Below the pieces are notes generated by a model that did not search any database, was not told the origin of the DNA, and worked only from the letters and a program-made list of their open reading frames with translations. A program made the translations under genes and the position numbers. Below are positions 1 to 64,000 of a stretch of 64,000 nt of DNA, one piece after another. The DNA is from Oscillibacter valericigenes Sjm18-20 (GTDB lineage Bacteria; Bacillota; Clostridia; Oscillospirales; Oscillospiraceae): NCBI GenBank assembly GCA_000283575.1, contig AP012044.1, positions 3,968,001 to 4,032,000 on the forward strand, given 5' to 3'. Numbering within the stretch: the first letter of the stretch is position 1; each line of letters opens with the position of its first letter.

Positions 1-2
1 AG

Positions 3-1265
3 TACATCGGCGCGCTGAACGACGAGATTGAGGCGGAGGTGCTGTCTCTGGCGCTGAACAGTCTGGCTCTGGCGGGACCGGATTTTGTGCTGGAGCTGAG
101 CCATATGGGTTTTGTGGCGGGACTGCTGGACGCGGTGGGGGCGCCGGAGGCCGTCCATTTGAAGCTTCTTGGCTGCATCCGGGATAAAAACGCCCATGAG
201 CTGCAAAAAATCGCCTTCGGCGCGGGATTGTCCTCTCAGGGAGCGGACGCACTGTGCTCCCTGATTACATTGACCGGCCCGTGGGAAACCGTTCTTGAAA
301 AGGCGGAGCCGTTGGCTCTGAATGCGTCCATGGGAGCGGCGCTCAAGGAGCTGAAAACGGTTTGCCGGATGCTGGAGGAGCGGGGCGAGACAAAGAAGCT
401 GAAGCTGGACTTGTCTCTTGTCAACGACATCAGCTATTATAACGGCGTGGTGTTTCAGGGATATCTCGCGGGAATCCCCCGGGCCATCCTTCGTGGCGGG
501 CGGTATGATCCGCTGGCCGATCAGTTCACGTCCGGCGCACGGGCAATCGGTTTCGCGCTGTATCAGGATGAACTCCAAAGACTGGAAACCCCGGAACCGC
601 CGGTGGAGAAGTCCGCCGGGGAAAAGGTGATGCTGAACGTGGCGCTGCCCAAGGGCCGACTGGGGGACAAGGTATATGACTTGCTCTCCGGCGCGGGGTA
701 CGGCTACCCCGGGGGATACGCCGACAGCCGCAAGCTGGTGGTGGAAAACCCGTCGGCGGGTATCCGTTACTTTCTAGTGAAGCCCAGCGACGTGGCGATC
801 TACGTAGAGCACGGCGCGGCGGATATCGGCATCGTGGGCAAGGACGTATTGCAGGAGTCCGGCGCGGATGTGTATGAGCTTTTGGACACGGGCCTTGGCA
901 AGTGCCGGATGTGCGTGGCGGGGCCGGGAAATTTTGCGGACGACCCCGGCCGGACGCTGCGGGTGGCGACAAAGTTTATCAACATCGCCAAGGCGTATTA
1001 TGCCGCCAAGGGCCGGGACATTGACATTATCAAGCTCAACGGTTCCATCGAGCTGGCCCCGATTTTGGGTCTCAGCGATGTGATCGTGGATATTGTGGAG
1101 ACCGGGACGACGCTGAAGGAAAACAATCTGAAGGTCATCAAAGAATTTATGCCCATTTCGGCCCGGTTTATTGCAAACAAGGCCAGCTATCAGTTTAAAA
1201 ACAGGGAAATTACCGCGCTGCTGCGGAAGCTTTCGGAGGTGACGGAGAGTGATTCGGCTCTTTGA
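3..1265 (+). CDS. hisZG: Fused HisZ-HisG ATP phosphoribosyltransferase (5' end cut by window)
   Basis: First enzyme of histidine synthesis: ATP + PRPP to phosphoribosyl-ATP. One uninterrupted frame runs from base 3. The first part is the C-terminal half of HisZ, the class II tRNA-synthetase-like regulatory subunit (LRGGRYD and ARAIGFAL motifs). After a linker of about 15 residues near base 600 comes a complete short-form HisG with the start-like NVALPKGRLG, then ADIGIVGKD, a PRPP-site segment VDIVETGTTL and the C-terminal FIANKASY. Short HisG normally needs a separate HisZ partner, so here subunit and regulator are covalently joined. An internal ATG at 630 with a purine-rich stretch before it could also allow separate HisG translation. 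The stop overlaps hisD. Confidence 0.93.
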   Translation, partial: YIGALNDEIEAEVLSLALNSLALAGPDFVLELSHMGFVAGLLDAVGAPEAVHLKLLGCIRDKNAHELQKIAFGAGLSSQGADALCSLITLTGPWETVLEKAEPLALNASMGAALKELKTVCRMLEERGETKKLKLDLSLVNDISYYNGVVFQGYLAGIPRAILRGGRYDPLADQFTSGARAIGFALYQDELQRLETPEPPVEKSAGEKVMLNVALPKGRLGDKVYDLLSGAGYGYPGGYADSRKLVVENPSAGIRYFLVKPSDVAIYVEHGAADIGIVGKDVLQESGADVYELLDTGLGKCRMCVAGPGNFADDPGRTLRVATKFINIAKAYYAAKGRDIDIIKLNGSIELAPILGLSDVIVDIVETGTTLKENNLKVIKEFMPISARFIANKASYQFKNREITALLRKLSEVTESDSAL

Positions 1266-2547
1266 TTTTGACAAGGTCCCAGCATCGGAAATTTTGACCC
1301 GGGCGATTTTGACGGAAGAAAACGTGGACGCCGCAGTGGACGCCGTTCTGGCCGCCGTGCGGGCGGAGGGCGACGCGGCGCTGCGAAGCTTTGAAAAGCA
1401 ATTCGACGGCGCGGAGCTGGACGGCCTTTTTGTGACGGAGGCCGAGCTGGACGCGGCTGAGGCCCAGGTGGCCCCGGAGTTTCTGGAGACGCTCCGTATG
1501 GCGGCGGAGAACATCCGCGCGTTCCACAGCCGCCAGACCCACGACGATTTCGTCCTCACCGATAAGCCCGGCGTCGTCATGGGGCAGAGATACACGCCCA
1601 TCGAGTCCGTGGGCGTCTGCGTACCGGGAACGCCTGTGGCGTTTCCATCCACGGTTTTGATGGACGTGATCCCGGCGAAGATCGCGGGTGTGCGGGAGAT
1701 TATTATGGCGACGCCCCCCGCGCCGGATGGAACCATTGCGCCGGCGGCTCTGGCGGCGGCAAAGATTGCGGGGGTTACGAGGATCTTAAAGTGCGGCGGC
1801 GCTCAGGCTGTTGCCGCCATGGCCTACGGGACAAAGAGCGTGCCGAAGGTGGATAAGATTGTGGGCCCCGGCGGGGTCTATGTGGCAGCGGCAAAACGGA
1901 AGGTGTTCGGCCTTGTCAGCATCGATATGATCGCCGGTCCCAGCGAAATTCTGGTGCTGGCGGATGGAAAGTCCGACCCGGGATGGGTGGCGGCGGATAT
2001 GCTGAGTCAAGCGGAGCACGACAAGCTGGCCTCCGCCGTGCTGGTGACGGACAGCCGCGCGCTGGCGGAGGCGGTCCGGGACGAGCTGGAGATTCAATTG
2101 GAGACGCTGCCCCGGAGGGAGGTGGCCCGGGCCTCCATCGACAACAACGGGAAGATTATTATTACGGATTCGCTGGAAAAGGCGGTGGAGGCCGCCAACC
2201 GCATTGCCCCGGAGCACTTGGAGCTGTGTGTAGACGAGCCGTTTGCGCTGCTTCCGCTTATCCGCAACGCGGGCAGCGTCTTTCTGGGCCGAAATGCCCC
2301 GGAGGCGCTGGGGGACTATTTCGCGGGGCCAAACCACACCCTGCCCACCTCCGGCACGGCGCGGTTTTCAAGCCCTCTCGGCGTGGACGATTTCGTAAAA
2401 AGGTCCAGCTTCCTCTACTATACGTGCCAGGCGCTGCAATCCGTGTCTCCCCGGGTTCAGGGCTTTGCCCGGCAGGAGGGCCTGGAGGCCCACGCCCGCG
2501 CCATCGCGGCGCGGGACGGACAAAACGGAAAGGAGAGTGGGCAATGA
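1249..2547 (+). CDS. hisD: Histidinol dehydrogenase
   Basis: Zinc- and NAD-dependent oxidation of L-histidinol to L-histidine, last step of the pathway. Its 432 residues match the family length. Visible signatures are GGAQAVAAMAYGT, the zinc/active-site SQAEHD segment, and FAGPNHTLPTSGTARF near residue 360. The start is GTG at 1249, chosen because a GGAGGT ribosome site lies about 9 bases upstream. It overlaps the end of hisZG by 17 bases, suggesting translational coupling. Confidence 0.97.
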   Translation: MIRLFDFDKVPASEILTRAILTEENVDAAVDAVLAAVRAEGDAALRSFEKQFDGAELDGLFVTEAELDAAEAQVAPEFLETLRMAAENIRAFHSRQTHDDFVLTDKPGVVMGQRYTPIESVGVCVPGTPVAFPSTVLMDVIPAKIAGVREIIMATPPAPDGTIAPAALAAAKIAGVTRILKCGGAQAVAAMAYGTKSVPKVDKIVGPGGVYVAAAKRKVFGLVSIDMIAGPSEILVLADGKSDPGWVAADMLSQAEHDKLASAVLVTDSRALAEAVRDELEIQLETLPRREVARASIDNNGKIIITDSLEKAVEAANRIAPEHLELCVDEPFALLPLIRNAGSVFLGRNAPEALGDYFAGPNHTLPTSGTARFSSPLGVDDFVKRSSFLYYTCQALQSVSPRVQGFARQEGLEAHARAIAARDGQNGKESGQ

Positions 2548-3608
2548 GCCGTTTTATTTCCTGCGAGGCGGGTCGGCTGGAACCCTATACCCCCGGCGAG
2601 CAGCCGGTGGATATGCAGTATGTCAAGCTGAATACCAACGAAAGCCCGTTTCCACCCTCGCCCAAGGTGGTGAAGGCCGTTTCACAGGCGGAGCTTTTGA
2701 AACTGAACCTCTATTCGGACCCCACCTGCGGCCAATTGACCCGCGCCATCGCCAGACGGTATGAACTTAAACCGGAGCAGGTGTTGGCGGGCAACGGGTC
2801 CGATGAGCTGCTCTCCTTTGCGTTCCGGGCGTTTTGCGGCAAGGGAAAGAGCGTGGCATTCCCGGACGTGTCCTATGGATTTTACAAGGTCTGGGCCGCG
2901 TTTTACGGGATTGAGGCCAACGTTGTCCCTCTGAAAGCAGACTTCACCATCGATGTGGACGATTACATGGACGATCATGGAACCATCGTCCTTGCCAACC
3001 CCAACGCCCTCACTGGCGTGGAGCTGCCCACCGCGCAGATTCAGCGCCTGCTGGAGGCGGACCGGGACCGGGTGGTGATCGTGGACGAGGCGTATGTGGA
3101 TTTCGGTGGGGAGAGCTGTGTTCCCCTTCTGTGCCGGTATGACAATTTGCTGGTGGTCCAGACCTTCTCAAAAAGCCGGAATCTGGCCGGAGGACGGCTG
3201 GGCTTTGCACTGGGGGATTCGGACCTGATTGCGGACCTGAACCGGGTAAAATACAGCTTCAACCCCTATAATGTAAACCGGCTGTCCATTGTGGCGGGAG
3301 CCGCGGCCATGGAGGACGAGGCGTATTTCCAGAAGTGTACCGCCGCCATCCAAAAGACCCGGACCTGGACGACGAAGACGCTGGAGGAACTGGGCTTTAC
3401 CGTTCTACCCTCCCGGGCGAACTTCGTCTTTGCCGCGTCGAAGAGCTTTCCCAACGGGGAACTGTATCGGAAGCTGAAGGAAAACGGCATTCTGGTGCGC
3501 TGGTTCGATGAGGACCGCATCCGGGATTTCTACCGCATTACCATTGGGTCTTCGGAGCAGATGGAGCAGATGGTGGAGGAGATCAAAAAACTGCTGGGGG
3601 AGATGTGA
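2544..3608 (+). CDS. hisC: Histidinol-phosphate aminotransferase
   Basis: PLP-dependent transamination between imidazole-acetol phosphate and glutamate. 354 residues. It shows the N-terminal KLNTNESPFPPSP, ANPNALTG, VVDEAYVDF, and the PLP-lysine region TFSKSRNLAGGRLGFA. The ATG overlaps the hisD stop in an ATGA junction, with AAGGAGAG just upstream. The usual glycine of the NPN..TG loop is present; nothing is abnormal. Confidence 0.96.
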   Translation: MSRFISCEAGRLEPYTPGEQPVDMQYVKLNTNESPFPPSPKVVKAVSQAELLKLNLYSDPTCGQLTRAIARRYELKPEQVLAGNGSDELLSFAFRAFCGKGKSVAFPDVSYGFYKVWAAFYGIEANVVPLKADFTIDVDDYMDDHGTIVLANPNALTGVELPTAQIQRLLEADRDRVVIVDEAYVDFGGESCVPLLCRYDNLLVVQTFSKSRNLAGGRLGFALGDSDLIADLNRVKYSFNPYNVNRLSIVAGAAAMEDEAYFQKCTAAIQKTRTWTTKTLEELGFTVLPSRANFVFAASKSFPNGELYRKLKENGILVRWFDEDRIRDFYRITIGSSEQMEQMVEEIKKLLGEM

Positions 3609-3611
3609 GCC

Positions 3612-4199
3612 ATGCGCCGAGCGGAGATTATACGAAACACCAACGAGACGAAAATTGAGCTGAGCCTGGACCTGGACGGGATCGGCAAGTCAAAAATTGA
3701 CACCGGCTGCGGCTTTTTGAACCACATGCTAACGCTTTTTGCCTCCCATGGGCGGTTTGACCTGAATATCGCCTGCCGGGGCGACACGGACGTGGACGAT
3801 CATCACACCGTGGAAGATATCGGCATCGCTCTGGGCCAGGCATTTACAAAAGCGCTGGGGGACAAGCGGGGCATCGCCCGGTATGGGCAGTTCCTGCTCC
3901 CCATGGACGAGACGCTGGTGCTCTGCGCCGTGGACCTCTCAGGCCGGGATTTTCTGGGCTGGGGGCTGGACCTACCCGCCCAAAAGGTGGGGACTTTCGA
4001 TGCGGAGCTGGGCAAGGAATTCTGGCTGGGCTTTGTGCGTCAGTGCCCCTGTGCGCTCCACTTCCGCCAGCTCTGCGGTGAAAATACCCACCACATTCTG
4101 GAGGCCGCGTTCAAGGGCGCGGGTCGGGCGCTCCACATGGCGGCGGGTATGGACCCGGAGCGTGCCGGAGAAATTCCAAGCACGAAAGGGACGCTGTGA
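3612..4199 (+). CDS. hisB: Imidazoleglycerol-phosphate dehydratase
   Basis: Manganese-dependent dehydration of IGP to imidazole-acetol phosphate. 195 residues, the monofunctional size with no phosphatase domain, consistent with a separate PHP phosphatase at the operon end. Metal-binding histidine clusters DDHHTVEDIGI (about residue 60) and ENTHHILEAAFK (about 158) are intact. It lies 3 bases after hisC. Confidence 0.97.
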   Translation: MRRAEIIRNTNETKIELSLDLDGIGKSKIDTGCGFLNHMLTLFASHGRFDLNIACRGDTDVDDHHTVEDIGIALGQAFTKALGDKRGIARYGQFLLPMDETLVLCAVDLSGRDFLGWGLDLPAQKVGTFDAELGKEFWLGFVRQCPCALHFRQLCGENTHHILEAAFKGAGRALHMAAGMDPERAGEIPSTKGTL

Positions 4200-4200
4200 T

Positions 4201-4812
4201 ATGATTGCAATTGTAGATTACGGGGTGGGGAACCTGTTTTCCCTGACCTCCAGCCTGAAAGTTCTGGGCCTTGCGCCGGAGGTGACGGCGGACCCGGACC
4301 GCCTCCGGGCGGCGGGGCGCATCATCCTCCCTGGTGTGGGCGCGTTCGGGGACGCGAAGGCGAAGCTGGACGCCACGGGGCTGGTGCCCGTTTTGCGGGA
4401 GGAGAGCCGAAAAAAGCCGATGCTTGGCATCTGTCTTGGGATGCAGCTGCTGTTCGATAAGGGCTTTGAATACGGCGAGCACGACGGTCTGGGCTTTATC
4501 CCCGGCGTGGTGGACAGCTTGAAACCGGATTTGAACGACTCGTCGCTGAAGGTACCCCACATGGGCTGGAACAGCCTTAGCATCCGGCGGGACGATCCCC
4601 TGTTTAAGTATTTCCGGGATGGGGAGTACGTCTATTATGTCCACAGTTTTTACGCGAAAAGCTGTGCCGGGAGCACCCTTGCCGTCTCCGACTACGGCGG
4701 CGTGGCCGTCCCCGGTGCAGTGCGCCGGGGCAGCGTCTGGGGCACCCAGTTTCACCCGGAGAAATCCGGGGACGCGGGGCTTCGGCTGCTGAAAGCGTTT
4801 GGGGAGCTTTAA
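4201..4812 (+). CDS. hisH: Imidazole glycerol phosphate synthase, glutaminase subunit
   Basis: Class I glutamine amidotransferase that feeds ammonia to HisF. 203 residues. The nucleophile cysteine is in LGICLGMQLLF, and the His/Glu of the triad are in FHPEKSG. It starts one base after the hisB stop. Its partner hisF is over 1.7 kb downstream rather than adjacent. Confidence 0.96.
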   Translation: MIAIVDYGVGNLFSLTSSLKVLGLAPEVTADPDRLRAAGRIILPGVGAFGDAKAKLDATGLVPVLREESRKKPMLGICLGMQLLFDKGFEYGEHDGLGFIPGVVDSLKPDLNDSSLKVPHMGWNSLSIRRDDPLFKYFRDGEYVYYVHSFYAKSCAGSTLAVSDYGGVAVPGAVRRGSVWGTQFHPEKSGDAGLRLLKAFGEL

Positions 4813-4934
4813 GACGCAGTCCGTAGATTGTTCTGCGCTGTCTTTGAATACCGCTTGCCGCAGAATGTTCTGCGACAGGCAGCCCGTGTGAGAGCTATTT
4901 TGATTTATGCGCCAAAGGGCGCGGGGAGGTTTTT

Positions 4935-5693
4935 ATGCAGATTTTTCCCGCCATTGACCTGCGGGACGGCAGAGCCGTCAGGCTGCTGCGGGGGGATTAC
5001 GATCAGATGACCGTTTATTCCGCCCAGCCCTGCGGCGTGGCCCGCCGCTTCATCCGGGCCGGGGCCCGGCACCTGCACGTCGTCGATCTGGACGGCGCGA
5101 AGGACGGCCAGCCCAGCATGGCCAACTGGGTGGAGATTGAGGCGCTGGTGCAGCAGGGCCATGCGTTTATCGAGGTGGGCGGCGGAATCCGCACGGAGGA
5201 ACGTATCCGGCAGTATCTGGATTTGGGTGTGAACCGCTGTATTTTGGGTACTGCCGCCGTGGAGGATTTTTCCTTTACAGAGCGCATGGCCCAGCGGTAT
5301 AGGGAGAAGCTGGCCGTGGGTGTGGATGCGCGGGACGGCAAGGTGGCGACCCATGGCTGGCTGAAAACCAGCGATATGGACAGCTTTGACTTCTGTCGGC
5401 GTCTGCGGGACGCGGGGGTGCAGACCGTCATCTATACAGATATCTCCAAAGATGGAGCCCTCTCCGGGACAAATCTGGATGCTTACCGCCGTCTGGCGGA
5501 ACTGGAGGGATTGGATATCGTGGCCTCCGGCGGCATCAGCGACCTTCTGGAGATCCGGGCGCTGAATGAGCTGGGGACAGCCGGGGCGATCTTGGGTAAG
5601 GCTGTCTATGACGGGAAATTGGATCTGGGCATGTGTCTGGACGCGGCGGGAGACCGCCGGGACGAGTCCGACGATGAACCGCCCCTGTTTTAG
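4935..5693 (+). CDS. hisA: ProFAR isomerase
   Basis: Beta/alpha-barrel Amadori isomerase converting ProFAR to PRFAR. 252 residues. General acid/base aspartates sit in AIDLRDG (residue 8) and VGVDARDG. Phosphate-binding loops VGGGIRT and ASGGISD are present. A GGGGAGG ribosome site lies 7 bases before the ATG. A 122-base gap without a clear terminator separates it from hisH. The C-terminus is about 10 residues longer than usual and acidic. Confidence 0.95.
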   Translation: MQIFPAIDLRDGRAVRLLRGDYDQMTVYSAQPCGVARRFIRAGARHLHVVDLDGAKDGQPSMANWVEIEALVQQGHAFIEVGGGIRTEERIRQYLDLGVNRCILGTAAVEDFSFTERMAQRYREKLAVGVDARDGKVATHGWLKTSDMDSFDFCRRLRDAGVQTVIYTDISKDGALSGTNLDAYRRLAELEGLDIVASGGISDLLEIRALNELGTAGAILGKAVYDGKLDLGMCLDAAGDRRDESDDEPPLF

Positions 5694-5728
5694 AAAATCC
5701 CGGGCTGTGCCTTATAGAATCAAATCTT

Positions 5729-6352
5729 TTATCGGATTTCAATCACTCCGGCGAAAAAAGAAAACTCATGGAAGGCAAGGTCGCATATGGGGGTCAATCG
5801 CTCCTGTAGTTCGGAAAACACGAAATAAGCCTCACTGTCATCCCAGTTATCTCCCCAGGTATCTTTGCACAGGAGAAGGCCCCCTCTTGTGCGGAAACAT
5901 ACATCGCCGATCAGAATAACCCCCGTTGCCTCAAGTAAATTGAGCAATGAGGAAATAAAGCCGGCCTTTACATCGTCCGTAAGATGGTGGAGAGCGTATG
6001 TACTGACTATAAAGTCAAAAGACTGGTTGTTCAGTGCAGGGGGAAGCCCACGTGAAAAATCCCATTGCAGCAGATTTGCCTTCGGCATTTTTAAGGAAGC
6101 TATTTTAAGCATCTCGGACGAAAAATCAATTCCGGTAATATAGTTGCCTGCATCATAGAGCTTGGAAGTTAACAGTGCGGTTCCAAAGCCGATGTCAAAA
6201 ATCTTTACGGGAGAGTAATTCATAATGGTTCCATATATGGCGTTCATCAGATTCGTATATTCAGCGAAAGGGTATTGATTGTTTGCATCGGCTTCCCTTA
6301 CGGAAAAGTCATAACTTCCAAACCAAACATCAAATCCGTGATTGTTTAACAT
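5729..6352 (-). CDS. Class I SAM-dependent methyltransferase
   Basis: 207 residues with a Rossmann methyltransferase core: motif I IFDIGFGTALLT, acidic loop GIDFSSEML, and FDFIVSTYALHHLTD, as in small-molecule methyltransferases of the UbiE/COQ5 type. The substrate cannot be told. It lies in the opposite direction between hisA and hisF and is more AT-rich than the his genes, which suggests late insertion into the operon. The ATG follows GGGAGGG. How hisF is transcribed across it is unclear. Confidence 0.88.
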   Translation of the reverse strand: MLNNHGFDVWFGSYDFSVREADANNQYPFAEYTNLMNAIYGTIMNYSPVKIFDIGFGTALLTSKLYDAGNYITGIDFSSEMLKIASLKMPKANLLQWDFSRGLPPALNNQSFDFIVSTYALHHLTDDVKAGFISSLLNLLEATGVILIGDVCFRTRGGLLLCKDTWGDNWDDSEAYFVFSELQERLTPICDLAFHEFSFFAGVIEIR

Positions 6353-6521
6353 GGAGAACCCTCCCCATTCGTATTTTTTTCTTTAACAGCACATTTTGCA
6401 GGCGACTGCATCAACAGCGGTCAGATCCCGCTTCCCTGACTTCCGCTTCCTGTATATGCATTAAGGATAACAAGTTTTATACGGTACAGGACCGTAAATA
6501 ATTATATGAGGAGAGAGGCCC

Positions 6522-7277
6522 ATGCTGGCGAAGAGGATTATCCCGTGTCTTGACGTGAAGAACGGGCGGGTGGTCAAGGGCGTGAATTTTGAGGGCCTGA
6601 AGGACATGGCGGACCCGGTGGATATGGCCCGGTTTTACAACGACTCCGGCGCAGACGAGCTGGTATTTTACGACATCACCGCCTCGTTCGAGGGTCGGGA
6701 GCTGTTCACGGACGTGCTGCGCCGGGTGGCCTCTGAAATTTTTATCCCCCTTACGGTGGGGGGCGGCATCCGGAGTCTGGACGATTTCGACCGGGTGCTG
6801 AAGTGCGGCGCGGATAAGGTCAGCGTCAACTCCGGGGCCATTGCCGCCCCCGGTATCATCGCCCAGGCGGCGAAAAAGTACGGCGACCAGTGCGTGGTGC
6901 TCTCCATGGATGTAAAACGGGTGGACGGACAGTTCCGCCTGTTTGCCAAGGGCGGCCGGGAGGATACCGGCATTGACGCCATGGACTGGGCCGTGCGGGG
7001 CGTGCAAAGCGGCGCGGGGGAAATTGTTCTGAACTCCATCGACACCGACGGGGTGAAACAAGGCTTTGACCTTGAAATGCTGGACGCGCTGACCGGCAAA
7101 GTGGATGTACCCGTCATTGCCAGCGGCGGCGCGGGGAAAATGGAGGACTTTGGAGAGCTTTTTACCCACCCCGGAGTCGACGCCGGACTGGCCGCCTCCA
7201 TTTTCCATACAAAGCAGGTGGATATCCGGGAGCTGAAGCGCTGGCTGCGAGGGCGGGGCGTGGAGATGAGAATTTAA
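6522..7277 (+). CDS. hisF: Imidazole glycerol phosphate synthase, cyclase subunit
   Basis: Beta/alpha-barrel that uses HisH-derived ammonia to make IGP and AICAR from PRFAR. 251 residues. Catalytic aspartates are in IPCLDVKNGRVVKG (residue 11) and NSIDTDG (about 175 in the chain). Phosphate loops VGGGIRS and ASGGAGK are present. The ribosome site is GGAGAGAGG. It is preceded by the reverse methyltransferase and about 170 bases of non-coding DNA, so it may have its own promoter. Confidence 0.97.
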   Translation: MLAKRIIPCLDVKNGRVVKGVNFEGLKDMADPVDMARFYNDSGADELVFYDITASFEGRELFTDVLRRVASEIFIPLTVGGGIRSLDDFDRVLKCGADKVSVNSGAIAAPGIIAQAAKKYGDQCVVLSMDVKRVDGQFRLFAKGGREDTGIDAMDWAVRGVQSGAGEIVLNSIDTDGVKQGFDLEMLDALTGKVDVPVIASGGAGKMEDFGELFTHPGVDAGLAASIFHTKQVDIRELKRWLRGRGVEMRI

Positions 7278-7343
7278 GGCGGTGCCGTACAATTCGCGGA
7301 TTATCTAATAAGCAGGTAGAATCAAGAGGGGAGATTGAGACGG

Positions 7344-7979
7344 ATGGAACTAAAATTTGATGAAAAGGGACTCATTCCCGCCATTGTGCAGGATCACTAT
7401 ACAAAAGAGGTCCTGACGCTGGCGTATATGAACCGGGAGAGCCTGGCCATCACCATCGACGAGCGGCGGACCTGTTTTTTCAGCCGCAGCCGTCAGGAGC
7501 TTTGGCGCAAGGGGGAGACCTCCGGCAATTTTCAGAATGTGGTCTCCATCACCGCGGACTGCGACTGCGACGCGCTGGTGGTGGAGGTGGTGAAGGACGG
7601 CCCGGCCTGCCACACCGGGGCGGAGAGCTGCTTTTTTAACCGGCTGTATCTCTCCGAGGAGTTGAAGCAATTCAGCTACGAGGGCCTGTATGAGCTCATC
7701 AAGGGCCGGAAGACGGAGCCGAAGGAGGATAGCTATACCACCTACCTCTTCAACAAGGGCATGGACAAGATTTTGAAAAAGGTGGGCGAGGAATCCACCG
7801 AGGTCATTCTTGCCGCCGCCAAGGGCGACAAGGAGGAGACAGTTTTTGAAATAGCGGATGTGTGCTATCACATACTGGTGCTGATGGTGCAGATGGGGAT
7901 TTCCGTAAAGGACGTCACGGCAGAGCTTGAGAAGCGCCATGTGGTGGACCACAAGGTGAAACAGGAGCGCATGCAATGA
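7344..7979 (+). CDS. hisIE: Bifunctional PR-AMP cyclohydrolase / PR-ATP pyrophosphohydrolase
   Basis: Second and third steps of histidine synthesis. 211 residues. The N-terminal HisI half carries the zinc cysteines ([21 protein letters not shown]). The C-terminal HisE half has the MazG-like helix with [11 protein letters not shown] and [12 protein letters not shown] 7344 fits the GGGGAG site and the family start better than the upstream in-frame TTG. Confidence 0.96.
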
Positions 7980-8821
7980 AACTGAATGCCAGGGCTTCCT
8001 CGGTTCACACGCACTCCATCTTGTGCGACGGGAAAAACACTTTGGCTGAGATGGCCGCGGCAGCATACGCCGCCAAAGTCCGGTATTTCGGTGCGTCGGG
8101 CCACTCCCATACACCCGCGCCCGCAGATGTTGGCAACGTGCTGGACGCGGATGTGAGTGCTTACCGGACGGAGATCCTGCGTCTGCGGGAGGAATACGCC
8201 GGGCGGATGGAGGTGCTGCTTGGCATTGAGTGGGACAGCCAGTCCGACGGTGTTCGCTCCGACTTCGACTATTGGATTGGCTCCGTCCATGAGCTGTATT
8301 CCCCGGAGACCATGGAGTATTACTGTGTGGATTGGGAGGCGGAGAGCCTGATTGCCTGCCGGGACAGGGCTTGCGGCGGAGATTTTCTGTCCGTGGCGGA
8401 GTGGTATTACCGGGACGTGGCCGCTCTGGCGCAGCAAAAGCCCACCATCCTGGGACATATTGACCTTATCACAAAGCTCAATCAGGACGGCGCATTTTTT
8501 AGCGAGACCGCGCCCCGGTACCGCACCGCGGCGCTGACGGCGCTCCACGCTGCCGACCCAACCGTCACGCTGCTGGAGATCAACACCGGATCCATTCAGC
8601 GGGGCTATCGTAAAACGCCCTATCCCGCGCCGTTTCTTCTCAAAGAGTGGCGCGCCATGGGTGGGAAGGTAATTTTGACCTCCGATGCCCACAGCGCCGA
8701 CGCCATCTTGTTTGGTTTCGACCTGGCTGCGAAGGCGGCCAGATCCGCCGGATATACTGAGACTGTGATTCTGACTATGGACGGTCCGTCCGTCTGTCCG
8801 CTGGAAGCCGACCCATTGTAA
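7976..8821 (+). CDS. hisK: Histidinol-phosphatase, PHP family
   Basis: PHP-domain phosphoesterase that most likely removes phosphate from L-histidinol phosphate. 281 residues. Metal-binding [10 protein letters not shown] at the N-terminus, SGHSHT near residue 40, LGHIDLI, and the C-terminal SDAHSADAI are all visible. It starts in an ATGA overlap with hisIE and closes the operon before a strong terminator. The HisK/HisJ-type assignment rests on family and operon position. Confidence 0.93.
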
Positions 8822-8824
8822 AGA

Positions 8825-8853
8825 AAAGCGCCGGGAAAATTCCCGGCGCTTTT
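8825..8853 (+). terminator. his operon terminator
   Basis: Perfect inverted repeat (arms AAAGCGCCGGGA / TCCCGGCGCTTT) ending in T residues, 4 bases after the hisK stop. It may also serve the convergent lipoprotein gene. Confidence 0.92.
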
Positions 8854-8954
8854 ACTGTAGCCCTTTACACCGCCGTGCTTTTTCGTCCCAACCGGGATGA
8901 AAATTTGCCGTGCCTCATGCATCCGAGCTGCAATTCATGGTTTAACTCCCGAAT

Positions 8955-9437
8955 TTAGCGGTATGCCGCCCCGGGTGTCACGGCGTTTTCACCGTCCAGC
9001 AAAAAGCCGTCCGAATCGTGGACACGGGCGTTGCGGAGCATCTGGCCATAGGTCGCGCCCCGGATCACGCTGTTGTTGGTTCCGCTTTGGGTGACGGCGG
9101 TGGGCGTTGTCCCGTTGTTATTAATTGCGGGCGTGGGCACGCTGGCTACGCCGTTTTGAAGGCCCAGTATACGGTTATCTGCCGCATTGGAGCTGGTTCC
9201 GGTCGCGCCGTTATCTACGCGGGTTCCGTCAACGTTTTTGGTCAATCCGGTTCCGGTGGCCGTCTTGGAACCGGAGACCGTGGGCGTAGTAGAACTGGTT
9301 CCGTTGCCCGTTACGCCGCTGTCTTTTACGGAAGTGTCAGGAGTGGTGTTGTTTGTGCTGTTACCGTCGTAGTTGCCGCAAGCAGTCAGGCTCAGGGCCA
9401 GCAAGGCGGTCAGCAAGAGCGCAAATGTCCTTTTCAA
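8955..9437 (-). CDS. Ser/Thr/Asn-rich lipoprotein
   Basis: 160 residues. Residues 1-20 are a lipoprotein signal with lipobox LTAC (Cys20). The mature part is low-complexity, rich in Thr, Asn, Gly and Ser, with no enzyme motif. The last 30 residues (SDGFLLDGENAVTPG) are more ordered. The ATG is preceded by AAAGGAGG. Probably a surface-anchored protein; no function recognised. Confidence 0.8.
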   Translation of the reverse strand: MKRTFALLLTALLALSLTACGNYDGNSTNNTTPDTSVKDSGVTGNGTSSTTPTVSGSKTATGTGLTKNVDGTRVDNGATGTSSNAADNRILGLQNGVASVPTPAINNNGTTPTAVTQSGTNNSVIRGATYGQMLRNARVHDSDGFLLDGENAVTPGAAYR

Positions 9438-9886
9438 GTCGTTTCCTCCTTTGTGTGGACTTCGGTTGCATTGCGATACCCTGCATTAGTATGGCACGGC
9501 GGGCAAAAAGCAACCGTGGCAGTTTTTTGCAGAACGATTTATTAAAATGTAAGAATGTTTTTAAAAATTACTTGCATTTCAGCAAAATACACATTTATAA
9601 AAGCAAAAATCAGCCGTAGCACTATTCTCTCCGGCAGAAAAAATTTTATAAGGTTATACATAAGATCGCGGAAAGCGCACCCACGGTGTGTCCCGTGTAC
9701 AGACACTCTCGACGATTGATTTCTCTGTCCTCGCACCGGCCGGGACCGCCGTTTGGAGAAATTTACAAATTTTCAAAACTGAATTGCGCACAAAAGCATT
9801 ATAAAGCACAGACGGAAGATTGTGAAAACAGACGAAAACCAAACAATTATACCGCTATATTTTCAAAATGTTTGTGTAAAACCCTG
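9438..9886. other. Intergenic region, nothing recognised
   Basis: AT-rich DNA between the reverse lipoprotein gene and the HPr promoter. I see no convincing frame, tRNA or riboswitch in it. Confidence 0.6.
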
Positions 9887-9915
9887 TTGACGTTTTTGCA
9901 AAAAACGGATATGAT
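9887..9915 (+). promoter_or_regulatory. Sigma-A promoter of ptsH
   Basis: TTGACG, 17-base spacer, TATGAT, placed 65 bases before the HPr start codon. Confidence 0.85.
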
Positions 9916-9979
9916 AAAGAAAGAAAATTGCATGTTATGCGGAGTTTCATTAAGGCGTTAGGGAAAAGGAGTGCTGCAT

Positions 9980-10243
9980 ATGTATACACAGGAGATCACG
10001 GTCAACAACGAGGTGGGTCTGCACGCGCGGCCTGCGACGTTCTTTATCCAAAAGGCAAATGAATTCAAAAGCGGAATCTGGGTGGAGAAGGAAGACCGTC
10101 GGGTTAACGCCAAGAGCCTGCTGGGCGTCCTGTCTCTGGGCATCGTCATGGGGACCACCATCACGCTGATTGCCGACGGAACCGATGAAAAGGAAGCGGT
10201 CTCGGCACTGGTGGAGCTGGTCAAGAACAACTTCGGCGAATAA
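9980..10243 (+). CDS. ptsH: HPr phosphocarrier protein
   Basis: PTS phosphocarrier, 87 residues, cytoplasmic. The active histidine is in GLHARPATFF (residue 15). The regulatory serine region NAKSLLGVLSLG (about Ser46) is present, so HPr kinase control is likely. I chose the ATG at 9980 because AAGGAG lies 9 bases upstream; the earlier in-frame GTG abuts that site. Monocistronic: own promoter and two terminators behind it. Confidence 0.93.
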   Translation: MYTQEITVNNEVGLHARPATFFIQKANEFKSGIWVEKEDRRVNAKSLLGVLSLGIVMGTTITLIADGTDEKEAVSALVELVKNNFGE

Positions 10244-10280
10244 CTTTTTACCCGCGCTTTGAAATCCAAAAAGAGAGAAA

Positions 10281-10333
10281 AAAGAGGCCGCCGCGGCCTC
10301 TTTTACCCCGCGGTGACGCGGGGTTTTCTTTTT
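10281..10333 (+). terminator. Tandem terminators after ptsH
   Basis: Two adjacent hairpins with T-tails: AGAGGCCGCCGCGGCCTCTTTT (10283-10304) and CCCCGCGGTGACGCGGGGTTTT (10306 onward). Confidence 0.88.
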
Positions 10334-10364
10334 GCCGCAAGGAAGAAGAGGGGAGGGTCCGAAC

Positions 10365-12224
10365 GTGACGCGGGATGAGCTGCGGGAGAAGGCCAACAAT
10401 CTGCCGCTGAAGCCGGGTGTCTATCTGATGATGGACAAAACCGGCAAAGTTATTTACGTGGGCAAGGCGAAAAAGCTGAAAAACCGTGTGAGCCAGTATT
10501 TTCAGGACAGTGCATCCCACACGGCGAAGACTCGGAAAATGGTATCCGAGGTGGATCATTTCGACACGATTTTTGTCTCCAGCGAGTGGGAGGCTCTGGT
10601 GCTGGAAAACTCCCTTATTAAGCGGCACATGCCCCGCTTTAATATTCTGCTGAAGGACGACAAGGGCTATCCCTTCGTGCGTATGTCCAAAGAGACATAT
10701 CCCCGGTTTTCCATAGTCCATCGGTATGCGGAGGACGGCGCGCGGTACTTCGGCCCCTTTGGAGGCAGGTTTGAGACGCGCCAGGCGCTGGATGCGGTGT
10801 GCGCCGCGCTGAAGCTGCCCACCTGCAACCGGAAATTTCCTCAGGATATCGGCGGGACACGGCCCTGTCTCAACTATCACATGGGCCGGTGCGACGGCTG
10901 GTGCCGTGTCGGCATGGCGGTGGAAGACTATCGCTCCCGTATGTCCCAGGCGGCGGCGCTGCTGGAGGGGAAGTCCAAGCAGCTGCTCCGGGAGATGGCG
11001 GAGGAGATGGAGGAAGAGGCGGAGGCGCTCCGTTTTGAAAGGGCCTCCGTTCTTCGGGACCGCATGGCTGCCATCAGCGCTTTGGGCAAAAAGCAGACCG
11101 TGATCGCGGGCCTTTGCGCCGATACGGACATCTGGGGCATCTATAAAGGAGCCAAGTGCTGCTACGCCGTTCTCCACATGGAGGACGGGAATCTGGCGGG
11201 GCGGGAGACGGAGATCTTCGCGGCCCCCGGCGATGAGGATGAGGGGGAGATACTCTCCGCTATCACCGCCCAGTATTACCTGCCCCGGGCGTTGCTGCCC
11301 CACGAGATTTTGATACCCGCCGATTCGGAAAACTGCGAAGAACTGTCCCAGGTTCTGTCTCAGCGGGCGGGTCATAAGGTCTGGGTCCATGTCCCTCAGC
11401 GGGGAGAAAAGGCGGAGCTGCTGGAAATGGCTCGCCGAAACGCCGCCGAGGAGGCGGAGCGGGCCACCACACGGGAGGAGCGCAGCAGCCAGACCTTGCT
11501 GCTGCTGGCAAAAATGACGGGCCTGCCCCGACCGCCAAAGCGAATGGAGTCCTATGATATCTCCAACACCGGGTCCAGCGAGATTGTGGCCTCCATGGTG
11601 GTGTACAGCGGCGACAGGCCGCAAAAAAACGCTTACCGGCGGTTCCAGATCAAAGATGTGACCGGACACCCGGACGACTATGCCTCCATGCGGGAGGTTT
11701 TGCGCCGTCGGCTCCAGCGGGCCGCCGACGGGGACGAAAAGTTTTTGCCCCTGCCGGATATGTTTCTCATCGACGGCGGCGAGGTTCACGCCAAAACGGC
11801 TCTGGAGGTGACGAAATCCTTCGGCCTGACCATTCCCATTTTTGGCATGGTAAAAGACGACCGGCACCGGACCCGGGCGCTGGTGACGCCGGAGGGCATG
11901 GAGATCGGCATTCAGGCAAATCAGTCGGTATTTTCTCTCATTGGGCAGATTCAGGAGGAAACTCACCGTTTTGCCATCACCTATAACCGGGATAGCCACC
12001 GGAAAAACGCGCTCCGCTCCGCTCTGGACGATATCCCCGGCATCGGGCCAAAGCGCAGGGCCGCTTTGAGGAAGCAGTTTGGGACGATGAAAGCAATTCG
12101 CGCCGCCTCGGCGGAAGATCTGTCCGCCGTCATCGGAGCCGCCGCCGGGGAGAGTGCGTATCTGCACCTCCACGGAAAGCCGGAAGACACCGCCGGGGGC
12201 GAGTCCAAAAATCACTCCGGCTGA
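10365..12224 (+). CDS. uvrC: Excinuclease ABC subunit C
   Basis: Dual-incision nuclease of nucleotide excision repair. 619 residues in normal order: GIY-YIG domain at about 15-95 (KPGVYLMM, KVIYVGKAKKLKNR), UvrB-binding UVR helix pair around 205-235, RNase-H-like C-terminal nuclease starting at ESYDISNTGSS, and helix-hairpin-helix DIPGIGPKRRAAL near residue 560. The GTG start at 10365 follows GGGAGGG; upstream in-frame codons lack a site. Confidence 0.96.
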   Translation: MTRDELREKANNLPLKPGVYLMMDKTGKVIYVGKAKKLKNRVSQYFQDSASHTAKTRKMVSEVDHFDTIFVSSEWEALVLENSLIKRHMPRFNILLKDDKGYPFVRMSKETYPRFSIVHRYAEDGARYFGPFGGRFETRQALDAVCAALKLPTCNRKFPQDIGGTRPCLNYHMGRCDGWCRVGMAVEDYRSRMSQAAALLEGKSKQLLREMAEEMEEEAEALRFERASVLRDRMAAISALGKKQTVIAGLCADTDIWGIYKGAKCCYAVLHMEDGNLAGRETEIFAAPGDEDEGEILSAITAQYYLPRALLPHEILIPADSENCEELSQVLSQRAGHKVWVHVPQRGEKAELLEMARRNAAEEAERATTREERSSQTLLLLAKMTGLPRPPKRMESYDISNTGSSEIVASMVVYSGDRPQKNAYRRFQIKDVTGHPDDYASMREVLRRRLQRAADGDEKFLPLPDMFLIDGGEVHAKTALEVTKSFGLTIPIFGMVKDDRHRTRALVTPEGMEIGIQANQSVFSLIGQIQEETHRFAITYNRDSHRKNALRSALDDIPGIGPKRRAALRKQFGTMKAIRAASAEDLSAVIGAAAGESAYLHLHGKPEDTAGGESKNHSG

Positions 12225-12270
12225 TACCCGAAGATTTCCCACAAAGAGGGACGGTGCCCCGCCGAATAAA

Positions 12271-12312
12271 ATAGACCGCCAAACGCACCAAGGTGTTTGG
12301 CGGTCTTATTTT
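12271..12312. terminator. Bidirectional terminator after uvrC
   Basis: Inverted repeat AGACCGCCAAAC / GTTTGGCGGTCT with A/T tracts on both sides, between convergent genes. Confidence 0.88.
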
Positions 12313-12331
12313 TACACGCTCCGCAGCGTGT

Positions 12332-12865
12332 TCAATGTCTGAAAAACAGTTTGCGCAGCCGGTACCGCCACAGAAGCGTCAACTGCCCCAGCGCCCGGTC
12401 CAGCAGGAGAAACACCAAATTTCCACCACCCAGCAGGGCCAGCAAAAAGGGCATGGAGTATGGGGCAAATTCCGATTCGAGAATATCAAGACCCAGCACA
12501 CGCAACAGCAGGAAATACAGCGCCAGTACGGCGGCGTTGAAAACCGCAAGCTTGCAGCTAAGCCGCACAAGACGGCTGCGGAGCCGGTTCAGCGTGGGCT
12601 GCAAAACCGGATAGTATCCCAAAAACAGGTAGACTCCCGCCAGCTCCTTGTCCGGTATTAACAGCAGCGCCAGCGCCGCCGTCACCCCATAGACACAAAG
12701 CGCGGGCCGCCGGCCGTATTCCGCGAGAGTCGGCAGAAGCGGCAGCATCCCCAGTACCGGCGCGCAGTACGTGGCGCCGGGGACCAGACTGCCCAGAAGC
12801 AGCAACACCGTTCCCAGCGCCGCCGACACGCCGCAAAAGGCAATCTCATGGCTCCGGCCCATCAT
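12332..12865 (-). CDS. Integral membrane protein, ECF S-component-like
   Basis: 177 residues with five or six hydrophobic segments and a basic C-terminus (WRYRLRKLFF). The organisation resembles small substrate-binding membrane proteins of ECF transporters, but I see no substrate signature, so this is tentative. Start ATG 12865 overlaps the stop of the upstream LTA-synthase family gene in TGATG, indicating one operon and coupled translation. Confidence 0.75.
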   Translation of the reverse strand: MMGRSHEIAFCGVSAALGTVLLLLGSLVPGATYCAPVLGMLPLLPTLAEYGRRPALCVYGVTAALALLLIPDKELAGVYLFLGYYPVLQPTLNRLRSRLVRLSCKLAVFNAAVLALYFLLLRVLGLDILESEFAPYSMPFLLALLGGGNLVFLLLDRALGQLTLLWRYRLRKLFFRH

Positions 12866-14769
12866 CAGCCCACGTCCTTGTATTTGAGCTTGTAATAGCT
12901 CCAGCAGCGCCATTTGGAAAGCAGGTCTCTCCCACTTTGCTCCAGCGCGTTCAGCGTCGTCACCGTCCCGTCGGGCAGGACCGCCGTCTCCTTTTGAATC
13001 ACCGGATATTCCCGACGCAGGTCATTCATGAATTGGAACCATGGATTTTCGTCGGCACGCCCCGTCAACTCCAGAACCGTGGCCCCCAGGAAGCAGGCGC
13101 TGATGGTCCCGTCCGCCGGCATACCCAGAGCGGCAACGGTCGAATCCCAGTCCAGCGCATTGGCAGCCGCGTCGTTTGCCCAGATCACATAGGGCGTTTC
13201 ATAGGACCGCAGAAAGCTGGCGGAGCCGTTTTCCTCCGGCGTCAGATCTACGCCCAACTCCTTATAGGCCAGCTGACTGTCCCCGAGATAGGGCAGATGG
13301 TCGCCCCAGAAGACCAAAACCACCGGCTTGCCGCTTTTAGAGAAATAGTCCGTCAGGCGGCCCAGCATAGCGTCCGCGTCCCGCGCGCCCTCGATGTAGA
13401 CCGAAAGCAGCGTCCGGGCCTCGTCGGAGAGGCTGGCCGAGGTCTGCACCGGCGGGAAATCGTAGTCCGGGCCATATTTGTCGGCGGTATAGGACATGTG
13501 GTTTTGGATGGTGGTGGTGTAGTTGAACAGAGTCTTGCCGCCGGACACGGCGGTTTCAAACTTCTGCTCGATCAGGCCCGCCACATAATCGTCGGTGACC
13601 CAGCGGCCCTTGTACTGAAGATCCGGCATACCCTCGGCGAACTCGATTTCCTCCGCGCCGAAGAAGTGGTATACGTTCTCGCGATTATAGAACCAGGCGT
13701 CGCCGGGGTGGAGAAAGGAGGTGGCATAGCCGTCCGCATCAAAAACCCGGTACAAACTGTCCAAATTCCGGTTCACCGCGCGGAAAGCGGAGGTGGTCGT
13801 CGCGGAAAGGGCGTTGGTCTGCATCCCTGTCAGTACGTCGAACTCCGTGTTGGCGGTGCCGCCCGCAAAGCCGGGGACTACCACGTGGCCGGAGATGCAG
13901 TGGGCGCTCTCCCGCGCGGCGTGGAGATTTTTCAGCGGTTCGTCCTCCGCCGAATAGGTGAACATGGGCTGGTCTGTCAGGTCGGAGAATGCCTCGTCCA
14001 TCACCATGATCACATTCACCGCCTTGCCCTGTCCGGAGGCTGCGGCGGCGCTATCCCAGCTCTCCGCCTCCGACCGGCTGTAGCCGTCTGGCCTATCCAC
14101 GGTGTAAGTGGTGAAGTGGTGCGTGAAGCAGTAGGGAAACCCCAGCTCGTTAAACACGGAGGGGACATAGTAGGCGTTGGACACCGGGAAAGAGTTGTAG
14201 AGTCCATTGGAGGCGTACACCGTAAAGACCAGCCCCACCAGCGCGCCCAGCGCGGCCGCGCCGCCCCCCAGCCGGACGGCCCAGCCGAGGCTCGGCCTGT
14301 CGGAAAAAAGAGGCTTACAGCGCAGAAATACCCCCAAGACGATCAGAAAAATGCAGCTTCCGATTATCAGGGCGATGGCGAACCAAGGAAAGTGGATGTC
14401 GTAGGACCCCATGGCGCTGCCGGCCTCCTTCAACAGCCCCAGATCCCGGGGAAATACCGGTTCGTCCCGGACTTCAATTTTAATGCGGTTGGCGAGGGAG
14501 AGGAACGCACAGCACGTCCCCACCAGGGCGGCGGCGGAAAACACGTTTCCCAAAAGGCAGGTAAACGTCAGAATCAGAAGACCGATGGGCAGGGCGTTGA
14601 GGACGATGAGCAGCGGCTGCGCCCGGAAGAACGAGAGAATGGAGCGCAGGCTGTTGGGCTGTATCCAAAGGCACAGCAACGTATAAAATCCCGTCAGCAG
14701 TACTGCCGCCAGCAGCGTCAGCGGCAGATTCAGCCGATAGACGGGAATTGACTTTGTATGTTTTTCCAT
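12865..14769 (-). CDS. LTA synthase family phosphoglycerol/sulfatase-fold enzyme
   Basis: 634 residues. Five N-terminal membrane helices (to about residue 215) precede an extracellular alkaline-phosphatase/sulfatase domain. Metal and nucleophile motifs include IMVMDEAFSDL, the catalytic threonine region GGTANTEFDVLTGMQT, and the metal motif FWGDHLPYLG. The architecture fits lipoteichoic-acid synthase-like enzymes that move glycerol phosphate from phosphatidylglycerol. ATG 14769 (MEKHTK) was preferred to an upstream codon because it lies after the ribosome site GAGGAAAGGA. Confidence 0.9.
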   Translation of the reverse strand: MEKHTKSIPVYRLNLPLTLLAAVLLTGFYTLLCLWIQPNSLRSILSFFRAQPLLIVLNALPIGLLILTFTCLLGNVFSAAALVGTCCAFLSLANRIKIEVRDEPVFPRDLGLLKEAGSAMGSYDIHFPWFAIALIIGSCIFLIVLGVFLRCKPLFSDRPSLGWAVRLGGGAAALGALVGLVFTVYASNGLYNSFPVSNAYYVPSVFNELGFPYCFTHHFTTYTVDRPDGYSRSEAESWDSAAAASGQGKAVNVIMVMDEAFSDLTDQPMFTYSAEDEPLKNLHAARESAHCISGHVVVPGFAGGTANTEFDVLTGMQTNALSATTTSAFRAVNRNLDSLYRVFDADGYATSFLHPGDAWFYNRENVYHFFGAEEIEFAEGMPDLQYKGRWVTDDYVAGLIEQKFETAVSGGKTLFNYTTTIQNHMSYTADKYGPDYDFPPVQTSASLSDEARTLLSVYIEGARDADAMLGRLTDYFSKSGKPVVLVFWGDHLPYLGDSQLAYKELGVDLTPEENGSASFLRSYETPYVIWANDAAANALDWDSTVAALGMPADGTISACFLGATVLELTGRADENPWFQFMNDLRREYPVIQKETAVLPDGTVTTLNALEQSGRDLLSKWRCWSYYKLKYKDVG

Positions 14770-14814
14770 ATTCACAAAAAGATCCTTTCCTCGCAGAACC
14801 AAAATTACTTCTAT

Positions 14815-14842
14815 ATTATAATGATTCTTCTAAAAAAAGCAA
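14815..14842 (-). promoter_or_regulatory. Promoter of the LTA-synthase family operon
   Basis: On the reverse strand TTGCTT, 16 bases, TATAAT, about 45 bases before the start at 14769. Confidence 0.8.
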
Positions 14843-15038
14843 GGCGGGCCTATTATTCGACCGTTTTATCCCGCCAGTCCATAAAATGAGAAAGAAAACA
14901 AAAAAGGCCATCCTTTTTCATGCTTTTAGATTTATTTCCGGCTGGACGTTCGCTTAGCACACCGGGAAACTGTCTGAATGCGCATAGGTGACCAAATTTG
15001 CGGCAGAAGCTTTACTCTTGAAAACGGCAGCGGCGGCC

Positions 15039-15065
15039 TTATCATTTTTCTGATTCTGCCGATAA
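15039..15065 (+). promoter_or_regulatory. Possible sigma-28 (SigD) promoter of yjfB
   Basis: An exact GCCGATAA -10 element (15058-15065) lies 33 bases before the YjfB start codon. The -35 position at 15-base spacing reads TTAT, only half of the TAAA consensus. Confidence 0.5.
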
Positions 15066-15098
15066 TCTATGTAAACGTAATAGAAAGGAGTAACTCCC

Positions 15099-15272
15099 AT
15101 GGATATGATGAATGATATTGCCGCGATGAGCATGGACCTCAGCGCAGCGTCCATCCAGCAGCAAGCATCTGTTTCCGTGCAGAAAAAGGTGATGGATACA
15201 CAGGAGCTGGCGGCGCAGGAAATAACGGAGATGCTTCCGCCCCAGACCAGTATGATCGACACCTACGCATGA
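15099..15272 (+). CDS. yjfB: YjfB-family putative motility protein
   Basis: Small protein of 57 residues. The N-terminus MDMMNDIAAMSMDLS is followed by an alanine/glutamine-rich helix (SIQQQASVSVQKKVMD) and a C-terminal segment EMLPP, as in the YjfB family linked to motility regulons. The ribosome site AAAGGAG is 8 bases before the ATG. It stands alone. Function is not established for the family. Confidence 0.78.
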   Translation: MDMMNDIAAMSMDLSAASIQQQASVSVQKKVMDTQELAAQEITEMLPPQTSMIDTYA

Positions 15273-15371
15273 TCGCCGACGGCAGACATTTTCCAAGCCG
15301 CGGCTCCGAAACATTTCGGATTTTCAGGATTCATCTGTGGTAAGCCTGGTATAACGGGTTGATTACAGGAC

Positions 15372-15412
15372 AAAACGGGACGTACCAGTAAAGCAATGGT
15401 ATATCCCGTTTT
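15372..15412 (+). terminator. Terminator after yjfB
   Basis: Long hairpin (AAAACGGGA / TCCCGTTTT, with inner GTACCA / TGGTAT) followed by a T-rich tract. Confidence 0.75.
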
Positions 15413-15834
15413 CTTTCGCTTTTCATATATGCAACGGCAATGCAAAAATGTAGGTTTACAGCCGGGTAATGGGCCTGAACTTGAAAATCACAAAACGTTT
15501 TGCTTGGGTTCAGATGAAGTGTTAAGTTCTCCTTTGCTGTACGCGGGGGAATGTGATACTTCCGGCCGTTCTCTATGTAACTGAGGCCTTTTGGGCGGTC
15601 GCTTCGGATATCCATCCATGATTTTCTTTCCGTATTCCCACTTTTCTGCATTCAATTACTGCCGCTGACACTAATTGACATATGGGTATTTCCCATTTTG
15701 CAATGGAAGGTCACTCCTATACGCATTGTGGATGCAGGCTCTCTTTTTATTCGACTCGCTGATGGTGGAGGGCGACACCTCGGTACTTCAGAGCGACTCT
15801 GTAAAATCTTCCACCCGGCACACAAAGACACCAG
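15413..15834. other. Non-coding stretch, nothing recognised
   Basis: About 420 bases between the yjfB terminator and the mmuM hairpin. Open frames here have no ribosome site or family resemblance. Confidence 0.6.
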
Positions 15835-15870
15835 CCACAAAGCGCGCACCTTTCGGTGCGCGCTTTGTGG
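15835..15870 (-). terminator. Strong hairpin after mmuM
   Basis: Perfect 16-base arms around a 4-base loop (CCACAAAGCGCGCACC / GGTGCGCGCTTTGTGG). There is no long T-run on the reverse strand, so termination is likely but not textbook. Confidence 0.65.
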
Positions 15871-15876
15871 GTGTGG

Positions 15877-16836
15877 TTATTTCACGTTTATGCGGCGGAA
15901 TCGGTGTGTATTCTCATACCAGTCGGAAATCGCCCGAATGTCCTCGGGACGGGTGCGGCAGCAGCCGCCGATTACCCGCGCACCGGCACGGTACCATTCC
16001 TGCGCCCAATCACCGTATGTCTTGCCGTCGGCGGAGCCGTTCCAGGTTTTGGTGACGGCATCGTAAATCTCGCCTCGGTTTGGGTAGACGCAGATAGGAA
16101 GGCTTGTGAGGGCCCGGAAGTTGCGGATGACGCCCTCCACAAAAGCGGGCGGCGTGCAGTTGACACCTACGGCTTTCAGGTGCGGGAACCCCTTCAGCGT
16201 GGCCGCAATCTCCTCAACGGAAGTTCCGTCACTGATCTGGCGGGGGGAACGGAAAGTAAAGCTGACCCAGTAATCGCAGTCCAGTTCCTCCAACATCCCG
16301 GCACAGGCCAGTGCCTCATCCAGACGCGGCATGGTTTCCAGCGCAAAGATTTCGGCGCCGGAGTCTTTGAGAATTTGCAGCCGGGGCATATGGAACGCGC
16401 GGTATTCCTTCTCTGTACATGAATAGTTTCCGGTATATTCGCTGCCGTTGGCGAGGTACGCTCCATAGGGGCCGACGGCCGCCGCGGCCAGCGGATATAA
16501 GCGGCCGGACGTCTTTTCTTCTTCCCACCATTCATCGCGGGCTTTGAGCAACAATGTCATAGACCGTGCGATCAGTTCTTCCGCTTCCCGCCTGGTGTAG
16601 CCGCTGGCCATAAAGCCGGGAATGGTTGCCTGATAACTGGCGGAAGTGGAGCAGTCCGCCCCGCTGACAAAATAATCGCGGTGAACGGCCTGAATGACCT
16701 CCGGGTGCTCCGCCAGAACTCTGGCGCTCCAGAGCGAGTCGTTGAGGTCCAGCCCTTTGCGTTCCAACTCGGTGGCCATGGCCCCATCCAGGATTACAAG
16801 GTCCTTTTGCTTCCAGATCTCGTCTATGCTGTTCAT
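15877..16836 (-). CDS. mmuM: Homocysteine S-methyltransferase
   Basis: Makes methionine from homocysteine and a methyl donor, S-methylmethionine in the best-known members. 319 residues, Hcy-binding barrel. It shows the N-terminal LDGAMATELE, zinc-ligand GVNC (about residue 225) and the double-cysteine GGCC near residue 290. The ATG overlaps the stop of the upstream AGCS symporter in ATGA, so transporter and enzyme are coupled and share the T-box leader. Donor identity is inferred. Confidence 0.9.
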   Translation of the reverse strand: MNSIDEIWKQKDLVILDGAMATELERKGLDLNDSLWSARVLAEHPEVIQAVHRDYFVSGADCSTSASYQATIPGFMASGYTRREAEELIARSMTLLLKARDEWWEEEKTSGRLYPLAAAAVGPYGAYLANGSEYTGNYSCTEKEYRAFHMPRLQILKDSGAEIFALETMPRLDEALACAGMLEELDCDYWVSFTFRSPRQISDGTSVEEIAATLKGFPHLKAVGVNCTPPAFVEGVIRNFRALTSLPICVYPNRGEIYDAVTKTWNGSADGKTYGDWAQEWYRAGARVIGGCCRTRPEDIRAISDWYENTHRFRRINVK

Positions 16837-18266
16837 GCTTCTAGTTCCTCCTTTTTACTGCAGTCGTAGGTTACAATGGGCGGGTTCTCCCCCCGCTCCT
16901 TCGCAGGCTCGTAGCGCTGCCAGAAATCATCGAACAGGCGGAAGATCTCCTTCCGCTTGCCGTAAATGAAAATCAGAGTGATTATGACATAGGCGGCGGA
17001 TAAAATATCTGTAAACGCCCAGAGGACATCGGCCTGAATGTTGTAGAAGATCACACAGGGAATCATATAGTAGATCATATAGACCGGCATCATCCGGCGG
17101 TTTGCAACCGTGTCGCCGAAGACATAGTTGACAGACTTTTCACAGGTATAGTACATTCCGATGATGGTCGTCCATGCGAACACGGCCACGGCCACGGCGG
17201 TAAAGCGGCCGCCCAGCGCGCCGTAGGCATTGCGGAAGGCAATGGTTGTCAGAGCGCCGGAGGTAGCGTCGCTGGAGATGTAAGAGCCGGTGATGAGAAT
17301 GGTAAACGCCGTAATCGAACAGATCACAATCGTATCCAGAAACACCTCGCCCCAGCCCCAGAGGGACTGACGGACCGGATGGTCGGTCTTGGCGGAGGCG
17401 TGGGCGATCATACCGTATCCGGTGCCGGCGTCATTGGAATAAACACCGCGGGCAATGCCATATTGAACGGCGTCCCGGACGGTGGCACCCGCAAAGCCGC
17501 CCGCAGCGGCAGTGGGAGTGAAAGCGCTCTGGAAAATCAGAACGATCACTGTGGGAATTTGCCGGAAATTCATGATTACGACGCCCAGTCCAGCCGCCAC
17601 GTACAAAACGGCCATGATGGGTACCGCCTTGGACATGACCGCAGAGATCCGCTTCAGTCCGCCCCAGATCGTCATAAGGCAGGTAATTCCGATCAGACCG
17701 ACTGTAATCAGCGGGGAGATGCCGAAGCCCTCCTGCATGGAGCTGGTGACTGCCTCCGTCTGGACGCAGCAAGTCCAGGGTCCAAATACAAAACAGAAAA
17801 CGGCCAGAACCACCGCGCCTTTTTTCCAGCCAAAGGCGTTTTTCATCACAAAGGAGCGGTCACAGACGTACTCGTCCATCGACTTTTTATAACGCTCCCG
17901 GTACCGCTGGCCAATGATAATCTCACAGGCCTTGGTGGACATGCCAAAAAAAGCGGAAACCCACATCCAAACCAATGCGCCCGGCCCGCCGCTCACGATT
18001 GCCGTGGCCACACCGCTGATATTGCCCGTGCCAATCGTATTGGCCAGAGCGGTGCAGGCGGCGCGGAAACCGGAGACGGTGCCCTCTCCTTCACCTTGCT
18101 CAAATATCTTTCCATAGGTGTTTTTGAAGTTGAAAACGATTTTCCGCTGGTAGCGGAAGCCAAAACGGATGGACAGGAAAACACCGGTTCCCACAAGAAT
18201 GATGATCATGGGCGTTCCCCACAACGCATCGTCCAGCCAGTACAGGAAATCCGCAATTCGCATCAT
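16833..18266 (-). CDS. AGCS-family sodium:amino-acid symporter
   Basis: 477 residues with about 10-11 membrane helices. AGCS signatures include the N-terminal TVSGFRAACTALANTIGTGN, and GIARGVYSNDAGTGYG in the middle. Family members take up alanine or glycine with sodium. Here the methionine-type T-box and the coupled homocysteine methyltransferase argue for methionine or S-methylmethionine as cargo, which is inference. Confidence 0.92.
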   Translation of the reverse strand: MMRIADFLYWLDDALWGTPMIIILVGTGVFLSIRFGFRYQRKIVFNFKNTYGKIFEQGEGEGTVSGFRAACTALANTIGTGNISGVATAIVSGGPGALVWMWVSAFFGMSTKACEIIIGQRYRERYKKSMDEYVCDRSFVMKNAFGWKKGAVVLAVFCFVFGPWTCCVQTEAVTSSMQEGFGISPLITVGLIGITCLMTIWGGLKRISAVMSKAVPIMAVLYVAAGLGVVIMNFRQIPTVIVLIFQSAFTPTAAAGGFAGATVRDAVQYGIARGVYSNDAGTGYGMIAHASAKTDHPVRQSLWGWGEVFLDTIVICSITAFTILITGSYISSDATSGALTTIAFRNAYGALGGRFTAVAVAVFAWTTIIGMYYTCEKSVNYVFGDTVANRRMMPVYMIYYMIPCVIFYNIQADVLWAFTDILSAAYVIITLIFIYGKRKEIFRLFDDFWQRYEPAKERGENPPIVTYDCSKKEELEA

Positions 18267-18308
18267 GTAAATTCTCTTCCCTTCCTTTTACGGTATACCG
18301 CACATAAT

Positions 18309-18592
18309 AAAAAACCGTCCCTGTGCGCATTGCGCACAGGGACGAAATAGATTCGTGATCCCACCCTGCTTTACAGACACCTCACGATGCCCGCCTCGTT
18401 TGCTGCGGCGCCGAATGGGCGTTTACAGCCGGACGCTGTAACGGGCGCACCCGTTGCCGACTGACACACCCGTGCTTGTCGACACTGCTCCGAGGCCATG
18501 TTCCGCTGTCCGGTTCCTGCCCGCTTGCACCATGCGCGGGCTCTCTGCAAGGACCATCCCAAGCGTACTCTTCTCATCATCGCGTTTAACCT
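18309..18592 (-). promoter_or_regulatory. T-box leader, methionine specifier likely
   Basis: Reverse-strand leader of the AGCS-mmuM operon. The conserved T-box AGGGTGGGATCACG lies at 18351-18368. It is followed by a GC-rich terminator (arms CGTCCCTGTGCGC / GCGCACAGGGACG) and six T residues at 18309-18344. Stem I elements AGAGAG and GGTGCAAG are visible. The specifier region reads GGAACATGGCCTCGG, placing AUG (18497-18499) where the codon is expected. Uncharged tRNA-Met should therefore switch the operon on. Confidence 0.9.
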
Positions 18593-18598
18593 GTTTTT

Positions 18599-18628
18599 AT
18601 CATATTCCAGAAAACCACCGTTTGTCAA
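18599..18628 (-). promoter_or_regulatory. Promoter of the T-box operon
   Basis: Reverse strand TTGACA, 18-base spacer, TATGAT, directly before the T-box leader. Confidence 0.85.
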
Positions 18629-18733
18629 TGAAAAATTTCAACCGGGCCAATAGCGCCATATGTGATGCCATCAGGATAGATATTCCGCTCTCATAATTCT
18701 TTTTTCAATATAGTGGTAAATATTTCTACAAAA

Positions 18734-19984
18734 TTAATCTGTCAGTAGAGAAGCCGACCGCGCTTTGAAGTAGTATAACTCCAGCGGTTCACCTTTAGCA
18801 TGACATTCAAATGCGTATTCTTTGCTGGCTGTTTCAAGCAGAGAACCAACTCTATGATATGAAATATAGTAGTTCTCCGCGTTATAGGCTTCTTTGCAAT
18901 ACGTAATGTTATAGAGGTGTGAACTTGATTCCGGATATTTGCAAATTAAATTCTTGCGGGAAGCGGAATTCTTGGAATAGCTAAGATAACTCCCCAAAAT
19001 TAAAACATCGGGTTTAAAAAATTGCTTAGCATCGGTAAGATAAGGATTGTGGTGATAAAGTTGATGCTCATTTTCACCAAAAAAGCTAATATGCAAATCA
19101 ACGCAATTCGGCTTTAATGGATAATTCATACTGGCATCCGAAATATAGAGAATATCACGATTCAAATTCAGTAATTCCAGCAGCCCTTTATACATCTCCA
19201 GCATTTCAGGAAATTTATCGATGATAATACAAAGGCATCCATTCTCAAGAAGGGGCAGATGATTGTACAGAAAAAAGTAACCGTTAATATTTGCCTCTAG
19301 AATTACTTTTCCATTTAAATCCCTTTTTTGCAGTTCGCTGGAAATGTAATCATAGCATTTTTGCACAGCTGTGGAGAAACCCTGTCCGACATTTCTGTAA
19401 AGACCGCGCCGCAAATCAGGACGATCATAGATATTCGTATAAAGATTGCCTGTCTTCACAATTCCGTTCTCAATTTTTGCATGATAACCGCAAGCACAAT
19501 TTAAAAAACCGGAAAAAATATATCTGCTGTTTAAATCGGCATTGCTAATTTCCAACTGTTTTCCACAATGAGGGCATGTTAACAGAGGTAACGCGGAGAT
19601 TGGAACACCAGTTTTTTGAGGCTCGCCGTGAGCACGGGTAGTCAAGTCCAGAACTTCCTGATCAATACACTTTATGGCATCCTTCAGCTTTTTGATTTGA
19701 CCGTGCAGTTCTTGCTTTTTATTGTTCATCATACGAAGACAGTCGTCAATTGTTTCAGGCTCAATCAGGTTTGAGAGGCGTTCCAGGGAAAGGTAATTTT
19801 GAATCTCCGTCAAATTAAATTGTTGCTGCTTCATTTTAATGATCTTATACAGATCCTGCAATTCCCGATCTGAGAAGTTATACTGTGCATCATTCTTTTC
19901 CGGTACCAGTAGGCCATTTTTAATATAATAGCGAATAGTATCCCGGGAGATTCCAGCGCGTTTTGCCAGTTCCCCAATTTTCAT
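18734..19984 (-). CDS. MerR regulator fused to zinc-ribbon and methyltransferase-like domain
   Basis: 416 residues, far longer than classical MerR proteins. Residues 1-70 are the winged helix-turn-helix (MKIGELAKRAGISRDTIRYY), followed by a dimer helix to about 120. Residues 135-170 hold two cysteine pairs (CPHCG, CACG), a zinc ribbon like that of RlmA-type methyltransferases. Residues 210-400 look like a Rossmann methyltransferase fold whose glycine loop is degenerate (ILEANINGYF), so it may sense a ligand rather than methylate. It overlaps eutH by 4 bases and should control the divergent promoters upstream of eutH. Confidence 0.85.
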   Translation of the reverse strand: MKIGELAKRAGISRDTIRYYIKNGLLVPEKNDAQYNFSDRELQDLYKIIKMKQQQFNLTEIQNYLSLERLSNLIEPETIDDCLRMMNNKKQELHGQIKKLKDAIKCIDQEVLDLTTRAHGEPQKTGVPISALPLLTCPHCGKQLEISNADLNSRYIFSGFLNCACGYHAKIENGIVKTGNLYTNIYDRPDLRRGLYRNVGQGFSTAVQKCYDYISSELQKRDLNGKVILEANINGYFFLYNHLPLLENGCLCIIIDKFPEMLEMYKGLLELLNLNRDILYISDASMNYPLKPNCVDLHISFFGENEHQLYHHNPYLTDAKQFFKPDVLILGSYLSYSKNSASRKNLICKYPESSSHLYNITYCKEAYNAENYYISYHRVGSLLETASKEYAFECHAKGEPLELYYFKARSASLLTD

Positions 19985-21090
19985 GTACTTTTCCTTTCCG
20001 CTTTAAAGCAGCAATTATAAAGGCCAAGCGCAAGCAAACAGGCAAGAACACCTCCTATAAGCTTGGAGATTAAAACGGGAAGCACAAGGGCAGGTGCTTG
20101 CTGCGATGTAAATGCCAGATGATCACCGAAAATGCAACTTGCAGATCCCCAAAACGCCAAATTAAGCATGACGCCCTTTTCATCCATTTCAGGAAGAAGT
20201 GGGTAACTCACCAGCATATTCAAGGTGCAGAGAATTAATCCTTTTACAGAGACTTCGTTGATACATAACGAACTTCCAATCTTTTGCAGTTGATTTTTAA
20301 AAATACACTGTACGATGGCCATTAGGGGGTAAGCTCCCGCCAGAAAAATAGCAATGCCCCCCACGATTGGATAAATATCAGGCAGCGTTTCCAGACCACT
20401 CAATATTTTCACGCCTGTCAGTTCTTGACAGGCAGCAATGGTCAAAGCAACTACAGACAGCGCTGTCATAAATTTCCCGAGAAGAACCACTATCAAAACA
20501 GTCACGCGTTCTGCAAAGAGTAATAAAAGGCAGAGTAAAACCGACAGAGCGATCAGGGGCAAGGTGTTGAACAATACGGCATCAAGCTGGAAGCCGGCGA
20601 CGGCAGCTCCTGCTATGCAGGATATCGGCATTGTTACAATCCCACAAGCAATTCCGTATGCTGCGTACTTTTTCTGTGCCGGCGTAATCGTGGACATCGA
20701 AAGGCCCACCGTATACATAACCGTCGTTCCCATTTCTGCGGACACAATATAAGCATTATACAGGCCAATTTGTTTATCCTGAGCCAACTGTATTGCCAAG
20801 GAAGCACCGCCGGAATCATTTGCGAAAAAAAGGCCCGCAAGGACAGAAGGATCCAAACCCGTCATATGGCACAATGGGGTCACTATGGGGGTAAGCAGTT
20901 TGGCACAGACGGGAGCAATTGCAAGATAGCCTGACATACACAGCAATAAAGTTCCGGCGGCACGAATGCCTTTGTCAAATTCTTCTCCAAGGTGAAATTT
21001 GTTTCCCAAAAGGGAATCCATGGCGCCTACAGATAGACAAACTGCGATTATGGCTTGAATGATGTGATATGCTACCATTGCTTTTACCAT
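19981..21090 (-). CDS. eutH: EutH-family ethanolamine transporter
   Basis: 369 residues, about ten membrane helices, with EutH signatures LFFANDSGGASLA and FGDHLAFTSQQAP. EutH moves ethanolamine across the membrane in eut operons, but no eut catabolic or microcompartment gene is nearby. Instead it is coupled (ATGA) to the MerR fusion gene and divergent from an AGCS symporter and two gamma-glutamyl hydrolases. Export of a released amine is one possible role. Confidence 0.9.
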   Translation of the reverse strand: MVKAMVAYHIIQAIIAVCLSVGAMDSLLGNKFHLGEEFDKGIRAAGTLLLCMSGYLAIAPVCAKLLTPIVTPLCHMTGLDPSVLAGLFFANDSGGASLAIQLAQDKQIGLYNAYIVSAEMGTTVMYTVGLSMSTITPAQKKYAAYGIACGIVTMPISCIAGAAVAGFQLDAVLFNTLPLIALSVLLCLLLLFAERVTVLIVVLLGKFMTALSVVALTIAACQELTGVKILSGLETLPDIYPIVGGIAIFLAGAYPLMAIVQCIFKNQLQKIGSSLCINEVSVKGLILCTLNMLVSYPLLPEMDEKGVMLNLAFWGSASCIFGDHLAFTSQQAPALVLPVLISKLIGGVLACLLALGLYNCCFKAERKST

Positions 21091-21149
21091 GCCGGTGATT
21101 GAAAAACGCGGCTACCTTTAAATCATATAATGACCTGACATTATATAAT

Positions 21150-21180
21150 TTAATACTACATTGCGTATGGTAGATGTCAA
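21150..21180 (-). promoter_or_regulatory. eutH promoter with 19-bp MerR-type spacer
   Basis: Reverse strand TTGACA, exactly 19 bases, TATTAA. The spacer contains the imperfect dyad CTACCATACGCAATGTAG. Over-long spacers with a dyad are the hallmark of MerR-activated promoters. Confidence 0.75.
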
Positions 21181-21203
21181 GTATTCCATTGATCAATTTA
21201 TTA

Positions 21204-21233
21204 CAGAAACGTGGAGTCAACTCCACGTTTCTG
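21204..21233. repeat. Perfect 13-bp inverted repeat between divergent promoters
   Basis: CAGAAACGTGGAG, four bases, CTCCACGTTTCTG. It lies midway between the two divergent promoters. There is no T-run, so an operator or leader structure is more likely than a terminator. Confidence 0.7.
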
Positions 21234-21256
21234 CCCAAATTATGCAATATAAACCG

Positions 21257-21287
21257 TTGACATGGATTCCTCTTAATACACTACACT
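21257..21287 (+). promoter_or_regulatory. AGCS-hydrolase operon promoter with 19-bp spacer
   Basis: TTGACA at 21257, 19-base spacer, TACACT at 21282. An overlapping second TACACT starts at 21277. It matches the geometry of the opposite promoter and suggests joint control by the MerR fusion protein. Confidence 0.65.
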
Positions 21288-21365
21288 AGCCTCACATCAC
21301 GAAAGTTCCCGGCTTACTTAGCGCATATCTTTTTAGGAAACAAAAGATTTTGAAAGGGAGGCATT

Positions 21366-22769
21366 ATGGTGTTTATTTTAAGAGGGATTTTGGCATTTAC
21401 AAACTGGGTTTGGGGGATTCCAATGCTGATCTGGCTCGTCGGGGGAGGAATTATTCTAACGTTTCGTCTTAACTTCATCCAATTCAGAAAGCTGGGCTTT
21501 ATTTTAAAGCATACCATCGGGAAATCTTTTTCAGCGAAAGGTGAAAAAAATGTTATCAGTGGATTTAAAGCTGTAACCGGCGCCCTTGCCTCGACATTGG
21601 GGGCTGGCAACATTGTGGGAACCGCCATGGCAATTGCCTACGGCGGACCCGGCGGCGTATTTTGGCTCTGGTTGACCGGCTTGGTCGCCTGCGCGATCAA
21701 ATATAGTGAAGTCACTCTGGCAATGAAATACCGCCACAAAGATAAACATGGAAACTGGGAAGGCGGCCCGCAGTACTATTTAAGCGAATGCACCGGTCAG
21801 AAATGGTTGGGTGTCGCATACGCAATTAGTTGTGCATTCTGTTTATTCCTGGCAGCCTCCGCGCAAGTCGGGGCCGGCGTTGACAACATGGTTGCCTTGG
21901 GTGCCCCCCGCACGATCACGACCGCTGTTGAAATTATAATCATTGCTGCAATTGTGCTCGGCGGCTTAAAAAGGTTCTTGGACGTCAGTGAAAAAGTGGT
22001 CCCGCTCATGAGTGTCCTGTATATCCTTGGCGGTCTGGTTGTCATATTTATGAATATTCAAAATCTACCCGCCGTTTTGTATTCCATCTTCCGGTACGCA
22101 TTTACCGGCCGTGCTGCCTTTGGCGGATTTGCCGGTGCAACGATTACAATGTGCATTCGCTGGGGCGTTTGCCGTGGTATCTATTCAAATGATGCCGGTA
22201 CCGGCTGTACGACCATCGCCCATACAGCTACAGACGAGCCCAATCATCCGGTCCAACAGGGTATGTGGGGAGTTTTTGAGGTTTTCTTTGATACTATTAT
22301 TGTTTGTTCGATTACCTGCCTGAGCATTCTGTGTACGGGAGTCTGGGAAACAGATGGAGTACCCGCCACTTTAACGGCAACTGCATTTTCAAACAGCTTG
22401 GGTTCCATTGGTGGCTATTTGGTGACCGTCAGTCTGGTTTTGTTTACCTTTACAACCGCCTGTGCCCAAGTGGAATTTGGCTCCAGTCAGCTGAAAAAAC
22501 TGTTAGGGGAAAAGGCCTATTTCCCCAGCAAGGTTGTCTACCTCGTTGTTCTGTTTGCTGGCGGAATTATTGGGATTGATGCTTTGATCAGTTATGTGGA
22601 TTTTGGCTCTTTCCTGATCATCTTTTTCAATATGATTGGCGTTTACTGGTGCCACAAACAAGTGGTGGAACTGACAAAAGAATATTTTGCAGATACGAAA
22701 AAGTGGGAATCAGAGAAATGGCCTGCATGGGTTGAGGAAGAAGAAAAGTATTTAAACCCAGGCAAATAA
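21366..22769 (+). CDS. AGCS-family sodium symporter of the gamma-glutamyl cluster
   Basis: 467 residues, AGCS family, a distant paralogue of the symporter at 16.8 kb. Signatures are VISGFKAVTGALASTLGAGN and GVCRGIYSNDAGTGCT. The C-terminal tail is charged and cytoplasmic. It is followed 23 bases later by two PuuD-like hydrolases, so it most likely imports a glutamine-like gamma-glutamyl compound. Substrate is inferred from context only. The ATG follows GAAAGGGAGG. Confidence 0.9.
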   Translation: MVFILRGILAFTNWVWGIPMLIWLVGGGIILTFRLNFIQFRKLGFILKHTIGKSFSAKGEKNVISGFKAVTGALASTLGAGNIVGTAMAIAYGGPGGVFWLWLTGLVACAIKYSEVTLAMKYRHKDKHGNWEGGPQYYLSECTGQKWLGVAYAISCAFCLFLAASAQVGAGVDNMVALGAPRTITTAVEIIIIAAIVLGGLKRFLDVSEKVVPLMSVLYILGGLVVIFMNIQNLPAVLYSIFRYAFTGRAAFGGFAGATITMCIRWGVCRGIYSNDAGTGCTTIAHTATDEPNHPVQQGMWGVFEVFFDTIIVCSITCLSILCTGVWETDGVPATLTATAFSNSLGSIGGYLVTVSLVLFTFTTACAQVEFGSSQLKKLLGEKAYFPSKVVYLVVLFAGGIIGIDALISYVDFGSFLIIFFNMIGVYWCHKQVVELTKEYFADTKKWESEKWPAWVEEEEKYLNPGK

Positions 22770-22792
22770 ATATTTAGGAGAGACGGAACCCT

Positions 22793-23542
22793 ATGAAACC
22801 GATTATTGGAATCACGGCAAACTACAGTTACGATGGTGCTGGAGAATGTGCAGATGGAATTGGGACGAAGGGGCAGGAATGGCAGCTCCTGGCGGATGAT
22901 TATATTTGCGCCATATGCCGTGCCGGCGGGCTCCCTGTGATCTTGCCCATTATGGATGATATGGAGGACGTCAAGCAAATGCTCACGGGCGTTGACGGAG
23001 TTCTTTTTTCCGGCGGGCATGACGTTCAGCCCAGTTATTTTCAAGAACTTCCCACCGGTAAATGTGGTGGAATGGTACCTCGGCGCGACTTTCAGGAAGA
23101 CTTCATGGTCAAATATCTTCTTTCGGAAACAAACAAGCCCATACTTGGAATCTGCCGGGGCACTCAAATCGTAAATGCTTCTTTGGGAGGAACACTCTAT
23201 CAGCATCTTCCGGATGCGGGATTCAATATTCATACGCTGGTGCAATACCCACGCAATGCACAAAGTCATAATATCCTGATCGAATCGGATAGTATACTGG
23301 CAGACGTGACAGGCACAAAATGTCTGGGAGTAAATTCTTTCCATCATATGGCCGTAAAAAAAGTGGCGGCTTGCCTGCGCACGGTAGCAAAATCAGAAGA
23401 CGGAGTAATCGAGGCGCTGGAATTGAAGGATCCAGATAGGCGCTTTTTCCTGTGTGTTCAGTGGCACCCGGAAATGATGTCGGCTACAAATCCCGTACAA
23501 CAGGGCATCATTTCAGCTTTCGTCGAGAGTTGCAAAAAATGA
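22793..23542 (+). CDS. PuuD-like gamma-glutamyl amide hydrolase 1
   Basis: Peptidase C26 family, class I glutamine-amidotransferase fold, 249 residues. Nucleophile cysteine in LGICRGTQ (about residue 121), His/Glu of the triad in VQWHPEMM near the end, and N-terminal PIIGITANY. PuuD cleaves gamma-glutamyl-GABA. The amine released here is unknown. It is followed after 28 bases by a paralogue. Confidence 0.9.
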   Translation: MKPIIGITANYSYDGAGECADGIGTKGQEWQLLADDYICAICRAGGLPVILPIMDDMEDVKQMLTGVDGVLFSGGHDVQPSYFQELPTGKCGGMVPRRDFQEDFMVKYLLSETNKPILGICRGTQIVNASLGGTLYQHLPDAGFNIHTLVQYPRNAQSHNILIESDSILADVTGTKCLGVNSFHHMAVKKVAACLRTVAKSEDGVIEALELKDPDRRFFLCVQWHPEMMSATNPVQQGIISAFVESCKK

Positions 23543-23570
23543 TATACATTTCGCAAAGGAGAATTATAGC

Positions 23571-24308
23571 ATGAGACCCTTAATCGGGATTACCTGTAAT
23601 TATGATTACCGTGATACGGTTGGGACTGCTTCCAGCATGGGTACGGTCGGTCAGGATTGGAACTTTCTGGCTCAGGACTATGTCAATGCAATTGAAAAAG
23701 CAAGTGGCACGCCACTTCTAATTCCCATGTATCGGAATTTTGAAGATGTTAAACCGCTCTTGGACAAACTGGACGGTATTTTGATTTCCGGGGGACATGA
23801 TGTTGGCCCGGAGAATTATAATCAACGTGCAAAGCATTGCGGTACGGTTATGCCCATGCGCGATGCGCAGGATCTTGCAATCAGCAGATATGTGGCTCAC
23901 CATACAGAGAAGTCTTTGCTTGGAATTTGCCGGGGTATTCAAATTTTGAATGTTGCTTTTGGCGGTACCTTGTATCAGGATGTGGAAAGCGACGGTGGAT
24001 TTGAACATCATTTTGGAGATATATACCCTCGCAACTATCCTTGGCATTTTGTCCAACTTAAGTCTGGCTCCGTTTTGGAAACTGTGTTTGAGAAGGAGCA
24101 GATTTGTGTAAACTCCTACCATCATCAGGCTGTCTGTACGCCGGGAAAAAATGTGATCATAACTGCAACTTCTACGGAAGGCGTTCCTGAAGGTATTGAG
24201 CTGGCAGAAAAAAAATTCGTTGTTGGAGTACAGTGGCATCCCGAAATGATGTTTGATTCAGAAGAACAATTGAAGTTGTTTAGTGCTTTTATAGATAGCT
24301 GCAGATAA
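23571..24308 (+). CDS. PuuD-like gamma-glutamyl amide hydrolase 2
   Basis: Paralogue of the preceding gene, 245 residues, same fold and catalytic residues (LGICRGIQ, VQWHPEMM). The two enzymes differ around the substrate loops, suggesting two related gamma-glutamyl substrates or a heteromer. The ribosome site AAAGGAG precedes the ATG. Last gene of the operon before a strong terminator. Confidence 0.9.
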   Translation: MRPLIGITCNYDYRDTVGTASSMGTVGQDWNFLAQDYVNAIEKASGTPLLIPMYRNFEDVKPLLDKLDGILISGGHDVGPENYNQRAKHCGTVMPMRDAQDLAISRYVAHHTEKSLLGICRGIQILNVAFGGTLYQDVESDGGFEHHFGDIYPRNYPWHFVQLKSGSVLETVFEKEQICVNSYHHQAVCTPGKNVIITATSTEGVPEGIELAEKKFVVGVQWHPEMMFDSEEQLKLFSAFIDSCR

Positions 24309-24408
24309 TCACGAAATGTGGACTTTAATGGCGGAGCCCGTCAAAGCAACTTATTATCTGTTTTACGGATCAGATATAACCACCATGCGCAAAAAGTACA
24401 TAAATTAT

Positions 24409-24450
24409 AAAAGGCGCGCTGCAAAATGTTATTTTGCAGCGCGCCTTTTT
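24409..24450 (+). terminator. Terminator of the AGCS-hydrolase operon
   Basis: Perfect hairpin with 19-base arms around GTT (AAAAGGCGCGCTGCAAAAT and its complement), ending in T residues. Confidence 0.92.
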
Positions 24451-24465
24451 ATTGAAAAGTCAGCA

Positions 24466-24717
24466 AAAATGACTTTATTCAAAACATTAAATACATGTTC
24501 TCCTGAATTTGGCCGTGGCCTGTATCTGAAATGCCATGGAAAGAGTTATAATAAGGGACTGGGTGACAAGGCGAAACCAATCCGCCACGATTTTCTGTGC
24601 GCCGCCGTTGATTCTCCTTTGAAAGAAAAGCCCGCTGATTTGGAAGTGCTTTTGAAACTACTGGCCGACGACAGATATGAAATCAAGCAGAGAAAAAAAG
24701 CCGCCCGCAAAAGATAA
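24466..24717 (+). pseudogene. Relaxase C-terminal fragment
   Basis: An open frame just after the terminator ends with KEKPADLEVLLKLLADDRYEIKQRKK, similar in wording to a segment of clostridial MobA/VirD2-type relaxases (RPKDFEAFLRLM..GYEIKRGK). The catalytic N-terminus is absent, so this is a remnant of an older mobile element. It shares a frame with sequence over the terminator by chance. Confidence 0.5.
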
Positions 24718-24793
24718 GAGCAAGCCCGTTCTTGAACTGCCCCCCAATTGTTAGGCAGTATGAAATACTGAATAACAATTGGGGGGCTTTTCT

Positions 24794-25141
24794 ATGCCAA
24801 GGGGGATACCGAACAAGGGATACACGGCAGAATTTAAGCAAGAAGTGATTGAAACCATGCAGCGAGAGCATTTGAATTATGTAGAAACGGGCGAACGGTT
24901 TCAGATTAGGCACAAAAGGGTTCAGGATTGGGAACGCATTTTCTTAACCTACGGGACAGAGGGTTTTTGCATGGAATGCCGTGGACGCGGAGGTAAAGGT
25001 CAACCCGCAAAACTGCCGGAGAACGTAGAGGAAGACTTACTTGCGGAAGTACAGCGTCTTAGGGCGGAGAATGCATACTTAAAAAACTTGCAGGCCTTGG
25101 TTTTGAAAGACGAGCGGCGCCAGCACAAAAAGCGTTGGTGA
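24794..25141 (+). CDS. IS3-family transposase OrfA
   Basis: 115 residues. Helix-turn-helix region with FKQEVIETMQREHLNY, a second helix pair with RVQDWERIF, and a C-terminal leucine-zipper-like coil (LLAEVQRLRAENAYLKNL) typical of OrfA. It appears intact, but its partner orfB is deleted. Confidence 0.82.
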   Translation: MPRGIPNKGYTAEFKQEVIETMQREHLNYVETGERFQIRHKRVQDWERIFLTYGTEGFCMECRGRGGKGQPAKLPENVEEDLLAEVQRLRAENAYLKNLQALVLKDERRQHKKRW

Positions 25142-25422
25142 TTCAAGGACTGAGGCAAACATTTTCGCTGGATATTCTTCTTGAAATGGGTAAAATTGCG
25201 TCAAACTTGCTGAACCGGAACTTTCTGGATAACGCCGTAATTGAAAATTTCTTTGGTCTGCTTAAAAGCAAACTTTTTTATTTGCAAGAGTTCGTCTCAA
25301 TAAAGCACTTCAAGCGAGGGCTGGTTGACTATCTTGATTATTACAACAACTGCCGCAGCAAGGCAAAGTTAAAGGGCCTGCCGCCTGCTATTTACAGGCA
25401 ACAAGCCCTCTTAACCGTTTGA
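25135..25422 (+). pseudogene. IS3-family OrfB with large internal deletion
   Basis: About 95 residues instead of roughly 280. The N-terminal LRQTFSLDILLEM is joined in frame to the C-terminal end (NAVIENFFGLLKSKLF, PPAIYRQQAL). The first two acidic residues of the DDE triad are lost, so it is inactive. Confidence 0.82.
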
Positions 25423-25452
25423 CAAAATATTTGTCTAACTTTTCGGGGTAAA

Positions 25453-25948
25453 TTCAGCTTTATACGGCTTTCTTTTTTCGGCAGCGAATACACCGGAGCG
25501 GATTTATGGCTGTTCTCGCCGGAGAAAAGGCGGACGGAGGGCAAAAGGCAGATGGAGGATACATGCGACCTTTCCACGCTTAAAGCACGGCTTACCTGAC
25601 GGGCTGAATATGGGCTGCAGGTCAGCGGCATTGAAATCGGGCTGGACGATTACAAGTCGCAGAATACTATGTGCGGCGCCAAACTGCTACAAGAATCTGA
25701 TAGAAATAGCAAAATCAAAAATTGCAAAAGGAACCTACTGGTTCTGCTCCGTGCCACGCGGCGCCTGTGGCGGATATAGGGGTTGTTGCGCTTTTTTGAG
25801 AAAAGGCAAAGGAGGTGGAAGCTTAAATCATCTCGACCAACAGTCATATCGGACTTTTCCAGACATTTTAACGCTACAATACGTCTGCTATAAAGACGGA
25901 CTGTTATCAGCATTTCCCTGGATGGATGAATAAATGATTAAGATAAAG
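25453..25948. other. Gene-poor remnant region
   Basis: About 500 bases without a credible gene. Broken frames resemble pieces of mobile-element proteins but none can be named. Confidence 0.5.
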
Positions 25949-25984
25949 AAAAGCCACTCGCCCTGTAAGGACGAGTGGCTTTAG
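25949..25984 (-). terminator. Terminator of the tRNA operon
   Basis: Inverted repeat AAGCCACTCG / CGAGTGGCTT, with TTTTCTTT following on the reverse strand, about 85 bases after tRNA-Lys. Confidence 0.8.
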
Positions 25985-26067
25985 CTTACCCGTTACTCGC
26001 GGCTTATCACACAGCCGAAAAGACCGTTGACAAAAACAAACCGTATGTGTTCAGATAAGTCTCCTGT

Positions 26068-26143
26068 TGGTGACCCGGCGGGGATTCGAACCCCGGACCC
26101 ACTGCTTAAAAGGCAGTTGCTCTGCCGACTGAGCTACCGGATC
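26068..26143 (-). tRNA. tRNA-Lys(TTT)
   Basis: Complete cloverleaf with acceptor GATCCGG / CCGGGTC, anticodon loop CTTTTAA, T loop GGTTCGAATCC and encoded CCA. Last of five co-directional tRNAs. Confidence 0.97.
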
Positions 26144-26183
26144 ATGCTGTGATTCAAAGAAGAACATCACAAAGCGAAAAAGT

Positions 26184-26258
26184 TGGCTGGGACGGCTGGA
26201 CTCGAACCAGCGGATGAGGGAGTCAAAGTCCCTTGCCTTACCACTTGGCTACGCCCCA
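26184..26258 (-). tRNA. tRNA-Gln(TTG)
   Basis: Acceptor TGGGGCG / CGTCCCA, anticodon loop CTTTGAC, encoded CCA. Confidence 0.97.
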
Positions 26259-26314
26259 AGATGGAAGCGAAAACAAAGGGGAATCGGGGCAACCCCGATC
26301 CCCTCCGCTCATTC

Positions 26315-26390
26315 TGGGGTGGGTGATGGGACTCGAACCCACGACAGCCGGAACCACAATCCGGTGCTCTACCAATTGAACTACACCCAC
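26315..26390 (-). tRNA. tRNA-His(GTG)
   Basis: Acceptor GTGGGTG / CACCCAC with C73 discriminator and a G available at position -1 (26391), anticodon loop TTGTGGT, encoded CCA. Confidence 0.97.
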
Positions 26391-26443
26391 CACATATTGA
26401 TTAATCCGCACGGTCTGTACTGATGATTGACCCATAAGGGAAC

Positions 26444-26520
26444 TGGTACGCCAGAAGGGATTTGAACCCCTGGCCTACTGCTTAGAAGGCAGTTGCTCTA
26501 TCCACCTGAGCTACTGGCGC
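26444..26520 (-). tRNA. tRNA-Arg(TCT)
   Basis: Acceptor GCGCCAG / CTGGCGT, anticodon loop CTTCTAA, encoded CCA. Confidence 0.97.
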
Positions 26521-26527
26521 ATGTTGT

Positions 26528-26602
26528 TGGAGCAGGTGACGAGAATCGAACTCGCATCCCCAGCTTGGAAGGCTGGTGCCCTGACCATTGTGCTACACCT
26601 GC
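26528..26602 (-). tRNA. tRNA-Gly(TCC)
   Basis: Acceptor GCAGGTG / CACCTGC, anticodon loop CTTCCAA, encoded CCA. First tRNA of the operon. Confidence 0.97.
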
Positions 26603-26633
26603 GCGAGCCCTCCATGGAAACGTCAGCTAAAGT

Positions 26634-26662
26634 ATAATAGCATGAAATACAGTCTCTGTCAA
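26634..26662 (-). promoter_or_regulatory. tRNA operon promoter
   Basis: Reverse strand TTGACA, 17-base spacer, TATTAT, about 30 bases before tRNA-Gly. Confidence 0.88.
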
Positions 26663-26828
26663 GAAAAAAGATATCGTTTTATATATTCCACGGAGAGGTG
26701 GACAAAGTTTAATTGCGAGATTACAATGACAAGTAAGAGTTGGATTCAAAAAAGTCCCAAATTGGGTTGTGGAAAAAGCGTTGTTTGAGACGGGGGTGAC
26801 GGTATTGGAAGAAAAACAATTTGAAAAG

Positions 26829-27342
26829 CTATTGGCGCAGGCGGGCGGCCTCAAAATCGGCGTAGGTCAGGTCTTCCCTGTGTGCAATGTAGTCAATCTG
26901 CCCCTCACGGTAAAGCCGTTCCAAAAGCGTCCAGTTGTGTGGACATCGTAACCACCATGATGCTCTTCCGGTTCTTAACGTAACCAGGCTCCAAAGCCTC
27001 TAGAACCTCAATCGCAGTCATAAAGTGATAGTAATTATAATCGGGCTCCACCGCTGAATTGACTAACAACCTCGCATCCTCAATGGCAGTCAGCGCATCT
27101 TTGAAATCGGCCAGGCTGTGCCCGGCAAACTCCTTGACCGTATCAACATAGAGGGGATTTGTGACGCCGACTTCCTGTGCCAGTTCAATCATTTTGTCAA
27201 AAGCCCTATGTTCGCCGGGTTCTTCGAGGAAATCATAGCCGCCGGAGATGAAATACCCCCGATATTTTGCCTCAATGGTTAACGCTCTCATGACGGCCGG
27301 ACTATGAGCGTATGCAAAGGGCCTCACTTTATTATCTCCCAT
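26829..27342 (-). pseudogene. Frameshifted hypothetical gene
   Basis: Starts MGDNKVRPFAYAHSP after GAGGAGG. The first frame runs to about 26940, where it meets a stop. Continuation in another frame reads LLERLYREGQIDYIAHREDL and ends at 26829. Both parts look coding, so a single frameshift has split one gene of about 170 residues. I do not recognise the family. It sits between the tRNA operon and an IS3 remnant. Confidence 0.5.
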
Positions 27343-27359
27343 TGGCAACTCCTCCTCTG

Positions 27360-27677
27360 TCATGCCTTCTGCGCAGCCAAGTCTGCTTTTGTCAGACTGC
27401 TGGGGTGACAAGGAGCGCCATGGAGCAGGCCTCCACGCTTCATGGCCCGACGCACGCTGCTTCGGCTTTCCCGGATACCATGCTGTGTAAGCGCCAGAAG
27501 GATTCGGCCAACACCATAATTGTCATTGTCCGGGTTTTCATTATAAATCTCCTGCCACGGTTTTGGCTTGCCAGCCGACTGCAAAGAGCGGTAGTACCCG
27601 GATTCACTGACTTTCACAACCCGACACATGGTATGAATGCAGAACCGCTCACGGCGCAGCGTGATGTACTCATACAA
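27360..27677 (-). pseudogene. IS3 OrfB N-terminal fragment
   Basis: About 105 residues with the HTH_21-like segment (CRVVKVSESGYYRSL, YGVGRILLALTQHGI) preceding the integrase core. The DDE core is absent. Confidence 0.78.
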
Positions 27678-27688
27678 CCGCTCCGGCT

Positions 27689-27976
27689 TTACCGTTTCCG
27701 GTCTTTGGCGAAAAAGCCCAGCGCATCCTTGAGAATCTCATTGGCTTTCCGCTGTTCCGTGATTTCCTTCATCAGCCAGCGCTCGTTCTCGGAAAGCGGC
27801 GCGTCGCGGCGAATGCCGCTGCCGACGAAGGCGTGGTCTCCAAATGCCTTTCGCTTTTGCCGCCGCTCCGCCAGAGAGTAGTACGGAATGCCCAGTTGTG
27901 CCGCCGCCTGCTTCACGCCGATTTCATCGGACAGCTTGACCGCTTCTTCTTTGAACTCCTTATCATATTTGCGCAT
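27689..27976 (-). CDS. IS3-family transposase OrfA
   Basis: 95 residues: MRKYDKEFKEEAVKLSDEIG with helix-turn-helix, then a coil ending KANEILKDALGFFAKDRKR as in IS3 OrfA. ATG 27976 follows AAGGTGG. It sits next to a truncated orfB. Confidence 0.82.
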   Translation of the reverse strand: MRKYDKEFKEEAVKLSDEIGVKQAAAQLGIPYYSLAERRQKRKAFGDHAFVGSGIRRDAPLSENERWLMKEITEQRKANEILKDALGFFAKDRKR

Positions 27977-28372
27977 TGCAAACACCACCTTGTTTTTCCT
28001 TTTATTCTATCACCTTTGGGGTGTTTGTCCTCTGCACTTCTATGATATCCCTCCAGTCATTCTCAAAAAATCGCACATCCTCCGCTAAGTGGAATATATA
28101 AATATCATTTTATTTTTAATGATTATAATATTAACTACCGCTGAGCAATTATCGTTTTGAATAGAGTCGGTGTATTTACATGTACTCAGCATATTTGAAA
28201 TTGACTGAAAAGTCTTTTGGACAATCGCATATAGAGGACTTGCAACTTTTTAAAAAGTGTGTCATAATAATTGTCCAGAGTAGCGGCAATGCTGGAGCGC
28301 TATATATTTTCCCTGCAATTTTACAATCAACTGAATATTGTTTTCCCAAAGAACAATTAGTTGAACATATAT

Positions 28373-28413
28373 GGAGGAGTATCGAAGTGGTCGTAACAAG
28401 AACGACTCGAAAT
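28373..28413 (+). repeat. tRNA-Ser 5'-half fragment, copy 1
   Basis: Acceptor 5' strand GGAGGAG, D-arm TATCGAAGTGGTCGTAACA and anticodon loop CTCGAAA as in the intact tRNA-Ser at 29044; homology stops just after the loop. The 60 bases before it also match those before the intact gene (for example ACAATCAACTGAATAT). Confidence 0.82.
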
Positions 28414-28560
28414 TTTCAGGAATTTCGGTTTGGTTCTCCGCTTGGATGGCTTCAGAAGCTTTGATTTGCTGGTTTTGCAGTGGATTTGTCGTGTGTGCGC
28501 GGCGGCAGGTTCTAACACTCCGCGCAACTTTCGTTTCAGCGTTCTCTCAATTTCATATAC

Positions 28561-28602
28561 GGAGAAGTATCGAAGTGGTCATAACGAGCCGCACTCGAAA
28601 TC
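28561..28602 (+). repeat. tRNA-Ser 5'-half fragment, copy 2
   Basis: From TATCGAAGTGG through CGCACTCGAAAT it is identical to the intact gene; the acceptor strand differs (GGAGAAG). Homology stops after the anticodon loop. Confidence 0.85.
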
Positions 28603-28649
28603 ATGTTATAGTGAATAGAGTGCCGCCGTTTATGCAATAAATTAAATAT

Positions 28650-28691
28650 GGAAGCGTATCGAAGTGGTCATAACGGCCCTGACTCGAAATC
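28650..28691 (+). repeat. tRNA-Ser 5'-half fragment, copy 3
   Basis: Acceptor strand GGAAGCG identical to the intact gene, D-arm identical, anticodon stem CCTGA differs, loop CTCGAAA retained, then divergence. Confidence 0.85.
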
Positions 28692-28842
28692 GTGTAGGTC
28701 ATTGAGCATCTACTCTCCACAAACCCTTGACACGCCGGGCTTTTCCGGGGTTTTCACTCTCTTGTGAATCAGCGTATTTCTACGCTTTTTCTACGCTTTG
28801 CATTCAGTAGGTTTCTACGGGTGCGAGCCATAAATTTCATAT

Positions 28843-28884
28843 GGAGCGGTATCGAAGTGGTCATAACGGGACTGACTCGAAATC
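28843..28884 (+). repeat. tRNA-Ser 5'-half fragment, copy 4
   Basis: Acceptor strand GGAGCGG, identical D-arm, anticodon stem ACTGA, loop CTCGAAA, then unrelated sequence. Confidence 0.85.
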
Positions 28885-29043
28885 GCGTGTGGTTAGTGAT
28901 GGGGCAGGTTCGACAAAGCCTGTATTCATGCGGGTTTGCGGCTCCGGTTTTACAGCAGTTTTAATTTTCATCTTGCAGTTTTCTTGCAATTTTGCAATCA
29001 ACTGAATATCGCCTTTTCGCCGAGCAATCGGTTGAAAATACAT

Positions 29044-29132
29044 GGAAGCGTATCGAAGTGGTCATAACGAGCCGCACTCGAAATGCGGTTGTCCGCAAGG
29101 GCACGTGAGTTCGAATCTCACCGCTTCCGCCA
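29044..29132 (+). tRNA. tRNA-Ser(CGA)
   Basis: Class II tRNA with long variable arm. Acceptor GGAAGCG / CGCTTCC, anticodon loop CTCGAAA, variable stem GTCCGCAAGGGC, T loop GTTCGAATC, encoded CCA. It marks the left border of the conjugative element and is the apparent integration target. Confidence 0.95.
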
Positions 29133-29165
29133 AAACCCGCATGAACACTGCGTTTGTGCGGGTTT
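29133..29165 (+). terminator. Terminator after tRNA-Ser
   Basis: Hairpin AAACCCGCA / TGCGGGTTT followed by a T/C-rich tract, immediately after the CCA. Confidence 0.8.
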
Positions 29166-29358
29166 CTTCTTTGCCTTTTTTGCCCGCCGATCCCTGAAAA
29201 ATCATCTGAAATTGCCGTCTTGCACCCCACTTTTTGACGCTAACGATTCCCGGAAGCCTTGTGCCAAGCGGCTTCGCGGCCTTTCTGCAAGAAAATTGCA
29301 AGATGGGAAAGTCCCTTGCGTTATAAGCACATGTATGGGTTCGAATTTTTTAAAAGAT

Positions 29359-30582
29359 TTATTCCGGGTTTTCCACTTCTTCTGCTGTTCCAAGCACCTC
29401 TTCGATGGTACTGGCGCTGGCCAGCTTGCTGGTGCTGTCGATGTGTGAGTAAATATTGGCGGTGGTTGCCATGTCGGAATGTCCCAGCCAGTCCTGAATC
29501 ATTTTCATGGGAATATTGTTTGCCAGCAGAAGCGAGGCGCAGCTGTGCCGTAAATCGTGAAAGCGTATTTTTCGAAGCCCGTTTTCTTTCAGAATGACTT
29601 GAAAATGACTGCTGACATACTGTGGGGTAATCAGGCCGCCCAAGGCGTCTACGCATATGTACTCCGAATATTTTTTGTCGTAAGCACCGCGCATGACCTT
29701 CTGCATTTCCTCCTGCCTCGCCTGCTCCGCCAGAAGCTCCTCCTCAACATGAGGAATCAGCGGAAGAGTTCGGTAGGAGGATTTTGTTTTCAGCACGTCG
29801 TAGCCCTTGAGCACGATGCCGCTCTTGGTTTCCTCCTCCAGAATCTTGTGCCGGATGCTGACCGTCTTCGCGGTAAAATCCACCGCCGACCATTTCAGCC
29901 CCAACACCTCGCTGCGGCGCAGGCCGTAGTAGGCCGCCAGCATAATGACCAGGCGGATCGGATCTCCCTCGACGCAATTCAAAAGCTCTTTCAGCTCCTC
30001 GGCGTTGTAGTAGCTGCCGATGAACGGCACGGATTTAGGCCTGTCAGCTTGCAGGCAGGGATTCGTGGGAATGATGCGCCGCTTTACCGCCTGCTGGAAG
30101 GCCCTGTGCAGCATGGCGTGGTGGCGCTGCGCCGTCGTGCCCTTCAGCCCGTCGGAGCGGATCGTCGTGTAGTAAGCGTTGATTTCGTCGCCGGTGACCT
30201 CCTTTACCTTGAGCTTCATCGGCTTGAAGAAGGCCGTCATCCTGCCGTTGATCATCCGCTTGTAATTCAGGTAGGTGGAGCTTGAAATATTGGGCTTGTG
30301 CTGCTCCAGCCATTCCGGAAGATAATCTTCCACCAGCATATTGGCGATCCGGTTGCGTTCCCGTTCCGCGTGGGTCATGTTTTCCTGCAGATATAAATCC
30401 CCGACATTGTACTGCGCTAACACCTCGGCGAGCCGGTGGTTGGCCTCCGTTTTCGTGCCGCGCTTGTCCTCCAGATCGAGACTGACCCATCTTTGCTTAC
30501 GGACTCCATCTGTGTCATACAAATTTAATACGGCGTACCATTTCTGATTTTTCGTGGCCAAACGGCCTGTGATTCGTTTCAT
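29359..30582 (-). CDS. int: Tyrosine integrase of the element
   Basis: 407 residues. N-terminal arm-binding domain, core-binding SAM-like domain (about 95-190), and a catalytic domain with YYGLRRSEVLGL, HDLRHSCASLL, WLGHSDMATT and nucleophile in NIYSHID. It drives insertion and excision, presumably at tRNA-Ser 230 bases away. ATG 30582 follows AAAGGAG and overlaps the excisionase-like gene's stop in ATGA. Confidence 0.95.
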   Translation of the reverse strand: MKRITGRLATKNQKWYAVLNLYDTDGVRKQRWVSLDLEDKRGTKTEANHRLAEVLAQYNVGDLYLQENMTHAERERNRIANMLVEDYLPEWLEQHKPNISSSTYLNYKRMINGRMTAFFKPMKLKVKEVTGDEINAYYTTIRSDGLKGTTAQRHHAMLHRAFQQAVKRRIIPTNPCLQADRPKSVPFIGSYYNAEELKELLNCVEGDPIRLVIMLAAYYGLRRSEVLGLKWSAVDFTAKTVSIRHKILEEETKSGIVLKGYDVLKTKSSYRTLPLIPHVEEELLAEQARQEEMQKVMRGAYDKKYSEYICVDALGGLITPQYVSSHFQVILKENGLRKIRFHDLRHSCASLLLANNIPMKMIQDWLGHSDMATTANIYSHIDSTSKLASASTIEEVLGTAEEVENPE

Positions 30583-30896
30583 TTCCGTTCTCCTTTCGCG
30601 TGATTTTCTCCGGTACTGCCGTCGGCAGTACACACAATACCACACTCAGACGGAGAAAGCCAGGTGTCAAACGGTACAAACCTGCACGGGTTATTTTCGA
30701 CCAGAAACGCCACAACGGACAGCTTGGGGACCAGTACCTTATTGGTCACCCGGATGCTCCCCAATCGGCCGCTCCGTGCCAAGCGATAGGTTTGATTGAT
30801 ACCGATACGCAGCAATTTTGCGGTTTCCGGAACCGTGAGGACCTCCGGCTCATCCTTGAACATCGAGAGATAAACCCGTTCTGAGACAGCGATCAT
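30579..30896 (-). CDS. xis: Excisionase-like helix-turn-helix protein
   Basis: 105 residues. The MerR/Xis-like DNA-binding fold is seen in VLTVPETAKLLRIGINQTYRLARSG, the usual form of excisionases next to ICE integrases. The start MIAVSERVY at 30896 has GGAGG upstream. Coupled to int; it overlaps the end of the resolvase-like gene by about 47 bases. Confidence 0.8.
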   Translation of the reverse strand: MIAVSERVYLSMFKDEPEVLTVPETAKLLRIGINQTYRLARSGRLGSIRVTNKVLVPKLSVVAFLVENNPCRFVPFDTWLSPSECGIVCTADGSTGENHAKGERK

Positions 30897-31233
30897 ATCG
30901 AGCCCTCCCTGCGGGAATGCGTCCTTCCAAGGGAGAAAAGACTTCAATCCCAAGACTTTGAAACTCATGCGCATAACGAAGCGCCTGATTACGGTCGTGA
31001 TGAATATGGAACAGGCTGTCGACAAGAAGAGCGTCAAAACGCTTTACGGATACACCCTGTTTCAGCTTCCCCAATTCAGTATTCTGATCAAGATCAATGC
31101 TTGTTCCGACAATTTGGTATCCTAGTTGTTCAGCGAAATCATAAAGCTGCTTTTTCTGTTTTCTCAGTACGCCGTTTCGATCCTCCGGCGCATCTATGCG
31201 GCAATAAAGCCATGCTCTTTTTTTCGGTCCCAT
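30850..31233 (-). CDS. Resolvase-like protein lacking catalytic residues
   Basis: 127 residues, only the N-terminal serine-recombinase fold. The usual YxRVS is YCRID, with aspartate in place of the nucleophile serine, and the arginine motif is replaced by FHIHHD. It should not cut DNA; a regulatory or structural role next to xis/int is possible. Homology to the resolvase fold is inferred from pattern. Confidence 0.65.
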   Translation of the reverse strand: MGPKKRAWLYCRIDAPEDRNGVLRKQKKQLYDFAEQLGYQIVGTSIDLDQNTELGKLKQGVSVKRFDALLVDSLFHIHHDRNQALRYAHEFQSLGIEVFSPLEGRIPAGRARYDRCLRTGLSLDVQG

Positions 31234-31733
31234 TTATTTATACCTCCAATCTTTGTTGATATGGTTTAATCTCACAAGGGCGCGGCAGGGCTCACTTGCC
31301 CTGCCGCGTAGTTTCTAAGATTAAACAATCTACTTGTTCTTCATTTTAATGCTTCTATTCGGCACTGCTTCCCGAAGCTGGGGCGACAACATAAACGGCT
31401 TACCGGTATAGCAAGCACCATAGGAATTTCACCTCCCCCAGGATCTCTGCGAGCCGCCCCCATTGAGTGATCCCGCGGTCAAGCGGGGCTGTGGCTGGAC
31501 GGAAGTAGCATTATCACTGTCCGTTTCATTGCGAAACAGCCCACCACGGGCTGTTTTATGACCGGGCCTTGCCGCTCATCGCCTTCGATGCCATCGGTTC
31601 GACGGATGTCTGTCACCCATCCGCAGGTAGTCTTGGCGCGCCCGTCAATGTCGCTGCCGCTCATCACGGCCGGACAGATCATGTATTTATGCTGCCGGAT
31701 ATGTAATTTTCAAGGAACAGAAGGAGGAATAGA
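31234..31733. other. Non-coding region upstream of the integration module
   Basis: Contains a palindrome GCGGCAGGG / CCCTGCCGC near 31280-31308 and a terminator-like hairpin AAACAGCCC / GGGCTGTTT at 31533-31556. A reverse frame of 67 codons (31479-31682) has no clear ribosome site and is not called. Confidence 0.55.
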
Positions 31734-31774
31734 AAAACCCCCTCACTACTAATCCGGTTTCGTGAGGGGGTTGA
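31734..31774 (-). terminator. Terminator after the sigma-like gene
   Basis: Reverse-strand hairpin AACCCCCTCAC / GTGAGGGGGTT followed by TTTTTC. Confidence 0.88.
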
Positions 31775-31786
31775 GCCATTTTATTT

Positions 31787-32206
31787 TTATTTTTCCATAA
31801 AGTTTTTCAGTTTCCTCAGTATACGAACCTTTCTGTTGTGAATTGTTTTTTGAGGAATCCCGGTTTCGCGGAACAGCTGATGCTCACTTTTCCCATCAAA
31901 ATACAATGCATGGATCAATTCCTGTTCACTTTTGGAAAGTCGTTTGAGGCACTGATGCAGTTTTTCACACATCAATGTATGGGTCGCCATATCCTCGACT
32001 GATTCGGAATTTAGATCCGGCATTGTTTCTTGTCCGAGAAGCTCATCAGTATCGAGTTCGTTATATGAGACCACGCCATGCAGTGCATCTTTTTCATTTA
32101 AATGCTTTGCTCGACGTGCCATTCGGTAATATGTAAGATAGATTTCATTGGTGACATCTATCAGAACACCTTGCACCTTTATCCTGTATGCGGGTCTATC
32201 CTTCAT
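31787..32206 (-). CDS. Sigma-70 region-4-like regulator
   Basis: 139 residues. The C-terminal half is a region-4 helix-turn-helix (RLSKSEQELIHALYFDGKSE, ETGIPQKTIHNRKVRIL). The N-terminal DVTNEIYLTYYRMARRAKHL is typical of small sigma-like proteins of clostridial conjugative elements. ATG 32206 follows GGAGGA. It probably regulates element genes; it may be the downstream target of the riboswitch leader at 32.6 kb. Confidence 0.85.
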   Translation of the reverse strand: MKDRPAYRIKVQGVLIDVTNEIYLTYYRMARRAKHLNEKDALHGVVSYNELDTDELLGQETMPDLNSESVEDMATHTLMCEKLHQCLKRLSKSEQELIHALYFDGKSEHQLFRETGIPQKTIHNRKVRILRKLKNFMEK

Positions 32207-32370
32207 AAGGCTTGTCCTCCATTTCGTGATAGTTGAAATCAAAAATGAAGAACAAGTGGAGGAGAACGGCAATGTGGCTTTATTACCGCATACCGGCTCC
32301 GGATTACAATGGACCAAAACTCGAACAACAATAATTTTGGTCGTAGTTTGAATTTTGGTGTCGAATAAAA

Positions 32371-32410
32371 AAAGGCGGCAATTTGTTTTACACAAATTGC
32401 CGCCTTTTTT
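32371..32410. terminator. Terminator-like hairpin between riboswitch and sigma-like gene
   Basis: Arms AAAGGCGGCAATTTGT / ACAAATTGCCGCCTTT with A and T tracts on both sides, so active in either direction. Confidence 0.85.
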
Positions 32411-32449
32411 ATGATGAATTTTAAGTTGGAGGTATGAAGTTTGCCGTCT

Positions 32450-32488
32450 TTATTTCAACCTCCGTGTATTTTCTTGGTATCTGGTCAT
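32450..32488 (-). CDS. Candidate 12-residue peptide below the riboswitch
   Basis: The only reading frame with a plausible ribosome site (AAAGGGGCAGGG) between riboswitch and terminator encodes MTRYQENTRRLK. Too short for statistical support; listed because the transcript otherwise encodes nothing. Confidence 0.25.
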   Translation of the reverse strand: MTRYQENTRRLK

Positions 32489-32566
32489 AACCCTGCCCCT
32501 TTAAATGCTTCAAGCAAACAAAAACAAGGCTAGGGCATGAAAAAATTACAATTATCCCTATTACAG

Positions 32567-32693
32567 ACACAAGCCTACCCATGGATGGGTAGGCTTGGTG
32601 TGCGGAAATTGGCAGCCAGGCTGTCGTAGCGCTTACATCAGCACCTTAGATCCTATGGCTTTGCGTCCCTGCCTTTGGGCAGGTTTGCTCTTA
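32567..32693 (-). promoter_or_regulatory. Cyclic di-GMP-I (GEMM-I) riboswitch
   Basis: On the reverse strand: GCAAACCTGCCCAAAGGCAGG, then GACGCAAAGCC, then ATAGGATCTAAGG, then GACAGCCTGGCTGCC. This is the conserved order of the class I c-di-GMP aptamer, including the GNRA-like tetraloop arm and its receptor. Directly after it, at 32567-32603, a 13-base-arm hairpin (CAAGCCTACCCAT / ATGGGTAGGCTTG) is the likely expression platform, though it lacks an adjoining U-run. The first downstream gene is the sigma-like regulator. Confidence 0.88.
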
Positions 32694-32913
32694 ACATTTT
32701 TATAAAATTTTAATGCTTGTATATACTGTTTTTATTACAAGCTAACTCAAAAATGGATATTATTTACATAATGGCTTTATTATAATCCTTGTTTCTTAAA
32801 AATACAAGAAAATATAGCTGTTTTCGTGTATTTCAGAACATTACTATGACATATACTTACTGCAAATCGAAAAATCGCTGATAAATGATGTAGTCTCATA
32901 AGTCATAAAACGT
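32694..32913. other. AT-rich spacer upstream of the riboswitch
   Basis: About 220 bases between the aptamer and the XRE terminator. It must hold the riboswitch promoter, but I see no convincing -35/-10 pair. Confidence 0.45.
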
Positions 32914-32955
32914 AAAAATCTCAGGCAGACTTCTTTCGAAGGCTTCCTGAGATTT
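32914..32955 (-). terminator. Terminator after XRE gene 1
   Basis: Hairpin AAAATCTCAGG / CCTGAGATTTT directly after the XRE stop. Confidence 0.85.
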
Positions 32956-32957
32956 TA

Positions 32958-33320
32958 TTATTCTTGGACATAGCTTCGTTTTCTTAAAGATTGTTTCAGA
33001 GCAATCACCGTATCTGCTATGATTCGGATCTCCTGTTCGCTGCAATCATGTAAGACTTGTGAGATTTCATTTTCAAATACAGGTTGTGCCTTATAAATTG
33101 AGTCGCATAATAGCTCGTCCAGTGAGGTATGCAATGCGTTTGCAATTTCAACCAAAGCAGGAAGGCTGACTTTTGTGTTACCAGTTTCAATGTGGCTGGT
33201 ATGGGCAATTGACAATCCAGCCAACTCTGCCAGCCGCTCCTGACTCATTCCGATGCCGGCTCTTTTACCTTTGATTCTATGCCCGATGGCTTTATAATCC
33301 AACTCCAAAAATTCCACCAT
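32958..33320 (-). CDS. XRE-family regulator 1
   Basis: 120 residues. Helix-turn-helix at about 10-65 (IGMSQERLAELAGLSIAHTSHIETGNTKVS), then a C-terminal helical region. The start is uncertain: ATG 33320 has AAAGG too close, and a TTG 18 bases downstream would give the usual family start. Divergent from a SLOG-domain gene with which it shares promoter DNA. Confidence 0.88.
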   Translation of the reverse strand: MVEFLELDYKAIGHRIKGKRAGIGMSQERLAELAGLSIAHTSHIETGNTKVSLPALVEIANALHTSLDELLCDSIYKAQPVFENEISQVLHDCSEQEIRIIADTVIALKQSLRKRSYVQE

Positions 33321-33335
33321 CCTTTTAATTAACAC

Positions 33336-33384
33336 TTGTATTGTATGCACATTTTGATTATAATGTAATAAATTGTATAGACAA
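33336..33384. promoter_or_regulatory. Overlapping divergent promoters (XRE 1 / SLOG 1)
   Basis: Forward: TTGTAT (33336), 17 bases, TATAAT (33359-33364). Reverse: TTGTCT (33384-33379), 16 bases, TATAAT (33362-33357). The two -10 boxes overlap in GATTATAATG, so only one polymerase can bind at a time. Confidence 0.7.
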
Positions 33385-33415
33385 AATGATCGTGTAGTTA
33401 AAATAGGAGGAAATA

Positions 33416-33958
33416 ATGAATACGTTAGCATGCGCATTTGCTGGTCACGACCCTCTGAGGTTTCCTTTTGGCTATGATGAAGATGACGAATTATGTAAGC
33501 AAGTCAAAGCTACGATGCAAATACAAATTCTTTCCCTGTATGGAAACGGTGTAACCGATTTTTATACGAATTGTGAGCCGGGAGCTCCCATGTGGGGAGC
33601 AGAATTCGTCTTAAAAATCACGAAAAAGTTCAGCAATATAAACCTTTACTGCATCATACCATATGAGGAGCAAGCTAAAAAATGGTCTCCGCAGCTAAGA
33701 GACCGGTATTATGAGATTTTGGAGAGAAGCACCTATAACCACCTGATCTGCCCCCGGTACGAACAGGGCTGTTATCTGCAATGCAACAGGTTCCTTGTCA
33801 ATCATGCCGGCTTCATTCTTGCTGTATATGACGAAGGATTGCTGGCTCAGGCAGAGCCGGTTGCTCATCTTCTTACATATGCCAAAAAGAAAAGAAGAGG
33901 CATTATCACGATCCATCCGAATAATGCTGAGCTTACGCCTATTATTATTAACTGCTAG
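33416..33958 (+). CDS. SLOG-domain (YpsA/DUF1273-like) protein 1
   Basis: 180 residues. The N-terminal CAFAGHDPLRFPFGYDEDD and later GAEFVLKITKKF fit the YpsA-like branch of the SLOG/DprA Rossmann fold, thought to bind nucleotides. A central cysteine-rich segment (NHLICPRYEQGCYLQC) resembles that of mobile-element members. Ribosome site TAGGAGG. Function unknown. Confidence 0.82.
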   Translation: MNTLACAFAGHDPLRFPFGYDEDDELCKQVKATMQIQILSLYGNGVTDFYTNCEPGAPMWGAEFVLKITKKFSNINLYCIIPYEEQAKKWSPQLRDRYYEILERSTYNHLICPRYEQGCYLQCNRFLVNHAGFILAVYDEGLLAQAEPVAHLLTYAKKKRRGIITIHPNNAELTPIIINC

Positions 33959-34010
33959 ATATTTTTTTCTCTGTAGTTAAACACTCTTAGAGTGAGAGGT
34001 TCACCTTCAT

Positions 34011-34025
34011 GGTTCACAGTGAACC
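34011..34025. repeat. Small palindrome
   Basis: GGTTCAC A GTGAACC, preceded 14 bases earlier by another GGTTCAC. Possible operator; no gene begins immediately beside it. Confidence 0.4.
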
Positions 34026-34046
34026 GTTCCATAGGTCACGTACTGG

Positions 34047-34080
34047 ACAGGCTCTCCCCTTGGCGGGAGAGCCTGTTTTT
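34047..34080 (+). terminator. Terminator after SLOG 1
   Basis: Hairpin ACAGGCTCTCCC / GGGAGAGCCTGT followed by TTTTT. Confidence 0.9.
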
Positions 34081-34086
34081 CTGACA

Positions 34087-34356
34087 TCATCCAGTGTCGT
34101 TTTTTGTGAGGTAATATAAATTGCTGCTTTTGCCGCCGTTTTCTCTCCAGCGCTGCTCCTTGCGGAGATAGCCGCTCTTTTCCAGATCGGCAATCGCGCG
34201 CTTGACGGTGCTGCGGGACAGCTTCAGCTCCTTAACGATGGTACCAATCGCCGGGAAGCATTTGCCGTCCTGATCGCACCGGTCGCGCAGGTACATATAT
34301 ACGGCTCTTGCACGGTGGGGCAGCTCAGAGGAATACAGGGATGTAAAGTAACCCAC
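34087..34356 (-). CDS. Winged helix-turn-helix protein
   Basis: 89 residues of HTH_36 type: ARAVYMYLRDRCDQDGKCFP, IVKELKLSRSTVKRAIADLEKSGYL. It lies 11 bases after the VirD4 gene in the same direction. In related elements such small proteins are regulators or replication accessories; the exact role is unknown. Confidence 0.82.
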   Translation of the reverse strand: MGYFTSLYSSELPHRARAVYMYLRDRCDQDGKCFPAIGTIVKELKLSRSTVKRAIADLEKSGYLRKEQRWRENGGKSSNLYYLTKNDTG

Positions 34357-34367
34357 AGCTTCACCTC

Positions 34368-36197
34368 CTATCTAATGCGGACATGCGTTTTGTCTTTATC
34401 CGAAACCTGCTGCATTGCCGGCATATGAGAGATACCTCCCGAAGCTTTTGCATCTGTCTCGGTTTCCTCCGGGACATTCTCACAGGCTGCGTTGCGCCGG
34501 ATGATTTCTGCCTCCAATGTATGGCGGTCGGCATACTCCACTTTCCGCGCGGACTGTTCTGCAATTTCATACGGTTTTCCAAAGGTAATCCCCCATTCAA
34601 GGAAGAGCTTGAGCCTGGTACGCATAGGGTAGGAGCCGGTTTTCGTCACAACGAAATGACCCTTGGGCATGGATTTCAGTTCATCCGGCGTCATCAGAGG
34701 CCGCTCAATCATCTGCAGGGACTGGCTGGGATCGTTCTTCCCGCGGCTGACGGAGCCGCTCATGACGGTCTGGCTGCCGAGGGCTTTCGATAATATCTGC
34801 GCGGAGTCACTGTTTGGAGCAAAGCCGCCGAACACAGTGTCCTGGCAATTGTCAATTATGATGGCCGAGCCTTCCTTTCCGTAGTTCTTCTCCAGTTGCG
34901 CAAAGCTCTGGATAATGGCGACAATGGATACACGGCGGGACCGTGATGCGGAGAACATCATCTCGGCCGACTCGATTTTGGGGATGGTACCAATCTCGTC
35001 TAGGAACATCATCACGCGGTTCGGCAGTTTGCCGCCATACTCGTCTGCCACAGAGAGGATTTCCCGGTAGAGCTGCTGAACAATCAGCGAAATGATGAAA
35101 TACTTGGTGTTGTCTTCCTCCGGCATGACGAGAAAGATAGCGCTTTTTTCCGTGCAGAACTTTTCCGCGTCGATGGCGGTATCAAAACACAGCACCTGCT
35201 CCAGCTCGGAATCCAAAAAGGCATTAAGCCGGGAGAGTGCTGTGGACAGGACGCTCTGCATGGCCTGTTCCGCCGTATTGAGCGCTGCCCCTGCGAACCA
35301 TTTGGTTTTATGTTCGTCCGGCAGGTGCGCCAGAAGCATCTGGAAAAGCGTCCGGCCTTTCACTCCGCTGGGCGCCAGCAGATCCTGAATGAGCTCGAAA
35401 ACCGAAACGATGTGCCGCTGCTTCGGTTCGCAGTATTCTGCAATCAGCAGAATCACAGAAGTCAGAAGCCCCTCGGCCGCGTCATAGAAGAAGGCATTCT
35501 GTCCCGCCGAGGAAACATCGAAGCCGCCGGAGTTGATGATGGTTTTGGCGGTGATCTTGGCATATTTCTCCGCTCTGGCCTTGTACGCCAGGTTTTCCGG
35601 GTTTTTCAGGTAAAGATCCATGTACCGGTTCACCAGATGGAGCAGATTGTTGCCGTCCGAGCGGGTGGGGTTGCGTAAATCGATGACCGCCACATGGTAG
35701 CCGTAGTAATCCTTTGCGATTCCCGCATAGTTGCGGTAGAGATCACCCTTGGTGTCCGTGGTTATGAAGCTCATCCCCGAAGCACAAGCGTATTCCAGAT
35801 TTGGATAGAGGAAGTTGGCGGTTTTGCCAACGCCGGCGGCGCCGATCATGAGGCAGTGGATGTCCTCATCGTCAACCAATGCATAGCCATGGGGAGCCGT
35901 CTTGTCAAACAGGGACGCTTTGCGCCAGCCGACCACCAAGCCCTGCGCATTGGGCAGATTCTTTCCCTTGCGCCATTGCTCCGGTTCATACCGTACTTCC
36001 GTATAAGTCTTTTTGATCTCATTTCTGGTTGCCCAGCGTGCTGTACCGTGCTGGCCGTCGCCCACGGTTTTGGATTTAATGCCGTTCAGGGTGTAGTAAT
36101 GCGCCAGCAGGGATATAAACCCGATAACACCGAACATGGTCAGTCCGGCGGCGATTAGGGTAATGATTTGAGATGATTGCAATGAGATCGCCTCCAT
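34368..36197 (-). CDS. virD4: VirD4/TraG-type coupling protein
   Basis: Type IV coupling ATPase that brings relaxosome DNA to the mating channel. 609 residues. Two N-terminal membrane segments, Walker A GAAGVGKTANFLYPN (about residue 120), Walker B VMMFLDEIGTIPK (about 400), and the C-terminal HFVVTKTGSYPMRTRLKLF. Length and motifs are normal for this element type. Confidence 0.95.
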   Translation of the reverse strand: MEAISLQSSQIITLIAAGLTMFGVIGFISLLAHYYTLNGIKSKTVGDGQHGTARWATRNEIKKTYTEVRYEPEQWRKGKNLPNAQGLVVGWRKASLFDKTAPHGYALVDDEDIHCLMIGAAGVGKTANFLYPNLEYACASGMSFITTDTKGDLYRNYAGIAKDYYGYHVAVIDLRNPTRSDGNNLLHLVNRYMDLYLKNPENLAYKARAEKYAKITAKTIINSGGFDVSSAGQNAFFYDAAEGLLTSVILLIAEYCEPKQRHIVSVFELIQDLLAPSGVKGRTLFQMLLAHLPDEHKTKWFAGAALNTAEQAMQSVLSTALSRLNAFLDSELEQVLCFDTAIDAEKFCTEKSAIFLVMPEEDNTKYFIISLIVQQLYREILSVADEYGGKLPNRVMMFLDEIGTIPKIESAEMMFSASRSRRVSIVAIIQSFAQLEKNYGKEGSAIIIDNCQDTVFGGFAPNSDSAQILSKALGSQTVMSGSVSRGKNDPSQSLQMIERPLMTPDELKSMPKGHFVVTKTGSYPMRTRLKLFLEWGITFGKPYEIAEQSARKVEYADRHTLEAEIIRRNAACENVPEETETDAKASGGISHMPAMQQVSDKDKTHVRIR

Positions 36198-36248
36198 ATT
36201 TTTTGTAAAAGAACTTTCAGATTCTGAATTGTAAAGCGAGAACCCACG

Positions 36249-36279
36249 CTATTATTTATCGTGTTACGATAAATAATAG
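36249..36279. repeat. Operator-like palindrome
   Basis: CTATTATTTATCG, five bases, CGATAAATAATAG; it abuts the -35 box of the next promoter. Confidence 0.75.
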
Positions 36280-36308
36280 TTGACATGCGAATAAACGGCG
36301 GTTATAAT
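36280..36308 (+). promoter_or_regulatory. Promoter of DUF2975-HTH-lipoprotein operon
   Basis: Consensus TTGACA, 17 bases, TATAAT. The adjacent palindrome suggests repression, perhaps by the operon's own HTH protein. Confidence 0.88.
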
Positions 36309-36352
36309 TGTGGATATCAATACAAGGAAACATCGGAAAGAAGGTCTTGCCT

Positions 36353-36832
36353 GTGAATCAGTCTTCACTGTCAAAGTGGTTGAAATGGATTATCATAGTT
36401 GTCGGTTTAAGCGGATTGCTTGTCTACGTGTGGGTTATCCCGTCCTTTGGACAAATGTTGGCTGTGGAGTATCCGGAATTTGCATATTGTTATCTTCCAT
36501 GGATGATTCTAATCGGGGTTACAGGAATCCCTTGCTATGTTGCACTGGCGTTTGGGTGGAGGATCGCCAAAAGCATTGGGGAAAATCGCTCTTTTTCCAT
36601 AGAAAACGCAAAACTACTGAAACGAATTGCCATATTAGCCGTGGCCGACACAGGGCTTTTCTTTGTGATGAACATTGTTTACTTGCTCCTTAATATGAAT
36701 CACCCGGCATTTGTGCTGATGTCCCTGATCGTGCTGGTCATCGGAATCGCCATTTCCGCTGTTTCGGCCGCTCTGTCACATCTTGTAAGGAAAGCCGCGG
36801 ACCTTCAGGAACAAAGCGACCTGACGATATAA
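36353..36832 (+). CDS. DUF2975 membrane protein
   Basis: 159 residues with four membrane helices and an amphipathic segment, as in DUF2975 proteins that travel with a small YozG-like HTH regulator. GTG 36353 was chosen for its position relative to AAGG and because the upstream extension is not hydrophobic. First gene of a three-gene cargo operon. Confidence 0.78.
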   Translation: MNQSSLSKWLKWIIIVVGLSGLLVYVWVIPSFGQMLAVEYPEFAYCYLPWMILIGVTGIPCYVALAFGWRIAKSIGENRSFSIENAKLLKRIAILAVADTGLFFVMNIVYLLLNMNHPAFVLMSLIVLVIGIAISAVSAALSHLVRKAADLQEQSDLTI

Positions 36833-36841
36833 GGAGGGCAC

Positions 36842-37075
36842 ATGGAGGACGAGATCATTTTCAATATCGACGTCATGCTTGCCAAGCGAAAAATGAGCGT
36901 TACGGAGCTGGCGGAACGGGTCGGCATCACAATTACCAATATCTCCATTCTTAAAAACGGAAAAGCAAAGGCATTGAAGATCTCAACCATGGCAAAGCTT
37001 TGTGCCGCGCTCGACTGCCAGCCCGGAGACATTTTGGAATACAGGAGGAAAGAGTGCAATGAAAAGATTGACTAA
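36842..37075 (+). CDS. YozG-like XRE regulator
   Basis: 77 residues, a single helix-turn-helix (MSVTELAERVGITITNISILKNGKAKALK, CAALDCQPGDILEY). Nine bases after the DUF2975 gene with GGAGG. It likely regulates the operon. Confidence 0.88.
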   Translation: MEDEIIFNIDVMLAKRKMSVTELAERVGITITNISILKNGKAKALKISTMAKLCAALDCQPGDILEYRRKECNEKID

Positions 37076-37508
37076 AATATTTGTCATGATACTGAGCGCA
37101 GGCATCCTTTTTTCGTTCTGCGGCTGTACGGACATTATTGATAAAGCATTCTCTCCGTCTGAAATCAAGGATGGGTTCAGCGATAAATGGCTCAAGACTC
37201 TGAGCGATGAGTACAGCATCACCATCCCGGAATCCGCGGCTTACCTGAAGGGGTATTACGAGCCGGGGCAGGATTTCAGCGTTCATATGCTGTTTACTGT
37301 GGATGCCGCCGATTTTGACGGCATGGTTGGCGACGACTGGTCGGAGGACGCTAAGGATCATACCTTTGGTGACGAGTGGTACACGGATCTGACGGATTTG
37401 AAGCTCTCGCATTATTACGTCTATACCAAGCAATATACTGTGCTTTTTTACTCGGACGCGGACAAAGATAATAAAATCACCTGTGCTTTCGTGGGTTGGA
37501 GACCTTAG
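37059..37508 (+). CDS. Small lipoprotein of the DUF2975 operon
   Basis: 149 residues. Signal peptide to Cys24 (lipobox FCGC). The mature part has alternating beta-like segments and an acidic region. It overlaps the HTH gene by 17 bases; ATG 37059 follows AGGAGGAAAG. No known domain recognised. Confidence 0.78.
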   Translation: MKRLTKIFVMILSAGILFSFCGCTDIIDKAFSPSEIKDGFSDKWLKTLSDEYSITIPESAAYLKGYYEPGQDFSVHMLFTVDAADFDGMVGDDWSEDAKDHTFGDEWYTDLTDLKLSHYYVYTKQYTVLFYSDADKDNKITCAFVGWRP

Positions 37509-37529
37509 GAAGGCCTGTATGCCCATAAA

Positions 37530-37568
37530 GAAACCGCCGGAGAGTTTTTCAGGCTCTTCGGCGGTTTT
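37530..37568 (+). terminator. Terminator of the DUF2975 operon
   Basis: Hairpin AAACCGCCGGAGAG / CTCTTCGGCGGTTT with T-tail. Confidence 0.88.
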
Positions 37569-37602
37569 GTACCTAATATTCAAATTTTACAGCGCAAGTG
37601 AA

Positions 37603-38484
37603 TCACGCTTCCTCAAAGGATGGGTTTACAAGATGGTCGGGGAAAACTTCATCGGGAATAAATTCGGTCGTCGGCGTATTGTGGTCAACCTCCTGAAAAT
37701 CAGCGTTGTCAAACCACACCTGCCCTTTTCCGTACAGTAATATTCCAATATTAATTATGGCACCGTTCTCCGGTATATCCAGCACACAGGAATAATGGTT
37801 CCATTCACTCGTTCCGGTGATTGCTCTGCTCTGCATATTGTCAAGTTTAAGCATGGAGCTCAGGGCATTATCGATTCTCATCCATAATCCGCACCATCCC
37901 TCCACATCCTGGGCTTTTACAAAACCTGAAAAGCGCATCCGTTTGCCGATAAAAGTTTTTGCGCTAATCTGCTGCATGACAGTAGAGAATTCTCCATCAG
38001 AAAACTCTTCGTCAGCAGAGCGAATGGTCACTGACTTCGAACCCATGTGATAAATAGTGTCATCAATGCCGATCTGGTATTTCTCGGGAGCGGTTCCCGT
38101 GATAATCCAGCCTTTTATTTCATTTTGTTTATTCATACTATTTGCTCCTATCATTAAATTCTTAATAACAGACCTGTATTTTCCCGGTGGCAATTGATAA
38201 ATACTTTTGAAAGCTCTCGTAAAGGCTTCCTGTGATTCAAAATGGTAGGTAAGGGCAATATCAAGGATCGATGTATTTGTGTTCAGCAACTCAGAGGCCG
38301 CTCTTGCAAGCCTCCGCTTTTTTATATAATCATATATTGGAATACCAACTTCGTTTTGAAAAGTCCTGTGGAAATAAAATTTTGAAAACCCCGCCGCTTC
38401 AGAAATTGCATCTAAAGTCAGCTTCTCACATAAATTCAATTCAATATAATTTAGGGCAGTCTGAATTTCTTTGCTGTGGGTCAC
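37603..38484 (-). CDS. AraC-family regulator with C-terminal sensor domain
   Basis: 293 residues. The DNA-binding domain is at the N-terminus (residues 1-105; SEAAGFSKFYFHRTF, YHFESQEAFTRAFKSIY). The C-terminal 170 residues look like a beta-sandwich (SAKTFIGKRMRFSGFVKA, VWFDNADFQEV), as in carbohydrate-binding or discoidin-like modules. No structural gene is beside it, so its target is unknown. Cargo of the element. Confidence 0.88.
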   Translation of the reverse strand: MTHSKEIQTALNYIELNLCEKLTLDAISEAAGFSKFYFHRTFQNEVGIPIYDYIKKRRLARAASELLNTNTSILDIALTYHFESQEAFTRAFKSIYQLPPGKYRSVIKNLMIGANSMNKQNEIKGWIITGTAPEKYQIGIDDTIYHMGSKSVTIRSADEEFSDGEFSTVMQQISAKTFIGKRMRFSGFVKAQDVEGWCGLWMRIDNALSSMLKLDNMQSRAITGTSEWNHYSCVLDIPENGAIINIGILLYGKGQVWFDNADFQEVDHNTPTTEFIPDEVFPDHLVNPSFEEA

Positions 38485-38639
38485 TCAATCTCACCTCCTG
38501 CAATTGATTATAGCACAAGTTCAAATCTGACTTTTGATGCTTCTTGCCCTTTTCTGACCATCTGCGCAGATTCAAATTAATTTTTATTACATGCTAATAT
38601 TACGCATGGCTTTAGCATAAAAAACAAAATTCCATCAAG

Positions 38640-38762
38640 GGGTATGTCCTACATGCCTATGGAAAAATTTGCGGTCTGCTCAAGCTTCGGCAGTTGTTCA
38701 GGTGCTTCCAGCTCCACGAAAATCCGGGCTTTGACACAGTTCAGGGCAAGGTTCAGGTAAGA
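38640..38762 (-). other. In-frame coding-like tail after the TOPRIM gene stop
   Basis: After the amber stop of the TOPRIM gene the same frame continues for 37 codons (SYLNLALNCVKARIFVELEAP and onward) to a second stop. It may be a remnant of a following gene or a lost extension. Confidence 0.35.
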
Positions 38763-40082
38763 CTAGCAAAGCTGCCGCATATCATCCTCGCCTCGAATGC
38801 CGGGTGCATCCACCTGCCGGTTGATATCAGCCAGATCCTTACGGATATCCTCAAAGCGTGAGCGCAGCCAACCCCTGTCCTCATGTGGCCGATAGCTGGT
38901 CTGGAGTTTGCGCACCAGCTGCTCCGCAGTCATAGGCCGTCCCATCTGCCGGCACAGGTCTTGTAAAAGCAGCAGGGAACCAGATGCCATGCACTCCAAG
39001 AAATCCACGGCCGTGCCTGTATTTTCCGGAGCAACCTTCCCTGATGCAACCAGCGGCTCCATCTCCCGCACGCAGTCGGTCAGGAGGGTTCGGATATTCT
39101 GATGCGGAGAGAGCGCATCACATAAGCCGGGAAGTCCGGCACACACCTTTGGCAAAAGCTCCAGCTTCGGATGCTCCGAGGCGGGGATGGGGGCAATGCC
39201 GTGTTGCGCCTTCAAGTCCTCGTTCCAATCCTTGCAGGCGGATTGCATAACTTCGGTATCCATATATCCTCGTTCAGCTAAAATGTTCCGGAGGCGCCCA
39301 TTGGCTTCGATGCCCGCCTCGTCGTGGTCCAGGCAGAAAATAACTTTTTTCAGGTTCGGATGAAGCTCCAGCTGCCGGAGCATGGCGTGTTCCGACACAC
39401 CATCCAGCGTAACATAGCTGTGGTTCATCCACCCCTGCGGGTACAGCGTAATAAAGGACAACATATCCACCGGAGCTTCAAAGACGTACAGCCTGTCGCT
39501 TTTGCCAATCCAATGAAAGCTGTACCGGGGATCGCTGCCCTCTACGTTGCCTTTGTAGGGTTCACCCTGCGTATAAGTCCCGCGCTTGTGCGCGTGCCGG
39601 GCAATTCCGTTTTCATCCAGCCCTACGAACACGGCGTTGTGATACCGCTGATCCTCAAAGATAAGCTTTTCATGGGCGAACCGGGAGAGCACATTCCGGT
39701 CAATGAACCGCTGCTTGATGAGATAGGCAAACACCCGGCGCATGTCGGGGTTTTCCTCCGGCAGGGCAAACTCTTTTTTGGGAGGCGGGGCGCTTTTATC
39801 CGTCTGATTCCATTCCACGCCGCCTTCTCCGCCCAAGAGCCACTGCACCGCCTCAGGAAAGCTCTTATCGTAAAACTCCTGAACAAAGTCGATGGCGTGA
39901 CCGCCTTCCTTCCGGCTGTGCCGAAACCATTCGCTGCCTCGGACGGTGACGCTGTCATAGCGCTTCCAACGCCACTCATGTCCGGAGCGGACGAGCTTTT
40001 CGCCCTGCCGCTCCAAAAAATCCACCAGATCCACAGAGTTGGCCCGCTGCTTTTGCTCGTCCGTAAAATAAACATAATCCAT
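38763..40082 (-). CDS. DUF3991/TOPRIM primase-like protein
   Basis: 439 residues. The N-terminal half resembles the zinc-less primase-like DUF3991 region (SVDLVDFLERQGEKL, GGHAIDFVQEFY). The TOPRIM part has LYVFEAPVDMLSF and KVIFCLDHDEAGIEANG, with the expected acidic metal ligands. Such proteins lie between VirD4 and relaxase in Tn1549-type elements and may prime DNA after transfer. Confidence 0.88.
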   Translation of the reverse strand: MDYVYFTDEQKQRANSVDLVDFLERQGEKLVRSGHEWRWKRYDSVTVRGSEWFRHSRKEGGHAIDFVQEFYDKSFPEAVQWLLGGEGGVEWNQTDKSAPPPKKEFALPEENPDMRRVFAYLIKQRFIDRNVLSRFAHEKLIFEDQRYHNAVFVGLDENGIARHAHKRGTYTQGEPYKGNVEGSDPRYSFHWIGKSDRLYVFEAPVDMLSFITLYPQGWMNHSYVTLDGVSEHAMLRQLELHPNLKKVIFCLDHDEAGIEANGRLRNILAERGYMDTEVMQSACKDWNEDLKAQHGIAPIPASEHPKLELLPKVCAGLPGLCDALSPHQNIRTLLTDCVREMEPLVASGKVAPENTGTAVDFLECMASGSLLLLQDLCRQMGRPMTAEQLVRKLQTSYRPHEDRGWLRSRFEDIRKDLADINRQVDAPGIRGEDDMRQLC

Positions 40083-40100
40083 ACCGGTATCCCTCCTTCG

Positions 40101-40229
40101 TCAGCGCTTACGTTTTCCGCAGCGCCGAAAAAAAGCCGTCCGTTGGTGAACGGGCGGTCTGCTGAGTTGCTTGCACTTTATGATCAGGGGTCCTTTTTTC
40201 TGCAGTATTTTTTTAAATGGCTTATGCAT
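40101..40229 (-). CDS. Small basic protein
   Basis: 42 residues, starts MHKPFKKILQKKGPL, about one third Lys/Arg. It has AAAGGAG before its ATG and sits between relaxase and TOPRIM genes in the same direction. Unknown function. Confidence 0.5.
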   Translation of the reverse strand: MHKPFKKILQKKGPLIIKCKQLSRPPVHQRTAFFRRCGKRKR

Positions 40230-40241
40230 AGAAATTCTCCT

Positions 40242-43200
40242 TTAGTAAGTAGTAAACTTCTGCTCATGATCGTCCGGGGCATGGCCCTGGGCAATCTTTT
40301 TCTGACGGATCTTACGCCGCAGTTTGCTGTCAACCTGCATATGAGGACCGCCGGGGAGCCGATCCTGTTCTTCCCGGAATATCCGGCTTAGATGGTGCAG
40401 GAGCCTGGTTACAACAAGAAATAGAGACGGATCTCGGAAGGAGTCCATATGTTCCAGAAAAAATTGCGCGTATAGGTTTCCCTGTTCTGCGGATAAAGTA
40501 AGCCAGCGCACAGCGGTTTCCTTGTCACGGGGAACGTCATCCCCCATCAAATAGAGTTTTCCGAGGACGTATTGGGCATATTGATTGCCTTGTTCGGCAG
40601 AAACGGTCAGCCACCGGATGGCGGCTTCCGCATTCTTGGGAATGCTTTCTTCCTGCAGATAGAGCTTTCCAAGCTGATACTGAGCATATTGATTGCCCTG
40701 TTCGGCAGAAGCGGTCAGCCACCGAATGGCGGCCTCTGCATCCTTTGGAATGCTTTCTTCCTGCAGGTATAGTTTACCCAGCTGATACTGAGCGTACTGG
40801 TTTCCCTGTTCGGCTGATTTCTGAAAAAGTTCCAGTGCCTTCGGAATATTTTTTGGAATTTCTACCCCGTAAAGATACAGCTTTGCCAGCGCATATTGTG
40901 CGAACTGGTTGCCCAGGTCTGCGGACTTCTTCAGCCATTTAACGGCCGTATCCACATTCTCCAGGATGCTTTCCTCCTGTAGATAAAGTTTGCCAAGGGC
41001 ATAGGCCGCGTAGGAGTTGTCCTGCTCTGCAGAAGACGTAAAAAAGGCAATGGCTTGCCCGATATCCTTCTCCACATGGTTTCCATCCCGATAGAGCTTG
41101 CCGAGAGCATACTGCGCGAGGGCGTTGCCGCCGTCAGCGGATTTCATCAACCAATTGATCGCCTGCTCCGCGTTTTCATGGCCGCTGTCCGCGTCCAGAT
41201 AGATTTTGCCGAGCATGTACTGTGCGTGGATATTGCCCAGCCGGGCGGACTTTTCAAAATAACTTATTGCGGCGCTTATGTCTTTCTCTGTTCCGGTTCC
41301 GGTATAGAGCATCTGGCCGAGGCGGTACTGGAGCTTATCATAACGGCTCTGTTTTTCCATCTGCTGAAATCCCTGAAAGGCTATTTCAAAGTGCCGCTCG
41401 GCTTCCGTGCTGTTTGCGGATGTTCCGACTCCGTCCCGATACATTTTTGCCAGCTCATAATCGGCGTATGGCATATGCTGCACCGAGGCGTGCATGTACA
41501 GGTTGAATGCGGTTTCAAAGTTTTTCTCCACGCCTTGACCACGGTAATACAGTCCTGCGAGGGAATATTGGGCATATTTATGTTTTTTTGCAACCGCCTC
41601 GCTAAACCATCTGGCTGCTTCCTCGTAATCCTGTTCCGCGCCGAGCCCCGCCGCATGCATCTTGCCGATCCGGTATTCCACGTACCGGTTTTCCTTCTCC
41701 GACTCGATATCCTCAAAAGCGGCAAGGGCCTGTTTATACCAGCCGCAGGCGGTATCAGCATCCATCTCCACACCAAGCCCGTCCGCGTGCATCCGGCCGA
41801 GATCATGCATGGCGAGGGCATTGCCGTCCTCCGCTTCCTCCAGAAATAGCCGGAGGGCCTGCTTGAAATCCGGCTCCGTGTCGTCGCTTCCGAAGAGAAA
41901 GACACGGGCTTCCTTGTAACGGTCGTTCCAGGCGATGTACGGCTTTCCCACTTCACCCTCATCAGAATCCGGATGGAACCCGCCGTCCGTAACATCGGGC
42001 GGCATATCATTCTCTCGATCTCCGGTTACTCCAGATGTGTCCTGCTCCGGTTCCGGAAGAGGCAGTTCAGGATCGGCTTCCTCATCGGTTTCTTCATGAA
42101 AAGGAACATCTGCATCCTCATCGCCCTCAAATGTAAAGCGGTGACTGCCAAGGTTTACCGCTTCGGCAATCACCATGTTTTTGATCTGCTTGAATTCCTT
42201 CTGCTGGGAAAGCGGCAGGGGTTCAGGCAGTTGATCCTTATAAGTGCGCAGAACCTCGTTGCGGAGTTCCTGCCATTTGGCATAGGCTTCTGCCACCCGT
42301 TCGTCCTTTGCCAGTTCATCCACGATCTGATTGACCAGCTCCTTGAGCGGGGCCTTCAGGTAGCCGTACTGTTTTTTCCCTGTGGTGTACTGCAGCCGTT
42401 CCGCCAGCCGGGACATCATATCCTCAATGACCGGGTTCTCGCAGGTTCCGGTCCGCATCTGCTCCAGCAGCTCCCGCAGGGTATCCCGGCTCTCCGCGGT
42501 CAGAGAGTCCCGAAGCGAGGTCTGCTCGGAATAAATCTGGAGCAGATCCTGCTGAAAAATCTCCCGTGCGAGGCTGCTCCGCATCTTTTCGATGGCCGGC
42601 TTGGTGACGTATCCCTCGCGGGGATTGGCGGAGTAGACGATCATGTGGCAGTGCGGGTGATGGCCTTCATTGTGAAAAGCGGCATACCAGCGGAGATTTT
42701 CCGGTGCGATCTTCATCTGCTCCGCGAATACATTGCGCTGCTTCCGCAGGAGCGCCATCCAAGCGGCGGCGTTGTCATAGCCGAGCCGGGCGGCGTCCTC
42801 ACGCCGCAGGGAAATAATCGGCGTCCAGATATTTCCTTTGTGCCGTGCCGCTTCCTCCGCTACCCGTGACAGCACCAGAGGTGCGTCCTCATCGCTGAAC
42901 AGGCCGTGGGCGCCGAGATTTTCCACGCGGGGGCAGGTGGCAATGTAATTGACGTAGACCTCCTGATGCGAGAGCTGATCCAGATTCTGATCCAGCGCAG
43001 CGGAGATAAACTCGGAGGCGTTTTCTATGGTCGGGCTGCTTTGATAGTCCTCGTATTCAAACAGGCGGTCGGAATCCGGAAACCGCGTGAGTATCTCCGC
43101 AATGAGATCCTTTTGCTTCCTGCTGGCAGGCAACTTCCGGTTTTCCCGTGGAAGCTTTTCGACGCCCTCCCGCGTTGCTACATATGTCACCAGATTCTCC

Positions 43201-43253
43201 GCGTGTGCCGCCGCGTTTTTCAGATACCGGCACTTGAAAATGATCCGGGGCAA
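40242..43253 (-). CDS. MobP-type relaxase with C-terminal Sel1 repeats
   Basis: 1003 residues. The N-terminal relaxase domain (1-300) has a candidate nucleophile Tyr24 in LVTYVATREG and the metal-binding histidine triad in NEGHHPHCHMIVYS. A coiled, acidic linker (350-450) follows. From about 480 to 960 there are 12-13 Sel1-like repeats of about 36 residues (AQYxLGKLY..A..W...SAEQGN). It nicks oriT and leads the strand into the recipient. The Sel1 array likely docks partner proteins. Confidence 0.92.
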   Translation of the reverse strand: MPRIIFKCRYLKNAAAHAENLVTYVATREGVEKLPRENRKLPASRKQKDLIAEILTRFPDSDRLFEYEDYQSSPTIENASEFISAALDQNLDQLSHQEVYVNYIATCPRVENLGAHGLFSDEDAPLVLSRVAEEAARHKGNIWTPIISLRREDAARLGYDNAAAWMALLRKQRNVFAEQMKIAPENLRWYAAFHNEGHHPHCHMIVYSANPREGYVTKPAIEKMRSSLAREIFQQDLLQIYSEQTSLRDSLTAESRDTLRELLEQMRTGTCENPVIEDMMSRLAERLQYTTGKKQYGYLKAPLKELVNQIVDELAKDERVAEAYAKWQELRNEVLRTYKDQLPEPLPLSQQKEFKQIKNMVIAEAVNLGSHRFTFEGDEDADVPFHEETDEEADPELPLPEPEQDTSGVTGDRENDMPPDVTDGGFHPDSDEGEVGKPYIAWNDRYKEARVFLFGSDDTEPDFKQALRLFLEEAEDGNALAMHDLGRMHADGLGVEMDADTACGWYKQALAAFEDIESEKENRYVEYRIGKMHAAGLGAEQDYEEAARWFSEAVAKKHKYAQYSLAGLYYRGQGVEKNFETAFNLYMHASVQHMPYADYELAKMYRDGVGTSANSTEAERHFEIAFQGFQQMEKQSRYDKLQYRLGQMLYTGTGTEKDISAAISYFEKSARLGNIHAQYMLGKIYLDADSGHENAEQAINWLMKSADGGNALAQYALGKLYRDGNHVEKDIGQAIAFFTSSAEQDNSYAAYALGKLYLQEESILENVDTAVKWLKKSADLGNQFAQYALAKLYLYGVEIPKNIPKALELFQKSAEQGNQYAQYQLGKLYLQEESIPKDAEAAIRWLTASAEQGNQYAQYQLGKLYLQEESIPKNAEAAIRWLTVSAEQGNQYAQYVLGKLYLMGDDVPRDKETAVRWLTLSAEQGNLYAQFFLEHMDSFRDPSLFLVVTRLLHHLSRIFREEQDRLPGGPHMQVDSKLRRKIRQKKIAQGHAPDDHEQKFTTY
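40560..40790 (-). repeat. Nearly identical Sel1 repeat units
   Basis: Two to three adjacent 108-base units of the relaxase array are almost identical (NQYAQYQLGKLYLQEESIPK repeated), while other units have diverged. A recent tandem duplication is likely. Confidence 0.8.
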
Positions 43254-43255
43254 GG

Positions 43256-43669
43256 TTACTCACCCCTTTGGAATCTTGTAACGTCCTCGAAGGTCACGGT
43301 ACCGACTGATTTTTTCACGTCGCGGACGCACTTGCCCCGAAGCTGACGCAGGTTGCTTTCGTCCACATCAGCTGTTCTGGCGAGGATGTTCATCATCATG
43401 CTCATTTCCACCGCCAGCTTGAAAATCAGGCGGGACATGCGGTTTTCCAGACTGTCCATCATGCCGGTCATCGCCGTGGTGATGGCGGCAGGCAGGAATC
43501 GGACTCCTTCCTCCGCGGAGATGTAGCCGCAGTAAAACCTGATTGCTTTTTCTATGAATTCGCTCTGGCTCTGGCAGTTGTCCCGCTTATACCAGTCCGA
43601 CACCAGCTTTCTGGTTTCCGGATACATCCACAACGGGAACTTCTTTTTGTTCTTTGTTTCGTCTGTCAT
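43256..43669 (-). CDS. Relaxosome accessory protein, ribbon-helix-helix type
   Basis: 137 residues. FPLWMYPETRKLVSDWYKRD and SQSEFIEKAIRFY fit a ribbon-helix-helix fold, followed by a hydrophobic/helical tail (RLIFKLAVEMSMMMNIL). It ends 2 bases before the relaxase start, the usual place for a MobC-like oriT-binding partner. ATG 43669 follows GGAGGG. Confidence 0.8.
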   Translation of the reverse strand: MTDETKNKKKFPLWMYPETRKLVSDWYKRDNCQSQSEFIEKAIRFYCGYISAEEGVRFLPAAITTAMTGMMDSLENRMSRLIFKLAVEMSMMMNILARTADVDESNLRQLRGKCVRDVKKSVGTVTFEDVTRFQRGE

Positions 43670-43687
43670 GAAAAACCCTCCATTCAC

Positions 43688-43725
43688 ATGAAAAAGGGCC
43701 GCAACTCCGGCTGCGACCCCTTTGA
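43688..43725 (-). terminator. Terminator-like hairpin before the relaxosome genes
   Basis: Reverse strand GGGTCGCA / TTGCGGCCC followed by TTTTTC, 20 bases before the accessory gene start. Confidence 0.65.
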
Positions 43726-44010
43726 AATCCTTGATTTACCTTGTCTTTTCGGCATTCTGTTTTTTTCACAACCCCGGAAGCGACTCCACGGACCGGAATC
43801 CGACCCCGGTGAAAAACGTCCCCGACCCGCGTTGCGGGGCGGTGTGAGCTGGAGCGGGGGCGCTTTACGACCCCGCTCCTTTAACCCGCATCATTTTCGA
43901 CCCCATGGTTCACCGTAAGCTCCGGAACCTCCGCAGGGCGGTTGTCTGACTGCCGGATTTCCGCACACAGCTCCAACACGGGGCGCAACCGTTTTGATGG
44001 TGTAAACCGT
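43714..44010. other. Candidate origin of transfer (oriT)
   Basis: Gene-free DNA just upstream of the relaxosome genes. It holds a 9-base-arm inverted repeat GGAGCGGGG / CCCCGCTCC (43851-43879, loop with GCGCTTTACG), a smaller CCCGC / GCGGG hairpin at about 43826, and four direct copies of CGACCCC (43714, 43801, 43868, 43898). Position and structure suggest oriT; the nick site is not identified. Confidence 0.45.
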
Positions 44011-44225
44011 GCCATCCTGTGGGGAAAACGCGGCACAGGGGCACATGGGCGGCAACGCGGGCTTTCTTTCATGCCTGCTGTGTCATATTCAGGTTAATGT
44101 CCAGCGTATTGCACGCCTGCTCACTGGCGGTATCATATTTGTAGAAAATTTCTCCTTTGATTTGATATCTCTTTGGCGACTGCAGCGCGAACGGCAGAGA
44201 GAAAAATAGTGAGCCCGTATTCCTG

Positions 44226-44408
44226 TCATAGAGCTGCTTTTTGGCCCTGTTGGTCAAGGGCTTCCCGGACTCTGGCGGGAACATGCTTTTCATAGAGATC
44301 CTGAAGCAGGGCCTCCAGTCCGGCCTGTAGTTTTTCGTCCTCCATATGCTTCCTGAGAGCACGCAGCTTTTCGCTGCTATACCGGATTTGAACAGTGGAT
44401 GTTTTCAT
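44226..44408 (-). CDS. Small DUF6103-like protein
   Basis: 60 residues. MKTSTVQIRYSSEKLRALR, then EALLQDLYEKHVPARVREAL. It resembles the N-terminal part of the protein at 45715, sharing the pattern (Y/F)xxEKLxALR..Y.K.VPAxVRE. ATG 44408 follows GGAAAGGAAG. DNA-binding accessory is a guess. Confidence 0.72.
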   Translation of the reverse strand: MKTSTVQIRYSSEKLRALRKHMEDEKLQAGLEALLQDLYEKHVPARVREALDQQGQKAAL

Positions 44409-44456
44409 ACATGATTGCTTCCTTTCCGTATTTATCTTTGAAACAATAGCCATGAT

Positions 44457-44502
44457 GGTATACTTTCCGGAATCCGACATGGCGGCACCGGCAAAGTATA
44501 CC
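44457..44502. repeat. Inverted repeat after parR
   Basis: GGTATACTTT...AAAGTATACC (10-base perfect arms) extended by CCGG/CCGG. It lies between parR and the DUF6103-like gene, so it could be a centromere site or a transcription stop. Confidence 0.65.
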
Positions 44503-44509
44503 TACTTGG

Positions 44510-44794
44510 TTACAAATCCTCCAGCGCATTTACAAGACTGTCGGGGAGATCGCTCAGCTGAACACCAGCTTCAGGATTTTCCGTCCGGGTAGTCAGTTGC
44601 AGATTCTTCAGTTCCTCCCGGATGATCTGCCGGACAGCCTGTTCCAGTTGTTCTGTCCGGCTTGCTTCCAGAATACTGGACACCACAAATTCGGTCCGCT
44701 GTCGGGCCGCCTGGCTGCAATAGATTGCCTCGGCCTCCCGGTGCCTGGGATTATCCATATCAAACGAGAGAAAATACCTTTTTCTGTTTCCCAT
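44510..44794 (-). CDS. parR: ParR-like centromere-binding protein
   Basis: 94 residues, RKRYFLSFDMDNPRHREAEAIY then TEFVVSSILEA; a short ribbon-helix-helix-like N-terminus and helical body. It starts 6 bases after the ParM gene, the standard ParMR layout. Assignment depends on this context. Confidence 0.75.
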   Translation of the reverse strand: MGNRKRYFLSFDMDNPRHREAEAIYCSQAARQRTEFVVSSILEASRTEQLEQAVRQIIREELKNLQLTTRTENPEAGVQLSDLPDSLVNALEDL

Positions 44795-44800
44795 AGGCGG

Positions 44801-45682
44801 CTACCCCATCAGGAGGCGGTATCCGTCTGCGTTGGCAAAACGGTTCAGGACCGCCACCGTATTCAGGCCGTTACCACGCAGCCGGGACTCCAGAAGCTCG
44901 GCACCTCCGCCTGCAAACACAGTAGGAAGCCTTAAGTCCAAGCCACGTTCCCGCAGAGCGTTTAGCAGCTCCTTGCAGTAGGTGGAGACCTCACACTCCA
45001 CGACTTCTTCGATCTGCCTGCAGTCAGTATGCTGGATTTTTCCACGGATGGCATCGGTAATCAGCACATCCGAAAGAAGGATGCCACTTCGCTGGAGCGT
45101 GTCCTGTATGCGGCTGTACAGATTTATGGTTCCCATACGCAGGCTGGCGCAGCTGGATCTGTCCAGTCTGAAATGATGGACGGTAAGAACATCCACCGTG
45201 TAGCCGCCGATGTCCACCAGCGTGATGCTTCGGTATTCCTTCAGCTGCTGATAGTACCGGCAGAGCGCCGCGTGTCCCTGAGCAAACACCTTACAGTCCG
45301 TGATCCTGCAGCGATAAGCCGTCCCTTCGAACACAAACGAGAGATTGTCCCGCAAAAAGTAGCTGCGGAACGCATCCTTCTGCGTTCCGTAGCTGTCGAT
45401 GGGAAGCCCCACGCCGAGGGCAATTTCCCCATTGGCGGTCCCTGCTTTTTTCATCGCCTCCGCAATGGCCGGAAGCGTCAGGACAAAGGTGTCCTGCTCT
45501 TTGGTTTTGTCCTGCTGGAAGCGCAGGCGGCGTTCTCCAACAGCGTAATAGCTGCCCTCATAAAACAGCTGCATTTCCGGCGTAATGAATTCCTTGTCGC
45601 TCACCGCGTAACCGGAGGCGTAGAGCATCCCCAAGGATGATTTGGTGTTGTAATTTCCGTTGTCCACGCCGAGCTTAATCAT
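44801..45682 (-). CDS. parM: ParM/StbA-family actin-like ATPase
   Basis: 293 residues. Actin-fold phosphate loops: GVDNGNYNTKSS at the N-terminus, LVDIGGYTVDVLTV (about 150) and VFAGGGAELL (about 255). It polymerises to push apart DNA copies and would stabilise the element in its circular, possibly replicating form. A GGAGG site precedes the ATG. Confidence 0.88.
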   Translation of the reverse strand: MIKLGVDNGNYNTKSSLGMLYASGYAVSDKEFITPEMQLFYEGSYYAVGERRLRFQQDKTKEQDTFVLTLPAIAEAMKKAGTANGEIALGVGLPIDSYGTQKDAFRSYFLRDNLSFVFEGTAYRCRITDCKVFAQGHAALCRYYQQLKEYRSITLVDIGGYTVDVLTVHHFRLDRSSCASLRMGTINLYSRIQDTLQRSGILLSDVLITDAIRGKIQHTDCRQIEEVVECEVSTYCKELLNALRERGLDLRLPTVFAGGGAELLESRLRGNGLNTVAVLNRFANADGYRLLMG

Positions 45683-45714
45683 GATTTACTACCTCCTTGT
45701 CTTTTTTCTGCAGA

Positions 45715-46068
45715 TCACATGCTCATGGTCATGCCCTGATTCTCCTGTTCGGCCGAACCTTCAGACTCGGCGGGCGCTTCCGGTACGGTAGGCGCTTCGG
45801 ACGCCGTCTGCCGCTGGCGGCAGGTCTGCCGTGCTGGGCGTTCTCTGGCGCCTGCAGCATGTGCCTGCCGTTGTCCCTGCTGGGCGGAGTCCGGTTCCAT
45901 GCGGCTTTCCACATACTCTCTCACCTGGGCGGGAACTGCTTTTTCATAGGTTTTGTCAAGGTAGCTCTTTAGTTCCTGCTCGATGGACCGCTCTTTCTTA
46001 TCCATAAAAAAGCGGAGAGCGTCAAGCTTCTCCGCAGGGAATGAAACCTTCAGTTCGGTCATACTCAT
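45715..46068 (-). CDS. DUF6103-like protein with SMSM tail
   Basis: 117 residues. The N-terminus ELKVSFPAEKLDALRFFM and KTYEKAVPAQVREYVESRM match the shorter protein at 44226. The C-terminal 55 residues are low-complexity (Glu, Ala, Gln, Ser) and end in AEQENQGMTMSM, closely resembling the tail of the unrelated amidoligase at 49377. Confidence 0.72.
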   Translation of the reverse strand: MSMTELKVSFPAEKLDALRFFMDKKERSIEQELKSYLDKTYEKAVPAQVREYVESRMEPDSAQQGQRQAHAAGARERPARQTCRQRQTASEAPTVPEAPAESEGSAEQENQGMTMSM

Positions 46069-46082
46069 TGTTTTTTTCCTCC

Positions 46083-47246
46083 TTATTCATTGACATAGTT
46101 GATGTACGGAACTTGCAGCCACGCCGACCAGCCGCGGCCTTCGAGCTGAGTTCTGACCACACCGTACTTTGTACCCATTGCTTCGACCACCTGACCATTG
46201 CCGATATAGACGCCGATGTGTCCTGATTTCCATACGGCGAGTCCGGGAGTGTCCGGCATGGTATCCATAGGACCCTTGACAGAAGCGGCCTTGTACATGC
46301 CGTCCGCGCCCACATCCGGCATTCCGTTGGAACCGTATTCAATGGTTTTCGTTTCTGAATTAAACCAGCCGTAGCTTTTAATTAGGCCGACGCAGTCTGT
46401 GGTTCTGCTACCCAGCCAGTTTTCACGGATAAAAGTCGCGTAATTGCCAACGCCATCCGGGTACTGCCGAAGCTTGTACGCAAACAGCGACTCCGTAAGG
46501 ACATCGCCGTAAGTGCCCCAAACATACCCCCAGCCGGAGTCATAGGCATTTTCAGCGTAAGCAGCCAGATCCAGATTGTTTTTCGTTTCCGGGTGGAGCA
46601 GAGCCAGCCCGTCCAAAGGGACGCCGCTGCCGCCGCCATGTTCGATTTCACCGTCATACGATCCGGCACCGCCGAAGGCGATCTTCTCATAGATTTTCTG
46701 CGCGTTGGTTTTATCGTCGCTGCTTACCGCGATGCCTGACGCGATTAGATTACCGTATGCTGTATTCAGGCTTGCCGGAACAGCGATTGTCTCACCGTCG
46801 GAGTTTGTCTCGTAAGTAATAAAGCATTCCACAAAATCACAGGCATCTGCTCCAGACAGCGACAGGTGATCGGCGCCGAAATACAGAGCATAAAAAATGG
46901 ACTTTACGCGGACATTGTCCAGCGTTCCACCATCCATTTCCGCTTCCGCATCAGACACCGCCTGATCCAGCGCGGCGAAACAGCCTTGCATGTCATCAAC
47001 GTGGGCGGTAAACTCAACCGGCATGGAGGACGAGGAAACGCCACCGTTAAAGCAAAGTTCAACGGCGGCGTTATTGTGCTGGGATGTTCCGGAGAGCAGG
47101 CTCATGATAATCACGATAATTAATATAAACGGAGTCAGGACGGCGGCGATCACAATGCCGACCGCTTTCCTCGTCCGCTTGTCGGTAACGACAGAAACGG
47201 CAGCTTTCACCGCCAAGCCGATTGCGGGACCAGCCAAGGATATCAT
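46083..47246 (-). CDS. NlpC/P60 cell-wall hydrolase of the mating apparatus
   Basis: 387 residues. One membrane anchor (about 28-50); the extracellular C-terminus is an NlpC/P60 domain with nucleophile in SRTTDCVGLIKSYGW and histidine in SGHIGVYIGNG. It opens peptidoglycan for the conjugation channel, the role of VirB1. It follows the VirB4 block in transfer direction with cargo in between. Confidence 0.88.
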   Translation of the reverse strand: MISLAGPAIGLAVKAAVSVVTDKRTRKAVGIVIAAVLTPFILIIVIIMSLLSGTSQHNNAAVELCFNGGVSSSSMPVEFTAHVDDMQGCFAALDQAVSDAEAEMDGGTLDNVRVKSIFYALYFGADHLSLSGADACDFVECFITYETNSDGETIAVPASLNTAYGNLIASGIAVSSDDKTNAQKIYEKIAFGGAGSYDGEIEHGGGSGVPLDGLALLHPETKNNLDLAAYAENAYDSGWGYVWGTYGDVLTESLFAYKLRQYPDGVGNYATFIRENWLGSRTTDCVGLIKSYGWFNSETKTIEYGSNGMPDVGADGMYKAASVKGPMDTMPDTPGLAVWKSGHIGVYIGNGQVVEAMGTKYGVVRTQLEGRGWSAWLQVPYINYVNE

Positions 47247-47271
47247 CTTCTTTCTTTTGAAATTTTTCCAT

Positions 47272-47321
47272 GAAAAAAGCCGGGCGCGTTGAAAGCAAAT
47301 GCTTTACAGCGTCCGGCTTAA
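47272..47321 (-). terminator. Terminator before the NlpC/P60 gene
   Basis: Reverse strand hairpin GCCGGACGC / GCGCCCGGC with TTTTTTC, about 25 bases before the start codon. Confidence 0.8.
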
Positions 47322-47357
47322 TATGACGACAGGCACGGTTTCTGCCGTGCCTGTCCT

Positions 47358-47675
47358 TTATGGATGTTCGGTTTTGAATCGATGCAGAAGAGCGATGACT
47401 GCCCGAAGATCATCCTCGCTCATACTTTTCATCGCTTCCACAGCTTCATGGATCAGCGCGGGGTTGCTCGTATCCGTGTCAAAAAACTCGCTCGGCGTGA
47501 TTCCCAGGTATTCACACATATATAGAAACTCTGAAATGGACGGCAGCGACCGCCCGGAGGAAATACTTTGAATGTATCCTTTGCTTTTTCCCATGTCCGT
47601 ACTCATTTTGTACTCAGAGACGCCTTTTTTTAACCGCAGCTGGGTCATCCGCTGGCGAATAAAGCTTTCATCCAT
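47358..47675 (-). CDS. XRE-family regulator 2
   Basis: 105 residues. Helix-turn-helix (MTQLRLKKGVSEYKMSTDMG, YIQSISSGRSLPSISEFLYM) and a helical tail. ATG 47675 follows GAGGTGA. Divergent from the second SLOG gene. Confidence 0.88.
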   Translation of the reverse strand: MDESFIRQRMTQLRLKKGVSEYKMSTDMGKSKGYIQSISSGRSLPSISEFLYMCEYLGITPSEFFDTDTSNPALIHEAVEAMKSMSEDDLRAVIALLHRFKTEHP

Positions 47676-47703
47676 TCCGTTCACCTCGATATAATAAGAA
47701 TAC

Positions 47704-47801
47704 ACCGATTAAATCGGTCAATTTACCACTTGAATTGCCGATTAAATTAGTAATATACTATTATTAGTACCTATTTAATTGTTATTCATTTGATTTAATC
47801 A
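47704..47801. promoter_or_regulatory. Operator cluster between XRE 2 and SLOG 2
   Basis: 15-base palindrome ACCGATT-A-AATCGGT (47704-47718), a related site GCCGATTAAATTA near 47737, and TGATTTAATCA near 47791. These are likely XRE binding sites in the divergent promoter region. Confidence 0.65.
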
Positions 47802-47822
47802 GTAGTTTTAGGTGGTGAAAGA

Positions 47823-48338
47823 ATGAATTACCGTAATCAAACCTGCTGTTTTACCGGGCATCGAACACTGCCGGAAGAAAAGCTCCCCGCAATCAGAACC
47901 CGGCTCTATGGTGCTGTGGAGCGGCTGGTTCGGCGGGGTGTTGTCTATTTTGGAGCAGGTGGCGCGCTTGGATTCGATACGCTTGCGGCACAGGTAGTTT
48001 TGAAAATCCGGAAGAAATATCCGGAAGTGAGACTGATTCTAGTGCTTCCATGCAGGAACCAAACACGAGGCTGGACGGCCGACTCGGTGGCCGTCTATGA
48101 TGCAATCTGTGCGGCGGCCGACAAGGTGGTCTATATTGCGGATGCCTACCGCAAAGGGTGTATGCACGAGCGCAACCGGCACTTGGTGGATGAAAGCGGG
48201 CAATGTATCTGCTATCTGACGAAAAACTGCGGAGGTACGGCGTATACTGTAAATTACGCCAGGAGCAAGGGCATGCCGGTCTTTAATCTTGCGGCACCGG
48301 ACGCAACGGAGGTGCAGCATGTATCGGGCAACTTATGA
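47823..48338 (+). CDS. SLOG-domain (YpsA/DUF1273-like) protein 2
   Basis: 171 residues. TCCFTGHRTLPEEKL and YFGAGGALGFDTLAAQVVL are diagnostic of the YpsA/DUF1273 branch of the SLOG fold. Better conserved than the copy at 33416. It overlaps the next gene by 20 bases. Confidence 0.88.
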   Translation: MNYRNQTCCFTGHRTLPEEKLPAIRTRLYGAVERLVRRGVVYFGAGGALGFDTLAAQVVLKIRKKYPEVRLILVLPCRNQTRGWTADSVAVYDAICAAADKVVYIADAYRKGCMHERNRHLVDESGQCICYLTKNCGGTAYTVNYARSKGMPVFNLAAPDATEVQHVSGNL

Positions 48339-48810
48339 CTATTACACCGCTGAAAAACAGCATATGGAACGGATCGAGAAGGAGCTGGCGGCAAGGTCCG
48401 CGGAGAAGCTCGCTGCCGATGAGGAGGCCGCACGTCTGTCTTTTCAGAGGATTATGGAAAAATATAAACAGCACGAAGCGTCACATAAAAGAATCCCCAA
48501 TGAAAAACGCTATTCTGAATTTTTGTGCATCTCCGAGCTGATGCGAGAATATACGGCTCTCCATAATGGGAAGATTACCATCAGCGCCGAGGAGGGGGGG
48601 CTTGGCGTTATTGAAATGAGTTTTGATTATGTCATTCATTCCGAATTGGACAGTTCCCATTCACACCGTCTGCTCGGGCTGCTGTTTCGGAAATACGAGC
48701 AAACAAACATATTTGCCGTCGACGGATGTGTTGTGATACAGGTCTTTCAGGAGCTCTACGACGAGATTAACACGGATTCTCAGAGCAACGGGAACAGCCC
48801 GGCTGAGTAG
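48319..48810 (+). CDS. Hypothetical protein coupled to SLOG 2
   Basis: 163 residues. The N-terminal 60 residues form a charged coiled coil; a mixed C-terminal domain includes VIEMSFDYVIHSELD. GGAGGTG lies inside the SLOG gene before its ATG. No family recognised. Confidence 0.72.
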   Translation: MYRATYDYYTAEKQHMERIEKELAARSAEKLAADEEAARLSFQRIMEKYKQHEASHKRIPNEKRYSEFLCISELMREYTALHNGKITISAEEGGLGVIEMSFDYVIHSELDSSHSHRLLGLLFRKYEQTNIFAVDGCVVIQVFQELYDEINTDSQSNGNSPAE

Positions 48811-48856
48811 ACAGTCTGTAAAGCCCCCGCTGGCAAACTGCCCGGACACCAAGCAG

Positions 48857-49360
48857 TTACCACCACTTCTGGCCGAACAAAGAACCCTGCTCCGGTTCCG
48901 CTTCCTGCTGCTCCTGTGCCAGCCAGATGGATTTCTCCACTGCCTGCTCTAAAAAATCCGTATCAAAGCCGGAGGTACGGTAGCCGTCCAGAATGGTGTT
49001 CAGGTAATAATCGGACGGCGCTCCGAGTGGGTGCCCGTCATTCATGATGTAAATCATCGCGGAAGTTGATTTTCCGTTCAGCTCCACCGGGAGGATCTCC
49101 TTGCGGTAAAAATGAGGATAGCCTTCGTACCGGTCGAGAGCCTGATGATCGCATTCATTCAGATTCCACAGAAGAACAGGGACGCTGGAGTCCCTGAGCG
49201 GTTCCACGGTGGCAACGGCACCGTGTCGCGCGCCCCGGAATAACAGTTCATAACCCCTGATTTCACTGGCGCCGATCACCTTTGCGGTGGGACAGCGCTG
49301 TGCCATCTGCGGAAAATTCAGGTTACTGCCGTAGGCAATATACAAAGTATCTGATTTCAT
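48857..49360 (-). CDS. GGCT/AIG2-like gamma-glutamylcyclotransferase-fold protein
   Basis: 167 residues. Substrate loop YIAYGSNLN and later LDRYEGYPHFYRKE give the catalytic glutamate expected for gamma-glutamylamine or gamma-glutamyl cyclotransferases. It lies 16 bases after the amidoligase gene, an association known for amidoligases. It may remove or process gamma-glutamyl linkages made by its neighbour. Confidence 0.85.
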   Translation of the reverse strand: MKSDTLYIAYGSNLNFPQMAQRCPTAKVIGASEIRGYELLFRGARHGAVATVEPLRDSSVPVLLWNLNECDHQALDRYEGYPHFYRKEILPVELNGKSTSAMIYIMNDGHPLGAPSDYYLNTILDGYRTSGFDTDFLEQAVEKSIWLAQEQQEAEPEQGSLFGQKWW

Positions 49361-49376
49361 ATGATTGTTCCTCCTT

Positions 49377-50419
49377 TTACATAGACATGGAAATGCCGGG
49401 GCTTTGTTGTTCAGCTCCGGCTTCTTCCTGTTCATTTTCAGTTGTTTGTTCCGTCGCCGCTTGCCCGGCTTCGGCCAGCTCTTTTTCTTTTTTCTGTCTT
49501 AACCGTTCCTTTTGCCGCAGAGCCTGTTCCGGGCCTTTCCACGCAATGCATCCATCCAGATGTTCCAGCAGGTGGAGCCGGGCCGTTTTAAATTCATCCC
49601 CGATCAGCCCCAGCCGCAGGAGCCAGGTGCGGAAGGTATATTTTTCATTGGTGCTGTGCGTCTTCTGGCGGCTGGCGCATTTTTGATTCAGGGCCTGCGC
49701 GGAAATGGCGAGGCAGAACTGGATATATGCCTTGATTTTTCCGGCATGTGTTGTGGAATTGAAGAGCCGGAACTCAATCGTGCCCTTCTGGAACACGGAA
49801 TGCAGGTTCAGGCAGTGGTAGCGGCTGTTGTCATAGTGTTCGTAACTACGGGACGCCCCGCCGTACCAGATGCGGCTGACCTCATCAAGCGTTTTGGGCT
49901 TCTTCCGGTTGATTTCATCAAGGAAGCTCTGCTCCACCTTTTTACAATACTGCCGTTCCCGCGCCACCTCCACCTGCATGGCCTTATAGATCAAATCCTC
50001 TTTGGACGCCATAATATTGGTGATATTGCGGAGTGTTTTCGCATCGTGCGGCGAGGCGTCTACATGAATATGGATGCCGCAGGATTTATTTACCAGCATC
50101 CCGGCCCCGCGCAGTTTCCGCACCAGCTCCTGTATCGTTTCGATATCCCCGTAGTGGCAGATGGGACTGACCATTTCCACGCTGTAGTTGCTGTCGGCGG
50201 AAACGATCTGCCGTCCTATTTTTTCTGTGTATCGATGCTGCCGTCGCTCATAAATTTCCATTGACGCCCTTCACTGTCCAACGTTGAATAGATGCCGTAA
50301 TAAGTACCGTCAAAATGGGTGGGCGAACCGAAATGCTCGGCGGCCACCTCCGCCGCTCTCTGCCGGGTAAGGCCGGTCATTTCCACCTCAATTCCGAACC
50401 GCTGCTCCTTCATGTCCAT
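49377..50419 (-). pseudogene. Amidoligase split by a frameshift
   Basis: Part 1 (50419-50216) starts MDMKEQRFGIEVEMTG and stops after DGSIDTQKK. Part 2 continues one base back in TEKIGRQIVSADSNYSVEMVSP, CGIHIHVDAS and FRLFNSTTHAGKI to 49377. Together they form one amidoligase (Pfam amidoligase_2, glutamine-synthetase-like COOH-NH2 ligase). The break falls at AGAAAAAATAG, so it may be an indel, a sequencing slip, or -1 slippage. The C-terminus ends in SPGISMSM. Confidence 0.82.
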
Positions 50420-50458
50420 ATAGTCTTTTTCACCTCCCAAAATAAGGCTGGTACAGTA

Positions 50459-51247
50459 TTAGTCACCATCGTAGCAGCCACATGGCATATCGGTTTCGGG
50501 AAACATCCAGCACATGGCGGTTTGGTTTTTGTCCGCCTCCACAAAGTCCTGCCATGACCAATCCCGCCCAAGCCCTTTTACGCGGATGAGGTTTGGTTTT
50601 GCGCCGTTTTCGATGGCGATGGCCCGGTCATATAAATCCCGGTGCTGGTGATAAAGGGTACGGATTTCACTCTTTTTCATGCTGGGACAGAAGAAGCAGG
50701 AGGACTTGCCGGGCAGCGGCAAACCCTCCTGCTTGATTGTTACAATACAATCCTCCCTGAACCAGCCCCAATCAATGAGCGGATATTCCTTTTTATATTT
50801 CTTATCCTGCATGTCATAGACAATGGCATGATCACGCCGCCGTTCCTCTCCGGCATCAAAGCCGATAAATTTCGTAACGCGCCCGCCATGCTTCCATACG
50901 TCCAGACAGGGCTGGTAGTGGTTGCAGAATTTGTCCTGCGGGCCTACCTTGTGTTTCAGCGAACATTTTTTATAGCCATAGGCGATGGCCGGCAGAGTTC
51001 CGGAGCGGAGGCATTCATCCTCCAGTGTCAGGCGGTCGCCGTTTTGGTCCGTATATTCTACCGGCGTGATTTCCGGCATCCCATGCTCCGAAAGCCATCG
51101 GTTCATAACGGGAAGGTAATCATAGGTATGCGGTTGTTCGCACCCTGTATCCGAAAAAAGAATCAGATCCACGGGAATGTCCCTTTGCTGCAGACCGATC
51201 AGCATGGCGGTGCTGTTGGTGCCTCCACCGTATCCGACGATATTCAT
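50459..51247 (-). CDS. PP-loop (PAPS-reductase-like) protein
   Basis: 262 residues. The nucleotide-binding PP-loop is in VGYGGGTNSTAMLIG. Cysteine pairs KSSCFFCPSMKK and PCGCYDGD could bind a metal or iron-sulfur cluster. Similar PAPS-reductase-like proteins in mobile DNA act in DNA or nucleotide modification rather than sulfur assimilation; no reductase partner is present. The ATG overlaps the VirB4 stop (ATGA). Confidence 0.82.
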   Translation of the reverse strand: MNIVGYGGGTNSTAMLIGLQQRDIPVDLILFSDTGCEQPHTYDYLPVMNRWLSEHGMPEITPVEYTDQNGDRLTLEDECLRSGTLPAIAYGYKKCSLKHKVGPQDKFCNHYQPCLDVWKHGGRVTKFIGFDAGEERRRDHAIVYDMQDKKYKKEYPLIDWGWFREDCIVTIKQEGLPLPGKSSCFFCPSMKKSEIRTLYHQHRDLYDRAIAIENGAKPNLIRVKGLGRDWSWQDFVEADKNQTAMCWMFPETDMPCGCYDGD

Positions 51248-53073
51248 CGGCCACCTGCCTTTCCAAACAGTTTTGCCTTATATTCTGGAGCCTGAACCAC
51301 GAGGTTGTATCTTTCGTTGCCGCATTTGTACAGGCACACGCCGCGCTGTGGATAGCGGATCAGGTTGTATTCCGATTCCTCCAGCTGAAGCGTATCCATG
51401 TAGAACCGCTTGTCGATGTTGCCGGCGTTAAACAGGAACGCATGAGCCGGAATGGAGAACAGCGGCTTTGTATACTCGCGTATTCCTTCCAGATTGAAAT
51501 CCTCCAGATTCTGTGATGAAAGAATGACGGCACTGTCTTTTTTTCTGACGCGCTTCATGAAATTCCGGACGTATTCCACAGCGGTCAGGTTGGAAAGAAA
51601 CAGGTAAAATTCATCGATGCTGGCGGCGGTATTTCCTGTTGTAAGGAGTTCATTGCTCATGAAAGACAGAACATTAAACAGCATCGCGTTCCGCAGGCTT
51701 TTGCTGGCCTGCAGAAGTCCCTTGACGCCAAAGGTCACAAACTCATTGCTGTTGATGTTGGAGTGTCCGTTGAAGAATTTTGACTCGGCGCCCTTGCACA
51801 TGGAATGAAGGCCAAGGCAGATTTCCCGCAGGATATCGTCGGTGTAGAGCTGTCGTTTGCCTTTATCAAAGTTTGTATATTCCTGCTCAATCAGATCGTA
51901 CAGATCAGAAAGGATCGGGTAATCGTCAGGCTTTAAGCGGTCGAAGTTGCTGTGATCACTGATACCCCATTTGTCATAGAGCTTGCCCAGCATGATCTCA
52001 ATCGTATCGATCTGACGGTCATCAAAATCCTTATAGGTTCGGAAAAAATCCTTTAAAAAACTGATGTGCTGGCTGAGCTTGGAGGTTTGCCGGAACGCCT
52101 GCGGCGCTCCCGTATCCTTGGGATCGCCGGTTTCATCCCAGGTCTTTGGCTCCAGAACGTTGATGATGTACTCGCCGGTCATGAGGTCAATAAAACATCC
52201 GCCCAGGTTGTTCGTCAGTTCCTCGAACTCCATCTCCGGGTCCAGGCAGATGATTTTCATTCCGGATTCCCTGAGATTGCAGAGAATGAGCTTAAGCAGA
52301 TAACTTTTACCCTGGCCGGAGTTGCCTAATATGAGAATGTTGGCGTTGGTTTTGTCATCGGCCCGGCGGTTAAAATCCACAAGCACATTGCTGCCGAATT
52401 TATCCCGGCCGAGGCAGAAGCCGTTTGGGTCGGTTTTTCCGGAATAATTGAAGGAATAAAGGTTGGCGACGGAGCTGGCCGGAAGCACCCGTTCAAACTG
52501 ATCCCTGAACACATTCCATCCGGATGGCATTACGGAGAGGAAGCCCTGCTGCTGCCGCAGCAGGAGCCTGTCCACGTTGAGTTTCGAGCGAACCAGCTCA
52601 GTCAGCACCTCGGTCTGCAGAAGCTTCAGCTGATCGGGATCATTGGCGAAAAGTTCGATATAGACCGCCGTGTGGAGAAGCGGTTCCTTGCTCCGGTGCA
52701 TCTGCGCCACAATATTGGTGACGTCCTGCAGGTTGCTCTCAGCTGTTACTGTCTGCTGGAGATCCTGGGTGCTGCTCCGCTGCATCCGGTTCTTGTTGGC
52801 GGCATTGCTGATAATTTTCTTTTCCTCCACCGGGGAAACATGCCGGGTGTAGATGTGCAGGGTCACGCCTTCCTTCTCGCCCAAATAACGCAGAATGGCC
52901 TGTTCATCGGTTGAGGTTGGATATTCCCGCAATGCCCAAACGCAGCGGAACATGTTGCCGCAGATGAAGTGGTCGGTGTTGAATTTTATAATGGAGGGCG
53001 CGACCATATCAAGGAATTCCTGAATGCGGGTATCCTCCTGCGGCGGGGATTTGGTGGTTGGATTTCTTGCCAT
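51244..53073 (-). CDS. virB4: VirB4-family conjugation ATPase
   Basis: 609 residues. Walker A LILGNSGQGKSYLLK (about 255), conserved IICLDPEMEFEEL, Walker-B region TAASIDEFYLFLSN, and ILSSQNLEDF. Energises assembly of the mating channel. The size is normal for clostridial element VirB4 proteins. It is separated from its usual neighbours at 55.2 kb by an opposite-strand cargo block. Confidence 0.93.
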   Translation of the reverse strand: MARNPTTKSPPQEDTRIQEFLDMVAPSIIKFNTDHFICGNMFRCVWALREYPTSTDEQAILRYLGEKEGVTLHIYTRHVSPVEEKKIISNAANKNRMQRSSTQDLQQTVTAESNLQDVTNIVAQMHRSKEPLLHTAVYIELFANDPDQLKLLQTEVLTELVRSKLNVDRLLLRQQQGFLSVMPSGWNVFRDQFERVLPASSVANLYSFNYSGKTDPNGFCLGRDKFGSNVLVDFNRRADDKTNANILILGNSGQGKSYLLKLILCNLRESGMKIICLDPEMEFEELTNNLGGCFIDLMTGEYIINVLEPKTWDETGDPKDTGAPQAFRQTSKLSQHISFLKDFFRTYKDFDDRQIDTIEIMLGKLYDKWGISDHSNFDRLKPDDYPILSDLYDLIEQEYTNFDKGKRQLYTDDILREICLGLHSMCKGAESKFFNGHSNINSNEFVTFGVKGLLQASKSLRNAMLFNVLSFMSNELLTTGNTAASIDEFYLFLSNLTAVEYVRNFMKRVRKKDSAVILSSQNLEDFNLEGIREYTKPLFSIPAHAFLFNAGNIDKRFYMDTLQLEESEYNLIRYPQRGVCLYKCGNERYNLVVQAPEYKAKLFGKAGGR

Positions 53074-53111
53074 TTGGCATCGTCCTTTCCGTTATGATTC
53101 TGAATATATAA

Positions 53112-53139
53112 GAAAAAGCCGCCACGTTTGTGACGGCTT
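53112..53139 (-). terminator. Terminator upstream of virB4
   Basis: Reverse strand AAGCCGTCAC / GTGGCGGCTT followed by TTTCTT, about 40 bases before the start. Confidence 0.8.
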
Positions 53140-53263
53140 GAAAGCAAATCATTTATTTATACATTGCCTTATGGTACAATAACTATGTTATGATTAAACT
53201 GGTTGTTTCCATTATTTATATTAGGCGAACTATGAAGTAAATTTGTAAAATAAGGTGTATATT

Positions 53264-53674
53264 ATGGATGATGAAAAAAATCTTAGGTTTAAACTACTTT
53301 TGTTGGTATGTTCGATTACTATTGCAATAGAAATAACTTTATCAATTTGGAGTAATATTCAAGTTGCAAATTTGGATTTACATAGTTCAAGTATAGAGGC
53401 CATTCAACTATCAAAAAAAGGAATAATGACATTTTTTACATTACTAATTGGCACTTGGATAACCACTTGTGTTTCAATTTTCATTCCTCAAATAAGAGTT
53501 TGGAATTTATACTGCAAAATTGATGGGCATAAATATTATTGGATTGCAAGCATATTTTTTGTTGCATATTGGGTTATACCCATAGTAAACACATTAAATT
53601 CAATATGTGGTGGATACGTCTTAATTAAAGAAGCGGGGATTTCTCTATTTAAAATGATTAGTGGTCAGTTATGA
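53264..53674 (+). CDS. Small AT-rich membrane protein
   Basis: 136 residues with three or four membrane segments. Base composition is far more AT-rich than the flanking transfer genes (Ile, Lys, Asn and Phe rich), and it lies on the opposite strand, so it was probably acquired separately. ATG 53264 after AAGGTG. No family recognised. Confidence 0.7.
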   Translation: MDDEKNLRFKLLLLVCSITIAIEITLSIWSNIQVANLDLHSSSIEAIQLSKKGIMTFFTLLIGTWITTCVSIFIPQIRVWNLYCKIDGHKYYWIASIFFVAYWVIPIVNTLNSICGGYVLIKEAGISLFKMISGQL

Positions 53675-53713
53675 TCACAACGAGAAATTGAGAAAATCGG
53701 ATTTATGAATCCA

Positions 53714-53790
53714 AAAGGCCGGAGATATTATCAATCTCCAGCCTTTACACAATAATGCCCGTCATTTCATCGTAGATGGCGGGCATTATT
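53714..53790. terminator. Two tandem hairpins
   Basis: AAAGGCCGGAGAT / ATCTCCAGCCTTT (53714-53746) and AATAATGCCC / GGGCATTATT (53751-53790). They close the AT-rich gene. Confidence 0.75.
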
Positions 53791-54143
53791 ACAGCACGCA
53801 GATATTCCGCACTTCAAAATATCGGGAAGGATACAGCAATCTTCCGTTTATCTCTTGACTTTTCTTTCATTCAGAGCTGTTATAACACCAACGGGGATTT
53901 CTCGGAAAAATAAAAGCGTCATGGCAGACTGATATGCTACGAACATATCAGCCCTGCACAAGGTGAACGGACCACCCTGCACAACCGTAAACGGCACCAT
54001 GACAAGGATATTGTAACTCCTTTCTGATAGGTGCACAAGGATAAAATTTGCGCGTGTAAGGGTTTCGGGCGGTTTAGCCCTCACCTTTGCATGCGTTTTT
54101 AGATGCCCGAAGATTCCCGACTTACAAGAAAGGTCGGGATAAC
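53791..54143. other. Gene-free region
   Basis: About 350 bases. Contains the inverted repeat CTGATATG / CATATCAG (53929-53951). Probably holds the promoter of the next gene; no clear -35/-10 pair seen. Confidence 0.5.
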
Positions 54144-54887
54144 ATGAACATTTTTCAAAACCCAGAGAGTCTGTTGACTCCGCAGGAGGGAAAGCCTTCC
54201 GGCACCGTAGAGGAGCTTCTGCGGTATGCCGCGGATATTCGGGAAAAACTCGGCGGGTCCGGATACCTCGTAGAGAGCTATCTGGCCCGCTTCTTCCACG
54301 CCCTTGTCGAGCTGTCCGGTCAGGATTCGGTTTCCGATGGATACGAGGTTTCATCGGAACTGAGAAACCTCTGTGTTTACGCGCTGGATCACGGGAAGGG
54401 AGAAGCCTTCTCGCACAGGCGTCATCCGTTTGAACTGACCGGCGCCGATACGGATCGGGAAAAGCATCCTTTTTATCCGGTTGTGAAACAGCATTTTGAG
54501 GATCATCCGGATCATGCGGATCAGCCGGATCAGCCGGATCAGCGGTACACCGTTGTGAACCGGCATTACGCGCTTCTTGCGCAGGCTTTTCTCCGGCACA
54601 CCCTGTCACAATATCTGGAGGATGAACGGGAGAAGCTTCACAGGGCCTTTCACGATACGGAGCTGAACACGCTTTATGAGAGCATAGCCGCCGTCATTGG
54701 AGAACCGTCAATGGAAAAGCTGAACCGGATGCTGAGAGAACAGTTTCTTGCCGTTCCGGTATCTTCGGGCTTTGCTTACGGGCTGTCCTGCGCTTTGCTG
54801 GAGAGCCTGAATTATCAGGACAGCGAAACGGGGAAAAAGGTATTTCAGCTCCTGATGGACGACCGCTCCGGCGAACTGCCGGATTGA
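54144..54887 (+). CDS. Hypothetical cargo protein with Asp-Gln-Pro repeat
   Basis: 247 residues, mostly helical (LLRYAADIREKLGGSGYLVESYLARFFHALVEL). It has an acidic linker near residue 125 made of HPDHADQPDQPDQ, encoded by tandem 9-base repeats. No family recognised with confidence. ATG 54144 follows AAAGG. Paired with the next gene, 9 bases apart. Confidence 0.68.
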   Translation: MNIFQNPESLLTPQEGKPSGTVEELLRYAADIREKLGGSGYLVESYLARFFHALVELSGQDSVSDGYEVSSELRNLCVYALDHGKGEAFSHRRHPFELTGADTDREKHPFYPVVKQHFEDHPDHADQPDQPDQRYTVVNRHYALLAQAFLRHTLSQYLEDEREKLHRAFHDTELNTLYESIAAVIGEPSMEKLNRMLREQFLAVPVSSGFAYGLSCALLESLNYQDSETGKKVFQLLMDDRSGELPD

Positions 54888-54896
54888 GGTGATTAA

Positions 54897-55172
54897 ATGG
54901 AATATGAGGACATTATGGGCATGGTCGTAACTGAGCTGATGGAGCGGGGATTCCAACAGCAGAGGAAGGAAGATCCGAACCTTGACTGCCTAATCAGGCA
55001 GCACGTCAAAATGCATGATCAGCTGGAGTCGGTTCTTGATGAGGAGTCACAGCAGTTGTTTGCCGAGTATCATAAAATCTTTACTGAGATTGACGGATAT
55101 CAGGAAAAATACATCTATATTCAGGGAGCCACGGACTGCGTCATGCTGCTGAAATCCCTCGGGGTGTTATAA
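54897..55172 (+). CDS. Hypothetical small protein, partner of the preceding gene
   Basis: 91 residues, all-alpha: MGMVVTELMERGFQQQ, LDEESQQLFAEYHKIF, YIYIQGATDCVMLLKSLG. The ending resembles small proteins annotated only as DUFs in clostridial elements. Function unknown. Confidence 0.68.
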   Translation: MEYEDIMGMVVTELMERGFQQQRKEDPNLDCLIRQHVKMHDQLESVLDEESQQLFAEYHKIFTEIDGYQEKYIYIQGATDCVMLLKSLGVL

Positions 55173-55175
55173 CCT

Positions 55176-55210
55176 GTACAAAAGGCCGGTTTTCTACACC
55201 GGCCTTTTAT
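55176..55210 (+). terminator. Terminator after the two-gene cargo operon
   Basis: AAAAGGCCGGT / ACCGGCCTTTT hairpin, T-tail included. Confidence 0.9.
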
Positions 55211-55213
55211 CGT

Positions 55214-55804
55214 TCATTCCCCCAACACTACCCAGCGTTCGCCGTCATAGTCCTCGAACTCATCGGTACTGACGTTCTGCTCAAAATAAATTGCCAGTAT
55301 GCGTTTGATATCCTCTTTTCCCGCGCGCTTGGTGGAAAAGCCCTGCTCACGCAGGGTTTTTTCTATGCGGTTCAGGTATGGGAATATCTCACTCTGTTTT
55401 TCGTTCTGGAGCCGGATCACCACCAGAAATTCTCTTGCTGTCGCCATCTGTACCTGCATGCGGTCGAGTTGGGTGAGATCCTGCTCCAGCAGCCGGCGCA
55501 CCGCCGGGTTGCTTTCCTGGTCCAGCCGCGTCCGGAGGAACTGCTTATTGTCCTCGAAGTTCTCGCGGCTGTTCAAACACAGTAATTCAAGCTCTGTCAT
55601 GCCTTTCAGGACGGTCATCAGAGCGTAGATCCGGGCTGAGATGCTTTCCTCGGAAAGGACGGAAATATTGGTGGGCTTAATAATAAAATACACCAGCTCG
55701 TTACCGCGGATGGTCATTAAGCTGTAATCTGTGACAGCCTTCGTATTGATAAGCTGACGGGTATACCGTATTTGCTTTGCGTTTTTCTTTTCCGTTTTAT
55801 TCAT
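55214..55804 (-). CDS. Conserved conjugation protein between PrgI and VirB4
   Basis: 196 residues. VTDYSLMTIRGNELVYFIIKPTNISVLSEESI resembles the N-terminal domain found in VirB4/TraC partners of clostridial elements. The C-terminal half is helical with an acidic end (DEFEDYDGERWVVLG). It overlaps the PrgI gene end by several bases. I prefer ATG 55804 over 55813 because the GGGGG site fits it. Confidence 0.75.
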   Translation of the reverse strand: MNKTEKKNAKQIRYTRQLINTKAVTDYSLMTIRGNELVYFIIKPTNISVLSEESISARIYALMTVLKGMTELELLCLNSRENFEDNKQFLRTRLDQESNPAVRRLLEQDLTQLDRMQVQMATAREFLVVIRLQNEKQSEIFPYLNRIEKTLREQGFSTKRAGKEDIKRILAIYFEQNVSTDEFEDYDGERWVVLGE

Positions 55805-56066
55805 TCTTTCCATACCCCCATTCGTATACCTGCTGTTTTGTTACAAAGAAAGCACAGGCGTTTTTGATAAAGTCCAGAATACTGGTATCATCAAACCGGA
55901 TGGTGAGGAACGCATACAGCGCCGTAATGACAATGGGAGGCATAAACCGAAGCTGTGCCAAAGCCAGAACAGCAACCAGAAGGCCGACACCGATGATGCC
56001 GATATCCCGGAGCTGCCACAGCCAAAGGGTCGCCTTGGATTTCAAGTTGTCCGGATAGATGTACAT
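55797..56066 (-). CDS. PrgI/VirB3-like inner membrane protein
   Basis: 89 residues. YIYPDNLKSKATLWLWQLRD then two membrane helices and a cytoplasmic tail, the PrgI-family pattern of Gram-positive type IV secretion. It overlaps the end of the methyltransferase gene by 25 bases and has GGAGGG inside that gene. Confidence 0.85.
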   Translation of the reverse strand: MYIYPDNLKSKATLWLWQLRDIGIIGVGLLVAVLALAQLRFMPPIVITALYAFLTIRFDDTSILDFIKNACAFFVTKQQVYEWGYGKNE

Positions 56067-58114
56067 GATGAACCCTCCTTGAATTTACACAAAAAATAAG
56101 CGATTCCCCGGAGTACATGCTCCACACAGGGAACCGCAACACTGTTGCCGAGAGCTTTATATCTGGCGCTGTCCGAAGCGCCGGGAATGTTCGTCCAATC
56201 ATCGGGGAATCCCTGCAGACTTTCACATTCCAGCGGCGTGAGCCTCCGGATCAGCTTGCCGACGCGGACGGGATGCACGTTATTAAGAGAATAACCGCCG
56301 CTTGTTTTGGACTGAAGCGTGCCGCTTAAGTTTCCGTTTTCCACTCCGTTCCGGCAGTCAAGTCCGGCAACGTCCGTTTCACATACAAGATCGGTAGCGT
56401 CCTTGTACTGCCGTGCGCTTTGGGTACTGACCACCTCGTTCGGCGCATATTCGTCACTGCGCTGTTGGGAGAATACACAGTGTCGGTCGGTGGCCGTCAC
56501 GGTATAACTGATGTCCGGCTGTACGCCGATCCCATTGCCGCCGTTCTGATCCTGACGGTCGATGATGTTTCCGGCGATACAGTAGGTTTCGGCTGGTGCC
56601 GAGTCCTCGCCGGAGTCCGCCAGAAACACGGACGGCTGGGAGATTAACGGAACGTTATTCCCGCCCGTGCCGTATCTCGCGGACATGGTGGGCGCCACTT
56701 TGTGCGGTCCCGTATAGCGCGAGTCAATACCGTAATTCTCGAACAGCTCCGGCTGGCCGCCCAGCACGAGGGGCGGATGTCCATCCATCTGTGCCCGAAG
56801 GGTCGCTGTGATATCCTCGGTTACATCCATCCGGTTCCCGCCCTGATCATTCAGGCACAGCACGGAGGGGATCATGTTTGTTCCGCTCTCCGACGCTTTC
56901 AGAGTTGGAGAGCATTCTTCCTGATAGCCGATCCCCCCGGCTTTTGCCCCTTGTCCGGCCGAGAAAGCCGCGGCGAACAGCAGGCCGCCCGGATTTCTGC
57001 TGCCCCCTCCGTCTGCGCCGGCCAAAGTGGGAGCAATGCTTTCGTCCGTGAAAATACGTCCCTGCTGAGTATCCCAGGGAGTCAGGCAGTTTGCATCAGT
57101 CTGCCGAGCTGTTTCGGCTATAAAGGTCTGCTGCTTCATACCGGGCTGGGCCTGTATCGCTCCGGATACATCGTGCAAATTCCGAACCTCGTCACGTTGG
57201 TTGCAGGCAAAGGCCACGGGTCCGTCCTGCGGAGTCTCTCCTTTTTCTTGTTCTGTGGATACATAGCCGTGTCCGCCACCTCCACCACTGTACAGTGCAG
57301 GCCAGATGCCCTCACCTTCATAGATGCGGCGGCTTTGCACATCCCATGGAGTCAGGCATTCTCCGGCTGGATTCCGGCCTGGATCTCCAGCGCCTGTTTC
57401 AGAACAGTCGGAAGTTCCTTGCCTCGTTTCTTTGCCCGCCTCAGAATCCCCAAGCAGGCGGTCTTGCTCAAATAGTATTTGGGGTGCGGTTCGGCCTCCA
57501 AAATCTGCGACAAGGAAGATGCGCTTGCGCCTTTGCGGGACGGACCAGTATTGAGCATCATATACTCTCCAAGCAACGGAGAATTGATCTCCCAATATGG
57601 CCCCAGCAGATTTCCATACCCCTCCCGGAGGTCGAGGTACAGATACGGTGCTGTCAGCAACTCTGCAGGTTTCTTCAAGGACCGCCCGGAAGTCCTCTCC
57701 ATCTGAGCAGGAGAAGGCTCCGGGGACATTTTCCCAGACCATATATCGAGGTCGAACAGCGTCAGCTGTCCTTCCATTTGCTTTGTCATATGCTCTCATC
57801 TCCTTAATCACCCGAATCTGCTCCATGAAAAGGCCGGAACGCTCGCCCTGCAAACCAAGGCGATTTCCGTTTGCCACACTGAGATCCTGGCACGGACTCC
57901 CGCCGCAGACGACATCCACAGGGGTAAGTGCAGAGCCTTTCAGTTTTGTAATGTCGCCAACATGGAGCATATCCGGAAACCGTATCTTTGTAACTTCTAT
58001 CGGGAACGGCTCGATCTCGCTGGCCCATACAGGGGTGAACCCCTGCCGGACGCCTGCCAGCGGAAACCCGCCGATCCCGTCAAACAGGCTGCCGAGGGTT
58101 AGCGGCACCGTCAC
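56042..58114 (-). CDS. C5 cytosine DNA methyltransferase with expanded target region
   Basis: 690 residues. Motif I SLFDGIGGFPLAG, IV GGSPCQDLSVANG (catalytic Cys), VI WENVPGAF, VIII PQRRKRIFLVADFGG, IX LTPLECESLQGFPDDW, X ALGNSVAVPC. About 330 residues between VIII and IX contain repeated modules (CLTPWDVQSRRI / CLTPWDTQQGRI, ..PTL..), as in phage-type enzymes. No restriction partner is adjacent; it likely protects transferred DNA from host restriction. Confidence 0.93.
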   Translation of the reverse strand: MTVPLTLGSLFDGIGGFPLAGVRQGFTPVWASEIEPFPIEVTKIRFPDMLHVGDITKLKGSALTPVDVVCGGSPCQDLSVANGNRLGLQGERSGLFMEQIRVIKEMRAYDKANGRTADAVRPRYMVWENVPGAFSCSDGEDFRAVLEETCRVADSTVSVPRPPGGVWKSAGAILGDQFSVAWRVYDAQYWSVPQRRKRIFLVADFGGRTAPQILFEQDRLLGDSEAGKETRQGTSDCSETGAGDPGRNPAGECLTPWDVQSRRIYEGEGIWPALYSGGGGGHGYVSTEQEKGETPQDGPVAFACNQRDEVRNLHDVSGAIQAQPGMKQQTFIAETARQTDANCLTPWDTQQGRIFTDESIAPTLAGADGGGSRNPGGLLFAAAFSAGQGAKAGGIGYQEECSPTLKASESGTNMIPSVLCLNDQGGNRMDVTEDITATLRAQMDGHPPLVLGGQPELFENYGIDSRYTGPHKVAPTMSARYGTGGNNVPLISQPSVFLADSGEDSAPAETYCIAGNIIDRQDQNGGNGIGVQPDISYTVTATDRHCVFSQQRSDEYAPNEVVSTQSARQYKDATDLVCETDVAGLDCRNGVENGNLSGTLQSKTSGGYSLNNVHPVRVGKLIRRLTPLECESLQGFPDDWTNIPGASDSARYKALGNSVAVPCVEHVLRGIAYFLCKFKEGSSCTSIRTT

Positions 58115-58677
58115 AGCTGCAGTTCCATGCCAAAAGAAGGCGCTTCCTCCGGCGTGATCTCCATTTCTTCCGGGAAATACTGTACCGTCCGGTTAACAGG
58201 CCCCATCCGGTCGTTCAGACGTTTGGCTTCCGCAGCTGCTTCTTCATACGTGTTGAAGGGCATCGGTTTGCCATCCTGCTTAAGCCAGCTTTCCGCAGCT
58301 CCGCAGATGGACGCGGCGCTCCGGCGTGCCAGTATACCGTATTGTTTCGCAGGAGCTTGGCTTTGTATCTGTTCTGCAGACAGGTACCGGATGGTAATCC
58401 CCAGCCGCTTGGCCTCAGCAATTTCACAGCTCATCCCATGGCTGATCCGGTCGCCGCACACCCATAATTCCTCACACGAGGCCAGCACCCGTAGTCCCAT
58501 CCGGATACCGGCCTCCCGTTCCGACGGAACGGCGTCATTCAGGATCTGCAGATACAGAAGATGGACGGCAATCGGAGCGCAGCCTTGCTTCACCGCATAA
58601 CGGCACGCGGACTTTGCAAATTTGATATTGTTTTCGATATCCCCGGCATAAGGGGAACAGATATACACCAGCTTCAT
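58111..58677 (-). CDS. DUF4406/nucleoside-deoxyribosyltransferase-like protein
   Basis: 188 residues. KLVYICSPYAGDIENNI, LHLLYLQILND and CEELWVCGDRISHGMSCEI are the DUF4406 pattern, a fold related to nucleoside 2-deoxyribosyltransferases. A second part (PMPFNTYEEAAAEAKRLND) may be a separate small domain. It overlaps both neighbours by 4 bases, so it is embedded in the transfer operon. Confidence 0.82.
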   Translation of the reverse strand: MKLVYICSPYAGDIENNIKFAKSACRYAVKQGCAPIAVHLLYLQILNDAVPSEREAGIRMGLRVLASCEELWVCGDRISHGMSCEIAEAKRLGITIRYLSAEQIQSQAPAKQYGILARRSAASICGAAESWLKQDGKPMPFNTYEEAAAEAKRLNDRMGPVNRTVQYFPEEMEITPEEAPSFGMELQL

Positions 58678-59573
58678 TTCCCCACCGCCCTTACAATGGT
58701 GCGTGTGATGTTCATCGCGGTCTGCCCGGCGTAGACGGCGCTCATGAAGTTGGCCCGGGTGCTGGTATCCAGTCCAAACGCTCCGGCGATACGGGGTATT
58801 TCTCCGGCAGCAAGCATCAACCCGAGCCCCAGCAGGACATTATCTTTTAATACCATAAGCCCCGCGATGAGGATGGTGGATTGGAGGAACGCGGTCAGGC
58901 ACAAGCCGATGATCTGCTTGCACCAGCTCACAAAGCCATCCATGTATCCCCTCGGAACACTGAACATATACAGGCTGCCTACCGCGATCTGGATAAGCAG
59001 AATGCCGCCGCGCTTCAGGTTTGCGAAAAACACCTTGATTACGGCGTAGCCCATCATGATGAGGATAAAGAGCAGCATGATGGGATTGAGTGAAGCACCG
59101 GTGCCAAACACACCGGAAGACGCCGCACTTGTCAGGTCCCCCGAAGTGGAAAGACCGTTTATAATGTTGCCGGCCAGAGTGTCTATACCGGTGCCGGCCC
59201 CGGTGATCCCTGCTGTGAAGCTGCTCTGCAGGGAAACGGACAGCTTATACAGTTCCACCGGAACCGTGGAGAACAGCCCCACGGCAAGAAAGCCTTTAAG
59301 GTTATTGAGCATCGTATCCTTCACGCTGCCACGGCCGGACTGGTATTCAATGCCGCACTCAAAAACCGACACCACCAGTCCTGTGCCATAAAGAGCCCAC
59401 GCCAGATAAACAAAGAACAGCACAATAGACTGTACCCATGCCATATCAAACAGATCGGCACCCATGTTGCCCATGGATGCAAAAAAATCACCGAGGAACC
59501 CGATGATCTGGCTGTAAACCCAATCCAGAATCTGCCCAAGCACGGTATCTGCCGCAAAATCCCATATGAACAT
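58674..59573 (-). CDS. VirB6/TrbL-like channel protein
   Basis: 299 residues, five to seven membrane helices, with an extracellular glycine/serine loop near the middle (GITGAGTGIDTLAGN). Polytopic core protein of the mating channel. The ribosome site GGAGG precedes the ATG. Confidence 0.86.
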   Translation of the reverse strand: MFIWDFAADTVLGQILDWVYSQIIGFLGDFFASMGNMGADLFDMAWVQSIVLFFVYLAWALYGTGLVVSVFECGIEYQSGRGSVKDTMLNNLKGFLAVGLFSTVPVELYKLSVSLQSSFTAGITGAGTGIDTLAGNIINGLSTSGDLTSAASSGVFGTGASLNPIMLLFILIMMGYAVIKVFFANLKRGGILLIQIAVGSLYMFSVPRGYMDGFVSWCKQIIGLCLTAFLQSTILIAGLMVLKDNVLLGLGLMLAAGEIPRIAGAFGLDTSTRANFMSAVYAGQTAMNITRTIVRAVGK

Positions 59574-59590
59574 TGGAGATCACCTCCTTG

Positions 59591-59640
59591 TAAAAAAAAT
59601 AAGAAGCCTGTTTTCACAAGCTCCCGGTTACTTTCTTATA
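59591..59640 (-). terminator. Terminator-like structure before the VirB6-like gene
   Basis: Reverse strand hairpin AGCTTG / CAGGCT followed by TCTTATTTTTTTT. Confidence 0.6.
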
Positions 59641-59775
59641 GGTCTTCAGGCAGGCCCCACAGATAAGAGTCGGCCTGCTTTTTGACATGCGAAATATGAT
59701 TGATTCGACATAACTAAAACATTGAAAGTCATCACCTCTTTCTGATGAGGAACATAATGGTTTGCGTTTAAAAGG

Positions 59776-59804
59776 TGGAAAAAATAAAAGCCACATGGTA
59801 TAAT
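59776..59804 (+). promoter_or_regulatory. Promoter of the hydrolase leader
   Basis: Extended -10 TGGTATAAT (59796-59804) with a weak -35 TGGAAA (59776) at 17 bases. Confidence 0.6.
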
Positions 59805-59836
59805 TGCATAAATTGAAGATGAAAGGAGGCTCGAGC

Positions 59837-59901
59837 ATGGGAATAGGAATCAGAACGTACAGATAGCAAGGCTATTTTCGTACGTTAATATGGCCTTGCT
59901 A
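59837..59901 (+). promoter_or_regulatory. Attenuator-like leader with 9-residue peptide
   Basis: AAAGGAGG, then a nine-codon frame MGIGIRTYR (59837-59866). Two overlapping hairpins are possible: AACGTAC / GTACGTT (59854-59886) and TAGCAAGGC / GCCTTGCTA (59864-59901). They interlock and cannot easily coexist, as in ribosome-stalling attenuators ahead of resistance genes. The hydrolase start follows 37 bases later. Confidence 0.5.
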
Positions 59902-59938
59902 ATGAATCATACAATATTCGATTAATTAGGAGGCAATT

Positions 59939-60697
59939 ATGTCCTTTTTTAAATATCATTCTAAAAACGTCTTTTTTTCAGAAATCGGGCAGGGAGAGCC
60001 GATTGTACTGTTACATGGAAATACGGCTTCTTCCAAAATGTTTGATTCCGTGCTGGACCTGTATGTTTCAAAATACAAAGTTATATTGATTGATTTTCTG
60101 GGTCATGGCAGGTCGGATCGATTAGAGAAATTCCCGACAGAACTGTGGTTCGATGAAGCAATGCAAACGATCACATTGCTGGACTCTTTGCCATATGAAA
60201 AGTTCAACCTGATCGGGTCAAGCGGCGGCGCATGGGTCGCATTGAACGTTGCTTTGGAAAGGCCTGATTTAGTCCATACGGTAATCGCCGATAGTTTTGA
60301 CGGCAGGACACTTTCTGATGGCTTTCCCCTGAATCTTAAAGAGCGGGAACGAACAAAAAAAGATGCTATGGCAAAACAGTTTTACATTATATGCCAGGGA
60401 AACGATTGGGAAAGTGTCGTAGACAACGACACAGGATGCTTATTACATCTTTACGAGCAAAAGAAGCCGTTATTCCACAAACCGTTAGGCGAATTAAGAG
60501 CACCAACACTACTCACCGCAAGTAAAACCGATAATATGATCCGAAGCGATGTCATGGTTGAATATGATGAAATCATCAGGCAAATAGCTGACGGAAGGAA
60601 GTATTTCTTTGAAAGCGGTTTTCATCCTGCTATATTGTCCAATGGAACCGAGTTTGCAAAAATTGCGGATGCTTTTATAGAAAACAGCAGTAGATAA
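59939..60697 (+). CDS. Alpha/beta hydrolase
   Basis: 252 residues. Oxyanion HGNTASSKMF, DFLGHGRSDR, nucleophile elbow GSSGGA (Ser near residue 97), and C-terminal histidine in ESGFHPAIL. Substrate unknown; esterase or lactonase activity is possible. Lower GC than the transfer genes and opposite orientation mark it as cargo. The AGGAGG site is ideal. The leader before it suggests inducible translation or transcription. Confidence 0.88.
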   Translation: MSFFKYHSKNVFFSEIGQGEPIVLLHGNTASSKMFDSVLDLYVSKYKVILIDFLGHGRSDRLEKFPTELWFDEAMQTITLLDSLPYEKFNLIGSSGGAWVALNVALERPDLVHTVIADSFDGRTLSDGFPLNLKERERTKKDAMAKQFYIICQGNDWESVVDNDTGCLLHLYEQKKPLFHKPLGELRAPTLLTASKTDNMIRSDVMVEYDEIIRQIADGRKYFFESGFHPAILSNGTEFAKIADAFIENSSR

Positions 60698-60759
60698 AAA
60701 CTCATAATATTTTTTTCGAACAGGCCGATCCACCAGTGAATCGGCCTGTTCATTTTTTG

Positions 60760-61098
60760 TTACATTCCAAGTATCTGCCAGATGTAGAGTGGAGCCGTCA
60801 GGGTAAACACCAAGCAGGCAAACAGGATCGCTGGCGCGGCCCATTCGAACTGACCATGTTTCCGATAATCAAAATAAGCGGTCCCAAGTTTGGCAAAGAA
60901 AAACACGGCCAGAATCAGGTCAATTGCCGGGAAAACAACTTTGTTAACCACGGTCTTGATCTGGCTGGACGCATCATTCCATGTACCCTCAATAGCACCA
61001 GCGACATCACCGGAGCCTGCCGCATATGCGGTTGTTCCGAAGATACAGGACAGCAAAAGAACGACGCATAAAATTGAAAGAATACGCCTGATTTTCAT
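60760..61098 (-). CDS. VirB2-like small membrane protein
   Basis: 112 residues. Signal peptide to about residue 26 (AYAAGSG), then two membrane helices separated by a short basic loop (YFDYRKHGQ), the layout of VirB2/TrbC-like subunits (DUF3852 in clostridial elements). A likely surface component of the mating channel. Confidence 0.78.
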   Translation of the reverse strand: MKIRRILSILCVVLLLSCIFGTTAYAAGSGDVAGAIEGTWNDASSQIKTVVNKVVFPAIDLILAVFFFAKLGTAYFDYRKHGQFEWAAPAILFACLVFTLTAPLYIWQILGM

Positions 61099-61127
61099 AC
61101 AAATTCCACCTTTCTTATTTGTTGTAA

Positions 61128-61165
61128 AGAAAAGACCGCAAGGCTGTCCGCTTTGCGATCTGTTT
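61128..61165 (-). terminator. Terminator before the VirB2-like gene
   Basis: Reverse strand GATCGCAA / TTGCGGTC followed by TTTTCTTT. Confidence 0.75.
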
Positions 61166-61178
61166 TCTTTTCTGTTGA

Positions 61179-62876
61179 TTACGGTTTAACAGGAGCGATG
61201 TGCCAATCATCCCACAGGCTTCCGCGGATATCGACCGCGTCTGTAAGATTCATGGACAGCATGCCTTCCGGTGTCCAGCAATCTTCCAGAAAAGTGAATG
61301 GAGCATAGTTCCCGTCCGGCATCCAAATCGGAGTGAAATGGGTACGCCGGTTATAGGTTGAATACCTGTTTTTTGCGAACTCAAATCTGGAGTTGTATCC
61401 GGATCGAGTCTGCTCCAACAACCGACAATAGGTTTGGTACTGGAACTCGGGAAAATATGTGACGGCTGTCTGCGCGTCCGTTACTGCCGAGGACTGATTT
61501 GTGCTGACATGGGCGGTCGTTGTCTGATTGATTCCATAGCCGCTTTTTAAAGTTTTACCAGAGGCTGTGGGATCTTTTGCGTCCGGTACGATGCTCATGG
61601 AAGCGGTGAGGCTTGCCGAATAAGAATTCCAATCAAACTCCCACCAACCTTCGTCCTCCCAATATCCATCCTCATCGTCACCGTGCCATACCCAATTTTC
61701 ATGCCACCAAGGGTGCCAAATGCCCCATGACGCCGAAGTTTTCTCTACTTTGCTCGGCACGGTCGGTCTTGTGTAGGAATCGTTCCGGTCATCGGCAACC
61801 GGATTTGGCGGATCGTAACCGGAAAGATCTACAATCCTGGCTGTAATGGTTCCCTGACTTGCCGAACCGCTGCCGCTTACCGACACATGGATGGTCATGG
61901 TTTGAGGCGTGGCCGGCGTTGTCCAGCGTACCCATACCAGCTGGCTGTCCCCATCCGGGTAATACACGCCGCTGACGGTATAGGCCCGGCCTCCGATGGT
62001 GAACCGCACCGTAACGGGATTGTCCGGATCGGACTGACCTCCCCGCACCGTCACCGAGGTAATAACTTCCGTGTTGACTCTATATTCATAATCAGCGGTA
62101 GTGACTTCAGGCGGTTCCGGCTTGACATCTTTGAAGCGTACAATGCCGAGGCCGAGAGATGAGATAATGTCCGTATTCGAAGCGGCTCTGGTTGTGGAGC
62201 CGCTCCACGCCGGGTATCCAAGATCCGGCGTTTCCAAAAACATTGCCAGCGGCAGATTCTTGTGGCTGAGCGACACCATTTTGCTTCGCAAACCGCCGCC
62301 AAGCTGCTGATCATATAACGCGGCTTCCGTAGCCGTCATGGCATATTTGATGCCGCCGAAGGTCATATAGGCGATGGGCTCCAGCAATAATTTATATTCT
62401 CCGTTTATTAAAACATCAAATTCCATGCCGGTAAGGTTCGCAATGCCCCGAATGACCTGCTCATCTGTAAAGTAGCTTTTGATTGCCGCGATATTGCCAT
62501 TCCCACTGGACGTACTAATAATCCTGGGAAGGGTTTGAGATGGATTTGCATAATGATAGGCTCCTTGAATCGGGGAAAGTGATTTCCCATTCGGGTAATA
62601 TTTTATTTTGCTTATTTTTCCAAAATGAATAATTGAGCTGGCAGGGGTTTTATTTGTAAGGTCAATTGGAGTTGCTACGATTGCATGGTCACTCACCCGT
62701 ACAACTGACACTCTTACGCCTTCATCTCCCGGATTCCAGTAGTTTTGGTTCGTACCATTGCCCATGCCCCCGCCGCCTCCATCCACATTCCCATCCCCGA
62801 TAGCAAAGGCAGTTAACGGCAGGCAAATAGTCAAAACCAGCGTAAGAGCCAGGGCAATAGCAATGATTTTCCTCAT
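61179..62876 (-). CDS. Large secreted element protein with Trp-rich segment
   Basis: 565 residues. Signal peptide to about Ala25 (LTAFAIG), a Gly/Asn-rich linker, an alpha/beta region, an Ig-like part near 260-350 (VRFTIGGRAYTVSGVYYPDG), then a stretch of about 35 residues with about 11 tryptophans (WHPWWHENWVWHGDD, EDEGWWEFDW), and a C-terminal domain. Probably an extracellular adhesin or channel-associated protein; no enzyme motif. Confidence 0.75.
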   Translation of the reverse strand: MRKIIAIALALTLVLTICLPLTAFAIGDGNVDGGGGGMGNGTNQNYWNPGDEGVRVSVVRVSDHAIVATPIDLTNKTPASSIIHFGKISKIKYYPNGKSLSPIQGAYHYANPSQTLPRIISTSSGNGNIAAIKSYFTDEQVIRGIANLTGMEFDVLINGEYKLLLEPIAYMTFGGIKYAMTATEAALYDQQLGGGLRSKMVSLSHKNLPLAMFLETPDLGYPAWSGSTTRAASNTDIISSLGLGIVRFKDVKPEPPEVTTADYEYRVNTEVITSVTVRGGQSDPDNPVTVRFTIGGRAYTVSGVYYPDGDSQLVWVRWTTPATPQTMTIHVSVSGSGSASQGTITARIVDLSGYDPPNPVADDRNDSYTRPTVPSKVEKTSASWGIWHPWWHENWVWHGDDEDGYWEDEGWWEFDWNSYSASLTASMSIVPDAKDPTASGKTLKSGYGINQTTTAHVSTNQSSAVTDAQTAVTYFPEFQYQTYCRLLEQTRSGYNSRFEFAKNRYSTYNRRTHFTPIWMPDGNYAPFTFLEDCWTPEGMLSMNLTDAVDIRGSLWDDWHIAPVKP

Positions 62877-62901
62877 ACAATTCTCCTTTCACTTTCAATA
62901 G

Positions 62902-62928
62902 AAAAAGCACAGCCGAAGCTGTGCTTTT
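62902..62928 (-). terminator. Terminator before the secreted protein gene
   Basis: Textbook reverse-strand hairpin AAGCACAGC-TTCG-GCTGTGCTT followed by TTTC. Confidence 0.9.
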
Positions 62929-62951
62929 CGCTTTATTTATCAGGGCCTTAA

Positions 62952-63518
62952 CTAATCCATGATGCCGATTTTGTTGCCGTTTTCGTACATGTCATCAGCT
63001 TGAGTACCTTCATTATCTCCGCTATTATCTACCCATCCAAAGCCTGGGACATAAATCTGCCCCTGATCATTTTTATCTCCGGCTTCCGGTGCAGACGTCT
63101 GTGGGGGAGAAGATGGTTTACTTTCCGGCTCTGTGACCGTTTTTCCGTCCGGCGTTTGGCTGGGGTTGGTCTTTGCTTCTTCCGAAGGTTCAGGGGGTTT
63201 CGTTACCTCCGCCTGAAGACTCTGCTCCGTGCCGGAGGAATCTCCGGTATCTCCAGCCTGCTCGGGGGACGTATCCGTTGAATCAATAGGCTGTACACTC
63301 ACGTCCGGCTTCGATACCTGCGAATCATTTTCATCTTCCGTTTTCGGGGTTATTTCAGACGGGGCGACCGTATTCGTTGGCGGAGCGGAGGAGCCCACCT
63401 CCGGGTCTTTAGGCGCTTGGGTCCTAAACTGTGCGGCTATGGCTACAACAAGGACGATGCATACAACGCCAAGCCCGGCAAGTGTGAGCCGCTTTTTTGC
63501 TTTATCTGTCAGTTTCAT
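62952..63518 (-). CDS. DUF6550-like single-pass protein
   Basis: 188 residues. One membrane helix (12-30), then about 120 residues of Pro/Ser/Glu/Thr-rich, unstructured sequence, and a conserved end IYVPGFGWVDNSGDN..DMYENGNKIGIMD. A spacer-like wall or channel protein typical of this element family. Confidence 0.75.
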   Translation of the reverse strand: MKLTDKAKKRLTLAGLGVVCIVLVVAIAAQFRTQAPKDPEVGSSAPPTNTVAPSEITPKTEDENDSQVSKPDVSVQPIDSTDTSPEQAGDTGDSSGTEQSLQAEVTKPPEPSEEAKTNPSQTPDGKTVTEPESKPSSPPQTSAPEAGDKNDQGQIYVPGFGWVDNSGDNEGTQADDMYENGNKIGIMD

Positions 63519-63620
63519 TTTGAGGTTACCTCCTTTTTCGGTGTTGGCTGTAATTTCCTTTTTTCAGTATCACACAATACTGCAGAAGCTTGTGAAAGTC
63601 TATGGCAAATCCCTAACTGG

Positions 63621-64000
63621 TCAAAATAAAGGCATATATTTCGCCTGGACCTTCAAATTTATCGTCATAGGCGGCAGAATGTTCCCGCCGTATAATACCG
63701 GAACCTCCAGACGTATCACCGCGTTTGCCAGAAATCCATTGTCATTATCAGGACTTGAAGGAGCCAGCGGCATATTTTCCAGATTGACGTTCAGCCCGGA
63801 CACCCGGAATTCCATCTCATCGCCGGTATATTTCACATGATATCCGTTCTTCTTGCGGAGCCCCAGCAAGTCATCCAGCCGGCCGTAAACGTCGCCGTAA
63901 TCGAGGCTTTCCTCGAAGTCATCAGCGGAAGGCTGATAAGCTCCGGAATAGCCCTCCCGGACGCCGTGATACACATCATCATAGCTGTCGTTCACGGTAG
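63621..64000 (-). CDS. TadE-like pilus protein, C-terminal part (cut by window)
   Basis: The frame stays open to the window edge, with a possible GTG at 63995. Visible part: acidic N-terminal region, then LANAVIRLEVPVLYGGNILPPMTINLKVQA, the beta-rich end seen in TadE/TadG-like proteins of these elements. Probably the C-terminus of a longer membrane-anchored protein. Confidence 0.6.
   Translation of the reverse strand, partial: TVNDSYDDVYHGVREGYSGAYQPSADDFEESLDYGDVYGRLDDLLGLRKKNGYHVKYTGDEMEFRVSGLNVNLENMPLAPSSPDNDNGFLANAVIRLEVPVLYGGNILPPMTINLKVQAKYMPLF

Follow-up and report, generated by a model that had tools for sequence, protein, structure and literature searches.

A series of displaced tRNA-Ser(CGA) halves in Oscillibacter valericigenes, read as the record of successive elements carrying whole replacement tRNA genes

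Upstream of one intact tRNA-Ser(CGA) gene of Oscillibacter valericigenes Sjm18-20 lie four 5′ halves of tRNA-Ser(CGA), each ending at CTCGAAAT. This array is very probably the record of at least four takeovers, probably five, in which a single tRNA-Ser(CGA) locus passed in succession to elements that carried a whole replacement gene. Direct support comes from the two halves of the last target, from the whole tRNA gene inside the live element and from the same layout in relatives, as well as from the nesting of elements in two relatives and from single, fragment-free genes in two genomes of the same genus. The stretch of DNA that was analysed (the window) is 64,000 nucleotides long and corresponds to C1:3968001-4032000 in a 4.47-Mb genome of 2 contigs. 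Positions are given in window numbering unless preceded by C1.

The array copies are all encoded on the + strand, and each fragment contains the acceptor 5′ strand, the D-arm and the anticodon loop. Fragments 1 (28373..28413, acceptor GGAGGAG), 2 (28561..28601, acceptor GGAGAAG) and 3 (28650..28690, acceptor GGAAGCG) are displaced 5′ halves. Fragment 4 (28843..28883, acceptor GGAGCGG; core at 28876-28883) is the 5′ half of the tRNA gene split by the live element and forms its left junction. The intact gene (29044..29132, acceptor GGAAGCG) is the whole, element-borne replacement. A first-pass annotation of the sequence had located in the interval 28314-29132 four fragments that copy the intact tRNA-Ser and end after the loop. 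The fragments are indeed there and all stop at CTCGAAAT, but the interval covers the array alone and the element runs on to C1:4063284. The statement that stems differ between copies stands for the fragments, whose anticodon stems differ among themselves, but not for fragment 2 and the intact gene, which have the anticodon stem CCGCA in common. Searching the 4.47-Mb genome for TATCGAAGTGGTCRTAAC with up to two mismatches gave 6 matches, five of them array copies including the intact gene (control with the sequence read backward: 0 matches). The gene at 29044-29132 is the sole Ser(CGA) gene found in the genome, the other Ser genes being GGA, GCT and TGA. A Ser(TGA) tRNA might read the codon of Ser(CGA) by wobble. 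No native 5′ half was found further upstream, in 26001-28372, where the best ungapped match was 21/41. The ~1.6 kb that separate the array from the upstream tRNA cluster (window 26663-28306) did not align to the relatives compared.

The live element is a 66,401-bp insertion that extends from fragment 4 to C1:4063284 (window-equivalent 95284) and ends outside the window. At its far end (C1:4063277-4063332) there is the 3′ half of a tRNA-Ser, and the sequence before it is not tRNA. This half pairs with fragment 4 at 7/7 acceptor and 5/5 anticodon stem positions, compared to 5+3, 5+2 and 4+4 pairs for fragments 1, 2 and 3, respectively, and fragment 4 is the only 5′ half present here, that of the intact gene included, with which its pairing is perfect. 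When fragment 4 was joined to the far 3′ half, ARAGORN recognized a tRNA-Ser(CGA) from its first base. The same operation with fragment 3 gave a tRNA one base short, and no tRNA was detected with fragments 1 and 2 or with the 5′ half of the intact gene, whose own halves fit each other (GGAAGCG/CGCTTCC). A tRNA-Ser(CGA) gene with fragment 4 as its 5′ half is cut in two by the 66,401-bp insertion. Since the far 3′ half fits fragment 4, both halves of the old gene were displaced and the element brought the intact gene in its entirety, contrary to the initial proposal that each element replaces the 5′ half. The two ends of the element have a 27-bp repeat in common (28970-28996 and C1:4063071-4063097, 96% identity). 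What the reconstructed attachment site has in common with the split tRNA is limited to the 9 bp of CTCGAAATC. The replacement tRNA gene lies 160 bp inside the left junction and is followed, at a distance of 226 bp, by a convergent tyrosine integrase gene. The locus thereby combines short-core integration inside a tRNA gene that was not rebuilt at the junction (fragment 4 and the far 3′ half) with a whole cognate tRNA gene, Ser(CGA), carried inside the element at 29044-29132.

The gene content of the element is that of a conjugative one. The tyrosine integrase is encoded at 29359..30645 (−; PF00589, 2.3e-25; PF14659). Between it and the tRNA gene an inverted copy of an arm repeat (29286..29305, −; 95% over 20 bp to 28969-28988 reversed) is a possible arm site of the integrase. 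A type IV coupling protein (34368..36197, −; PF02534, 3.2e-45), a MobL relaxase with Sel1 repeats (40242..43253, −; PF18555, 1.7e-34; PF08238), a conjugation-type ATPase (AAA_10/P-loop_TraG; 51244..53073, −; PF12846, 2.6e-10) and a TrbL conjugal transfer protein (58674..59573, −; PF19511, 9.9e-149) follow, in accordance with the first-pass annotation, which had put the live element on the 3′ side. One unit with two mapped ends thus holds the integrase and relaxase genes together with those for the coupling protein and type IV secretion, and we classify it as a putative integrative conjugative element (ICE) for which excision and transfer are predicted from the genes. Coupling protein, MobL relaxase and TrbL set it apart from a temperate phage, and no phage structural family was found among 28 scanned proteins, a subset of the element ORFs. 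The element also encodes an amidoligase-family protein (49377-50261, −) and an actin-like protein (44801-45682, −), and includes a pemK RNA motif (window 31418-31514, −) and a c-di-GMP-I riboswitch (window 32608-32699, −), both above the Rfam gathering score. In its part at C1:4049204-4061264 (L020, L006), genes for two ArdA-like proteins, one of them below the Pfam cut-off, are adjacent to N6-methylase/BpuSI-like restriction genes. Beyond the far 3′ half on the right, the segment C1:4063711-4081285 (L015) codes for a SNF2 helicase, a VapE-like protein, a DNA polymerase A and a DUF2800 protein, which are phage-type replication genes, and further right for an integrase beside a tRNA-Pro gene. 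It is perhaps a truncated prophage.

The following sequence of events would generate such a locus. An incoming element would integrate, by means of its tyrosine integrase, in the anticodon loop of the resident tRNA gene and split it. The resident 5′ half would be left behind at the left and the 3′ half moved past the right end of the element. The attachment site of the element would carry no tRNA half, and a complete, different tRNA-Ser(CGA) gene located just inside its left end would take over. As the replacement gene has the same anticodon loop, the next element would insert into it and leave another 5′ half and left arm at the left. The bodies would become nested rightward and later be deleted, while the current tRNA gene and the left fragments would stay. 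Catalysis by the integrase found here and expression of the replacement tRNA are predictions from sequence; the oldest arrival is presumably the one at the left, and the deletions that removed the earlier bodies probably took place on the right side of the tRNA gene current at the time. Serial integration by different elements with exchange in the anticodon loop, as proposed at first reading, is retained in this scheme. The accompanying idea that element bodies were lost also fits: the genome contains no further 3′ half that corresponds to the searched pattern. The suggestion that intact elements might be found between the fragments does not, since the bodies lay to their right. One exact pattern searched genome-wide found just two 3′ halves, that of the intact gene and the far one, and a T-loop motif scan of C1:4032000-4051999 and C1:4055000-4162999, which strongly decayed halves could escape, found no further tRNA-like half. 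No 3′ halves for fragments 1-3 were found in the genome, which counts against the succession.

The spacers between the fragments are best read as the left arms of successive elements. Arm D (28884..29043, +), the left arm of the live element, contains the repeat 28970-28996 that recurs at the right end and matches the arm of a Caproiciproducens galactitolivorans YR-4 element at 90% identity over 160 bp. The sequence upstream of fragment 1 (28307..28372, +) resembles this arm. Copy 1 with its upstream region (28308-28413) aligns to the intact gene with its own (28979-29084) at 78.7% over 108 bp, which substantiates the ~60 shared upstream bases reported in the first-pass annotation, and to the C. 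galactitolivorans YR-4 element at 79.8% over 109 bp. As the sequence preceding fragment 1 is arm-D-like, the tRNA gene from which this fragment derives was probably itself element-borne. Recurring arms together with that sequence give the estimate of at least four takeovers, probably five if the latter is counted. Arm C (28691..28842, +) is similar to left arms of elements from Clostridium viride and from C. galactitolivorans BS-1 (to L143 and L116, 73.8% over 84 bp) and to right ends in L075 and L195 (92.9% over 28 bp). For arms A and B the assignment is one that we infer. Arm A (28414..28560, +) is presumed from its position to be the left arm of the element by which the fragment 2 tRNA was introduced; a search of 300 family genomes for its relatives found only arm A itself. 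Arm B (28602..28649, +), 48 bp long, is a presumed short left arm judging by the size of the interval, and intervals of 37-48 bp are also present in G216, G066, G254, G222, G027, G039 and G105; sequence comparison gave no useful relative. An element relative was recognised for neither arm A nor arm B, which counts against the succession. The distance separating a half from the half or gene that follows it is 37-173 bp in 28 of 29 intervals and 421 bp in one, in a set taken from hand-picked, not random, loci, with two rows representing the same place and a 700-bp limit that excluded the larger gap of L062. The crowding of the fragments is explained by the position of each replacement tRNA just inside the left end of its element. 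Comparison of window 28884-31221 with L106 (C. galactitolivorans YR-4) showed 91% DNA identity in the integrase region and 90% in the arm, with clearly different tRNA-Ser(CGA) genes and different sequence directly after, as if the tRNA cassette had been exchanged.

Genomes of the same genus provide the fragment-free condition. G291 and G210 have a single GCAGCGG..CCGCTGC gene beside the same upstream tRNA cluster (Lys-Gln-His-Arg-Gly; 81.6% and 84.4% DNA identity), with no fragments, and we read this as the native state. An element-free relative with the same array, named in the first-pass annotation as the observation that would speak against integration, was not encountered in these two genomes. 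G254, also of the same genus, has a different array with three halves. Among 300 family genomes, that of O. valericigenes Sjm18-20 included, the 5′-half pattern was matched in 162 and at least twice in 23; at least 17 have two or more matches at one locus (14 by coordinates and 3 by loci). The ORFs of the G291, G210, G253 and G128 loci include no match to the region right of the element, so that the exact empty site of the present genome does not emerge from this comparison, a point against the scheme. In L079 (G209 C29, minus strand, ~1321) an arm and a replacement tRNA of this kind follow CTCGAAAT without a preceding tRNA half, at what is perhaps a secondary integration site. In L070 (G118) the element-borne tRNA is of another Ser(CGA) type (GGAGATGTACCCAAG..) and a decayed core ATTCGAAAT lies between it and the displaced half; a tRNA gene of the L070 type is itself cut at the loop in L062 (G253).

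The pairing of displaced halves was compared in nine genomes with a known displaced 5′ half and a separate 3′ half (G000, G132, G160, G027, G118, G039, G216, G117 and G302), the 3′-half counts in relatives resting on a pattern compatible with a normal CTCCGCCA end. The stems are too similar to discriminate in G216, G117 and G302. In all six discriminating genomes (G000, G132, G160, G027, G118 and G039) the far half is fully complementary to a displaced half, which pairs less well with the intact gene. In G039 it is the outer fragment, not the inner one, that fits the far half, which counts against the scheme. Of the nine, only G000, G132, G160 and G302 have the far half on the same contig; in G027, G118 and G039 it is on another one, which likewise counts against the scheme. 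In G160 (125 kb) the right end of the inner element joins the 3′ half of the tRNA of another element, whose integrase gene lies 181 bp further on. The same junction is found in G302 (C. galactitolivorans BS-1; inner element of 63 kb), with the other integrase 220 bp on. In both genomes one element is inserted inside the replacement tRNA of another. G160 is devoid of one expected 5′ half and the outer 5′ half of G302 has no perfect partner, and these incomplete nestings, which count against the scheme, mean that later losses must be assumed.

The arrangement extends beyond tRNA-Ser(CGA). The best 80 of 570 related stretches were kept, and in 53 of them ARAGORN detected a convergent tRNA gene within 420 bp of the integrase, the other 27 having none, some for short sequence. 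In 31 of these 53 loci a 5′ half that stops at the anticodon loop was found upstream, for nine isoacceptors: Ser(CGA) in 11, Leu(CAA) in 7, Ser(TGA), Leu(TAA) and Phe(GAA) in 3 each, and Gln(CTG), Gln(TTG), Leu(CAG) and Arg(TCG) in one each. Controls gave 0/1060 with shuffled sequences and 1/1814 with other isotypes. The scored 5′ half is absent in 22 of the 53 loci, which counts against the scheme. A compact example is L141 (9.7 kb), where the two halves of a tRNA-Leu(UAA) gene are displaced and a whole gene distinct from them lies inside. Counted on the other side are L151 and L129, where related integrases beside tRNA-Leu(TAA) and tRNA-Tyr are accompanied by a displaced 3′ fragment only and which look like ordinary regenerating insertions within the same integrase family, and a Paenibacillus tRNA-Leu(CAG) locus whose 5′ half was found and whose far 3′ half was not found with two patterns. 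In viral contigs, 46 related loci had a tRNA gene within 600 bp in five cases and a displaced half in none, two of them having too little sequence.

The single remaining 3′ half would also be accounted for if the same succession had taken place and the older bodies had been excised site-specifically, between the core of the replacement tRNA and the far right junction, leaving chimeric tRNAs composed of an element 5′ half and an older 3′ half, instead of being lost through ordinary deletions. Fragment 3 with the far half still being nearly a tRNA, and the intact gene of L089 pairing GGAGGTG with CGCCTCC by way of a G-U pair, agree with such an exchange. Fragments 1 and 2 do not form tRNAs with the far half, and the phage replication module to its right looks more like the result of plain deletion, so that we regard this route of body loss as unlikely. 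The exact conservation of CTCGAAAT in 4/4 fragments could alternatively mean that the array is kept for use, its half sites acting as decoys that titrate integrase or as a source of tRNA-half RNAs. The halves lack the second anticodon-stem strand of a symmetric site, decayed halves are present in G160 and decayed cores in G118/G253, and one promoter-like site was found in the region against 1.9 expected; a retained function is very unlikely. Hardly any more credible is the view that the attachment site of each element carries a 5′ half only, the intact gene being an element 5′ half fused to the host 3′ half and the bodies lying between the fragments. It would explain that the fragments are 5′ halves terminating at the loop, and related integrases do make regenerating insertions, there with 3′ halves. 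However, the 3′ half of the intact gene fits its own 5′ half, the reconstructed attachment site has just 9 bp in common with the tRNA, and the genes for integrase and conjugation lie 3′ of the array. The left-over 3′ half at the far right end contradicts half-replacement by each element. Local tRNA duplication or gene conversion in the absence of mobile elements, suggested by the proximity and common direction of the copies, is contradicted by stems that both differ between copies, by homology that stops exactly at the loop and by dissimilar arms that recur as element ends elsewhere and are followed by integrases, and has next to no probability.

Succession by elements with whole replacement tRNAs belongs to a mechanism class that is already known. 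The closest description is that of tRNA-dependent lysogeny in the actinobacteriophages Fionnbharth, LeBron and Gaia (PMC10865867), where, as here, a tyrosine integrase uses an attB in a tRNA gene, the common core is short (8-17 bp), the tRNA is not rebuilt, a whole cognate tRNA is carried and related integrases occur both with and without tRNA rebuilding. That account concerns temperate phages of Actinobacteria in which the need for the tRNA was demonstrated, in contrast to a putative ICE of Clostridia that is known from sequence and forms serial arrays; its authors speculate that a second plasmid may use the carried tRNA as attB. The Pasteurellaceae elements ICEPmu1 and ICEMh1 (ICEHin1056-related) are described to split a tRNA-Leu at the anticodon loop, with 11-13 bp repeats, and show the disrupted gene at both ends and an intact copy inside one, as in the present case; a further disrupted copy directly upstream of the intact gene is mentioned (PMC6028734, PMC6861422). 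As presented there they differ by one isoacceptor, another host class and integrase set, and one disrupted copy with no series. The likeness to the ICEHin1056-like family is drawn from anatomy in these two reports. The tDNA islands catalogued by Islander (PMC4383910) likewise combine a tyrosine integrase, an anticodon-loop subsite and a displaced fragment marking the end, and include 125 tandem arrays of two or more and 4 of three or more. In that description a tDNA fragment in attP restores the gene and one fragment is displaced, whereas the present element displaces the two halves, brings a whole gene along and has loop sequence only in its reconstructed attP. The Lactobacillus johnsonii prophage Lj965 is reported to encode a cognate tRNA and not to rebuild the one it enters (as cited in PMC10865867). 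Lj965 is, like the element studied here, found in a Firmicute, and differs from it in being a single prophage. We know of no array for Lj965. No description of displaced halves arranged in series came up in our literature search, an absence that carries little weight. What is new is the serial succession that leaves a readable array, in Clostridia.

Islands are described as rebuilding the tRNA gene that they enter (PMC4383910, PMC8371274), and how common whole-gene replacement is outside actinobacteriophages is a question raised in PMC10865867. Among the best 80 of 570 related stretches, one integrase family replaces whole tRNAs in many Clostridia, for nine isoacceptors. As the same family has regenerating members, the switch between the two strategies is testable. 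Such loci may mislead island finders built on the assumption of one fragment per insertion, and likewise counts and trees of tRNA genes. The tRNA gene is probably a mobile and self-perpetuating trait of these elements, which would destroy the resident gene and install their own as the next landing site; because the native gene is gone, the replacement would outlive the element that brought it. A conserved chromosomal tRNA gene would in this way be repeatedly replaced by foreign alleles, and the fragments at its left would be the ordered fossil record of these replacements.
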